Source: Prevotella sp. (GTDB lineage: Bacteria > Bacteroidota > Bacteroidia > Bacteroidales > Bacteroidaceae). From it: a DNA stretch of 41,969 nucleotides. Position 1 is the first letter of the stretch. Every line of letters starts with the position of its first letter. The stretch lies in assembly GCA_017557185.1 (NCBI GenBank), contig JAFZAP010000004.1, positions 1-41,969 of the forward strand, given 5' to 3'. Positions 1 through 41,969 of the stretch are shown piece after piece. The notes beneath the pieces are model-generated. The model did no database searches and had not been told where the DNA came from. It was given only the letters and a program-made list of their open reading frames with translations. A program made the position numbers and the translations under genes.

Positions 1-1
1 G

Positions 2-280
2 GTGAACGTCATGAAGCTCTGGCTGCAGGAGTCGTATCGCGTCAGCCTCGACGGGCTCGGCTCGTTCAAGATCGGTCTCAAGACCAAGCCTGCCGACACC
101 GCGAAGGACTTCTCCGCCGCAAAGCACGTGGTAGGTTCGCGCGTGAACTTCCAGCCTGAGACCCATTGGAGCTCTGCCGACGGCAACCGCCGCCGCAAGG
201 TGTTCCTCGAGGGCCTCACCGTCGAAGAGACGCCCGAGAACGCGGTTGACAAGGATGGCTCCGCCGAAGGCGGAGACTAA
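2..280 (+). CDS. HU-HIG family DNA-binding protein, 3' part
   Basis: The 92 visible residues match the C-terminal half of the HU-like (HU-HIG) DNA-binding proteins that Bacteroidota carry in many copies. A beta-arm region reads V-S-L-D-G-L-G-S-F-K-I near residue 15, followed by V-G-S-R-V-N-F-Q-P near residue 45. The usual protein is about 130-160 residues with an N-terminal helical part, which is missing here, so the gene runs off the left edge. The GTG at position 2 is not a real start. The acidic, glycine-rich tail ends directly before a GC-rich palindrome. The next genes, a smalltalk protein and a cell-wall peptidase, are the usual companions of this family in Bacteroidales. Function beyond DNA binding or bending is inferred. 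Confidence 0.8.
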   Translation: MNVMKLWLQESYRVSLDGLGSFKIGLKTKPADTAKDFSAAKHVVGSRVNFQPETHWSSADGNRRRKVFLEGLTVEETPENAVDKDGSAEGGD

Positions 281-322
281 AGCCCCACCCCAGCCCTCCC
301 CAAAGGGGGAGGGAGAGGGGCT
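281..322. repeat. GC-rich CCTCCCC/GGGGAGG palindrome (intergenic copy)
   Basis: Just after the HU-HIG stop codon, CCCTCCCC is followed by AAA and GGGGGAGGG, with an outer AGCCCC/GGGGCT pair. It could act as a terminator hairpin, but there is no strong T-tract. The same family recurs near 1457, 2346, 3812, 17277, 17905, 20107, 34159, 34953 and 41449, several times inside genes. Confidence 0.8.
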
Positions 323-330
323 GAATCACT

Positions 331-432
331 GGAGGCATGCTCCGTAGCATGCAGAGCATGCCTCCTTTCTCTCTATAGCATAGCTCCACAAGCAACGGAG
401 GATTGCTCCAGTCAGTAAGGAGCATAGCTCCT
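331..432. repeat. Cluster of GGAG..CTCC mini-hairpins
   Basis: Four short self-complementary units (GGAGGCATGCTCC, AGAGCATGCCTCC, GGAGGATTGCTCC, AGGAGCATAGCTCCT) lie between the HU-HIG and smalltalk genes. They resemble a diverged form of the ordered 22-bp arrays at 14644 and 27888. No coding potential is seen. Confidence 0.65.
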
Positions 433-485
433 ATCTGTGAAATCATTAAGAAATTGGCAGATGAAACAGACAAGCAGGAAAAATC

Positions 486-513
486 AGTGAAATCTGTGAA
501 ATCTGCGGTAAAA
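486..513 (+). repeat. AATCTGTG/AATCTGCGGT repeat upstream of smalltalk gene
   Basis: Reads AATCTGTGAAATCTGCGGT. Related copies are at 1086-1116 (same orientation, directly before the M15 peptidase) and 741-767 (inverted). Copies sit about 20-30 bp before two successive start codons, so they lie in the untranslated leaders. Confidence 0.6.
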
Positions 514-534
514 CTAAAAACAACAAGTAAAATT

Positions 535-717
535 ATGAAAAAGAAAGAAACCATTAAGTACATCATTCAGCTCATCGTGGCCATCCTTACCGCCATCGGT
601 TCGACGCTGTCAGTGACCACCACTGCTTCCGGTGCTCCCGCCGAAGGTGTTGCCCTCTTGGGCGGCACCATCGTGGGCACAAGCTGGCTGCATCACCTGT
701 CGACCCTCATCTGCTAA
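535..717 (+). CDS. Smalltalk-like small membrane protein with long C-terminus
   Basis: A 60-residue protein. It starts M-K-K-K-E-T-I-K, then has one hydrophobic helix (about residues 8-25) with the core I-L-T-A-I-G-S-T-L-S-V-T. This closely resembles the second smalltalk protein at 41486-41650 and the Bacteroidales smalltalk family, which is normally about 30-40 residues and ends soon after a V-T-S-C motif. Here V-T-S-C is replaced by V-T-T-T and about 33 further residues follow, partly hydrophobic and ending in Cys. A longer frame starts at 403, but the ATG at 535 fits the family and follows the conserved leader repeat. Role unknown; position between a DNA-binding protein and a peptidase is typical. 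Confidence 0.65.
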   Translation: MKKKETIKYIIQLIVAILTAIGSTLSVTTTASGAPAEGVALLGGTIVGTSWLHHLSTLIC

Positions 718-1130
718 ATGCCCAAGACAAATCTTTATTAACCACAGATTACGCAGATAACGCAGATTTCTAAGGAATCAAGGAATCGAGGAATGACGTG
801 GCTTTTAGGAAACAAATTAGAACTAATTCGAAAAAATTATTTTTTCAAAGAATGACACGAAGGAAATAGGATGATGGAGGGCGATTCCGCGCGCGGAATC
901 ATCATCCAATTACTTCCGTATCATTCTTGCTCCTCTTCGCTACGCAAGCGGCAAGCCGAGCGCTTTTCCTTAGATTCCTATGTTCCTTAGAAACATCGGT
1001 TTCATTCGTTGAATTCGAATCATTTGCAGACGAAATAATTTATGATAATTAGTGGTTAATTTGTGGAAATTTCTGTTCGATAAAAATCTGCGTAGATCTG
1101 TGGAATCTGCGGTAAAAAGAATGTGATGAT
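718..1130. other. Gene-free tract with nested inverted repeats
   Basis: No credible gene. Outer arms of the AATCTGCG family (741-767 inverted, 1086-1116 direct) enclose further inverted segments (TCTAAGGAATC near 769, TTCCTTAGATTCC near 967) and a long imperfect hairpin at about 850-928. The centre of that hairpin is a perfect 18-bp palindrome, GATTCCGCGCGCGGAATC, at 883-900. The nested layout looks like a small non-autonomous palindromic element or several stacked repeats. Confidence 0.65.
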
Positions 1131-1598
1131 ATGCGATTAAGTAAGAATTTTACATTAGAGGAGATGGTGGCGACGAGTCACAGGAAGCTGCAGGATGCGC
1201 CTTCGATGGAGGTGATTAGGAATTTGCAGAATCTCTGCATTCACGTGCTGCAGCCCCTGCGAGACACCATAGGCGCACCCGTCTATATCAACAGTGGGTA
1301 TCGCTCAAAACGCTTGAACGCCAAAGTGGGAGGCGTACCGAATTCCCGCCACTTGCTAGGCAAGGCTGCCGACATTCATTGCGACAACCTTGCCTATGCA
1401 AAAGTGGTCTTTGACATATTGAAACAAAATAAGTACGTGGATAAAGTACTTATTGAGGGCCCCACCCCAGCCTGCCCTCCGTGGCGAATGGGGATTCGCT
1501 CCCCTTTGTGGGGCCGCAGCCACGCCGGTGGCTGCTCTGAAGACCCCAGTCGCCCCAAAGGGGGAGGGAGAAGCGTGTGGGTTCACGTACAAATGTAG
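1131..1598 (+). CDS. M15A-type (D-Ala-D-Ala carboxypeptidase-like) peptidase with in-frame repeat insertion
   Basis: A 155-residue protein of the peptidase M15_3 fold. Zinc-site motifs are visible: S-R-H-L-L-G-K-A-A-D (His74, Asp81) and W-V-H-V (His152), after the Y-I-N-S-G-Y-R-S segment typical of the family. Such enzymes cut peptidoglycan peptides and are related to phage endolysins. There is no obvious signal peptide, as with many phage-type lysins. Residues 110-146 are encoded by a GC-rich palindromic repeat (about 1457-1570) inserted between L-I-E and R-S-V-W-V-H, two segments that are close together in relatives. The frame is kept and the last zinc ligand is still encoded, but the insert lies beside the active site, so activity is uncertain. 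It follows HU-HIG and smalltalk genes. Confidence 0.75.
   Translation: MRLSKNFTLEEMVATSHRKLQDAPSMEVIRNLQNLCIHVLQPLRDTIGAPVYINSGYRSKRLNAKVGGVPNSRHLLGKAADIHCDNLAYAKVVFDILKQNKYVDKVLIEGPTPACPPWRMGIRSPLWGRSHAGGCSEDPSRPKGGGRSVWVHVQM
1457..1571. repeat. GC-rich palindromic repeat inside the M15 peptidase gene
   Basis: Begins with GGCCCCACCCCAGCC and ends with CCCCAAAGGGGGAGGG, the same ends as the intergenic copy at 281-322. Extra hairpins lie in the middle (GGGGATTCGCTCCCC; GCCACGCCGGTGGC). Its translation accounts for about 37 residues absent from the family. Confidence 0.75.
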
Positions 1599-1611
1599 GG
1601 CGGGGCTATTT

Positions 1612-1825
1612 ACACGCGCCCCAGGCGCATTGAACTTTTGAACGCGCAAAGCGCATTTGAACTGCAGCTCTGCTGCATAGTCTGGGTGCATGTGCAAATT
1701 TGAACCGAAGGTCATCGACTGAAGCAGTGCTGTCACGCAAAGCGTGGTGCACGAATCAGCAAAGGAGATAACCGCGCGAAGCGCATTGAACTTTTGAACG
1801 CGCGAAGCGCTTTACACCTTTTGAA
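1612..1825. repeat. TTGAAC-spaced mini-hairpin array 1
   Basis: Copies of TTGAA(C) are separated by short self-complementary words with small loops: GCGCCCCAGGCGC, GCGCAAAGCGC, GCAGCTCTGCTGC, CACGCAAAGCGTG and CGCGCGAAGCGC. The array fills the space between the M15 peptidase and tatD, and no gene is seen in it. Confidence 0.7.
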
Positions 1826-1827
1826 CA

Positions 1828-2661
1828 CTAAATGACGGGCGAGTGGCCGAATATTCTCTTCACGTTCTCGTTGGTTTGCCGTTCCACCTGCTCAGCTGAG
1901 ATGCCGTAGGCTTCGGCGAGGCGCTGCATGACAAGGGCGACGAAGGCCGGCTCGTTGCGCTTGCCCCGATGGGGAACGGGAGCCATATACGGGCTGTCGG
2001 TTTCGAGTACGATACGGTCGAGGGGAACGGCAGCCGGGAGGTCGTCCGGCAAATGGCTTTTCTTGAACGTGAGCACGCCGCCGATGCCCAGCACGAAGCG
2101 CTGGAAGGAGAGCAGCTCGCGTGCCTCGATCTGATTGCCGGTGAAACAATGGAACACGCCTCCCGGCAGGTCGTGTTCGTAGCGCCGCAGGATCTTCACC
2201 ATTTCGTTTTGTGCCCGGCGGCAGTGTATCATGAGCGGCAGACGTGTCTCTACCGACCAGCGCACCTGTTCCTCGAATGCCTGTAGCTGTTCCTGCTCGT
2301 ACTCGCGGCTCCAATAGAAGTCGAGGCCTACCTCGCCGATGGCGATAGGCCCACCCCCATCCCCTCCCAAAGGGATGGGAGATTGGTTAGCCTCAACAGA
2401 TGAATTTCTTCTCGTAAGAAGGGCCTTGATTTCCGCCAGCTGCTCGCGCCAGTCGCCGCGCACCTCCTCGGGATGTAGGCCCGCCATGGGATAGAGATAG
2501 CCGGGATGTTGTGCACATAGCTCGCGAATATGCTGCGATGTGGCAAGGTCGATGGCTGGCAGGAATATCTTCTCTACGCCAGCCTCGCGGGCTCGCTCGA
2601 TGACGGCGGAAATGTCGTCGCGGAATTCTTCACCGTCGAGGTGGCAATGGGTGTCAGTCAT
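1828..2661 (-). CDS. tatD: TatD family metal-dependent deoxyribonuclease
   Basis: A 277-residue TatD-type hydrolase (usual length about 255-265). Signature motifs in order are T-H-C-H-L-D at 4-9, A-G-L-H-P at 60-64, G-E-V-G-L-D-F-Y near 109-116, M-I-H-C-R near 147, F-H-C-F-T-G near 173 and E-T-D-S-P-Y near 224. These supply the His/Glu/Asp metal ligands of the amidohydrolase fold. Family members are 3'-5' DNA exonucleases used in repair and DNA turnover. Residues about 83-104 are extra and coincide with a GC-rich repeat at 2346-2386, placed just before the E-V-G-L-D metal-site strand. Downstream of the polyprenyl synthetase on the same strand, separated by a hairpin array. Confidence 0.92.
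   Translation of the reverse strand: MTDTHCHLDGEEFRDDISAVIERAREAGVEKIFLPAIDLATSQHIRELCAQHPGYLYPMAGLHPEEVRGDWREQLAEIKALLTRRNSSVEANQSPIPLGGDGGGPIAIGEVGLDFYWSREYEQEQLQAFEEQVRWSVETRLPLMIHCRRAQNEMVKILRRYEHDLPGGVFHCFTGNQIEARELLSFQRFVLGIGGVLTFKKSHLPDDLPAAVPLDRIVLETDSPYMAPVPHRGKRNEPAFVALVMQRLAEAYGISAEQVERQTNENVKRIFGHSPVI
2346..2386. repeat. GC-rich palindromic repeat inside tatD
   Basis: CCCCATCCCCTCCC, then AAA and GGGATGGGAG. Read on the minus strand it encodes a Pro/Gly-rich stretch (S-P-I-P-L-G-G-D-G-G-G-P), inserted in frame before I-A-I-G-E-V-G. Confidence 0.7.
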
Positions 2662-2668
2662 TGGACCA

Positions 2669-2741
2669 AAGGTTCAATGCGCCAAAGGCGCGGTTCAAAT
2701 GGTTCAAATGGTTCAATGCGCCAAAGGCGCGGTTCAAGAGA
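2669..2741. repeat. TTGAAC-spaced mini-hairpin array 2
   Basis: Two copies of GTTCAAT-GCGCCAAAGGCGC-GGTTCAA are joined by tandem ATGGTTCAA words. The array fills almost all the space between the polyprenyl synthetase stop and the tatD start on the same strand. Confidence 0.75.
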
Positions 2742-3716
2742 TTAACTCTGGCGGTGCATCATTTCGGCAGCGTAGTGGCGCATGGCCTGCTTTCGCTCCT
2801 CGGGCAGGCTGATGGCATCGAGGTGCTTCAGGGCCTCGCTGTAGTAATAGGCGATGCGCTCCTGTGCCAGCTTGTCGATGCCGATGGCGTTGTAGAGATT
2901 GGTGACGGCCTTCACCTTTTCCTCGCGGTCGAAATGGGTTGCGGTGATCCAGTGCATGAGTTCTTCGCGCTGCTCAGCATTGGCACGGTTGAGGGCGTTG
3001 ATGAGCATATAGGTCTTCTTGTTGGAGGTGATGTCGCCGCCGATGGCCTTGCCGAAGACGCGCGTGTCGCCATAGACATCAAGGAAATCGTCCTGCAGCT
3101 GGAAGGCCAGTCCCACCTGCTCGCCAAACTGATAGAGGGCGTCGGCATCGGCGGGGGAGGCATCGGCGAGGATGGCTCCCATCTTCGTGGCGCACGCCAG
3201 GAGGACGCTCGTCTTCAGGCGGATCATCTCGATGTATTCCGCTTCGCTGACGTCGGTGCGATGCTCGAAGTCCATGTCGTACTGCTGGCCTTCGCCGATC
3301 TCGAGAGCGGTCTCGGTGAAGAGCGCCATCACGGGAGCGAGCTTGTCGGGACGGCACTGCGCCATGCGCTCATAGGCCAGCACCAGCATGGAATCGCCCG
3401 AGAGGATGGCGGTATTGGCATCCCAACGGCGGTGGACAGTGGGGTGGCCTCGCCTGAGGTCGGCATTGTCCATCAGGTCGTCGTGGAGGAGGGTGTAGTT
3501 GTGGTAGGTCTCCAACGCACATGCCGATGGCAGAATGGTCTCGGGGTCGTCCTTGAACATGTTGTAGGCAAGGAGCATGAGCACGGGCCGGATGCGCTTT
3601 CCACCCAGCGAGAGCACATACTGAATGGGCTCGTAGAGTGAGCGCGGCTGGCGTTCGTAAGGCAGTTGGTCGAGATACTGGTTGACCGCTTGCAGAATTT
3701 CATTTGAAGAGTTCAT
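2742..3716 (-). CDS. Polyprenyl (isoprenyl) diphosphate synthetase
   Basis: A 324-residue trans-isoprenyl synthase that condenses isopentenyl diphosphate with an allylic diphosphate. The first Asp-rich motif is D-D-L-M-D within L-L-H-D-D-L-M-D-N-A-D-L-R-R-G; the second is L-Q-D-D-F-L-D-V-Y-G-D. G-G-K-R-I-R-P near the N-terminus is also typical. The first motif has the DDxxD form without a two-residue insertion, and Tyr sits five residues before it, which suggests a short-chain (C15-C20) product, though chain length cannot be fixed by eye. The start is the ATG at 3716 (M-N-S-S-N-E-I-L-Q). The open frame reaches 3809, but that part is only hairpin-array sequence (translated as repeated N-H-L-N/A-L-N). 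ispH, of the same pathway, lies at 6.3-7.2 kb. Confidence 0.9.
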   Translation of the reverse strand: MNSSNEILQAVNQYLDQLPYERQPRSLYEPIQYVLSLGGKRIRPVLMLLAYNMFKDDPETILPSACALETYHNYTLLHDDLMDNADLRRGHPTVHRRWDANTAILSGDSMLVLAYERMAQCRPDKLAPVMALFTETALEIGEGQQYDMDFEHRTDVSEAEYIEMIRLKTSVLLACATKMGAILADASPADADALYQFGEQVGLAFQLQDDFLDVYGDTRVFGKAIGGDITSNKKTYMLINALNRANAEQREELMHWITATHFDREEKVKAVTNLYNAIGIDKLAQERIAYYYSEALKHLDAISLPEERKQAMRHYAAEMMHRQS

Positions 3717-3724
3717 ATATTTGG

Positions 3725-3811
3725 GGTTCAATGCGCCAAAGGCGCGGTTTAATGCGACTGCGTCGCAGTTCAAATGGTTCAATGCGCTTCGCGCGTTCAA
3801 ATGGTTCAAAA
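3725..3811. repeat. TTGAAC-spaced mini-hairpin array 3
   Basis: GTTCAAT-GCGCCAAAGGCGC-GGTTTAAT-GCGACTGCGTCGC-AGTTCAA, then GCGCTTCGCGC between further TTCAA words. Three different stems occur with the same linker. Located between tonB and the polyprenyl synthetase. Confidence 0.75.
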
Positions 3812-3863
3812 GTTTCCCTCCCCCTTGCCCCCTCCCCCCTTGGGGAGGGCCGGGGTGGGGCCC
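3812..3863. repeat. GC-rich palindrome at the 3' end of tonB
   Basis: CCCTCCCCCC-TT-GGGGAGGG with flanking pyrimidine/purine tracts, directly abutting the tonB stop codon. It may double as a terminator hairpin, though a clear T-tract is not seen. Confidence 0.65.
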
Positions 3864-4571
3864 TTATATCTCAAACACGATGGGTATGGCGACCATGGTG
3901 CGACAGGGCTTTCCGTTGTTGATGCCGGGTTTCCAGCGGGGCATCATCCGGATGACGCGCATGGCCTCGGCATCGAGGAGGCGGTCGGCTGATGTTGCTA
4001 CTTTCTCATCGGAGATGGTTCCGTCGCGGTTGACGATGAACGACACCACCACCCTGCCCTGCCGCTTCTGGCTCTGGGCTGCCGGCGGATAGCGCAGGTT
4101 CTTCGTGAGCCACTGAATGAAAGCGCTCATGCCGCCGGGGTATTCGGGCAACTGTTCGACCACCCGCACGTTGAGAGGTTCGTCGTCGAGCGACATCGCC
4201 ACTGGCGGCAGCGGTTCGTCGGCCTTCGTATCGCCGAGGTCCTCCATCTCGCCCACCGTGGTCGCCATGGCCTGCTGTTCCACCTCTGGCGGCAATTCAG
4301 GCAGCACGTCGACCACCTTCAGCTGTTCGGTGACCTGCGGCTTCGGCGGCTGTTCGACAACGGTCACCATCTGCTCTTTGTCTTCCCAAGTGTTGATGAG
4401 TATTTCCTCGGCCACATCGTCGAGCAGGGTTTCATCGATGTCGTAATCGCCGTCGTTCGAATTCCATTCGAACGCCACGAACAACACCGACAGCACAACG
4501 ACCAGCCCCAGCAGGAATCTGGTGCTGCGCCTTGTCTCCAAACTGGCTTCAGCCGACTTTTTCTGTTCCAT
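3864..4571 (-). CDS. TonB family energy transducer
   Basis: A 235-residue inner-membrane-anchored TonB protein. A short cytoplasmic basic N-terminus is followed by one transmembrane helix (about 19-35), then an acidic and Pro/Glu-rich periplasmic linker (40-140). The TonB C-terminal domain covers about 145-235 (G-G-M-S-A-F-I-Q-W-L, N-L-R-Y-P, G-R-V-V-V-S-F-I-V-N, W-K-P-G-I-N-N-G-K-P). It passes proton-motive energy from ExbB/ExbD to TonB-dependent outer-membrane receptors such as SusC-type transporters; no exb genes are in the window. Transcribed from a promoter divergent from porQ. Confidence 0.9.
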   Translation of the reverse strand: MEQKKSAEASLETRRSTRFLLGLVVVLSVLFVAFEWNSNDGDYDIDETLLDDVAEEILINTWEDKEQMVTVVEQPPKPQVTEQLKVVDVLPELPPEVEQQAMATTVGEMEDLGDTKADEPLPPVAMSLDDEPLNVRVVEQLPEYPGGMSAFIQWLTKNLRYPPAAQSQKRQGRVVVSFIVNRDGTISDEKVATSADRLLDAEAMRVIRMMPRWKPGINNGKPCRTMVAIPIVFEI

Positions 4572-4624
4572 GCAAAACGAGCATGCAGGAGTGCCGTCGC
4601 CTCCCGCAACGTTAAAAATTCATG

Positions 4625-4632
4625 CAAAGATA
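4625..4632 (-). promoter_or_regulatory. -7 box of tonB promoter
   Basis: TATCTTTG on the minus strand, about 55 bp before the tonB ATG. It matches the Bacteroidota TAnnTTTG element. A well-spaced -33 TTTG was not found. Confidence 0.55.
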
Positions 4633-4635
4633 GTA

Positions 4636-4670
4636 AAAAGTTTCAAGTTTCTAGTTCCATGTTTGAAGTT
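4636..4670. repeat. AAACTNGAAACT-type short repeat between divergent promoters
   Basis: AGTTTCAAGTTTCTAGTTCC lies between the tonB and porQ promoters. The same word family, in the opposite sense, forms the tandem run at 16978-17032, with a fragment near 7230. Confidence 0.5.
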
Positions 4671-4676
4671 TTTTTG

Positions 4677-4684
4677 TATCTTTG
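4677..4684 (+). promoter_or_regulatory. -7 box of porQ promoter
   Basis: TATCTTTG, 22 bp before the porQ start codon, divergent from the tonB promoter about 45 bp away. The expected -33 TTTG is not at ideal spacing. Confidence 0.6.
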
Positions 4685-4706
4685 CCAATAATTTAAAGAT
4701 TATTCA

Positions 4707-5657
4707 ATGAATAGATATATTTCCGCCATCCTATTGTGGCTTCTTGTGACTGCGACGAGCGCTCAGGAAAGCCAGACCGCCTACAACTTCCTGCGGCTTC
4801 CGGTGAGTGCGCACGAGGCAGCACTGGGCGGTGAGAACATCACCATCAGCGACGACGACCTGTCGCTCATCTTCAGCAATCCTGCCCTGCTGACGAATGT
4901 GTCGGACAAGACCATCGGCCTGAACTACATGAACTACATGGCCGGAGTGAACACAGCCAGCGCTGCCTTCAACCGCAAGGCCGGCGACAGGGCGGCATGG
5001 GCCGTGAGCGGCCAGCTCATGGACTATGGCACGATGCGCGAGGTCGATGCGAACAACGTGCAGACAGGCGAGTTCTCGGCCAAGGACATCGCGATGGGGG
5101 GCTATTTCTCCTACCTGCTGACGGAACGCATCACTGGCGGCATCACGGCGAAGTGCATCTATTCGGCAATCGGCGACTATCACTCGCTGGCCGTCGGCGT
5201 GGACCTGGGTCTGAACTACTACGACGCCGAACACGAACTCTCGGCATCGCTGATGGCGAAGAACCTGGGCGGACAGCTGGAAGCCTACGACGACGTCTAT
5301 GACCGCATGCCTTTCGACCTGCAGGCAGGCTTCACGAAGCGCCTTGTCCACACGCCGCTGCGCTTCTCGCTGACACTGCACGACCTCGGCCACTGGGACT
5401 ACAAGTTCATCCAGCATGCGGCAGTGGGTGCCGACCTGCTGCTCTCCCAGCAGATCTGGGTGGGCGTGGGCTACAACTTCCGCCGTGCCCACCAGATGAG
5501 CATCCTGTCGAATCTGGATAAGGAGGAGAGTAGCCACGGTGCGGGCCTGACGCTGGGCGCGGGCATCTCGCTGCAGCGTTTCAAGCTGGGTGTGGCCTAC
5601 GGCAAGTACCACGTGTCGAGCTCATCCGTCCTCATCAATGCCGCCTATAGCTTATAG
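4707..5657 (+). CDS. porQ: PorQ, type IX secretion system outer-membrane beta-barrel protein
   Basis: A 316-residue protein with a signal peptide (cleavage likely after A-T-S-A, residue 19) and a PorV/PorQ-like barrel. Recognisable segments are [17 protein letters not shown] near residue 27 and [14 protein letters not shown], then alternating barrel strands ending in the aromatic-terminated A-A-Y-S-L. In type IX secretion, which exports and cell-surface-attaches CTD-bearing proteins, PorQ is an accessory barrel linked to the PorU/PorV/PorZ attachment complex. cmk follows 28 bp later and is probably co-transcribed, an order common in Bacteroidota. No other por genes are in the window. Confidence 0.9.
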
Positions 5658-5685
5658 ACAACAAACATATACATCATTATTATTT

Positions 5686-6399
5686 ATGAAGAAAATCACT
5701 ATAGCCATCGACGGCTATTCATCGTGTGGCAAGAGCACGATGGCGAAGGATCTGGCGCGCCGCATCGGATATGTCTATGTCGATACTGGCGCCATGTATC
5801 GGGCCGTGACGCTGTTTGCCTTGCGCAACGGCTTGTTCGACGAAGAAGGCAACGTGCTGACGGAGGAGCTGGAACCGCGCATGGAGGAGATCAGCATCAC
5901 GTTCAAGTTTAATCCTGAGACGCTGAAGCCCGACACGTATCTGAACGGTGAGCTGGTGGAGAAAGAGATCCGCTCGCTGGAAGTATCGAACCACGTGAGC
6001 CCCATCGCCGCCGTGCCCTTCGTGCGCACAGCCATGGTTGCCCAGCAACAGGCCATGGGCAAGGAAGGCGGCATCGTGATGGACGGTCGCGACATCGGCA
6101 CGACGGTATTCCCCGATGCCGAGCTGAAGGTTTTCGTCACGGCATCGGCCGAGGTCCGTGCCCAGCGTCGCTACGACGAGCTCGTCAGCAAAGGAATGCC
6201 CGAGCCCTATGAAGACATTCTGAAAAACGTGTTGGAGCGCGACTACATCGACACGCATCGCGAGGTGTCGCCACTGCGTCCTGCCGACGATGCCCTGCTG
6301 CTCGACAACTCGAACATGACCATTCCCGAACAGAACGAATGGCTCATGGAGCAGTACGAGTCAGTATGTAATCGCGACACTGCTCCATCAGCCATTTAG
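5686..6399 (+). CDS. cmk: (d)CMP kinase
   Basis: A 237-residue cytidylate kinase that phosphorylates CMP and dCMP with ATP. The P-loop is G-Y-S-S-C-G-K-S-T at 10-18, followed by [11 protein letters not shown] for nucleotide binding, M-D-G-R-D-I-G-T near 126 and R-R-Y-D-E-L in the lid region. The start is the ATG at 5686; the frame is open to 5590, but that part overlaps porQ. The C-terminus extends about a dozen residues past the usual W-L-M-E-Q-Y end and overlaps the 3' end of the convergent ispH by 56 bp. Confidence 0.93.
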
Positions 6400-7231
6400 G
6401 CGTACTGGTGGCTCCACAGATGCCCACCGTGCTGACTCCCTGCAGCCAAGCGATATCAATCTCGCCGGGACCTTCAATGTGGTGGCTGTTGGGATTGTTG
6501 GCAAGGCAGTGATTGAAAAGCACGCGCCCGTTGCTGCTCTTGCGACCTGACACGAAGAGCACCAGGTCGTGGCGGCGGGCGAAGGCGGCGATGGCGGGCA
6601 TGCGGTTGGCCACCTGTCGGCAGATGGTGTCGAAGCTGCGGAAAGTGGCTGAAGGAGAAATATGCTCCTGGATGAATTCTATGATCTGATGGAATTCATC
6701 CAGGCTTTTTGTTGTCTGCGAATAGAGATAGATGTCGCGCGAGAAGTCGAGCTTCCTGACGTCGTTCAGGTTCTCGACCACGACGGCATGGCCCTCGGTC
6801 TGTCCGACAAGGCCAAGCACCTCGGCATGACCGTTCTTACCAAAGATGACGATCTGCGGAGAGGACGTGGGCGACTGGAGTGAGGAGAGCGAGGTCTCGT
6901 ATTGCCGTTTGATGCGCCGTTGCAACTGCAGCACCACGGGGCATGTGGCATCGATGATTTCGATGTTGTTGCTACGGGCAATCTCGTAGGTTGACGGCGG
7001 CTCACCGTGCGCCCGCAGCAGCACCTTTGCGTTGTGCAGCTGCTGCAGCTGCTGATGATTGACGGTGACGAGCCCCTGCTCGTGAAGCCGTTCCACCTCC
7101 ATGCCGTTGTGAACGATGTCGCCGAGGCAATACAAGGGTGCCCCGTTGCGCAGTTCTTCCTCTGCCTTCTTGATAGCCGTGGTCACACCGAAGCAGAAGC
7201 CACTTCCGTTGTCAATCTCTATCTGAAGCAT
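6344..7231 (-). CDS. ispH: 4-hydroxy-3-methylbut-2-enyl diphosphate reductase
   Basis: A 295-residue IspH/LytB, the last enzyme of the MEP isoprenoid pathway. It reduces HMBPP to IPP and DMAPP using a [4Fe-4S] cluster. The three cluster cysteines are Cys13 (G-F-C-F-G-V), Cys97 (D-A-T-C-P-V-V) and Cys272 (G-I-C-G-A-T-S-T-P). His42 (I-V-H-N) and R-A-H-G-E-P-P bind the diphosphate. A Ser-rich segment of about 11 residues before P-Q-I-V-I-F-G-K is longer than in many homologs. Its product feeds the polyprenyl synthetase at 2742-3716. It is the third gene of a likely operon after the alpha-2-macroglobulin and DUF1573 genes (14-bp gap). The 3' end overlaps cmk on the other strand. Confidence 0.93.
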
Positions 7232-7245
7232 TCTGGTTTCAAGTT

Positions 7246-8313
7246 TTATTCCGTCTTTACCTCGATGACGACCTTGGGCTGCTCAGGATCGTTGGTGATC
7301 ATGAGCACGCGAGGCGAGCGGACGAGCCGCAGGTCGCGTTCCATAGCTGTGATCTTGAGCTTGGCGTATTCGCCCGGAGCGAGTTTCGACTTGTTGAGCG
7401 ACACCTGCAGGCCGACGGTGAACATCTGCAGCTTCGTGATATCGAGTTGTGACTTGCCGACGTTCTGAATCTCAATCTCCCCCTTCAGCTTCTTCTTTCC
7501 GTTGAAAGGCCCGAGGTCGAGCGTGGTGGTAGAGAGCAGGATGTGAGGTGCCTGCTGCAGTTCTTTCTCCGTCAGGTCGTTGAAGCTGGGCAGCAACACG
7601 GCAGAGATGTCAATCTGCTTGTTCGGGGCAACCTTGTCGCCAGGCTGACGGCCAAGATAGACGGAGGTTTGCGTGAGACCGTAGTCATCGATCTTGCGCG
7701 TGTCGAGCGTGATCAGTGCGACTCCCGAGCGTCCCGGCCGGATTTTCGACGGTGAGACTTCGGCGATGATGTAGCCAGGAGTATGCATGACAATGGGCTG
7801 CACGGTCTGATCAGTGTTGTTCAGGATGTGGATTTTCGCCATCGGCCGGTCACCCTGATTCACATCGTCGAACTCGATGTTGTTCATATCGACGAGCAAA
7901 TCGCCAAGCGTGAGCGGATAGTCGCCGGTGTAATCAACCACCTCGTCGACAACGATTCCTTTCAGCGTGAGCATGAGCGGCTCGTTACTATCAGTCGTGT
8001 AGATGCCGATCTGCTTCTCGAAGTGGCCCATCGTCTTGGCATCGTAGGTTGCACGGACCGTGAAATCGGCGTCACCGTGTATGTAGCCTTCGGGATAGTC
8101 GACGGTGGTACAACCGCAACTGGTACGCACATTGGTGATACTGATGTCGTGGCTGCTCTTGTTGTGGAGTTCATACTCTACGACCACAGGCTGCCGGAAC
8201 ATCACCTGTCCCACATTGAGCACCTGGTTCTTGGCCTCGATGCGCTGTGCCCGACACGGCGAAGCCAGCGCGACCAACATTCCAATTGACAAGATTGCTA
8301 TTTTCGTATTCAT
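7246..8313 (-). CDS. DUF1573 domain-containing exported protein
   Basis: A 355-residue protein with a signal peptide (M-N-T-K-I-A-I-L-S-I..., cleavage likely after C-R-A, residue 22). The first immunoglobulin-like DUF1573 domain carries the hallmark T-S-C-G-C-T at 65-69, a Cys pair of unknown role. Further beta-rich ASPM/SPD-2/Hydin-like repeats follow, including I-E-I-Q-N-V-G-K-S-Q-L and L-A-P-G-E-Y-A-K-L-K-I. The function of the family is not established; members are periplasmic or lipoprotein-like and frequent in Bacteroidota. The gene starts 12 bp after the stop of the alpha-2-macroglobulin gene and precedes ispH by 14 bp, so co-transcription is likely. Confidence 0.85.
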   Translation of the reverse strand: MNTKIAILSIGMLVALASPCRAQRIEAKNQVLNVGQVMFRQPVVVEYELHNKSSHDISITNVRTSCGCTTVDYPEGYIHGDADFTVRATYDAKTMGHFEKQIGIYTTDSNEPLMLTLKGIVVDEVVDYTGDYPLTLGDLLVDMNNIEFDDVNQGDRPMAKIHILNNTDQTVQPIVMHTPGYIIAEVSPSKIRPGRSGVALITLDTRKIDDYGLTQTSVYLGRQPGDKVAPNKQIDISAVLLPSFNDLTEKELQQAPHILLSTTTLDLGPFNGKKKLKGEIEIQNVGKSQLDITKLQMFTVGLQVSLNKSKLAPGEYAKLKITAMERDLRLVRSPRVLMITNDPEQPKVVIEVKTE

Positions 8314-8325
8314 TCGTTCTGAGTC

Positions 8326-11300
8326 TTATTCGGTGATTGTAAATTCCTTCGCGGCGGCGCGGGCGGTGTATTCGGGCGAGTAGGCGCACTGCACGGTGCA
8401 AGTGCCGGTCTGATAGGTGCCGGTGCGGTCAACATAGTATTCGGTCTCGACGATGTGTGTGCCCTTGGCCATGCGGTCGAAGTAGTAGTTTGTCACGTTG
8501 TCGCGCGGAGCACAGTAGTAACCCCAGCGATAGCCGCTGAGCTGGCCCACAGGCTCCAGGCACGCTGCCCGCTTGTCGCTGACCTGCACGAAGTCGTAGT
8601 CGCGCTCGGCCTCGATCGTGATGCGGATGCGAATGCGATCACCAACCTTCAATCCTTCATCCTTCATCTTTAATCCTTCATCTGGCACTAGCACTTCCCG
8701 CTTCACCTTCAGTCCGCTGGCGGCGTCGGTGATCTCCGTCAGCGGCTGGAACGACTGTGTATAGACAGCACCCCACGACGTTCCGCCACTGGTCTTCTCA
8801 GCGGTGAAAGTCTTGTAGTTGGAGCCCGTCTGCGTACTCTTCACATAGCCTAAGCCAGCCGTAGCCTGCGAGGTCTCGAGTTCACGGCCGTCAACCTTCA
8901 GCACGGCAAGAGCGCCCTGACTGTCGAGGGATTGCAGGTTATTGTTCATGAAGGCATAGACGGCATCGACAGCGTTGAGCGGGGTGTCCCAGCTCTGCGT
9001 ACGCTTCTCCTGCAGGAGCCAGCGCTTCATCTCCTCCACCGTCTTCGTATCCTGGGGTTGCAGCAGGTTGATAGCCTCAATTGCGGCCACCTCGGTGGGA
9101 ATCTTATAGTCGAACCAGCTGTAATAGGCCTTACGGGTATCGAAGTAACGGCCCGTTTCCTCCTTATAGACGGTGTATTCACGGATGCTCTGGAGGTATT
9201 CCCTACCCTTCTGCTCATAGCCGTTCTTGGCAAGGATGACAGCCGACACAGCCTTGCCGTAGATGGTGAATTCCTTGGTCTGCTTGGCCAGGCGGTTCAC
9301 CAGATACGATTTCGCGGCATCCACGTCAGCATTGAGCTTGCGGCCATCGAGGGTGGTCAGGTAGAGCCAGTCGATGGCGGTCTCGCTCGGACGGAGGTTC
9401 TTGACGCCTTTCTTCTCCAGCTTCTTCATCTCCTCCACTTCCTTGACGATCTGCCGGCCCATGAACGAATAGGCCTTCGTGAGCATATCGGCAGTCTTGT
9501 CGTCGGCATTTCCCAGCATGGTGTTCAGACGGACAAACATCTTACTCACGGCCACCGTCATATAGAGTGAACCCGACATGCCCGGCCACCAACTCCAGGA
9601 GCCGTCGCCATTCTGCAGCTTTTGCAGCTGGGAAAGGTTGTTGCCGAGGCGGTAGTTCACGCCGTTCTCGTCGAAATAGTCGCTGAGCAGGCGCTTCTGG
9701 TCGGATTCGAGACGGGCATCGGCCACCCAAGGCGTCTCCTCGAGCACCAACGTCTTCAGTTCCTGGTTTTTCTCCAGACTGCTCATGAGCGAGGTCTCTG
9801 CGCCTTGCTCGCGCTTCCACTGCTCGATGACAGACTTGATGCGCGGCGACTGATGCAGCAGATACGAGGCGATGCTGTTGGCATAGTAGGCTGCCGACTG
9901 GCTGATGGCATTCTTCTCGTGGGCTCTCGCCACTGTGGGCAGCGTCTGTATCATCAGCCAGGCAGGATTATTGGTGTATTCAACGGTGAGCTGAGGGGCT
10001 TTTCCGCTCAGCAGCGATGTCAGGTCGATGGTCTTCGTGCCGGGACCGTTCTGCGTGAACGGAACGGTATTGATGACGCGCTCCACATTCGGCAGAATGG
10101 GCAGGTAGTGCTGTTCGCCATCGCTGAAGCCTGCGCCCGAGGCGCTGATGCGACAGATGAGCAACGACAGGTCGGCGAGTTTCGGCGAGGCGGCATCCAC
10201 GTCGAAGCTGACGCTGGCGGTCTTGTCCTTCTCCACCGCGAACGGCTTGCTCTGCGAATAGACCACCTTCTCGGTTTCGGGATCGAGGAGTTCCAACACA
10301 GCCTGGCCCTTCACGGCTTTCTCGCCAGTGTTGAAGATGCGGGCTGCAATCTGTCCCTTGTCGCCAACGCGCATGAAGCGCGGCACGTTGGGCTGAATCA
10401 TCACATCCTTCTTCGCCACCACCTCGCTTTCCAGCATTCCGTAGCGCACTTCCTTGTCGGTGGCGAGACCCATGAAGCGCCAAGTGGTGATGCTCTCGGG
10501 CAACGTGAACTTCAGGCTGACATCGCCATTCTCGTCAGTAGTGAGCGCAGGATAGAAGAAGGCCGTCTCGTTCAGGTTCTCGCGCATCTGCTTGCTCTCG
10601 CCCTCCTTGGAAGCGCCTGAGTCAGAAGCGATACCCAACCCTGCGATTCTGCGTTGCAGAACTTCATCAGTATCTAAGGCACCAATGGGCTTACTGGCAT
10701 CCATCAGCGCATCATTAGTCGTCAAGACCACCTCCTTCAACACATTGGCCGATTCCGCCTTCGCCATCATCATAGGACGGGCTCCACGAACGCGGACATC
10801 ATGATTGAACACCATGCGGGGCGAGAAGTCGAACATCTCGTCGTCGAAATGGGTGAAGGTCAGCGCACGCTCGATGAGCGATTTGTATGGCTGTTCGCCG
10901 TAGAGACTGACATCGCCGACAGAGCGTCCCTGCCAATTCGTCGAAGGCAGACTGCGCCAGATGTTCAGGCCGAACGGCCACGAATGCTTACGAATGTCGT
11001 CGAGCGAACGGTCGAAGAGCACAGCCGCCAGCGAAGCCGAGGTCTTGGCTTGAGTGGGACTCTCCACATGCAACGTCCACTCCTCGCTCTGTCCGGGCGT
11101 GAGGCGGTCGCGGAATGTCTTCCATGAGAGCTTCAGGCGCTTGTCGGGCAACGGCTTGCGCAACTGGGTGCTATGGCTATAGAGTTTTCCCTCGCGAACC
11201 CAAGCACACGTGAGCAAGGCTCCGTCGCCGTATTCATCCTTATAGGTGAACTGGCGCGTGGTAATCGCATTGCTCTGGTCGATGACCCCGCTTTCCAGAA

Positions 11301-13950
11301 CCTTCTTTCCGCTGATGAGCGTATAGACAATGTGCTGGTCCTTGTCGGAAGAACCCATCTGTACATAGATGGGACGGCCGTCGGCCGGGAACTCCTCAGC
11401 CGAGGCAAAGAACCAGTCGTGGGTCTCCACTACCGGATGCTTGTCCTTCATGCTGAACACCACGAACTCCTGCTTCAACGTGTCCTCGCCGCATGTGGCC
11501 TCCATGAGATATTGACCGGACTTCAGCGCGTTGAAACGCATCTCAAACGACTCGTTGGCAAGCACTGTCTTCGACTCTTTCCTTTCCTTCTCGTTCTTCT
11601 CTACCTTATAAATAGTATAGGCGACGTCGCCGGGAATAGGCTTGCCGGCATTGTTCAAATAGCTGAACGTAACCTTGGCCACACTATCGACCTCAACCTG
11701 TTTCGGCATACTAACCGAGAAGGCTGTAGCCTTGTCGCTCAAAGGCAGCGAAGTCTCACCGTGATGGCTCTCGCCAGCAGCATCGGTGGCATCGGCCTCA
11801 ACGACAAAATTGTAGAAGCGGCCCCATCCTTCATCCTTCATCTTTCGTCTGTCATCCATCACCATGGGCACTTTCACGGTGAAGTTGCCATCGTCGTCGG
11901 TCGTAAGCGTATCGGTGACCAACGTCTTGTCGGCTTCGCCGGTTGAACGCCACCACCACAAAGCACGACGGCGGACCACATTGTATTTCACACGGGCTCC
12001 CTGAACGGGCACACCGGCGAAACTGCGCACATGTCCCGTCACGCTGACGGTGTCGCCATCCTGATATTTCTCCGTTACCTCATCGAATTCCACTTGGAAT
12101 GTCGGACGCTTGTACTCCTCAACGGAGAAATAAGCCGAGCCGTTCTTCGTCGTGATCGAAAACTGTCCTGTCAAACCTGCTGAGGGCAACACAAAGTCGG
12201 CCGAAGCCTTGCCGTATTCATCGGTTCTGACCTGCTTCTCCTCCACAACTTCGTGATTGGCATCGCGCAGCGTCATCGTGAGCAACTCGTTGCTGTTTAC
12301 TTTTGTTTCCCGATGGGCGGAATTCTGATAGGCTATCACCACAGCATGTACCGTCTGTCCAGGACGATAGAGTCTGCGGTCGGTCAGCACGTTATAGACG
12401 TTCTGCGTAGTCTTGTTGTCGTAGAACGAGAAGCCTCCGCCAAACCACTGCTCCGGGCAGGCATCGTCTTTCTCCGTGAAGACGTAGATCTGGTTGGGAC
12501 GGCGGTCTTTATACGTGTATTCCGCCTCCCCACGCCCATCGGTGGTCAGCGTGGTCTGGTCGTTCTTCAACTGGCTGTTGTAGTTGTTGGTGGTCAGGCG
12601 AATCTTTGCGCCAGGCACTGGTCGGCCAGTCGTAGCGTTCACCGCCACCAGACGAACATGGTTGTCGGGCAAGAATTCATAGATGACGTACAGATCGCTC
12701 ACATGCAACAGCACTCGCTCGGTGCGCATATTCGTGCGGTCGGTGGAGAACTCAACAAGGTACACGCCGACGGGCAAGCCCTTGATGGTCATCGAGTCCT
12801 GCAACACCTTGTAGTCAGGCTGTCCCACATAGCGGCGCGTCACAGTTTGCTGCGTGCCGTCGCTGACGATGAGCTTCTTCAGCTTGGCATAGTCCTGGTC
12901 GTTGTTAGGAGTCAGGTCGGTGTCGCCCTTGACGTTGACGCGCGACACGGTCATCGTCAGACGCTGGCAGTTCACGAGTTGGCGAACGTCAACACGGCGT
13001 TCGGTGTTTGGCATCTGGATGCCCTCACCGATGCTGACCGAGAACGACGGCAGCGTCAGCTGGTTCTGGGCGTTGCGCAGGATGTTCATGCGCGGCCAGG
13101 CCCCCCAGTGCTGCAGCGCGTAGTTGATGTAGTTCATCTTCTCCTCGGCAGTCACATCTTCCGCCTGGTCCATGAACTGATAGCGCTCGATGGCGAGCTC
13201 GCCACACTCCTTCAGGTCCTGATACTCGTTGATGAGCGAGTCGATGGTCTGCAGATAATGCGACTTGCGCACTTCGTTCACATCGGCTGAGCGGTCCTTC
13301 TGCGTCAGGTAGTAGGCACAGATGCAGGCTGCCTGACGGTTTCCGTGAGCGAGATACCAGTCGTGCAGTGTCTGATAGTCCTCAGCTTCCATACCCAGCA
13401 CATGCAGCAGGTCGCCACCGAAGATGTGGCTGTCTGCACCTTCCACCAGGGCAGGCTCATAGCCTTTGGCCGACTGGTGTGAGAGCTGCTCCTTGGGCTC
13501 CATCGACTTGGCATAGTAGTCGGCAGAGAGCGTTTTATACTCAGCCCTGTCGGGGTCGTCGGCACCAGAGCGGTAGCCGAAGGAATTGCTCTTCTCCTTA
13601 TAAACACGACCCAGCACACTCTGCCAGACGGCAGCCAACACACGGTTGCCGCTCTTCTCGGCTTGCGACAGGTCATCCTTCACACGCTCCAGTTCCACAT
13701 CGAGGGAGTCGGGTGAAATCTGCGTCTGCACGGCTACATGCCGCAGACTCGCCTTCAACAGCTGACCGTAGCTGCGCTCGGTCTTTGCCTTTGCGGCAAT
13801 CTTGTCGAGCACCTCCAGCTCCGTCTTCGGCAAGTCCTTCGACTGAGCATCACTCACCTGCTTCCATAATGCTGTGTAACCTTGTGCCATCACTTCTAAA
13901 TGCGACAGTGCCATCAAGCAGACAACTGTCAGTAAAACTTTCTTTATCAT
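8326..13950 (-). CDS. Large alpha-2-macroglobulin family protein (no thioester)
   Basis: An 1874-residue exported protein with signal peptide M-I-K-K-V-L-L-T-V-V-C-L-M-A-L-S, cleaved after V-M-A. After an N-terminal helical region come macroglobulin (MG) domains, including the MG2-like R-R-L-Y-R-P-G-Q-T-V-H near residue 522 and the family core F-T-L-P-E-S-I-T-T-W-R-F-M near 1160. The alpha/alpha-toroid region follows (Q-T-L-P-T-V-A-R...; G-D-G-S-W-S-W-W-P-G). No C-x-E-Q thioester is present in the toroid, so it is of the YfaS-like class and would trap or inhibit proteases, or serve in envelope maintenance, without covalent capture. Two short KMKDE-like segments (about residues 695-706 and 1755-1766) are encoded by a dispersed repeat. 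First gene of a likely operon with DUF1573 and ispH. Confidence 0.9.
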   Translation of the reverse strand: MIKKVLLTVVCLMALSHLEVMAQGYTALWKQVSDAQSKDLPKTELEVLDKIAAKAKTERSYGQLLKASLRHVAVQTQISPDSLDVELERVKDDLSQAEKSGNRVLAAVWQSVLGRVYKEKSNSFGYRSGADDPDRAEYKTLSADYYAKSMEPKEQLSHQSAKGYEPALVEGADSHIFGGDLLHVLGMEAEDYQTLHDWYLAHGNRQAACICAYYLTQKDRSADVNEVRKSHYLQTIDSLINEYQDLKECGELAIERYQFMDQAEDVTAEEKMNYINYALQHWGAWPRMNILRNAQNQLTLPSFSVSIGEGIQMPNTERRVDVRQLVNCQRLTMTVSRVNVKGDTDLTPNNDQDYAKLKKLIVSDGTQQTVTRRYVGQPDYKVLQDSMTIKGLPVGVYLVEFSTDRTNMRTERVLLHVSDLYVIYEFLPDNHVRLVAVNATTGRPVPGAKIRLTTNNYNSQLKNDQTTLTTDGRGEAEYTYKDRRPNQIYVFTEKDDACPEQWFGGGFSFYDNKTTQNVYNVLTDRRLYRPGQTVHAVVIAYQNSAHRETKVNSNELLTMTLRDANHEVVEEKQVRTDEYGKASADFVLPSAGLTGQFSITTKNGSAYFSVEEYKRPTFQVEFDEVTEKYQDGDTVSVTGHVRSFAGVPVQGARVKYNVVRRRALWWWRSTGEADKTLVTDTLTTDDDGNFTVKVPMVMDDRRKMKDEGWGRFYNFVVEADATDAAGESHHGETSLPLSDKATAFSVSMPKQVEVDSVAKVTFSYLNNAGKPIPGDVAYTIYKVEKNEKERKESKTVLANESFEMRFNALKSGQYLMEATCGEDTLKQEFVVFSMKDKHPVVETHDWFFASAEEFPADGRPIYVQMGSSDKDQHIVYTLISGKKVLESGVIDQSNAITTRQFTYKDEYGDGALLTCAWVREGKLYSHSTQLRKPLPDKRLKLSWKTFRDRLTPGQSEEWTLHVESPTQAKTSASLAAVLFDRSLDDIRKHSWPFGLNIWRSLPSTNWQGRSVGDVSLYGEQPYKSLIERALTFTHFDDEMFDFSPRMVFNHDVRVRGARPMMMAKAESANVLKEVVLTTNDALMDASKPIGALDTDEVLQRRIAGLGIASDSGASKEGESKQMRENLNETAFFYPALTTDENGDVSLKFTLPESITTWRFMGLATDKEVRYGMLESEVVAKKDVMIQPNVPRFMRVGDKGQIAARIFNTGEKAVKGQAVLELLDPETEKVVYSQSKPFAVEKDKTASVSFDVDAASPKLADLSLLICRISASGAGFSDGEQHYLPILPNVERVINTVPFTQNGPGTKTIDLTSLLSGKAPQLTVEYTNNPAWLMIQTLPTVARAHEKNAISQSAAYYANSIASYLLHQSPRIKSVIEQWKREQGAETSLMSSLEKNQELKTLVLEETPWVADARLESDQKRLLSDYFDENGVNYRLGNNLSQLQKLQNGDGSWSWWPGMSGSLYMTVAVSKMFVRLNTMLGNADDKTADMLTKAYSFMGRQIVKEVEEMKKLEKKGVKNLRPSETAIDWLYLTTLDGRKLNADVDAAKSYLVNRLAKQTKEFTIYGKAVSAVILAKNGYEQKGREYLQSIREYTVYKEETGRYFDTRKAYYSWFDYKIPTEVAAIEAINLLQPQDTKTVEEMKRWLLQEKRTQSWDTPLNAVDAVYAFMNNNLQSLDSQGALAVLKVDGRELETSQATAGLGYVKSTQTGSNYKTFTAEKTSGGTSWGAVYTQSFQPLTEITDAASGLKVKREVLVPDEGLKMKDEGLKVGDRIRIRITIEAERDYDFVQVSDKRAACLEPVGQLSGYRWGYYCAPRDNVTNYYFDRMAKGTHIVETEYYVDRTGTYQTGTCTVQCAYSPEYTARAAAKEFTITE
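8649..8688. repeat. TTCATC-rich repeat inside the alpha-2-macroglobulin gene (copy 1)
   Basis: Tandem CCTTCATC words. Translated on the minus strand as D-E-G-L-K-M-K-D-E-G-L-K near the C-terminus. The same words occur at 11822 and 18738. Confidence 0.7.
11822..11864. repeat. TTCATC-rich repeat inside the alpha-2-macroglobulin gene (copy 2)
   Basis: CATCCTTCATCCTTCATC followed by TCATCCATCACC. Translated as M-V-M-D-D-R-R-K-M-K-D-E-G-W-G in an MG-domain loop. Confidence 0.65.
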
Positions 13951-14006
13951 AGCCTTTCCACGCTTGCGTGTTTCTATGTTACATTTTTCACGCTTCTATT
14001 AAACTG

Positions 14007-14014
14007 CAAATATA
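14007..14014 (-). promoter_or_regulatory. -7 box of alpha-2-macroglobulin operon promoter
   Basis: TATATTTG on the minus strand, with TTTC 20 bp upstream as a near-consensus -33 box. It lies about 57 bp before the start codon, leaving an untranslated leader with a short CACGCTTGCGTG hairpin. Confidence 0.6.
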
Positions 14015-14088
14015 GTGAAAATCTTGCAAATGCAGAAACTATTTAAGAACTTTTCAGGATAATTCTAAAAAATCCCGCATTTCACTTG

Positions 14089-14116
14089 CTCTATTCACAG
14101 AATAGTCGTACATTTG
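14089..14116 (+). promoter_or_regulatory. bcp promoter
   Basis: CTTG, a 20-bp gap and TACATTTG at 14109-14116. Downstream, the leader contains a tandem AAATCGT run (about 14135-14170) just before the ATG. Confidence 0.5.
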
Positions 14117-14174
14117 CAGAGAGAAACCTATGATTAAATCGTAAATCGTAAATCCCTAAATCGTAAATAACCCT

Positions 14175-14627
14175 ATGTTGACAATTGGCCAAAAGGCGCC
14201 CGAACTGCTGGGGCGCGACGAGAATGGAAATGAACTGCGACTGAGCGACTTCGCCGGCCGTAAACTCGTGTTGTATTTCTACCCGAAAGACGCTACGCCG
14301 GGCTGCACCAACGAGGCTTGCAACCTGCGCGACAACTACTCGCGACTGCTCGAACGCGGATATGCTGTCGTCGGCGTCAGCGTGCAGGACGAGCGCTCAC
14401 ACAAGAAGTTCATCGAGAAATACCAGCTGCCCTTCCCCCTCATCGCCGACACCGACCACACGCTTGTGGAGGCCTTCGGCGTGTGGCAGGAGAAGAAAAT
14501 GGCGGGCCGTACCTATATGGGAACCGTCCGCACAACCTTCGTCATCGACGAACAAGGCATCATTGCTGAAGTCTACGGTCCGAAGCAAATCAAGGTGAAG
14601 GAGCACGCCGAGCAAATTCTCGGATAA
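14175..14627 (+). CDS. bcp: Thioredoxin-dependent thiol peroxidase (peroxiredoxin Q/Bcp)
   Basis: A 150-residue atypical 2-Cys peroxiredoxin, full length for the family. It has the thioredoxin-like segment L-V-L-Y-F-Y-P-K-D-A-T-P-G-C-T with the peroxidatic Cys at about residue 44 and the resolving Cys five residues later in E-A-C-N-L-R-D, plus T-T-F-V-I-D near the C-terminus. It reduces H2O2 and organic hydroperoxides in the cytoplasm. It converges with superoxide dismutase, the enzyme that produces H2O2, and a 22-bp hairpin array separates the two stop codons. Confidence 0.93.
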   Translation: MLTIGQKAPELLGRDENGNELRLSDFAGRKLVLYFYPKDATPGCTNEACNLRDNYSRLLERGYAVVGVSVQDERSHKKFIEKYQLPFPLIADTDHTLVEAFGVWQEKKMAGRTYMGTVRTTFVIDEQGIIAEVYGPKQIKVKEHAEQILG

Positions 14628-14643
14628 ACGCCCGCCCGCAAAT

Positions 14644-14744
14644 AAAGCTATGCTCTGTTCCTTACGGAGTTATGCTCTGTACCTTACGGAGCTATGCTCT
14701 GTAGATTACGGAGCTATGCTCTGTCTGATATAGAGCATAGCTTT
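14644..14744. repeat. 22-bp hairpin tandem array (copy A)
   Basis: About 4.5 units of exactly 22 bp, each with the core GGAGCTATGCTCT (self-complementary GAGCTATGCTC) and a variable 8-9 bp linker. The array starts AAAGCTATGCTCT and ends AGAGCATAGCTTT, so its ends are perfect 13-bp inverted repeats. It separates the convergent bcp and sod genes and could serve as a bidirectional terminator or mRNA 3'-end structure. Confidence 0.8.
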
Positions 14745-14763
14745 AGATTGAACCACCTGTATA

Positions 14764-15351
14764 TTAAGAAAGATAACGGTTCTCAACTACCTCCCAGTCG
14801 ACTATCTGCCAAAGGGCAGCAAGGTGATCGGGACGGCGGTTCTGGTAATCGAGATAGTATGCGTGCTCCCAGACATCGAAGGTCAGCAGCGGCTTCAAAC
14901 CCTTCTGAACGGGATTGGCAGCATTCGGCTCTTGCGTGATGAGGAGTTTCCCTTCCGCATCGGCCGACAACCACACCCAACCAGAACCAAACAGGGTGGC
15001 ACCCTTTTTCTGGAACTCGTCCTTGAAAGCCTCTATCGACCCGAACTGTGCTACGATGGCCTCAGCCAGCGCTCCCGTGGGCTCCGCCTTCCTCGGGGTT
15101 CCTGAGAACTGTTCGAAATAGAGGTTGTGGTTCAGAATCTGTCCGGCATTGTTCAAGACGCCGCCTGTCGCCTTGCAGACAATATCCTCCAACTTCATAT
15201 CCTCCCACTCCGTGCCTGGCAGCAGGGCATTCAGGTTGTTCACATAGGCAGCAAGGTGCTTCCCGTGATGAAAGCCGATGGTCTCGGCACTAATAGCCGG
15301 TTGCAGGGCATCAGGCGCATACGGCAACTCAAATAATTCAAATTTCTTCAT
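14764..15351 (-). CDS. sodB: Superoxide dismutase, Fe type or cambialistic
   Basis: A 195-residue Fe/Mn superoxide dismutase, full length. Metal ligands are His28 (F-H-H-G-K-H), His75 (N-H-N-L-Y-F), Asp159 and His163 (T-F-D-V-W-E-H-A-Y-Y). Gln71 in N-N-A-G-Q is the position used by Fe-type enzymes; Mn types carry Gly there. Related Bacteroidota enzymes, such as that of Porphyromonas, can work with either metal, so the true cofactor is open. It converts superoxide to H2O2 in the cytoplasm and faces bcp. Confidence 0.93.
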   Translation of the reverse strand: MKKFELFELPYAPDALQPAISAETIGFHHGKHLAAYVNNLNALLPGTEWEDMKLEDIVCKATGGVLNNAGQILNHNLYFEQFSGTPRKAEPTGALAEAIVAQFGSIEAFKDEFQKKGATLFGSGWVWLSADAEGKLLITQEPNAANPVQKGLKPLLTFDVWEHAYYLDYQNRRPDHLAALWQIVDWEVVENRYLS

Positions 15352-15376
15352 GTCGTTCTAGCTTTGATTTCGTTTG

Positions 15377-15407
15377 CAAAAATAATAAATATTTGTGGAA
15401 TTGCAAA
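15377..15407 (-). promoter_or_regulatory. sod promoter
   Basis: On the minus strand TTTG (15404-15407), a 19-bp gap, then TATTTTTG (15377-15384), about 26 bp before the start codon. A textbook Bacteroidota promoter. Confidence 0.75.
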
Positions 15408-15477
15408 GTATTACCAAGTTTTTTACCTTTGACCTTTGGTCGAAGGTACTCTCGCTAGGAAAAATCCAAATAAAAAA

Positions 15478-15509
15478 TTTGGTTTTTCGCTCACTTAATC
15501 GTATCTTTG
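15478..15509 (+). promoter_or_regulatory. GH28 promoter in a dispersed repeat
   Basis: TTTG (15478-15481), a 20-bp gap, then TATCTTTG (15502-15509). The gap contains TTTTTCGCTCACTTAATCG, the same core found in inverted sense at 38490-38520 and 38659-38690. The -7 box ends only 4 bp before the ATG at 15514, so the transcript should be leaderless or nearly so. Confidence 0.75.
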
Positions 15510-15513
15510 CAGC

Positions 15514-16974
15514 ATGAATATCTGGAAAGGTGCATACCCTCATTGCCGACTGCTGTTTGCCTCGCTGGCAACGTGGCTGGCGATGACTGCCGTTGCCTAC
15601 GACCGAACCTCAGCACAAGCTGGATTGGTGGGCGACGGACAGACGCTGAACACAACGGCGCTGCAACAAGCCATCGACCGCATCAGCGCGAAAGGAGGCG
15701 GACGGCTCACGCTCACACCTGGCACCTACCTGACAGGATGCCTGCAGCTGCGATCGGGTGTGGAGCTGCATCTCGAAAAAGGTGCCGTACTGCTGGGCAG
15801 CAGCAATCCTGATCACTACCAGCCGCTGGACATCGACGCCGCAGGCAACGACCAGCGGAACGACAACTCGCTATTGGCACTGATCGTGGCCCATCAGGCA
15901 CGGAATATCAGGCTTACGGGCGAAGGAACCATCGACGGGAACGGCCTTGCTCTGGCACTCGCCATCGACAGTTTGCATCATGCTGGCGTGCGCCCTGATC
16001 CACACTACAACCAACGGCGGATGCGACCCAGCGAGACAGCACGTCCGAAACTGCTGTTCCTGTCGGACTGCGAACATATCTCGATGACAGGACTACACCT
16101 GCGCAACAGCGCCTGCTGGGGACTTTCCTTCGACCAGTGTCGCCACATGCAGCTCCGCAACCTCGACATTCTGAACCGTGCCTACTGGAACAACGACGGC
16201 ATCGATCTGACTGACTGCAGAGACGTCGCCATCAGCCAATGCTGCATCAACTCCGCCGACGACGGCATCTGCCTGAAATCGTATCATGTGGACGGCGAGT
16301 GCAGCGACATCAGCATCAGCAAGTGTAACATCGCCACGAGTGCCAGCGCCGTGAAGTTTGGAACTGCCTCGTGGGGAGCCTTCCGCCACGTGAACATCGA
16401 CAGCATCCGCGTGCGCGATACTTTCCGCTCGGCCATCGCCATCGAGAGCGTCGACGGTGCAACAATCGACAACATCTCTGTCAGCCACATCCACGCCACC
16501 AACACGGGCAACCCCATCTTCATCAGGCTCGGCCATCGGGCAGGCCAGAAGCCGGGCTGCATCTCGAATGTCACCATCAGCGACATCAGCGTGGAAGTGC
16601 CCTTCGGGCGGCCCGACATCAACTACGACCTGCGAGGCCCCGAACCCGACTTTTTCCACAATCCGCTACCGAGCGTGATCAGTGGAATTCCCGGACACCC
16701 CATCCGCAACCTGACCATCCGCAACGCACAGCTCGTCTATCCCGGCAGGGCTTCGAAATCGATGGCGTATGTGCCGTTGAGCCGTGTGAAGGACATCCCC
16801 GAGAACATCGACCACTATCCCGAATTCACAATGTTCGGCGAATTGCCTGCCTGGGGATTCTTCATCCGACACGTCGAAGGCTTGCACCTCGAGAACATCG
16901 ACATGCGAACAGTGGAGCCCGACTATCGCGAGCCTTATGTGTTCTACGACGTCAGCAACGTGAGCACGGAGTGA
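15514..16974 (+). CDS. Glycoside hydrolase family 28 (polygalacturonase-like)
   Basis: A 486-residue right-handed beta-helix enzyme of the pectinase family. A short N-terminal export signal (hydrophobic L-L-F-A-S-L-A-T-W-L-A-M-T-A-V-A) precedes the G-D-G-Q-T-L-N-T-T-A-L-Q-Q-A-I-D pectate-lyase-like opening. Catalytic motifs near 225-255 are N-N-D-G-I-D and A-D-D-G-I-C-L-K-S, giving the three Asp residues. K-F-G-T-A-S-W-G stands where polygalacturonases have the G-H-G region, which is common in the broader Bacteroidota GH28 clades. Likely substrate is a pectic polymer or oligomer in the periplasm; exact specificity (galacturonan or rhamnogalacturonan) cannot be set. The GH94 gene follows 64 bp later on the same strand. 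Confidence 0.88.
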   Translation: MNIWKGAYPHCRLLFASLATWLAMTAVAYDRTSAQAGLVGDGQTLNTTALQQAIDRISAKGGGRLTLTPGTYLTGCLQLRSGVELHLEKGAVLLGSSNPDHYQPLDIDAAGNDQRNDNSLLALIVAHQARNIRLTGEGTIDGNGLALALAIDSLHHAGVRPDPHYNQRRMRPSETARPKLLFLSDCEHISMTGLHLRNSACWGLSFDQCRHMQLRNLDILNRAYWNNDGIDLTDCRDVAISQCCINSADDGICLKSYHVDGECSDISISKCNIATSASAVKFGTASWGAFRHVNIDSIRVRDTFRSAIAIESVDGATIDNISVSHIHATNTGNPIFIRLGHRAGQKPGCISNVTISDISVEVPFGRPDINYDLRGPEPDFFHNPLPSVISGIPGHPIRNLTIRNAQLVYPGRASKSMAYVPLSRVKDIPENIDHYPEFTMFGELPAWGFFIRHVEGLHLENIDMRTVEPDYREPYVFYDVSNVSTE

Positions 16975-16977
16975 AAT

Positions 16978-17032
16978 ACTTGGAACTAGAAACTCGAAAC
17001 TAGAAACTCGGAACTCGAAACTATAAACTTAA
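16978..17032. repeat. Tandem GAAACT-type short repeat
   Basis: About seven imperfect 7-8 bp words such as GGAACTAG, AAACTCG and AAACTAG fill the gap between the GH28 and GH94 genes. Related words occur near 4636. Confidence 0.7.
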
Positions 17033-17038
17033 AATCAT

Positions 17039-19645
17039 ATGGAACAGAAACGCTACGGTCATTTCGACGACCAACATCGTGAGTACGTAATCACCAACCC
17101 GCAAACCCCTTGGCCCTGGATCAACTATCTGGGCAATGAAGATTTCTTCTCGCTCATCTCCAATACCGCTGGAGGCTACTCGTTCTACAAGGACGCAAAG
17201 TTCCGCCGTCTGACACGCTATCGCTATAACGGCGTACCAATGGACAACGGCGGCAAGTACTTCTACATAAAGGAAGCCTCCCCTACGGGGGGAGGTTTGG
17301 AGGGGGCTCCCTGGTCCCCAGGCTGGAAGCCCTGCAAGACACCACTCGACTTCTACGAGTGCCGACACGGCATGAACTACACGCGCATCACAGGCCGCAA
17401 GGACGGCGTGGAGTGCTCGGTGCTGTTTTTCGTGCCGCTGAAGACCTGGGCCGAAGTGCAGAAGCTCACGCTGAAGAATCTCTCCGGCGAGGTGAAGCGA
17501 CTGAAGCTGTTCTCCTTCCAAGAATGGTGTTTGTGGAATGCTGCCACCGATATGGAGAACTTCCAGCGCAATTTCTCGACGGGTGAGGTGGAGATAGAGC
17601 GCAACGAAAAGTCCTCTGTCATCTATCACAAGACGGAATACAAGGAGCGCCGCAACCACTATGCCTTCTATTCGGTAAATACGGCCGTACAGGGCTTCGA
17701 CACCGACCGCGAATCGTTCGTCGGACTCTACAACGGTTTTGAGAATCCTGATTGCGTGATGGCTGGCAAGCCGAAGAACTCGGTGGCTCACGGCTGGAGC
17801 CCCATCGCCTCGCACTACATCGAGGTGGAACTGCAGCCGGGCGAACAGAAGGACTTCATCTTCGTGCTGGGATATGTGGAGAATGAGCAGGAGGAGAAAT
17901 ATGAAACCCAACCCCAACCCCTCCCGAGGGGAGTGGAGCTGGTTACCTCGTTGGGAGAGTTGGACCACACAATCATCAACAAGCGGAAGGCACACGAGAC
18001 CATCGAGCGCTTCGACAGCGTAGAGAAAGTGGATGCAGCCTTTGCCGAACTTAACAGCTATTGGGACGACCTTCTTAATATATATAAGGTATCGACAGGC
18101 AATGCAAAGCTTGATCGCATGGTGAACATCTGGAACCAATACCAGTGTATGGTGACATTCTGCATGAGCCGTTCGGCATCGTTCTTCGAGAGCGGCATCG
18201 GACGCGGCATGGGCTTCCGCGACTCCAATCAGGACCTCGTGGGCTTCGTACACCAGATTCCTGAGCGCGCCCGCCAGCGCATCATCGACATTGCTTCGAC
18301 GCAATTCCCCGACGGCGGCTGCTACCACCAGTACCAACCGCTCACGAAGCGCGGCAACAACGACATCGGCGGCGGCTTCAACGATGATCCCTGCTGGCTC
18401 ATCTTCGGCACCGTAGCGTATATCAAGGAGACAGGCGATTTCTCTATCCTCGATGAACCCGTGCCCTTCGACAACCAGCCGGGCACCGAGGTACCGCTCT
18501 TCGAGCATCTGCGCGTGTCGTTCAACCACGTCATCGAGAACCTCGGACCTCACGGCCTGCCGCTCATCGGGCGTGCCGACTGGAACGACTGTCTCAACCT
18601 GAACTGCTTCTCGTGGGATCCCAACGAAAGTTTCCAGACCACCGAGAACAAGAGCGAGGGCTCGAAGGCAGAGTCGGTGATGATTGCTGGTCTCTTCGTG
18701 GTCACCGGCCGCGACTATGTGGAACTTTGCCGCAAAATGGATGAAAGATTAAAGATGAAAGATGAAAATGCTAATAAACCTTCATCCTTCAACCCTCATC
18801 CTTCATCCTATGGAGAGGAGGCCGCCCGCGCCGAAGCTGCCATCGACAAGATGGTCGAGGCCGTGAAACAATACGGATGGGACGGCGAGTGGTTCCTGCG
18901 TGCCTACGACTTCTTCGGCAACAAGATCGGTTCCAGCGAGAACGAGGAAGGCAAGATCTTCATCGAGAGCCAGGGCTGGTGTACGATGGCCGGCATCGGA
19001 CTGGAGGAAGGAATGATCGGCAAGTCGCTCGACTCCGTGAAAAAGTACCTCGATTGCGAACACGGCATCGTGCTCAACAATCCCGCCTTCACGACTTATC
19101 ATGTGGAGATGGGTGAGATTTCCTCCTACCCCGCCGGCTATAAGGAGAATGCTGGTATCTTCTGCCATAACAACCCGTGGGTGATCATCGGTGAGACGGT
19201 GGCGGGACGCGGCGACGACGCCTGGGGACACTATGCGAAGATTCTGCCTTCCTATGTAGAGGAAGACCGCCAGACGCTACACAAGGTGGAACCCTACGTG
19301 AACTGTCAGATGGTGGCAGGTAAGGATGCGGCTCGTCCCGGCGAGGGCAAGAACTCGTGGCTCACGGGTACTGCCGCTTGGATGTGGTACACGGTGTCGC
19401 AGTACATCCTTGGCATCAAGCCCGACTACGACGGACTCCTCATCGATCCCTGTCTGCCGGCAACAGCTCGCGAATACACCGTCAGCCGCCGTTTCCGCGG
19501 AGCCGACTACGAAATCCACGTGCTCAATCCCGACGGCATTTCGAAGGGTGTGAAGGCCATCACGGTGGACGGTCGTCCCATCAATGGCAACATCGTGCCA
19601 TTCGAGACCGGTCAGCACCGTGTGGAGGTTGTCATGGGAATTTAG
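17039..19645 (+). CDS. GH94 cellobiose phosphorylase-like enzyme with three repeat insertions
   Basis: An 868-residue cytoplasmic inverting phosphorylase; cellobiose phosphorylases are usually about 810-820 residues. The start is highly characteristic: F-D-D-x-x-R-E-Y-V-I-T, then P-W-P-W-I-N-Y-L-G near 24-32 and [14 protein letters not shown] near 36. The catalytic acid lies in A-D-W-N-D-C-L-N (513-520), and [10 protein letters not shown] near 390 is a substrate-site motif. The reaction is beta-glucoside plus phosphate to glucose-1-phosphate plus glucose. Extra segments at residues about 80-91, 289-310 and 567-592 coincide with repeats at 17277, 17905 and 18738 and together explain the extra length. 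Cellobiose is the likely substrate, but a related disaccharide is possible. Confidence 0.9.
17277..17318. repeat. GC-rich palindromic repeat inside GH94 (copy 1)
   Basis: GCCTCCCCTACGGGGGGAGG followed by TTTGGAGGGGGCT. Translated as [12 protein letters not shown], placed before W-S-P-G-W-K-P. It is nearly identical in DNA and peptide to the minus-strand copy in the glutamine synthetase gene (20107-20150). Confidence 0.85.
17905..17960. repeat. GC-rich palindromic repeat inside GH94 (copy 2)
   Basis: CCCAACCCCAACCCCTCCCG followed by AGGGGAGTGGAG. Translated as [12 protein letters not shown], inserted between E-E-K-Y-E and I-I-N-K-R-K-A-H-E. Confidence 0.7.
18738..18812. repeat. GATGAA/TTCATC inverted repeat inside GH94
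   Basis: GATGAAAGATTAAAGATGAA on the left and CCTTCATCCTTCAACC with CTCATCCTTCATCC on the right form an imperfect inverted repeat. It is translated as D-E-R-L-K-M-K-D-E followed by [10 protein letters not shown], inserted at residues 567-592. Confidence 0.75.
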
Positions 19646-19653
19646 AATAAAAG

Positions 19654-19693
19654 ATATAGGAGAGGGCCTAAAATTTTAGGCCCTCTCCTATAT
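19654..19693. terminator. Perfect 40-bp palindrome, bidirectional terminator
   Basis: Arms of 20 bp (ATATAGGAGAGGGCCTAAAA and its exact complement) meet with no spacer, between the convergent GH94 and glutamine synthetase stop codons. T-rich tracts follow on both strands, so it should end transcription from both sides. Confidence 0.9.
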
Positions 19694-19711
19694 TATTACC
19701 TTTAGCAAGGC

Positions 19712-21280
19712 TTATCCGCAGTGGAAATACTGCTGCACGAGCTGTGAGATCTTCTTCGGGCTGTCGCTGATATCGGCACGCAAAGTGCGGTCACCGAAGG
19801 CACGCAGCTGGGCGATGATACCGTCGATCATAGTCGGCGAGAACACACCGTGAGCCTCGAAGGCGGCGCGCTGCTTCTCCAGACAGTCGGCCGAAGCCTC
19901 GCAGGAGTCGGGCAGCTGAGCCAGCGTGGCGAGCTTATCGGCGTTGGCGGCATCGTGAATGTTCACATCAACATAGTTCTTCTCGGCAACCTCGAGTGCA
20001 TGCTCCATCTCGAAACCGTGACGGCAGGCAACACAGAGGCCGGCCAACAGCTGATAGATGTCGGCAGAGCCGTCGGGTGAGCGCATCTCGACGGTCTGCT
20101 TCTGAGAGGAAGCCCCTTCCAAACCTCCCCCCATAGGGGAGGCTTTTTCCTCTCCCATCCCTACGGGGGTGGGTCCCTCATTGGCCAACCGGCTCATATC
20201 GGTCTTTGCAGTCCAGCCCAGCGGAACACGCACGAGCACGGAACGGTTGCGGTCGCCCCAGCAGACATTCGTCGGAGCTTCCTGATGCGGCACGAGGCGG
20301 AAGTAGCTCGTGGGGTTCTTGTTGCCGAAAGCAGTGATACTCGGAGCTAAGTCCATCATGCCTGCAATCATGCGAAGGGCATCGTCAGAGAGCGGCGTGC
20401 CGAACTGCGGGCGGGGTTGGTCAGTGAGCATCATGTTGCGACCGTTCTTCACAATACGCATGTGGACATGCAAACCTGAGCCAGCCTTGCCTGTTGTGAT
20501 CTTCGGAGCGAATGTCACGTTCAGCCCTTCACGCCAAGCGAGGTTACGGATCACCCACTTCGCAATCATCAGCTGGTCGGCAGCATCGCACACGGGAACA
20601 GGCAGGAACTCAATCTCGTTCTGCTCATAGACAAGGCCGTCCTGCTCGAAGTTGCCCACTTCGCTGTGACCATACTTGATCTGTCCGCCCGTCTGAGCGA
20701 TGTAGTGCATGCAGCGAGTGCGGAAGTCGTTGGTCTTGGCATAGGGAGCACTCTCGTGATAGCCGCGCTGGTCGATGGCGGGATAGACACCCTCAGCAGG
20801 TTTGATGACGTAGTACTCCAGTTCGCCCATCGCCTCGTAGTCCATACCCGTGACCTCGCGGAAGGCCTTTGCAGCACGACGAAGTGTTTGCTCGGGCGAC
20901 GATGCCAGCGGCTGACCGTCCTTGTCGAAGTAGGAACAAAGCAGACAGAGCGTGGGAATCTCCGAGAACGGGTCAACGAAGGCCGTCGAGTAGCGCGGCA
21001 GAACATAGAGGTCGCTGGCCGAAGCCTGAATGAACGAGAACAAGCTCGAACCGTCAACACGCTCGCCACATGTCAGGATGGTGTTCAGGTAGGCGAGGTC
21101 GCTGATCACGAAGTTCAGCGTCTTCAACTTCCCATCGCCACCGGGATACATGAAGTTCACCATCTTGATGCTGTTCTCCTCGATGAAGCGAATAATGTCT
21201 TGTTTTGTAAACTCTTGCGGCATCTTCTGCAGGTATGCCACCACGCGATTGGCGTTCAACGCCAGACGATCGTTTTCCAT
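19712..21280 (-). CDS. Glutamine synthetase with in-frame repeat insertion
   Basis: A 522-residue glutamine synthetase that makes glutamine from glutamate, ammonia and ATP in the cytoplasm. Motifs include M-G-E-L-E-Y-Y (metal site, about 151-157), G-S-G-L-H-V-H-M (268-274), N-P-T-S-Y-F-R-L-V-P (322-331), W-G-D-R-N-R-S for ATP/Arg sites (341-347) and V-E-M-R-S-P-D-G-S-A-D near 397. The beta-grasp N-terminal domain places it with type I-like enzymes rather than the 700-residue type III. Residues about 367-395 interrupt the continuous segment M-S-R-L-A-N...Q-K-Q-T-V-E-M-R and are encoded by two adjacent GC-rich repeats. The insert is close to the active-site arginine/flap region. Divergent from the MNT/HEPN pair. 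Confidence 0.9.
   Translation of the reverse strand: MENDRLALNANRVVAYLQKMPQEFTKQDIIRFIEENSIKMVNFMYPGGDGKLKTLNFVISDLAYLNTILTCGERVDGSSLFSFIQASASDLYVLPRYSTAFVDPFSEIPTLCLLCSYFDKDGQPLASSPEQTLRRAAKAFREVTGMDYEAMGELEYYVIKPAEGVYPAIDQRGYHESAPYAKTNDFRTRCMHYIAQTGGQIKYGHSEVGNFEQDGLVYEQNEIEFLPVPVCDAADQLMIAKWVIRNLAWREGLNVTFAPKITTGKAGSGLHVHMRIVKNGRNMMLTDQPRPQFGTPLSDDALRMIAGMMDLAPSITAFGNKNPTSYFRLVPHQEAPTNVCWGDRNRSVLVRVPLGWTAKTDMSRLANEGPTPVGMGEEKASPMGGGLEGASSQKQTVEMRSPDGSADIYQLLAGLCVACRHGFEMEHALEVAEKNYVDVNIHDAANADKLATLAQLPDSCEASADCLEKQRAAFEAHGVFSPTMIDGIIAQLRAFGDRTLRADISDSPKKISQLVQQYFHCG
20107..20182. repeat. Two adjacent GC-rich palindromes inside the glutamine synthetase gene
   Basis: First palindrome: AGCCCCTTCCAAACCTCCCC with its GGGGAGGCT end. 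Second: CTCCCATCCCTACGGGGGTG. On the minus strand they read G-P-T-P-V-G-M-G-E-E-K-A-S-P-M-G-G-G-L-E in frame. The first matches the GH94 copy at 17277. Confidence 0.85.
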
Positions 21281-21332
21281 GTTGTTTTGTCTTTATCTTG
21301 GGTTAGTACTAATTCACCTGCGAAAGTACTAT

Positions 21333-21364
21333 TTTTTTCCCAAATTACCAAAAAAATAACAAAA
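21333..21364 (-). promoter_or_regulatory. Glutamine synthetase promoter
   Basis: On the minus strand TTTG, about 20 bp, then TACTTTCG, roughly 50 bp before the start. The -7 box deviates by one base from TAnnTTTG. It overlaps the divergent MNT promoter region. Confidence 0.45.
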
Positions 21365-21366
21365 GA

Positions 21367-21398
21367 TTTGGGTAATTCGGCAGAAGTTCGTATTTTTG
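21367..21398 (+). promoter_or_regulatory. MNT/HEPN promoter
   Basis: TTTG (21367-21370), a 20-bp gap and TATTTTTG (21391-21398), 14 bp before the MNT start codon. A consensus promoter with a short leader. Confidence 0.75.
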
Positions 21399-21412
21399 CA
21401 AAAAAGTTAAGA

Positions 21413-21706
21413 ATGAGTAAGGAACAATACATCGACATCCTGAAACTCTGCCGCAACACATTGCTGCATGATTACGGAATCACATCGCTTCGCATGTTTG
21501 GCTCAACAGCAAGAGGAGAGAACCACGAAGGAAGCGATATTGATTTGTATGTGGATACCTTAACTCCCAACCCATTCCTGCTCATGGATGCAAAGGATTT
21601 CCTCGAACAGAAAACAGGAAGTTCGGTCGACATTATCCGTAATCATAAGAATCTCAATCCCCGTCTGCGAAGAAGAATTGAAAGAGATGCCATCGTTATC
21701 TATTGA
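21413..21706 (+). CDS. mntA: MNT-type nucleotidyltransferase antitoxin
   Basis: A 97-residue minimal nucleotidyltransferase. The catalytic signature G-S-T-A-R-G at 30-35 is followed by S-D-I-D-L-Y-V-D at 41-48, which supplies the metal-binding Asp pair; V-D-I-I near 72 is the likely third acidic position. In type VII toxin-antitoxin systems, MntA proteins add AMP to a Tyr of the partner HEPN toxin and silence it. The frame is open upstream into the glutamine synthetase antisense strand, but the ATG at 21413 matches the family and the promoter. It overlaps the HEPN gene by 20 bp, so the two are translationally coupled. Confidence 0.88.
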   Translation: MSKEQYIDILKLCRNTLLHDYGITSLRMFGSTARGENHEGSDIDLYVDTLTPNPFLLMDAKDFLEQKTGSSVDIIRNHKNLNPRLRRRIERDAIVIY

Positions 21707-22088
21707 AAACCAATCACTTGCTCTCGACATTCTCACTGACATCTTGTCCGCCATCGAGAAATTGCAAGACCGAACGAAATCTATTCGCTCTGTCGATGAT
21801 TTCTTGGGGTCGTCTGACGGGATGATTCTTCTCGATGCTACCTGCATGCTACTCATTGCCATTGGTGAGAGCCTGAAGAATCTTGATAAAGTGACCAATG
21901 GTGAACTTCTGCCCACGTATCCATCAGTGCCGTGGAAACGCGTGAAGGGTCTTCGAGACATCATCTCTCACCACTATTTTGATATTGATGCCGATCAAAT
22001 ATTATGGATTGTCGTCAATGAACTATCCCCTTTAAAAACTGCTATTGAGTATTTCATTAGCCAATTCTCAGCTGAAGAATCAGACTAA
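21687..22088 (+). CDS. hepT: HEPN-type toxin (HepT-like, DUF86)
   Basis: A 133-residue helical HEPN protein. The RX4HXY motif is intact (Arg90, His95, Tyr97 in L-R-D-I-I-S-H-H-Y-F): Arg and His are RNase residues and Tyr is the residue modified by MntA in studied HepT/MntA pairs. The start at 21687 (M-P-S-L-S-I-E-N) lies inside the mntA 3' end; a longer frame from 21588 would overlap mntA more and is less likely. The stop codon directly abuts the convergent GntR gene with no gap. Expected role is a growth-arresting or phage-defence RNase held in check by MntA. Confidence 0.87.
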   Translation: MPSLSIENQSLALDILTDILSAIEKLQDRTKSIRSVDDFLGSSDGMILLDATCMLLIAIGESLKNLDKVTNGELLPTYPSVPWKRVKGLRDIISHHYFDIDADQILWIVVNELSPLKTAIEYFISQFSAEESD

Positions 22089-22457
22089 TCATTGTTTTGA
22101 TTCCTGATACTCCTCCCACGCCTCGCTGACATCGTCGATGGTCAGTCCAAGCAGGTCGAGACGGTGCAGGAAGTCGGGCATCTCGCGCTGCAGGAATTCC
22201 TTCTTGCGGGCAGCCAGAATCTTCCTCTTCGCACCCTTCGCCACCTGCATGCCGATGCCGCGCTGCTGCAGAAGGATGTCGTCGCGCTGCAACACCTCGA
22301 AGGCACGCAGGGCGGTGTTGGTGTTCACCTCGTATTCGGCGGCCAGTTCGCGAACACTGGGCACGCGGTCGCCCTCGCGGTAGCGGTCGGCGAGGATGTC
22401 ATCGCAGAGTCGTTCGGCAATCTTCACGAAGATGGCCTTATCGCTGTAGTAAATCAT
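22089..22457 (-). CDS. GntR family regulator, YtrA type
   Basis: A 122-residue regulator. It has an N-terminal winged helix (R-V-P-S-V-R-E-L-A-A-E-Y-E-V-N-T-N-T-A-L-R-A-F, about 31-53) and only a short helical tail, as in the YtrA subfamily that controls ABC exporters. Last gene of an operon: its start overlaps the permease stop by 4 bp. The inverted repeat 24159-24180, right after the -7 box of the operon promoter, is a good candidate operator for self-control; the inducing signal is unknown. Confidence 0.85.
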   Translation of the reverse strand: MIYYSDKAIFVKIAERLCDDILADRYREGDRVPSVRELAAEYEVNTNTALRAFEVLQRDDILLQQRGIGMQVAKGAKRKILAARKKEFLQREMPDFLHRLDLLGLTIDDVSEAWEEYQESKQ

Positions 22458-23230
22458 AGGCGGGTGAGTTTATTTGAGACAACTTGTGCGCGGCAGAAGC
22501 AGCGGTAGGCGAGCCAATAGTTCAGCAGAGAAAGTGTCATGATGATGCCAAAAGTGACACCCATGATGGCCTCTTCGCTCAGGTTGCTTACCCTGACGAA
22601 AATGGCGAAGATACTTATGCAGACGAAAAGCACAGGAATCGCCCACAGCCACCCGTGACGGCGGAAGAGCAAGCCGAACAGCGTGAACAGCGACCAAGGC
22701 CAAAGGGCAAAGGCCATTGCGAACACAATTACAGAGAGGGCATTGAAAATGGTGCCCAGACCCGTTACCTGAAGACCAGCTATGACCCAATGGCCCGGGA
22801 ATATCTGATATCGCAAGATGTATTCGAGAGGCCAGTTATCATCGAAGAACAGCGGGATGCTGGAGATGACATTCACGGTGAGTCGGGCTGCCAGCGCCAA
22901 CACGTAGATGCCGAGGGTAGCATAGACGACGCGCGTGAGGAACTTCGTCATGTTGCTGGCGGGCAAGGCAAGCAGCGTGATCGCTGTCTGTTTCTTCTCC
23001 AAAGCCACGAACATGCGTGATGTGCAGATGAGTATAAACCCCCAGAAGATCCATTCGTCGTTGAGAACCCAGAGAATGCCGCCTATTTCCTCTATCGAGA
23101 ATATGCGACATAAGAAGAAGAAAAGCACGGTCTTGAAAAGATAGATGGCAACGAGCCCGAGATAGAGACGCAGGTATAGTTTCTTCTCGGTGCGCCAGTA
23201 GTAGCTGATGAGTTTCTTGATGGTTTCCAT
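22454..23230 (-). CDS. ABC transporter-associated membrane protein
   Basis: A 258-residue integral membrane protein with about six hydrophobic segments (around 25-42, 58-75, 100-120, 152-175, 190-210 and 218-238) and no recognised catalytic motif. Position between an ABC ATPase and a YtrA-type regulator indicates it is the permease subunit of that transporter, probably an ABC-2-like exporter. Begins 5 bp after the ATPase stop. Substrate unknown; such cassettes often answer to envelope stress or antimicrobial compounds. Confidence 0.7.
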   Translation of the reverse strand: METIKKLISYYWRTEKKLYLRLYLGLVAIYLFKTVLFFFLCRIFSIEEIGGILWVLNDEWIFWGFILICTSRMFVALEKKQTAITLLALPASNMTKFLTRVVYATLGIYVLALAARLTVNVISSIPLFFDDNWPLEYILRYQIFPGHWVIAGLQVTGLGTIFNALSVIVFAMAFALWPWSLFTLFGLLFRRHGWLWAIPVLFVCISIFAIFVRVSNLSEEAIMGVTFGIIMTLSLLNYWLAYRCFCRAQVVSNKLTRL

Positions 23231-23235
23231 AATTG

Positions 23236-24099
23236 TTATTTGTTGGTGTCGGTCAGTTTGTTTCCACTATTCACTATAAACTTTCTACTCTGCACAGCAG
23301 CATAGAGCAGTTCGAGGTTCATAGGCGTCTCTTCGTCGTCGGGACGGCGAGGGGCAATGGCGGCATAGCCGTTTGGTGTGCGCTCGCTGTAGAGAGCCTC
23401 TGCGGGCGGCTCGGCTTCGCAGGTGAAGGAAAAATGTTCGGTAAGATGCGGTACCATCGCATCGCACAGAACCTCCGAGGTGCCGCCGTCGTTGCTCAGA
23501 ATGAGCACGTGGTCGAGCAGTTGTTCCACATCGTGCACCTGGTGGGTGGCGATGATGATGGTTCGCTCATCGGTCATGTTCATAGCGATCACCTTGCGGA
23601 ACTGCTTCTTCGACTGGATGTCGAGGCCGTTGGTAGGCTCGTCCATCAGCAAGTAGCGGGTGCCGCAGGCCAGAGCGAACGCGATGAGCACTTTCTTCTT
23701 CTGCCCCATCGAGAGCCTGCTGATATGGAGCGATGCAGGCAGGCCGAACTCCTGCAGACACTGGTTGAACACATCGCGGGAGAAGCGCGGATAGAACGGG
23801 CTGTAGATAGTCACGTAGTCGGCAAGCGTCATCGATGGCAACTCGAACTCCTCGGGCACGATGTATAGTTCCTGCAGCAACGACTGTTGCCGACGCGAGG
23901 CATCTTTTCCGTCCACCGTCACCTGTCCAGTGAGAGGATGGAGCAGCCCCATGAATAAATAAATTAAGGTGGACTTGCCTGATCCGTTTGGTCCCAGCAG
24001 GCCGTAGATGCGACCTGCTTGCAGCTCCAGGTTGAACTCCTCGAACACATTCGGCTGGTCGCTCGCATAGCGGAATGTTACGTCTTTTAGTTGAATCAT
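23236..24099 (-). CDS. ABC transporter ATP-binding protein
   Basis: A 287-residue ATPase with Walker A G-P-N-G-S-G-K-S-T near residue 37, a degenerate signature L-S-M-G-Q-K-K-K near 132, Walker B Y-L-L-M-D-E-P-T-N-G-L-D near 152 and the switch histidine in A-T-H-Q near 184. The resemblance to the ABC-2 (DrrA/CcmA) class and the G-Q-K-K-K signature fit export ATPases paired with YtrA regulators. First gene of the operon. The C-terminal 60 residues are variable. Confidence 0.88.
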   Translation of the reverse strand: MIQLKDVTFRYASDQPNVFEEFNLELQAGRIYGLLGPNGSGKSTLIYLFMGLLHPLTGQVTVDGKDASRRQQSLLQELYIVPEEFELPSMTLADYVTIYSPFYPRFSRDVFNQCLQEFGLPASLHISRLSMGQKKKVLIAFALACGTRYLLMDEPTNGLDIQSKKQFRKVIAMNMTDERTIIIATHQVHDVEQLLDHVLILSNDGGTSEVLCDAMVPHLTEHFSFTCEAEPPAEALYSERTPNGYAAIAPRRPDDEETPMNLELLYAAVQSRKFIVNSGNKLTDTNK

Positions 24100-24158
24100 A
24101 ACTTCATTTGTTGGTTGTTATAAACTATGAACATATTACTTGAAACTCAATAACTTAA

Positions 24159-24180
24159 GTGTCTTAGTAACTTAAGACAC
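24159..24180. promoter_or_regulatory. Candidate GntR operator
   Basis: Perfect inverted repeat GTGTCTTA-6 bp-TAAGACAC, placed 2 bp downstream of the -7 box of the ABC operon promoter. The overlapping direct word AACTTAAG adds further symmetry. Size and placement fit a YtrA-type repressor site. Confidence 0.7.
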
Positions 24181-24182
24181 CG

Positions 24183-24214
24183 CAAAAGTAGTTGTTTATA
24201 TTCAAACCTCCAAG
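24183..24214 (-). promoter_or_regulatory. ABC operon promoter
   Basis: On the minus strand CTTG (24211-24214), a 20-bp gap, then TACTTTTG (24183-24190). The candidate operator covers the expected transcription start. Confidence 0.6.
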
Positions 24215-24318
24215 GAAACGCCATACATTTTATAAGATTTTAACGAATAATGAATTGTCGCAAACTAATAATAACACAAAAAAACGTAAGCAAATGACTT
24301 TATCTCAATAATTTGTTG

Positions 24319-24326
24319 TATCTTTG
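24319..24326 (+). promoter_or_regulatory. -7 box of DUF4160/DUF2442 promoter
   Basis: TATCTTTG, about 27 bp before the DUF4160 start. No clear -33 TTTG at the expected distance. Confidence 0.5.
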
Positions 24327-24353
24327 CATTCGTAAGAACAAAAACAAAGTATT

Positions 24354-24656
24354 ATGCCAAAGATATTTGAATATTTCGGATTTATCTTCTATTTCTACTC
24401 TAACGAACACGAACCCATCCACGTTCATGTAATGCATGGGGCAAAAGAAAGCATCTTCGACCTTATCATGATGAATGGTGAACTGGCCTCGATTCACATT
24501 AGGGAGAAAAAGGGGGCAGAGCCCCTACCTGAAAAAGACAAACGCACAGCAGAGATGTTTATCCATAAGTATTACAAAAACATTATCGATAAATGGGTAA
24601 AATTCTTTGTTTTGAAGCAGACTATACGTAGTACGAATATCAAGAAAAAGCTATAA
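24354..24656 (+). CDS. DUF4160 domain protein
   Basis: A 100-residue protein with the family hallmark: M-P-K-I-F-E-Y-F-G-F followed by F-Y-S-N-E-H-E-P-I-H-V-H-V, near residues 1-26. Function is not established. DUF4160 genes usually sit next to a DUF2442 gene and the pair has been suggested to be toxin-antitoxin-like. A short E-K-K-G-A-E-P-L-P segment, encoded by GGGGGCAGAGCCCCT (a small palindrome), lies after I-H-I-R. The DUF2442 gene follows 13 bp downstream. Confidence 0.85.
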   Translation: MPKIFEYFGFIFYFYSNEHEPIHVHVMHGAKESIFDLIMMNGELASIHIREKKGAEPLPEKDKRTAEMFIHKYYKNIIDKWVKFFVLKQTIRSTNIKKKL

Positions 24657-24669
24657 GGAGGAAAAGATT

Positions 24670-24921
24670 ATGGACAGGCTCTATATCATAAAAGCTGAAA
24701 ATGCAGGCAATCTGACTGTCAGCCTGACCTTCAGCGACAACACCGTTCAGAGGGTAGATGTCGGTGACTTCATCCGCCGTCATCCCCATCCTCAGTACAA
24801 TAAGTATCTTGACCCACGCAAGTTCAGTCGCTTCACCATTGAAAATGGGAACATCGTGTGGGGCAAGAATTGGGATCTCATTTTCCCTGTTGAGCAGTTG
24901 CATGCAGGAGTGGTAGAATAG
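24670..24921 (+). CDS. DUF2442 domain protein
   Basis: An 83-residue protein of the DUF2442 family: L-T-F-S-D-N-T-V-Q-R-V-D-V near 20, then Y-L-D-P-R-K-F-S-R-F-T-I-E-N-G-N-I-V-W-G and a final W-D-L-I-F-P-V-E-Q-L. Same operon as DUF4160. The likely partner role is inferred from pairing only. Confidence 0.85.
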   Translation: MDRLYIIKAENAGNLTVSLTFSDNTVQRVDVGDFIRRHPHPQYNKYLDPRKFSRFTIENGNIVWGKNWDLIFPVEQLHAGVVE

Positions 24922-24944
24922 CGTTTTGTCTTGATAAATCGATT

Positions 24945-24995
24945 ATCGGGAAGAAGCATGGCTCATAATACAGCTAGGCATCTTCCCGATGTTTT
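24945..24995 (+). terminator. Terminator after DUF2442
   Basis: Stem ATCGGGAAGA/TCTTCCCGAT (24945-24954 with 24981-24990) followed by GTTTTATG. The 26-bp loop is long for an intrinsic terminator. Confidence 0.6.
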
Positions 24996-25051
24996 ATGTC
25001 AATTGTTGACTTATCTTCTTTCTGCTTGTTCCATATTCGCTAATAGAAAAC

Positions 25052-25085
25052 TGACAAATGGGCATACGCTTCCGCCAGTTTGTCA
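25052..25085. promoter_or_regulatory. Inverted repeat upstream of clpB
   Basis: TGACAAA (25052-25058) and TTTGTCA (25079-25085), with partial extension inward, lie about 75 bp before the clpB start. It could be a stress-control site. A promoter-like TTTG...TAGCGTTTG also lies nearby at 25079-25111. Confidence 0.4.
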
Positions 25086-25160
25086 CCTCAGGGTTGTTTG
25101 GTGTAGCGTTTGCGGGAAGAGGGGTAGAAAAAACATAAATAATAAGAAAGGAGTAAAACT

Positions 25161-27668
25161 ATGACATTCGACAAGTTTACAATCAAAGCGCAGGAGGCCG
25201 TACAGGCTGCAGCAGGACGTGCGCAGTCGGCAGGTCAGCAGGCCATTGAGCCTGTCCACTTGCTCTACGGCATCATGCAAAAGGCCAAGGACGTCACCGA
25301 CTTCCTCTTTGGCAAGCTGGGCGTGAACAGCCAGCAGATGGAACGCTTGGTGGAGAGCGAGATCTCGCATCTTCCGCGCGTACAGGGCGGCGAGCCCTAT
25401 TTCTCGAACCCTGCCAGCCAGGTGTTGCAACGTGCTATGGACGCTGCCCAGCAGGCAGGCGACGAGTTCGTTTCGTGTGAGCCCATGCTAATGGCTCTCC
25501 TGCAGGTCAACTCAACCGCAAGCCGTATCATGAAGGATGCCGGCATCACCGAGAAAGACCTGCAGCAGGCTATCGCCGAACTGCGACAGGGACAGAAGGT
25601 GCAGTCGATGAGCGGCGACGAGAACTTCCAGGCTCTCTCGAAGTATGCTAAGAACCTCGTCGATGATGCCCGCAAGGGAAAGCTTGATCCCGTTATTGGC
25701 CGCGACGACGAGATCCGACGTGTGCTGCAGATCCTCTCGCGCCGCACGAAGAACAACCCCATCCTCATCGGTGAACCGGGTACCGGTAAGACCGCCATCG
25801 TGGAAGGTCTGGCACAGCGTATCGTGCGCGGCGACGTGCCTGAGAATCTGAAGAACAAGCAACTCTACTCGCTTGATATGGGTGCGCTGCTGGCAGGCGC
25901 GAAGTACAAGGGCGAGTTCGAGGAACGACTGAAGGGCGTGGTGAAGGAAGTGACGCAGGCCGAGGGTGAGATCATCCTCTTCATCGACGAGATCCACACG
26001 CTGGTGGGTGCCGGCGGCGGCGAGGGCGCGATGGATGCCGCCAACATCCTGAAGCCTGCATTGGCGCGTGGCGAACTGCGTGCCATCGGTGCCACAACGC
26101 TCAACGAATACCAGAAGTACTTCGAGAAGGACAAGGCACTTGAGCGACGCTTCCAGATGGTGATGGTCGACGAGCCCGACGAACTCTCAGCCATCTCTAT
26201 CCTGCGTGGACTGAAGGAGCGCTACGAGAACCACCACAAGGTGCGAATCCAGGATGATGCCTGCATCGCTGCCGTGAAGCTGTCAGAGCGCTACATCAGC
26301 GAGCGTTTCCTCCCCGACAAGGCCATCGACCTCATGGACGAAGCCGCCGCCAAGCTGCGTATGGAGCGCGACTCCGTGCCAGAGGAGCTTGACGACATCA
26401 CACGTCAGTTGAAGCAGCTGGAAATTGAGCGCGAAGCCATCCGTCGTGAGAACGATGAAGAGAAGATTCAACAACTCGACAAGGAGATTGCCGAACTGCG
26501 CGACAAGGAAACGGCTTTCCGTGCAAAGTGGGAAGGCGAGCGACAACTGGTGAACAAGATTCAGCAGGACAAACAGCAAATGGAACAACTGCGCTTCGAG
26601 GCAGAGCAAGCCGAGCGCGAGGGCAACTACCAGCGCGTTGCCGAGATTCGCTACGGACAGCTGCAGGCACTCGAGGCCGACATCTCACAAATACAGAAAC
26701 AACTCGACGAACAAGCATCGGCCAGCCGTCTCGTTCGCGAGGAGGTCACCGCCGACGATATCGCTGAAGTGGTGTCGCGTTGGACAGGCATCCCCGTGAG
26801 CCGTATGCTGCAGAGCGAGAAGGAGAAGCTGCTGCACCTCGAAGAGGAGCTGCACCGCCGGGTCATCGGACAGGACGAGGCCATCCAGGCTGTCTCTGAT
26901 GCCGTACGCCGCTCGCGTGCCGGTCTGCAAGACCCGAAGCGACCCATCGCCTCGTTTATCTTCCTCGGCACCACGGGTGTCGGCAAGACCGAACTGGCAA
27001 AGGCGTTGGCCGAATACCTCTTCAACGATGAAACGATGATGACGCGAATTGATATGTCGGAGTATCAGGAGAAGCACACCGTCTCGCGACTCATCGGAGC
27101 ACCTCCGGGATACGTGGGTTACGACGAGGGCGGCCAGCTCACAGAGGCTGTGCGCCGCAAGCCGTACAGCGTATTGCTCTTCGACGAGATCGAGAAAGCA
27201 CATCCCGACGTGTTCAACATCCTGCTGCAGGTGCTCGACGACGGCCGACTCACCGACAACAAGGGTCGTACCGCCAACTTCAAGAACACGCTGATCATCA
27301 TGACCTCGAACGCCACACGCGACCAGCTGTCGGTCATCATGCGACCGGAGTTCCTGAACCGTATCGACGAGATCATCACCTTCCAGCAACTCACGAAGGA
27401 GCAGATTGCCGACGTCGTCACGCTACAGATGAAGAAGGTACAGGCGATGCTCGAACCGCAGGGCTTCCAGCTCCAGTGGACGCCGCAGGCCATCAGCTAT
27501 CTGGCCGAGGTGGGCTACGACCCGCAATTCGGTGCACGACCCGTGAAGCGAGCCATCCAGCAGTACGTCCTCAACGAACTCTCGAAGCGCCTCCTCGCTG
27601 AGCAGATCACCCGCGAGAAGCCCATCACCATCGACGAGTTCGGCGAAGGCCTGGTGTTCAGGAACTAA
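25161..27668 (+). CDS. clpB: ClpB disaggregase, shortened in the second AAA+ domain
   Basis: An 835-residue Hsp100 chaperone (usual length about 855-865) that, with DnaK, pulls proteins out of aggregates. The N-domain covers 1-145. The first AAA+ domain has Walker A G-E-P-G-T-G-K-T at 204-211 and Walker [10 protein letters not shown] coiled-coil middle domain spans about 400-525. The second AAA+ domain has Walker A G-T-T-G-V-G-K-T near 604-612 and L-L-F-D-E-I-E-K-A. Sensor-1 T-S-N is followed almost at once by the arginine-finger stretch R-P-E-F-L-N-R-I-D; the roughly 25 residues usually between them are missing and replaced by [10 protein letters not shown]. The frame is intact. Followed by a clear terminator. 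Confidence 0.95.
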
Positions 27669-27687
27669 TTCGCAACTCAATACCATC

Positions 27688-27726
27688 AACGGCGGAAAAG
27701 ACCTTTTCTTTCCCGCCGTTTTTTTT
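27688..27726 (+). terminator. clpB terminator
   Basis: Stem AACGGCGG/CCGCCGTT (27688-27695 with 27713-27720) directly followed by a T-tract. Confidence 0.9.
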
Positions 27727-27730
27727 ATCT

Positions 27731-27880
27731 GTCTGCGACGCTACGTAAATATGCGCAAATTGACCGTAAATGAATCGTAAATATTTTCGGTTATTCGCGT
27801 GTCATTAACGGTTATTATACGTGATGCCAAAGGCAAAGAAACAACTCATACTTAAGTGTTCATGAATAATTCAGATTAGA
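27731..27880. repeat. 150-bp direct repeat, copy 1
   Basis: Begins GTCTGCGACGCTACG and ends shortly after CATGAATAATTCAG. It matches 28599-28748 at roughly 90% by eye with no length change. No gene is seen inside. Confidence 0.8.
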
Positions 27881-27887
27881 ACCTTAC

Positions 27888-28010
27888 AGAGCTATGCTCT
27901 ATATCCTACGGAGCTATGCTCTATATCCTACGGAGCTATGCTCTGTAACCTACGGAGCAATGCTCTAGACAGACTGGAGCTATGCTCTGTAACCTCTGGA
28001 GCATAGCTTT
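27888..28010. repeat. 22-bp hairpin tandem array (copy B)
   Basis: Five and a half units of exactly 22 bp with core GGAGCTATGCTCT and linkers such as ATATCCTAC or GTAACCTAC. The last unit is reversed (GGAGCATAGCTTT), as in the array at 14644. Confidence 0.85.
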
Positions 28011-28598
28011 TGCAGGTCAATAGCATTGTTTTAGCTGTCCGAAAACAATGTCCTACGACTCCGAAAGCATTGCCCAACGCCTCTAAAATCATAGTTTTGA
28101 GCCTCTGAAACCATAGTTTTTTGATAATTTGAGCATATTTTCGGGGTTAAAAACGCAATAAAGAGGACTATAATGACACACTCAAAAAACGGTCTCAAAA
28201 CATCATTCAGCACTCCTAATTCTGCATAACTATCTGATTTTCAATACATTACAAGGCCGCCAGATGTTTTTATCATCGATGAATAGTGATTTCACTATTC
28301 ATCCTTGTAACACCCTGATACACAATTACTTATAGCCGATGATGAATGGTGAATAGTGTTTTGAAAATTTTACTGAGCGGTATCAATGTCATGAATGTCA
28401 TGAAGGTCATTAAGGATTTTCGAACTCCCCAAAAACCTCACAATATATAAATAATATTTATTATTGTGGCCTGAAAACCCACTTTTCAAAACCTTAATGA
28501 CATAATGACCTTAATGACATTCATGACATTCTTCCTTGAAAATGCGAAGAAGAAAAACGGTCCTTCCCTAGCCTGAATAGTTCATAGAGTTTTTATCA
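28011..28598. other. Gene-free AT-rich tract with several hairpins
   Basis: No supported gene. It holds a perfect hairpin GATGAATAGTGA-TT-TCACTATTCATC at 28278-28303, and a pair of inverted segments built from ATGTCATGAATGTCATGAAGG (28386-28415) and CCTTAATGACATTCATGACA (28492-28530). It also holds the word CATAACTATCTG at 28225, shared with 39805. Flanked by the two copies of the 150-bp repeat. Confidence 0.6.
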
Positions 28599-28748
28599 GT
28601 CTGCGACGCTACGTAAATATGCGTAAATGGACCGTAAAAAAATCGTAAATATTTTCGGTTATTCGCGTGTCATTTGCGGATATTATACGTGATGCCGAAG
28701 GCAAAGGAACTACTCATACTTGCATGTTCATGAATAATACAGGCTAGA
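28599..28748. repeat. 150-bp direct repeat, copy 2
   Basis: Second copy of the 27731 repeat; differences are scattered substitutions. The pair brackets about 720 bp of gene-free sequence. Confidence 0.8.
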
Positions 28749-28891
28749 AAAAGTCCTTTCCCCGCTTCGCTTTTAAAGCGTCGCCTGACGTCGCCGAGCG
28801 GAATGGTTTTTACTTTAACCCTGCTATAATTTGAATGCTTTTTAGTGTTCCTTATCCTTAACCCTGACAGAAGTTGAATAAAAACAACAAA

Positions 28892-28936
28892 AGCGGGCGC
28901 TGACTTAACCTTTCGGTCAAAGCCAGCACCCCGTCA
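28892..28936 (-). terminator. Terminator of the lipoprotein gene
   Basis: On the minus strand, a GGTGCTGGCTTTGAC / GTTAAGTCAGCGCCC imperfect stem is followed by TTTTGTTGTTTTT. Confidence 0.65.
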
Positions 28937-28988
28937 TATCATCTTGAGAGTTGAATGATATCGCTAAATCACTTGATTTCAAATGATG

Positions 28989-29426
28989 TCATTCTGCCTT
29001 TTCTGTGATATTAATTCCATCATATACATAGGTAATCCATGCGTCTTTTCTATCCATCTTAGTAAAATATATTTGTTTGTCACAAAATGAGGGCTCTTTA
29101 GTTTGAACCCACTGTTCCAAGTTTTCTTTTGACTTACATACGGAAATAATCAAAGTGTCTGTTTGATATTTTTCAAAAAAGTCGGTCCATGATTCACAGA
29201 TAAAGCGATAGTCCCAATTGAAACCATCCTCCAAACTGTTGATTATTTTAAAATCATCTAGCTTGTAATTTGTATCAGGAATAATACTACAATTGACATA
29301 TACCTTATGCCCAGAACAGTTTTTCACATAAGCATGGACATAGGATCCACCTTCGAAAAGGGAATCACAACTAACTAACAGCAATTGTGGCAGCAACAGC
29401 AGCGCAAATAGTAATATCCTCCTCAT
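28989..29426 (-). CDS. Small lipoprotein of unknown function
   Basis: A 145-residue protein. The start chosen is the ATG at 29426 (M-R-R-I-L-L-F), because it begins a clear lipoprotein signal peptide: basic residues, a leucine-rich core and the lipobox L-V-S-C, so Cys20 would be lipidated. An upstream in-frame start (29462) would spoil the signal. The mature part has several Cys, Tyr and Trp residues (V-K-N-C-S-G-H-K-V-Y-V-N-C-S-I) and no domain I recognise. Base composition is clearly more AT-rich than the surrounding core genes, suggesting recent acquisition. Own terminator downstream. Confidence 0.65.
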   Translation of the reverse strand: MRRILLFALLLLPQLLLVSCDSLFEGGSYVHAYVKNCSGHKVYVNCSIIPDTNYKLDDFKIINSLEDGFNWDYRFICESWTDFFEKYQTDTLIISVCKSKENLEQWVQTKEPSFCDKQIYFTKMDRKDAWITYVYDGINITEKAE

Positions 29427-29612
29427 AGCTTTATCTTTTTTAAGTTTGTTATCACGTTGCAATGATGCGAGTAAGCGAGAACAAAGAAACTTGTTTCATT
29501 TGCCGAGCGTGAGCATCATCGCCACTTTCGGTGGCAAATATACGAAATAATTCTTTTCCTTCCAAATTTTTTATTGAGAAAATTGCGGTACTTTGATAGG
29601 TGGAGTATCTAT

Positions 29613-30431
29613 CTATTTCAACAATTTCCTGCCACTATTGTCTTCCAACACCTGCATCTGCTGGATGGCAATCCGATTGAGTTTGACGAGCCGCTCGCCC
29701 TGTGGCATACCGTCGTTGATGAGCACGGCGTTGATGTTCTCCATATTCGAGAGGCATATGAGCTCGTTGATAGTGGCATAGTCGCGGATGTTGCCTTTGA
29801 GATCGGGATTGGCCTCACGCCATTGCTTTGCAGTCATGCCAAACATCGCAACATTAAGTACGTCGGCTTCCTCTGCATACTTCATCGCTGCTTGCTCGCG
29901 AGTTACTTCTGCAGGAATGAGGTTACTCTTGATGGCATCGGTATGAATGCGGTAGTTGATTTTTGACAACTCGCGTTTTGCCGACCATGCAAGTTGCTTC
30001 TGTTCTTCAGCTTTGAGACGCTGAAACTCCATCACCAGATAGAGTTCAAATTCCACAGACACCCAGTTGGCAAATTTGAAGGCTATATCGCGCTGAGCAT
30101 ACGTACCACCTCCGGCCCCATTCTTTGTAAGGATGCCTATGGCTGCAGTGAGTTCAACCCATTTGGTTGGGCTCATCGTGAAAGCGTTACTTCCTGCTTC
30201 AGCCAAAAGGGGGTCGAATTCGACCCCTTTAAAATTGGGGTTGTGCAATCTTTCCCAAAGGCCAAGATACTCCAGCGTATTCTTCTGGCGCATCCAGTTC
30301 TTCACCACGTCTTTCGGCTCGGCCTCGTTCTTCTGTCTTGCGATGTCTGTAATGCAGATGTAATCAATACCGTTGACGGTCATCGTTCTGATATTCACGT
30401 CCTTTACCGTTATCATACTCCTTTTTGCCAT
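29613..30431 (-). CDS. KilA-N domain protein
   Basis: A 272-residue protein with an N-terminal KilA-N domain (about 12-110): V-N-G-I-D-Y-I-C-I-T-D-I-A, V-V-K-N-W-M-R-Q-K-N-T-L-E-Y-L-G-L-W, and T-Y-A-Q-R-D-I-A-F-K-F-A-N-W near 110. KilA-N is a DNA-binding module common in phages and mobile elements. The C-terminal half is a conserved extension (A-K-R-E-L-S-K-I-N-Y-R-I-H-T-D-A-I-K...) that usually accompanies this Bacteroidota subfamily. It stands alone with its own strong promoter and terminator-poor 3' side. No other phage genes are seen nearby, so it may be a stand-alone mobile gene or remnant. Confidence 0.88.
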   Translation of the reverse strand: MAKRSMITVKDVNIRTMTVNGIDYICITDIARQKNEAEPKDVVKNWMRQKNTLEYLGLWERLHNPNFKGVEFDPLLAEAGSNAFTMSPTKWVELTAAIGILTKNGAGGGTYAQRDIAFKFANWVSVEFELYLVMEFQRLKAEEQKQLAWSAKRELSKINYRIHTDAIKSNLIPAEVTREQAAMKYAEEADVLNVAMFGMTAKQWREANPDLKGNIRDYATINELICLSNMENINAVLINDGMPQGERLVKLNRIAIQQMQVLEDNSGRKLLK

Positions 30432-30462
30432 GATTCTTGTGTTTAGGTATTGTACTAATCTG

Positions 30463-30493
30463 CAAAGATAAACATTATTTTTAATTAAACAAA
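30463..30493 (-). promoter_or_regulatory. KilA-N gene promoter
   Basis: On the minus strand TTTG (30490-30493), exactly 19 bp, then TATCTTTG (30463-30470), 31 bp before the start. Ideal consensus. Confidence 0.8.
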
Positions 30494-30638
30494 GTATTTC
30501 CCTGAAAAAAGCGTTAACGTCCGTCTGTTCGTTTGTCTTTGGAAACTTCTGTCCGTCTGTTTCGTATGTCTCTCTTCAAGTTTCTAATTACGAGCTGTTC
30601 TGCTGTAGGGGGCAAAAAGAAAAAAAATAATAAGATTA

Positions 30639-30670
30639 TTTGGCATTCCGTTCGGTTTTCACTATCTTTG
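30639..30670 (+). promoter_or_regulatory. OPT operon promoter
   Basis: TTTG (30639-30642), a 20-bp gap, then TATCTTTG (30663-30670), 38 bp before the start codon. Confidence 0.8.
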
Positions 30671-30708
30671 CAGGTTGAAGACAACTGAAAACCAACAATA
30701 CAACAAAT

Positions 30709-32694
30709 ATGGAAGAAAAAGACAGACTGGCAGCAGGACTGCCGGAGAATGCGTTCAGAGAATTGAAAGAGGGTGAGCAGTACGAACCGCTCATGTCGCC
30801 CGAGAGTAATTATCCTGAGGTGAATGCCTGGTCGGTGACGTGGGGTGTTGTGATGGCGATGCTGTTCTCGGCTGCCGCCGCCTATCTCGGACTGAAGGTG
30901 GGCCAGGTGTTTGAGGCCGCCATCCCCATTGCCATTATCGCCGTTGGCGTATCGACAGCCGCAAAGCGCAGCAAGGCATTGGGCGAGAATGTCATCATAC
31001 AGAGCATCGGTGCCTGTTCGGGTGCTGTGGTGGCGGGTGCCATCTTCACCCTGCCTGCCATCTACATCCTGCAGGCGAAATATCCCGAGATGAGTGCATC
31101 GTTCATCAATATCTTCATTTCGTCGCTGCTCGGAGGCATCATCGGCATTCTGTTCCTGATTCCGTTCCGTAAGTATTTCGTGAGCGAGATGCACGGCAAA
31201 TATCCGTTCCCAGAGGCTACGGCAACCACACAGGTGCTGGTGAGCGGCGCGAAGGGCGGCGACCAGGCCAAGCCGCTGCTGATAGCAGGCATCGTGGGCG
31301 GTCTGTACGACTTCATCGTTGCAACCTTCGGTTGGTGGAACGAGAACTTCACCACGCGCGTGGTGGGCTGGGGACAATATCTCGCCGATCATGCGAAGCT
31401 GGTGCTGAAGGTGAACACGGGTGCCGCTGTGCTCGGTCTTGGCTATATCATCGGTTTCAAATATGCGCTGATTATCTGTCTGGGTTCGGTATCGGTATGG
31501 TGGCTCATCGTGCCAGGTCTGTCGCTGTTGTTCGGCGACCAGGTGCTGAATATGTGGGATCCAAGCATCACACAGACCATCAGCGAGATGTCGCCCGAAC
31601 AGATCTTCACTTCCTACGGTAAGTCGATTGGCATCGGCGGCATCGCAATGGCCGGAATCATCGGCATCATCAAGTCGTGGGGCATCATCAAGAGTGCCGT
31701 GGGACTGGCCGCGCAGGAGATGAAGGGCGGCAGCGGTGATGCATCGACCTTGAAGCGTACGGAGAAGGACCTGTCGTTTAAGTTCATCGCGATTGCCTCG
31801 ATTCTGACCATCGTCGTGACGTTCCTGTTCTTCTGGTTCGGCGTGATGGACGGCAACATGTTCTTCGCCCTCGTGGCAATCGTGCTGGTGACGGTCATCG
31901 CCTTCCTCTTCACGACTGTAGCCGCCAACGCCATCGCCATCGTGGGCTCGAACCCCGTGAGCGGAATGACGCTGATGACACTCATCCTGGCATCGGTTGT
32001 GATGGTGGGTATCGGCCTGAAGGGTCCGAGTGGCATGTTGGCAGCGCTGATCATGGGTGGTGTGGTCTGCACAGCTCTGGCTGTGGCAGGTGCTTTCATC
32101 ACCGATTTGAAGGTAGGTTACTGGCTCGGCACCACGCCTCGCAAGCAGGAGCAGTGGAAGTTCCTCGGCACGCTGGTTTCGGCAGCTACCGTGGGTGGTG
32201 TGATGATGCTGCTCAACGAGACCTACGGCTTTACGACCGGTCAGCTCGCTGCACCGCAGGCTAACGCAATGGCGGCCGTGATCGACCCGTTGATGAACGG
32301 CGTCGGCGCTCCTTGGCTGCTCTATGCCATCGGTGCCGTTATCGCCATCGTGCTCACCTATTGCAAGGTTCCTGCCCTACCCTTCGCACTCGGTATGTTC
32401 ATCCCCATTCAGCTGAACCTGCCGTTGTTGGTCGGCGGTGCCGTCAGCTGGTATGTGACCAGCCGTTCGAAGGATGCGGAAGTGAACAAGGCTCGCGGCG
32501 AGAAGGGCACGCTCATTGCCTCTGGCTTCATTGCCGGTGGTGCCTTGATGGGTGTTGTCTCGGCTCTGCTGCGCTTCGGCGGTTTCAACCCCGTCAGCGA
32601 ATCGTGGCTTGCCAACCCGATGAGTGAGGTATGCTCGCTCGTCGCCTACATCCTGCTGATTGCATACTTCATCTGGGCGACGAAGAAGAAATAG
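30709..32694 (+). CDS. OPT family oligopeptide transporter
   Basis: A 661-residue integral membrane protein with about 14-16 hydrophobic segments. OPT-family stretches include N-A-W-S-V-T-W-G-V-V-M-A-M-L-F-S-A-A-A-A-Y near residue 40, G-L-K-V-G-Q-V-F-E-A-A-I-P near 65 and Y-P-F-P-E-A-T-A near 167. Prokaryotic OPT proteins import small peptides, and some plant members carry metal chelates, by proton symport. First gene of an operon: the HExxH protein starts 4 bp after the stop, then the helicase after 7 bp. Confidence 0.92.
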   Translation: MEEKDRLAAGLPENAFRELKEGEQYEPLMSPESNYPEVNAWSVTWGVVMAMLFSAAAAYLGLKVGQVFEAAIPIAIIAVGVSTAAKRSKALGENVIIQSIGACSGAVVAGAIFTLPAIYILQAKYPEMSASFINIFISSLLGGIIGILFLIPFRKYFVSEMHGKYPFPEATATTQVLVSGAKGGDQAKPLLIAGIVGGLYDFIVATFGWWNENFTTRVVGWGQYLADHAKLVLKVNTGAAVLGLGYIIGFKYALIICLGSVSVWWLIVPGLSLLFGDQVLNMWDPSITQTISEMSPEQIFTSYGKSIGIGGIAMAGIIGIIKSWGIIKSAVGLAAQEMKGGSGDASTLKRTEKDLSFKFIAIASILTIVVTFLFFWFGVMDGNMFFALVAIVLVTVIAFLFTTVAANAIAIVGSNPVSGMTLMTLILASVVMVGIGLKGPSGMLAALIMGGVVCTALAVAGAFITDLKVGYWLGTTPRKQEQWKFLGTLVSAATVGGVMMLLNETYGFTTGQLAAPQANAMAAVIDPLMNGVGAPWLLYAIGAVIAIVLTYCKVPALPFALGMFIPIQLNLPLLVGGAVSWYVTSRSKDAEVNKARGEKGTLIASGFIAGGALMGVVSALLRFGGFNPVSESWLANPMSEVCSLVAYILLIAYFIWATKKK

Positions 32695-32698
32695 AAAC

Positions 32699-33013
32699 AT
32701 GAAGATCATCCACAACCGGCTGCTGCCGTTCAGGAAATATGATGCCATCAACATCTGCGGTCTGCTTTTTTGCCGCAAGGGGGTGACCATCACTACTGAC
32801 CTCATCCAGCATGAGCGCATCCATACGGCGCAAATGCTGGAGATGCTGGTTGTGGGGTTCTACATTTGGTATCTGATTGAGTGGCTGGTGAGATTGCCGA
32901 TGCATGGGCGTGCTTACATAAACATAGCGTTCGAGCGTGAGGCCTATGAGCACATGTACGACCCGAACTACCTGCTCACACGGAAGCGTTTCGCGTGGAG
33001 AAAATACTTGTAA
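32699..33013 (+). CDS. Small membrane protein with HExxH motif
   Basis: A 104-residue protein, conserved-looking but not assigned by me. H-E-R-I-H at 38-42 fits a zinc-metallopeptidase HExxH helix, and F-E-R-E-A-Y-E-H at 78-85 could supply a third ligand Glu or His. A hydrophobic helix (about 48-66) lies between them. Strongly basic C-terminus (R-K-R-F-A-W-R-K-Y-L). It may be a minimal membrane protease-like protein or a pseudoenzyme. Tightly placed between the transporter and helicase genes. Confidence 0.7.
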   Translation: MKIIHNRLLPFRKYDAINICGLLFCRKGVTITTDLIQHERIHTAQMLEMLVVGFYIWYLIEWLVRLPMHGRAYINIAFEREAYEHMYDPNYLLTRKRFAWRKYL

Positions 33014-33020
33014 GGACCTC

Positions 33021-35837
33021 ATGAACAAAGAACAGAGCGCGGACAAAACCTTCCAGCCCGACGAGAGTCAGCGACAGGTGATCAATGCCGAAGGTGGCTA
33101 TCATCTGGTGTTGGCACCTCCGGGATGCGGGAAGACGCAGATCCTCACCGAGCGCATACGACGAGCCCACCAACGCGACGGTGTGGCCTACGACGACATG
33201 CTCTGTCTGACGTTCACCAACCGTGCAGCGAGGGGCATGATTGATCGCATACGCGAAAACATCAGCGATAGCGAGATAGGACAAGTCTATGTGGGTAACG
33301 TCCATCGCTTCTGCTCGAAATTCCTGTTTGAAAACAACCTGATTCCCGCCGAGACTTCCATCATCGACGACGAAGATGCCATCAGCATCGTGGCTCGCTA
33401 TCTGGACGAGGACGAAATGAAGGTGATGGAGAATAACACACGTCGTCGCGAATACTTCGACTTCATTCATTTTTCACACTTCATGCAGCAGCTGCGCTCG
33501 TCACAGCCACGCCCGCTGCGTATGCATCCGGAGTGCTGCAACAGCGACGATTTGGCGGCGATAAAAAAGATTTGCGATGTACAGAAGATGGAGTTCGATG
33601 CCAATGCCACCCTCGACATCTACGACCATATTGATTTCTACCAGACTGCTTCGCGTATGGAAGGCTACGACCTCGGTTCGCAGGTCACCATCGACCGAGT
33701 GCTCAGCAAGATGAATGCCGCCAAGCAGTATGAGCTGTACAAGCGCGAAAACCGCCTCGTAGACTTCGAGGACTTGCTCATCATGACGTACGATAGCCTG
33801 AGCCTTCCCCCAGCCCCTGATGCGAACACCTATAAAAAGTACCGATGGATACAGGTGGACGAAGTGCAGGACTTGAATCCTTTGCAGTTGGCCATCATCG
33901 ATCAGATTACTGAAGAAGGGGCTACGGTCATGTATCTCGGCGATGAACAACAAGCCATCTTCTCGTTCATGGGAGCCCGACTGAGCACCCTCAACAGTCT
34001 GCGCGAACGCTGTGAAGGACATCTGCACCACCTCTCCACAAACCACCGCTCACCGCAATATCTGCTCGAGGTCTACAACGAATATGCCCGCCACGTGCTA
34101 GGCATCGACACGGCGCTGTTGCCCAAGGCAGCCTCACCACAGTCAAAGCATATGACCTCCCTTCCCTTCAGGGAGGGGTTGGGGGTAGGCTTAGATAGGG
34201 GAGCTCCTCCCCTACGCATCCTTCGCAGCAACACCCTCGACACCGAATTCTACGACGTTGCCCATGTAGCCCACATCTTCGCTGAAGCATACCCCGATGA
34301 GACTACAGCTATCATCGTGAACTCGAATGCCGATGCCGACCTCATCAGCGCTGAACTGCAGAAGATGGAGCAGCCACACTTCAAGGTTTCGGGCGAGGAC
34401 CTCTTCGCTACACGTGAGATGAAACTGCTGGTGGCTCATCTGAACGTACTGGCCAACGAACATAACTTCATCGCGTGGGCACGCTTGCTCAAGGGTTTCG
34501 GTGTGACGGCTTCGAATGCCTACGCCCGAAACTTCGTGCAGTCGCTGCGCCAGCGCGCTATGCTGCCCAGCGACTTCCTCCTTTACGAAAACAGTACTTA
34601 TCTGGAGGAATTTGTCAAAGCCTATGATACGGGAGACATCGTGGTCTTCGACACCGAGACCACCGGACTTGACGTCTTCAATGACGAAATCGTGCAGATT
34701 GCTGCCGTGCGCATGCGACAAGGAGAAATCATTGAGGGCTCTGCATTCAACGTATACCTGCAGACCACACGCCCTATCCCCGAGAAACTCGGCGACATAG
34801 ACAACCCCATCCTCGAAGAACTGAAGAACCACGAACTGCTGCCACCACAAGTAGGTTTGCAGCAATTCCTCGACTATGTAGGCAATAGTACACTGCTTGG
34901 TCACAACGCAATGTTCGACTGGCAGATGCTCAAGAATAATAACAAGAGGGCACTCCCCTCGCACTTATTGTCCCCCTCGCCCAAAATACTCCCCTCGCCC
35001 TTTGGAGAGGGGCTGGGGGTGAGGCCGGGGTTAGGGGTGAGGCTATTCGATTCTCTGAAACTCATCCGGCTCCTCGCCCCCGACCTCAGGCAATACAAGC
35101 TGAAGTATCTACTGTCTGTACTCGGACTGGAAGGAGAGAACAGTCATCTGGCTGATGCCGACGTCGCAGCCACCTGTTCACTGGTGCGCTACTGCTACGA
35201 ACGGGCATTGGACATCCTGCCGCATCAGCGCCAGTTCCGCGCTATGTCGCGTGCACAGGAACGAGCAGAGGCTCTGCGACGCAGTTATCTAAAGTACTAT
35301 CAGCAGGCTCTCGCTACGCTTTACGTTCCGACTAACGACTCAACCCCAGCCCTTCTCAACGAACTTCAGCAATTCCACGACCATCTTGTTGCTGACCAAG
35401 TCATCGAGCCTGTCCGCAAACTGCACTACGTGTTGCGCTATCTGGCTGACAATCTTCTTGATCCCACCAACGAACACTCGCTCAGTCAGCAACTGGCAGC
35501 ACACATCGTGGAAATCAACACGCTGAAAGAAGCCGACCTCTGCAATAGCCACAGCATCGATGATCGCATCTTCGTCTCCACCGTACACAAAGCAAAGGGA
35601 CTGGAATTCGATAACGTCATCGTTTTCGATGCTGTCGAAGACCGCTATCCCAGCTATTTCAACCGCAACAATCCGGCCGCAATTGCCGAAGATGCACGCA
35701 AGTTCTATGTAGCGATCACACGAGCCCGCAAGCGTCTATACATCTCGCAATGCCTCACCCGCATCGACTATCACAACCAACCACGCTCACGACGTCTTAC
35801 ACGTTTCATGATCCCCATCCAGAAATACTTTGGATGA
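33021..35837 (+). CDS. UvrD/Rep-type helicase with embedded DnaQ-like 3'-5' exonuclease
   Basis: A 938-residue fusion. Superfamily 1 helicase motifs: Walker A A-P-P-G-C-G-K-T (32-39), C-L-T-F-T-N-R-A-A, Walker B V-D-E-V-Q-D-L-N (about 277-284), and late motifs T-V-H-K-A-K-G-L-E-F-D (about 852) and Y-V-A-I-T-R-A-R-K-R-L-Y. Between the two helicase halves (about 535-735) sits a DEDDh exonuclease: F-D-T-E-T-T-G-L-D, G-H-N-A-M-F-D and H-L-A-D-A-D. It would unwind and trim DNA in repair or recombination. Residues about 378-395 and 642-675 come from GC-rich repeats at 34159 and 34953. The start at 33021 (M-N-K-E-Q) follows the preceding stop by 7 bp; an earlier start would overlap it. Confidence 0.9.
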   Translation: MNKEQSADKTFQPDESQRQVINAEGGYHLVLAPPGCGKTQILTERIRRAHQRDGVAYDDMLCLTFTNRAARGMIDRIRENISDSEIGQVYVGNVHRFCSKFLFENNLIPAETSIIDDEDAISIVARYLDEDEMKVMENNTRRREYFDFIHFSHFMQQLRSSQPRPLRMHPECCNSDDLAAIKKICDVQKMEFDANATLDIYDHIDFYQTASRMEGYDLGSQVTIDRVLSKMNAAKQYELYKRENRLVDFEDLLIMTYDSLSLPPAPDANTYKKYRWIQVDEVQDLNPLQLAIIDQITEEGATVMYLGDEQQAIFSFMGARLSTLNSLRERCEGHLHHLSTNHRSPQYLLEVYNEYARHVLGIDTALLPKAASPQSKHMTSLPFREGLGVGLDRGAPPLRILRSNTLDTEFYDVAHVAHIFAEAYPDETTAIIVNSNADADLISAELQKMEQPHFKVSGEDLFATREMKLLVAHLNVLANEHNFIAWARLLKGFGVTASNAYARNFVQSLRQRAMLPSDFLLYENSTYLEEFVKAYDTGDIVVFDTETTGLDVFNDEIVQIAAVRMRQGEIIEGSAFNVYLQTTRPIPEKLGDIDNPILEELKNHELLPPQVGLQQFLDYVGNSTLLGHNAMFDWQMLKNNNKRALPSHLLSPSPKILPSPFGEGLGVRPGLGVRLFDSLKLIRLLAPDLRQYKLKYLLSVLGLEGENSHLADADVAATCSLVRYCYERALDILPHQRQFRAMSRAQERAEALRRSYLKYYQQALATLYVPTNDSTPALLNELQQFHDHLVADQVIEPVRKLHYVLRYLADNLLDPTNEHSLSQQLAAHIVEINTLKEADLCNSHSIDDRIFVSTVHKAKGLEFDNVIVFDAVEDRYPSYFNRNNPAAIAEDARKFYVAITRARKRLYISQCLTRIDYHNQPRSRRLTRFMIPIQKYFG
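34159..34208. repeat. GC-rich palindromic repeat inside the helicase gene (copy 1)
   Basis: CCTCCCTTCCCTTCAGGGAGG, shortened at its end, plus GGGTTGGGGGTAGG and a second AGGGGAGCTCCTCCCC hairpin. Translated as T-S-L-P-F-R-E-G-L-G-V-G-L-D in frame. Confidence 0.75.
34953..35043. repeat. GC-rich palindromic repeat inside the helicase gene (copy 2)
   Basis: Several CTCCCCTCGCC words and GGAGAGGGGCTGGGGGTGAG. Translated as S-P-S-P-K-I-L-P-S-P-F-G-E-G-L-G-V in frame, inside the exonuclease domain between N-N-N-K-R and L-F-D-S-L-K. Confidence 0.75.
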
Positions 35838-35875
35838 GGATCATAAAAGGGAAGAAACAAAAAGGTTTAGGGGGA

Positions 35876-36763
35876 TTATTTGTCGACGAATCGCTTCAGG
35901 ATATCACCATAGCTGTCGATACGGCGATCACGCAGGAACGGCCACCAACGGCGCACCTGCTCGGAGCGCTCCATACTGATCGTAACCACCTGGCAGACTT
36001 CCTCGTCCTTCGGAGCCCGATAAAGGAACTCACCTTGCGGGCCAACAACCATCGAGGACCCCCAGAAGTGGATGCCATTGGTTTGCTGTGATGGATCGGA
36101 TTCCCTCCCTACCCTATTCACACTGACTACTGGCAGCCCGTTGGCAACAGCATGGCCGCGCTGAACGGTAGTCCAAGCTTCGCGCTGGCGCTCCTGCTCG
36201 TCAGCCGTATCACTGCTCTCATAGCCGATAGCCGTAGGATAGATGAGCATTTCGGCACCCTGCAGAGCCATCAGACGAGCAGCCTCTGGATACCACTGGT
36301 CCCAGCAAACAAGAACGCCCAGACGGCCCACGCTGGTTTTGATGGGTCGGAAGCCCAAGTCGCCAGGCGTGAAGTAGAACTTCTCGTAATAGGCTGGATC
36401 GTCGGGAATGTGCATCTTGCGATACTTGCCCGCAATACTGCCGTCACGCTCCAGCACCACAGCGGTGTTGTGATAGAGTCCTGCTGCACGGCGCTCGAAC
36501 AGCGAGGTAACGATTACAACACCCAGTTCCTTGGCCAATGCGCCATAAAACTCCGTCGACGGACCGGGTATCGGCTCTGCCTGATCGAACACGTCGACGT
36601 TCTCCGTCTGGCAGAAATAAAGGCCGTTATGCAATTCCTGCAGCACAATCAGTTCTGCACCCTCGGCAGCCAATCGGCGGATACCCTCCCCAAGTCGCTG
36701 CATGTTATCACTTCTGTCAGCAGTATTGTGTTGCTGAATGATTCCTACTTTCAATTCTTTCAT
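35876..36763 (-). CDS. aguB: N-carbamoylputrescine amidase (nitrilase superfamily)
   Basis: A 295-residue carbon-nitrogen hydrolase. The catalytic triad is visible: Glu in L-Q-E-L-H-N-G, Lys in Y-R-K-M-H-I-P-D-D and Cys in V-C-W-D-Q-W-Y-P-E. This wording, with [10 protein letters not shown], is characteristic of AguB, which turns N-carbamoylputrescine into putrescine, CO2 and ammonia in polyamine synthesis. The ATG at 36763 overlaps the pyrD stop as ATGA, indicating translational coupling; an upstream TTG at 36775 is less likely. The usual partner, agmatine deiminase, is not in this window. Convergent with the helicase gene. Confidence 0.88.
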
Positions 36764-37671
36764 GATTCTAAACAACCTATTATTTCTTTTACAGACTTAC
36801 ATCCATGCTTGTCGAGCCACTCGTTGATCCCGTCGCGTACTTTCATGGTCACCGCCGGGTCGATGAAGTTGGCTGTACCTATTTCTATAGCAGTGGCACC
36901 AGCCATCAGGAACTCAATAGCATCCTTAGCAGTCATGATGCCGCCAAGTCCCACAACGGGAATCTTCACCGCCTTCGCCACCTGCCAAACCATTCGCAGG
37001 GCTACGGGCTTTACGGCAGGACCGGACAAGCCACCCGTACTGATCGATAGCAACGGCCTACGGCGCTCAATATCGATGGCCATTCCCATCAGTGTATTGA
37101 TGAGTGAAACGCTGTCGGCGCCTTCTGCCTCACAGGTACGGGCAATCTCCGCGATATCCGTCACATTGGGCGAGAGTTTCACGATCAGCGTCTTGTGATA
37201 GCGTTCGCGAACGGCCCGCACCACGCTGGCAGCACCTGCACACGTCGTTCCGAAGGCCATACCGCCCTGCTTTACGTTCGGGCAGGAGATATTCAGCTCG
37301 ATTGCTGGAATGCGCTCAAGAGCATCGATACGCGCGGCACACTCAGCATAATCGTCGGGAGTAGAGCCACTCACGTTGACGATAATATTCGTATCGATGT
37401 CTTTCACTTGCGGATAGATGTGCTCACAGAAATAATCCACGCCCTTGTTCTGCAGGCCAACACAATTGAGCATGCCGCTCGCTGTCTCGACCATACGCGG
37501 ATAGTCGTTGCCTTCGCGAGGATGCAGTGTCGTTCCCTTCACGATGATGCCGCCAATCTCATCAAGCGGCACAAGATCCTGGAACTCCAGCCCATAGCCG
37601 AATGTTCCCGAGGCCGTCATCACGGGGTTTTTCAACGATAACCGTCCGATATTCACATTCAGATCTGCCAT
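36760..37671 (-). CDS. pyrD: Dihydroorotate dehydrogenase, class 1B catalytic subunit
   Basis: A 303-residue FMN enzyme of pyrimidine synthesis. Motifs include [10 protein letters not shown] near the N-terminus, N-I-S-C-P-N-V-K with the catalytic Cys characteristic of class 1B, V-K-L-S-P-N-V-T, and the FMN-phosphate region [14 protein letters not shown]. It works with PyrK, which passes electrons to NAD+. Overlaps pyrK by 13 bp and aguB by 4 bp. Confidence 0.95.
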
Positions 37672-38468
37672 GTTAGTTCCTCCTTTCTAAATACGGGACC
37701 ATCTTTACATACACATACGTTGTGAACGGCTTCGGTGCCGTCTGCATCCGTCTGGCGAATCTTCTCCACGCAACAGAGACAGGCACCGAGCCCGCATGCC
37801 ATCAGATTCTCTAACGAAACCTCACAGGCTACTTGCGCCTTCCAAGCATAAGAAACAACGGCTTTCATCATCGGGGTCGGACCACAGCATTGCACCATAT
37901 CGAACGTCTCCTGCTGCAACACGGAGTGATTGGTCACAAAGCCCTTTTCACCCTCGGAACCATCCTCTGTAGTAACCAGCACGCGGCCATACTTGCGGAA
38001 TTCGTTAAGTTGTAACAAATCAGTTGCCGTGCGGGCTCCAAGCAGGAAGGTCACCTCAACATGCTCATAGCAACGCTTCAACAAGGCTCCCTGATAAAGC
38101 AACGGGGCAACGCCTACGCCTCCTCCGACAAGCAGAAATCGGCGCTCTCCCTTCTCTGGCTTCGCGAAACCTCTGCCCAACGGCAACACGCAATTCAACG
38201 TGTCGCCTGCCTTCAAATGCGCCAACCGACGAGTGCCGTCGCCCACAACAGCCACCAATAGCCACAATTCGTTCCGCTCGCGATCGACGAAGTGGATGGA
38301 AATGGGCCGACGGAGGAATGTAGTAGGACTATTGTCGACAAGTACCTCGACAAACTGACCAGGCTCCATCTCGGGCAACTGCTCATCGCTTGTCAAACGA
38401 AGCAGCACATAACGAGAATGAACCTGTTCAACAGCACGAACAGTCAGATCCAAACAATATTTCTTCAT
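37659..38468 (-). CDS. pyrK: Dihydroorotate dehydrogenase electron-transfer subunit
   Basis: A 269-residue FAD and [2Fe-2S] protein. FAD-binding R-R-P-I-S-I-H is near 62-68, the NAD-binding G-G-G-V-G-V-A-P-L is near 117, and the C-terminal cysteine cluster is C-G-L-G-A-C-L-C-C with V-C-K-D-G-P. It passes electrons from PyrD to NAD+. The start at 38468 (M-K-K-Y-C-L-D) follows a consensus promoter by about 22 bp; the frame is open to 38519, but that region is the promoter repeat. Confidence 0.94.
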
Positions 38469-38489
38469 ACGTAATTCAAAATACTGATG

Positions 38490-38520
38490 CAAAGTTACAA
38501 ATAAGTGAGCGAAATGCAAA
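38490..38520 (-). promoter_or_regulatory. pyrK-pyrD-aguB promoter, inside a dispersed repeat
   Basis: On the minus strand TTTG (38517-38520), 19 bp, TAACTTTG (38490-38497). The spacer contains TTTCGCTCACTTATTTG, the same core as at 15482-15501. Confidence 0.75.
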
Positions 38521-38573
38521 AAGAAAACCGTTTTTTCTTTTTCATTTCCGAACGGGAGTAACTACGGCGAAGC

Positions 38574-38604
38574 CAAAGATACGAAAAATCGAGGGCAGAA
38601 CAAA
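38574..38604 (-). promoter_or_regulatory. Second promoter-like site upstream of pyrK
   Basis: On the minus strand TTTG (38601-38604), 19 bp, TATCTTTG (38574-38581). It overlaps ATCGAGGGCAGAACA, a word repeated at 38888. Confidence 0.55.
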
Positions 38605-38658
38605 AAGAATCCTTTCTTTTTTTATGCCGAGATGGAGTATTTTCGCCAGCTAAGCTGG

Positions 38659-38690
38659 CAAAGTTACGAATAAGTGAGCGAAAAGCCAAA
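38659..38690 (-). promoter_or_regulatory. Third promoter-like site upstream of pyrK
   Basis: On the minus strand TTTG (38687-38690), 20 bp, TAACTTTG (38659-38666), with the TTTCGCTCACTTATTCG spacer. Almost a copy of the 38490 site. Confidence 0.6.
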
Positions 38691-38963
38691 TTTATTTGAG
38701 CTTTTCCGATCAAAAGGAGCAGCGAGGGCCATCAAACTTGTTTGAATGGCCGAGTCGTGACATTTGAAGACGAAGTCAACGAAAGGACTCGAAAACTTGT
38801 TTTCGCTTGCACAGTAAGAACTTCGGCAAGCCAAAGTTCTTTCTCCGCGATGCGACGAAAGCGTCTCCTTACGTCGCCGAGCGACAAAAAATCGAGGGCA
38901 GAACATTTGAGTTTTCTTGACAAGGAAACGACGTAAGCAAAGGTTTTAGAACACCCCATATCA

Positions 38964-39428
38964 TCATTTCTTGGGAACAAAACTCTCCCAAGTCTGGTCA
39001 TCGAAGAAGATGCGGATCTCCGTTATCTTCCTTTGCGGTTTGTCAATATTTTTCAAATAGTAATTGTCTGTATTTTTGGGTGTCACATTTACACCTTGAG
39101 CGTATGAGCTTGCTTGAGGCGACATCGGTGGGGTGGAAGAGGGCATCTCAAAGTTGAGCATTGCCTCTTGCGAATCTGGTGCTCCTGATGTCGAAGCTGT
39201 TTGATCAGCCTTCTGATCATCAATGTACATAGGACCAGAACCAAAAAGCAACCAGTCGGTAGAAATACTGGGCAGACTGTTCTTAATTGCTTCAACAATG
39301 TTAAGTGACGGATTCGTCCTACCATTGAAAATTCCACTGAGGGTAGCGGGGGAGATTTTTATGAACTGAGCAAAGACCTGTTGGGTCATGTGCTGACTCT
39401 CCATGATGCGTCTAATTCTGTCTTTCAT
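38964..39428 (-). CDS. XRE-type helix-turn-helix regulator
   Basis: A 154-residue protein. The N-terminal HTH (about 5-65) reads M-T-Q-Q-V-F-A-Q-F-I-K-I-S-P-A-T-L-S-G-I-F-N-G and N-P-S-L-N-I-V-E-A-I. After W-L-L-F-G-S-G-P-M-Y, typical of Bacteroidota XRE regulators, the tail is Ser/Pro/Gln-rich and low in complexity. The C-terminus (K-I-T-E-I-R-I-F-F-D-D-Q-T-W-E-S-F) resembles tails of relatives. No cognate operon is seen; it faces an AT-rich gene-free tract. A -7-like TACCTTTG lies at 39503-39510. Confidence 0.85.
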   Translation of the reverse strand: MKDRIRRIMESQHMTQQVFAQFIKISPATLSGIFNGRTNPSLNIVEAIKNSLPSISTDWLLFGSGPMYIDDQKADQTASTSGAPDSQEAMLNFEMPSSTPPMSPQASSYAQGVNVTPKNTDNYYLKNIDKPQRKITEIRIFFDDQTWESFVPKK

Positions 39429-40167
39429 TTTGCGAAAATTTACGTCTGTTTTCTAAACAAGTTCGTTTTTGACCTCAAAATAGGGAAAACCCATTCGGTT
39501 TACAAAGGTAAAGAGAAAAAATGAAACGTGCAAGTTTTTAAAGCAAAATTTTAAAATCGGATGGTTTAAATTTTCGTTTTTGAATTTCTAAATATTAAAG
39601 AGGGAGAAGTTGAATAATTAGTATTAAAACGTAAATGTAAATTTCAATACTCTAAATAGTATCGCAGAAAAACAAGAGCAAAAATCTGCAAATCGTTGGT
39701 AATCATATTGTTAAATATGGATTTAAGATACTAAAACCGCACAATATGCATGATTTACCCTAGCTGATTCATGCTAAATTGGCATTTTAATTCACCAAAT
39801 ATAACATAACTATCTGGGTTTCAACGAATTAAACAGACTTAATCGTTTATGTATAATTACATGTTCGCTGGTTTGAACGAATGAATTTAGATTTTAAAAC
39901 TTAAATATTAGAGATTTGAATATACAAACATGATGTTGAATTCAATATAACTATTTGTTATTTGTTTGACATGATAAATATTTCAATATTCGAAACTTCA
40001 AACAATTAAATCATAATAAAAGTGAACGCTGAATTGCGTTTTTTCCAATTTTGAGACTTTATGCCATTTTCGAAGAATTCTGAACAAAGGTTCGGAAAGA
40101 TGAAAATAGTGCCCAAAATGAGAGGGGTAAAATGGCCGCAAGTGCCTGATTTCATTGGGGTTTTGGC
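39429..40167. other. AT-rich gene-free tract
   Basis: About 740 bp with very low GC and no supported gene. It contains CATAACTATCTG at 39805 followed by GGGTTTCAA, similar to 28225, and many scattered TTTGAAT/ATTCAAA words. No cluster of DnaA boxes was noticed. The regulator's promoter occupies its left end. Confidence 0.5.
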
Positions 40168-40193
40168 TAAAAAAAGTGCTCCTGGCGAGCACT
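40168..40193 (-). terminator. holA terminator
   Basis: On the minus strand GTGCTC-GCCAG-GAGCAC followed by TTTTTTTAG; arms are 40176-40181 and 40187-40192. About 50 bp after the holA stop. Confidence 0.85.
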
Positions 40194-40241
40194 CATCCTA
40201 GAAAAAAATAGGGCGTTTTTTGATGAAAAACGGATATTTTC

Positions 40242-41285
40242 TCAATGCAAAATGAAAAAAATCAGCTCTTTCATGAGCTCTCCTTGGCCCGTATTTGGAT
40301 TATCAATGCCTTTTCCGCGCGCATCGATCTCTCTCATTTTCGAAATTATCTGCATCGTTTTCATTCCGCTGTAGTTTCTCATGCCCGTAATGTAGTCTCT
40401 TGCCGCCCATCCAGATCTGAGATCCAGATGCTGCGCGACAGCATTTTCGTTCGTCCGATTGGGCGAATAAAATGCAATCATGAGATTTTGGAAATAATTG
40501 AAGAGCATTGGGAGAATCGAGTAGAGAGAACCGGCCTTTTGATTATTGTCAAAATATTTCACAATCTGATTGGCCTTGTAAACATCTCTGTTGACGATGG
40601 CCGAGCGGAGTTCAAAACCATTAAACTCCTTGCTCACTCCAATCTCCTTCTCAACAATCTCAGGAGTGATCCTTCTCCCCTCTCCTGTCAACGAGATGAG
40701 CACCTTGTCGAGTTCCGATGTCAGTCGGCTCAGGTCTGCTCCGATGTGGTCGGCAATCATCTGCGTTGCCTTGTAGTCGATGCTGACATTTTTCGACTGC
40801 AGGTAGCTCTCGATGAAGCCAGGAAGTTCGCGTTCCGATTTCTTTTTGCTCTCAAACACCACTCCCCCATTCTTCTCGGCCATCGAAATGAGCGTGCTAT
40901 TTGCCTTTTTACGTCTGTCGAGCACACCATTTTTGTGGCAGAGCACGAGTACTGTCGTCGGAGTTGGCTTTTCGGCATACTTCGCCAGAGCCTCCCAATT
41001 GCGCAAATTCTGTGCTTCTTTCACGATAACCACCTGTCGCTCGGCCATCATCGGATAACGACGAGCCATATCGGCCACCTGTGCAGCTGTGGTGTCCAAT
41101 CCGAAAATAATGGTCTGGTTGAAGTCGCGCTCGGTTTCGTTGAGCGCATGATCAGCCACATAGTCAGAAATCGCATCGATATAATATGGTTCGTCACCCA
41201 TCAATATATAAATAGGTGCATATTTCGATGCTTTCAGGTCCTGCATAATCCCCTCAAAAGTGGGGCCGCTTTTTCTTTCTGCCAT
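40242..41285 (-). CDS. holA: DNA polymerase III delta subunit
   Basis: A 347-residue clamp-loader delta subunit. Typical segments are P-I-Y-I-L-M-G-D-E-P-Y-Y-I-D near the N-terminus, M-M-A-E-R-Q-V-V-I-V-K-E-A-Q near 79-92, T-V-L-V-L-C-H-K and I-G-A-D-L-S-R-L-T-S-E-L-D-K-L-like wording near 190. Delta opens the beta clamp so that it can be loaded on DNA; the Walker A is absent, as expected for this subunit. A -7-like TAATTTTG lies about 25 bp upstream. Confidence 0.93.
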   Translation of the reverse strand: MAERKSGPTFEGIMQDLKASKYAPIYILMGDEPYYIDAISDYVADHALNETERDFNQTIIFGLDTTAAQVADMARRYPMMAERQVVIVKEAQNLRNWEALAKYAEKPTPTTVLVLCHKNGVLDRRKKANSTLISMAEKNGGVVFESKKKSERELPGFIESYLQSKNVSIDYKATQMIADHIGADLSRLTSELDKVLISLTGEGRRITPEIVEKEIGVSKEFNGFELRSAIVNRDVYKANQIVKYFDNNQKAGSLYSILPMLFNYFQNLMIAFYSPNRTNENAVAQHLDLRSGWAARDYITGMRNYSGMKTMQIISKMREIDARGKGIDNPNTGQGELMKELIFFILH

Positions 41286-41388
41286 ATTGTTCAGGTGTTA
41301 TCTCCTGCAAAATTACAAAAAAAAGAAGAAAAAGAACAGAACAAAGCAAAGAAATCAGAAAAAAACTGCTTTTTGTGATTGTTCACAC

Positions 41389-41416
41389 GATTTGCGGATA
41401 CCCTTTTCCGCAAATC
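41389..41416. repeat. Inverted repeat upstream of holA
   Basis: GATTTGCGGA - 8 bp - TCCGCAAATC, perfect 10-bp arms, between holA and the smalltalk gene. It may be a terminator or operator. Confidence 0.65.
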
Positions 41417-41440
41417 GATGACCATAAGCATGAGAATAAA

Positions 41441-41478
41441 ATCCCCCTCTTTAGGCGACCTAAGGAGGGGGACCGAGA
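41441..41478 (-). terminator. GC-rich palindrome ending the second smalltalk gene
   Basis: On the minus strand TCCCCCTCCTTAGG / CCTAAAGAGGGGGA hairpin followed by TTTTATT, about 10 bp after the stop. A member of the GC-rich palindrome family used as a terminator. Confidence 0.7.
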
Positions 41479-41485
41479 GAGGTTT

Positions 41486-41650
41486 CTACATCAGACAGCT
41501 TGTCACACCCATTGTCGTGCCGATGGCAGTCAATATCGCAATCAGCGTCTGAATGATGAATTTTATCAAGTCGCTTCTGCTCGGAAATTCGGAAGCGAGC
41601 TTCTTTTTCACTTGCTTAATCACGTATTTCCAGAATGCTTTCTTATTCAT
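41486..41650 (-). CDS. Smalltalk protein with N-terminal extension
   Basis: A 54-residue protein. A basic N-terminal part (M-N-K-K-A-F-W-K-Y-V-I-K-Q-V-K-K-K, about 1-30) precedes the smalltalk core F-I-I-Q-T-L-I-A-I-L-T-A-I-G-T-T-M-G-V-T-S-C-L-M. One hydrophobic helix spans 31-48. V-T-S-C (49-52) matches a lipobox, so signal peptidase II could cleave before Cys52 and leave a lipidated tripeptide C-L-M; this is inference. The core is very similar to residues 7-27 of the protein at 535-717. The HU-HIG partner gene may lie beyond the right edge. Own hairpin terminator. Confidence 0.8.
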   Translation of the reverse strand: MNKKAFWKYVIKQVKKKLASEFPSRSDLIKFIIQTLIAILTAIGTTMGVTSCLM

Positions 41651-41720
41651 AGTAGTGATGTTTAGAAATTAATAATGTGAGAGTTTCATAGTTTCAAGTG
41701 TAAGGAGCTCTACGTTCTAG

Positions 41721-41969
41721 TGACTTCGTCACAGTTCAAGTAGTTCAAATCGTGACTTCGTCATGTTCAAATAGTTCAACAGACGCAGGCTCCTTTCACG
41801 ACCGCAGGTCCCTTGAACGCCGAAGGCATTGAACTGCCCGCAGGGCCCTTGAACCGCCGAAGGCATTGAACTGACCGCAGGTCTCTTGAACCGTGCGAAG
41901 CACATTGAACTGACCGCAGGTCTCTTGAACCGTGCGAAGCACATTGAACGCCGAAGGCATTGAACTGAC
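41721..41969. repeat. TTGAAC-spaced mini-hairpin array 4 (largest)
   Basis: At least nine units of TTGAAC followed by a 10-14 bp self-complementary word: GCCGAAGGC, GCCCGCAGGGC, ACCGCAGGT, GTGCGAAGCAC; TGACTTCGTCA occurs at the left end. GAA- and GCA-looped stems tend to alternate. It runs off the right edge; no gene is seen. Confidence 0.85.

Follow-up and report, generated by a model that had tools for sequence, protein, structure and literature searches.

Short palindromic repeats lie in frame within protein genes of a Prevotella-type genus and are probably REP-like elements whose reading frames are filtered by selection

The window, by which we mean the whole 41,969-nucleotide stretch of Prevotella sp. 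DNA that was analysed, contains two genes that carry the repeat described here. The first (17039..19645, plus strand) encodes an 868-residue cellobiose-phosphorylase-type enzyme in which Pfam recognises the catalytic and supersandwich domains of family GH94, and whose residues 5-867 are spanned by the alignment to the cellobiose phosphorylase 3qde. The second (19712..21280, minus strand) encodes a glutamine synthetase of 522 residues that has the Pfam domains Gln-synt_C and Gln-synt_N and matches 30 glutamine synthetase sequences in the PDB. A preliminary description of this DNA had reported palindromes in both genes that are read in the same peptide frame, and we found both, with arms at 17274-17312 and 20107-20145 (39 nt each and 92% complementary). 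In the GH94 gene the 33-bp unit (17276..17308, plus strand) amounts to 11 whole codons, and in the synthetase gene the unit (20111..20143, minus strand) codes for ASPMGGGLEGA in the same element frame. We refer to the window palindromes as repeat family A, and to two sister families in the same genus as B and C.

The insert in the GH94 enzyme directly precedes W-S-P-G-W-K-P, at a site where the 3qde alignment is gapped by 8 residues and which in relatives is occupied by a short loop such as DGDTV or DNGTV. In the synthetase, the whole insert (residues 368-393, EGPTPVGMGEEKASPMGGGLEGASSQ; 20102..20179, minus strand) lies between MSRLAN and QKQTVE and replaces a linker; at this point a different linker, mostly of about 12 residues, is found in the 24 relatives aligned. 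Alignment to homologs, as suggested earlier, showed the peptide to be absent from all 22 GH94 and all 24 synthetase relatives (those left of 27 with a match in each case once fragments had been removed). In an AlphaFold2 model of the synthetase, the one host for which a structure was modelled, pLDDT is below 50 at residues 375-388 of the insert and also, outside it, at residues 262-267 and 329-340.

Both genes hold further segments of this kind, which the preliminary description had overlooked. A second palindrome in the synthetase gene (20154..20173, minus strand; CCCATCCC..GGGGTGGG on the plus strand) is family C-like and lies in the segment EGPTPVGMGEE. A second GH94 segment (about 17906..17938, plus strand) encodes 11 residues, includes a small palindrome at 17920-17934, forms a loop longer than that of most of the 22 relatives and falls in a gap of the 3qde alignment. 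The third GH94 segment (18737..18811, plus strand), likewise a gap in the 3qde alignment, encodes 25 residues and consists of a TTCATCC-type repeat (D4) with 13 genome matches, some of them overlapping, against 0 for the control.

Searching the whole genome, as had been advised, showed the element to be present beyond chance: the palindromic core occurs 84 times and the reversed pattern once, and a looser initial pattern allowing 3 mismatches gave 20 matches against 4 for its control. Seventy aligned copies define a conserved unit of about 33 bp, most commonly preceded by AAAG and followed by T, and family B includes inverted pairs (for example at L269, L327 and L328). Of 150 genomes from the genus, 18 (the source genome counted) contain family A places, with 0 control matches, and two further repeat-place searches likewise gave 0 in controls. 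The repeat-bearing stretches listed (80 of 85) bear the names Prevotella, Prevotellaceae, Bacteroidaceae, the MAGs Liminaster, Minthosoma and bacterium UBA3734, and one Terrimonas. That the named host records are mostly metagenome assemblies would suit misassembly or chance in GC-rich sequence, but the reversed-pattern control, the recurrence of an identical insertion across separately named assemblies, and the presence of family C places in genome G170, nearly all of whose 3.2 Mb lies on two contigs (1.80 and 1.37 Mb), leave such an artefact with next to no probability.

After removal of copies 110 bases or less from a locus end and of duplicates with identical 25-base flanks, 59 of the 146 family A copies examined are intragenic and in phase; the remaining 87 were not called intragenic (53 have one coding flank, 27 have none and 7 fall into other classes). 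Copies of families B and C were sampled from lists of places, and among these sampled copies one coding flank only was found for 15 of 49 and 45 of 92, respectively. The three families together, B and C as sampled, account for 102 intragenic copies in 65 host clusters, and Pfam recognises 19 of 20 hosts hand-picked from these clusters. Frames were assigned by a caller trained on long ORFs from the same loci, which on the 19 Pfam-confirmed hosts made 509 correct and 0 wrong calls and left 251 uncalled; an earlier control on any open frame of at least 400 aa, probably with false ORFs mixed in, gave 282 correct, 55 wrong and 131 uncalled or other.

Many copies thus lie inside genes for recognisable enzymes, keep the frame and show a strong bias in which of the available open frames they use. 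Where both flanks are coding in one frame, that frame is open throughout in 102 of 103 copies, the intragenic class being stop-free by definition and the one additional copy (family A, L165) having stops beside the element. Over the five open frames the intragenic family A copies are distributed 47, 8, 2, 2 and 0, and with one copy per host cluster and frame (42 copies) 31, 8, 2, 1 and 0 (chi-square p 1.3e-16). Irrespective of the strand that is read, 55 of the 59 have the same codon boundary. Such regularity is what would be expected of machinery that targets a codon-compatible phase or orientation relative to transcription, and a fixed insertion phase had suggested itself from an earlier count (54 of 57 on that boundary); it was overturned by family B, which occupies several codon phases (+2, -1 and +1). 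The 87 copies not called intragenic also count against phase-directed insertion, nor are we aware of an enzyme able to sense the reading phase, and we regard this explanation as very improbable. Among the sampled copies of families B and C, orientation within genes is no different from that at gene edges, which counts against the selective filter proposed below. Because family B uses other codon phases, it seems to be the translated product, and not the phase of insertion, that sets the frame rule. The proposal that the element "inserts, or is kept" only in a coding-compatible phase, in the manner of Rickettsia palindromic elements (RPEs), therefore survives in its second half: the keeping of copies in such frames is supported, whereas insertion only in that phase is not supported, given the non-intragenic copies and family B.

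What distinguishes the used frames may be the peptide that they spell. In a comparison noticed post hoc, with few frame classes and copies that are not independent, Pro-Pro-Pro occurs in 0 of 102 used frames of families A-C and in 111 of the 377 open frames that are left unused. In the minus orientation family A prefers frame -2 over -1 (8:0 clusters) and family B -1 over -2 (7:1), and in each case the preferred frame is the one whose consensus lacks Pro-Pro-Pro (p 0.0014, with the same reservations). This motif leaves unexplained the rarity of frames +1 and +0 in family A (2 of 59 each). Neither the frame bias nor the Pro-Pro-Pro bias inside genes is predicted if an mRNA or DNA hairpin is kept for attenuation, stability or protein binding and coding is incidental. 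Hairpins are indeed predicted on either strand by folding of the consensus repeats (n=4; -14 to -19 kcal/mol), and many copies have a single coding flank, as such a function would allow; an Rfam search of the window for structured RNAs gave no match at the gathering score, and on balance we think a nucleic-acid function improbable. Removal of the insert from the transcript or protein, or its skipping by the ribosome, would account for tolerance in conserved enzymes, but we found no positive evidence for it and open frames in 102 of 103 copies would be needless if the insert were removed, which makes it extremely improbable.

The explanation that we favour, and consider probable, is that family A and its sisters are REP-like non-autonomous repeats of a Prevotella-type genus whose frames are filtered by selection and which are accommodated in flexible loops. 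Elements would scatter both between and inside genes, and selection would purge copies in other frames, presumably because these contain a stop codon, the stalling motif Pro-Pro-Pro or a poorly tolerated peptide, or copies at places where the protein has no spare room. Survivors, to judge from their open in-phase frames, are probably translated, and would form a putative flexible surface loop (for example one of 10 residues) that affects the host protein little.

At the three sites where filled and empty forms were compared (Mfd and two GH94 loops), the element stands in for a short loop, as in Mfd, where MP-QGDG-YQEM is the empty and MP-VTSPMGGGREGA-YQEM the filled form. All three show 6-15 nt replaced rather than a clean interruption; since the compared relatives are other species, later change is inseparable here from the insertion event. 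No target duplication is visible at these three comparisons, where loop bases are replaced and erosion is possible. Y1_Tnp matches were found in the element's own genome; among further genomes they occur in 4 of the 5 that bear the element and in 3 of the 7 that lack family A places. Of 18 transposase loci, 3 have a core-like site (1 mismatch), none of them of family A form. These counts lend no clear support to a link with REP-associated tyrosine transposases (RAYT, GTAG class). Because neither a target duplication nor a consistently flanking tyrosine transposase was seen, we lean, at roughly even chances, towards spread by copying during DNA repair or replication and not by a dedicated transposase.

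Rickettsia is the best-known home of in-frame palindromes. According to excerpts of PMC3767692 and PMC2229807, RPEs (and the WPE of Wolbachia) lie in frame within conserved protein genes, different RPE groups occur near one another in orthologues, and in the case of gmk the insert was shown to be translated (PMC2229807). Copies of families A-C behave like RPEs in lying inside ORFs with the frame intact, a likeness of behaviour and not of compared sequence; RPEs are about 100-150 bp long and reside in Rickettsiales, whereas family A is about 33 bp, GC-rich and found in Bacteroidales-type genomes. In size and arrangement our repeats resemble the GTAG/CGTC REPs of Di Nocera and colleagues, 20-40 bp palindromes that occur singly and as dimers, some of them in ORFs, many of which encode repair proteins and some tRNA enzymes (excerpts of PMC3733652). 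The GTAG/CGTC end tag is absent from the family A profile, the one family whose ends were profiled, and the excerpted text reports no frame bias. Open frames are also carried by some bacterial MITEs (ERIC/RU-1, RU-2 and NEMIS 107; excerpts of PMC2229807), which are likewise small, non-autonomous and fused in frame with genes, but are about 100-200 bp long and, in that review's table, mostly have terminal inverted repeats and target duplications; at our three sites no duplication was seen. PINSR of Prevotella intermedia (excerpts of PMC4755523) is also amplified in a Prevotella lineage but is 188 bp long and is described as intergenic and lacking terminal inverted repeats. Among the openly licensed papers that our searches listed, no title or abstract opening described palindromes lying in frame in Prevotella or elsewhere in the Bacteroidetes, nor did the excerpts of PMC5771137 (Porphyromonas), PMC4755523 and PMC5896051 (Coxiella); we make no claim of first description.

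In this abundant gut genus, the insertions in 65 host clusters reveal which encoded peptides survive, and so offer a natural experiment on loop-insertion tolerance, ribosome stalling at Pro-Pro-Pro and the origin of new protein segments; gene models and alignments of the genus include repeat-coded segments that are not ancestral. A further and rather doubtful extension is that the palindrome has itself adapted to a protein-coding life, its sequence being constrained so that a mild loop peptide is read from one of its frames. This would let it colonise genes of dense genomes and repeatedly seed new loops in essential enzymes clade-wide, with convergence of several families on shared loops. Positive selection for a useful peptide (a linker, docking or regulatory tag) would agree with repeated hits on the same loops and with insertions common to several genomes, namely those in Mfd (L130 and L135) and in a CarboxypepD_reg-like protein (five loci: L137, L190, L193, L242 and L251). 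The host enzymes are unrelated, however, the aligned relatives of both window genes lack the peptide, and the same GH94 loops are filled by other segments in other species among the 22 relatives, so that we judge such domestication quite unlikely and prefer loops that tolerate filtered insertions. A single loop of Mfd is home to families A and B, one loop of TatD holds family A or another palindrome, and one loop of a GH2 beta-galactosidase is occupied by families A, B and C.

The palindromes that the preliminary description placed in the GH94 gene (17039–19645, plus strand) and the glutamine synthetase gene (19712–21280, minus strand) are present at both places as mutually inverted copies (39 nt, 92%), and both genes encode Pfam-confirmed enzymes. 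The palindrome-coded insert of GH94 faces an 8-residue gap when aligned to the cellobiose phosphorylase structure 3qde, and the insert region of the synthetase, which reads MSRLANEGPTPVGMGEEKASPMGGGLEGASSQKQTVE, contains two adjoining palindromes. Among aligned homologues the peptide was found in 0 of 22 GH94 and 0 of 24 synthetase relatives, and none of these carried the peptide without the DNA repeat. One further GH94, 76% identical and from a goat abomasum MAG (locus L257), pairs the peptide with the DNA repeat at this loop, where the ends are displaced by one codon. Quite different segments occupy these GH94 loops in some other species and looked putatively repeat-coded. The synthetase model, whose pLDDT averages 82, predicts a loop for the insert; pLDDT is <50 at its residues 375–388 and likewise in two other stretches, 262–267 and 329–340.

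The own genome (3.35 Mb) has 84 sites of the core CTCCCC-N2..8-GGGGAG, whereas the reversed pattern occurs there once. In a set of 150 genomes from this genus that includes the own one, and allowing <=2 mismatches, family A, the 33-bp repeat of the two genes (CCTCCCCTAYGGGGGGAGGNNNGGAGGGGGC), occurs in 18, and its sister families B (type CCTCCCCCAGTTGGGGGAGGTTGGAGGGGGC) and C (type CACCCCCRACCCCTCCCCCRTAGGGAGGGGA) in 15 and 20, respectively; control patterns for all three gave 0 matches across the 150 genomes. Exact matching of family A against named genomes returned 85 stretches; the titles of the 80 of these listed are mostly Prevotella, Prevotellaceae and Bacteroidaceae MAGs, and the animal or organ, where given, indicates herbivore gut. 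One stretch is from a Terrimonas strain, its copy lying within a 132-codon open frame.

We called coding frames from codon usage in the 240-base flanks on either side, excluding the element, with a codon-usage table built on long ORFs from the same loci. Applied to 19 hosts confirmed by Pfam, the caller gave 509 correct, 0 wrong and 251 uncalled results. Of the 146 family A copies, 59 are intragenic in phase; coding was called on one flank for 53 and on neither flank for 27, and the rest are 4 same-strand shifts, 2 opposite-strand cases and 1 copy with stops beside the element. Of the six frames, named by orientation and codon phase, the 59 intragenic copies use +2 (SPTGGGLEG) in 47 cases, -2 (PLQTSPRRG) in 8, +0 and +1 in 2 each and -1 in none; the consensus of -0 contains a stop. 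Family B (28 of 49 copies intragenic) uses +2 (SPSWGRLEG) 15 times, -1 (APSNLPQLGE) 9 times, +1 (LPQLGEVGGG) 3 times, -2 (PLQPPPTGG) once and two other frames with Pro-Pro-Pro (PPP) never, and family C (15 of 92) uses +1 (TPNPSPVGRG) 11 times and -0, +0 and -1 in 2, 1 and 1 cases. The 102 intragenic copies fall into 65 host clusters. Reduced to one copy per host cluster and frame, counts per open frame are 31/8/2/1/0 for A, 14/7/3/1/0/0 for B and 9/2/1/1/0 for C, and equal retention across open frames is rejected (p 1.3e-16, 8.7e-7 and 4.0e-4). Orientation, too, is more skewed for family A copies within genes (51:8) than for those next to genes (31:22; p 0.0012), a difference not seen for B or C.

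The preliminary description had proposed an element inserted, or kept, only in a coding-compatible phase; the 59 in-phase copies fit retention in such a phase, but insertion only in that phase is not supported. Were phase at insertion the rule, B should share A's codon boundary in both orientations, but this is not the case: among minus-oriented copies, A occupies frame -2 in 8 clusters and -1 never, whereas B occupies -1 in 7 and -2 once. What A and B share there is that the consensus lacks PPP in the favoured frame and contains it in the shunned one (p 0.0014), and the sole B copy in frame -2 (L326) itself lacks PPP. PPP stalls ribosomes, and EF-P is then required. Overall, the used frame contains PPP in 0 of 102 copies, whereas 111 of the 377 open frames left unused contain it (49/209, 58/116 and 4/52). 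Because this contrast was spotted after counting and the frame classes are few, we regard PPP avoidance in used frames as a supported lead rather than a planned test.

Pfam identified 19 of 20 hosts picked by hand, the exception being that of L121; they include PriA, leucyl-tRNA synthetase, tRNA nucleotidyltransferase and dihydrouridine synthase, as well as asparagine synthase, SufBD, carbamoyltransferase, EPSP synthase, GH2, GH3, GH31, rhamnosidase and more. Different families occupy the same loops: one loop of Mfd, whose expected domains are present in L130 and L326, holds A or B, and one loop of GH2 beta-galactosidase holds A, B or C. A TatD-like protein (L230) has A where the window TatD DNase (1828–2661, minus strand) holds another palindrome (2363–2382), which codes NQSPIPLGGDGGG directly before IAIGEVGLD, and one loop of tRNA nucleotidyltransferase (L286, L328) carries B singly or as an inverted pair. 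The own-genome Mfd (L380, G000:C39) has a 26-residue repeat-like insert, PPAPPKGEGGSPTPTLPRREGGNKGD, at a different site. Filled and empty sites measure 36 and 12 nt (QGDG) in Mfd, 39 and 15 nt at GH94 site 1 (L257) and 36 and 6 nt at GH94 site 2 (L264), and no target duplication is visible in these three comparisons. A tyrosine transposase is inconsistently present across genomes, and its loci lack flanking family A.

Rickettsia palindromic elements (RPEs) likewise lie in frame within conserved proteins, with different groups close together in one gene (PMC3767692, PMC2229807). A further paper describes 20–40 bp REPs inside ORFs of several species and CGTC repeats from Bacteroidetes among other phyla (PMC3733652). 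Family A lacks the tag of those REPs and differs from RPEs in size and host, and is therefore not placed in either group. Within the literature examined, a strong frame bias tied to the translated product and the convergence of several repeat families on the same loops both appear to be new.

Other repeats occur in the window. A UvrD-type helicase (32937–35837, plus strand), with an exonuclease (RNase_T) match nested in its UvrD_C match, has palindrome-like coded segments at ~34156–34176 (TSLPFREGLGVGL) and, within the exonuclease match, ~34965–35045 (ILPSPFGEGLGVRPGLGVRL). An alpha-2-macroglobulin-type protein (8326–13950, minus strand) has two in-frame repeats near 8682 and 11856, reading DEGLKMKDEGLKV and DDRRKMKDEGWG, of a TTCATCC type that the GH94 gene also contains. 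Apparently intergenic arrays of 22-nt units (GGAGCTATGCTCTGTA-CCTTAC type) at 14624–14766 and 27846–28032 show inverted kinship to 337–431, and repeat clusters of GGTTCAA / GCGCCAAAGGCGC and TTGAACCGC lie at 2668–3816 and 41734–41967.
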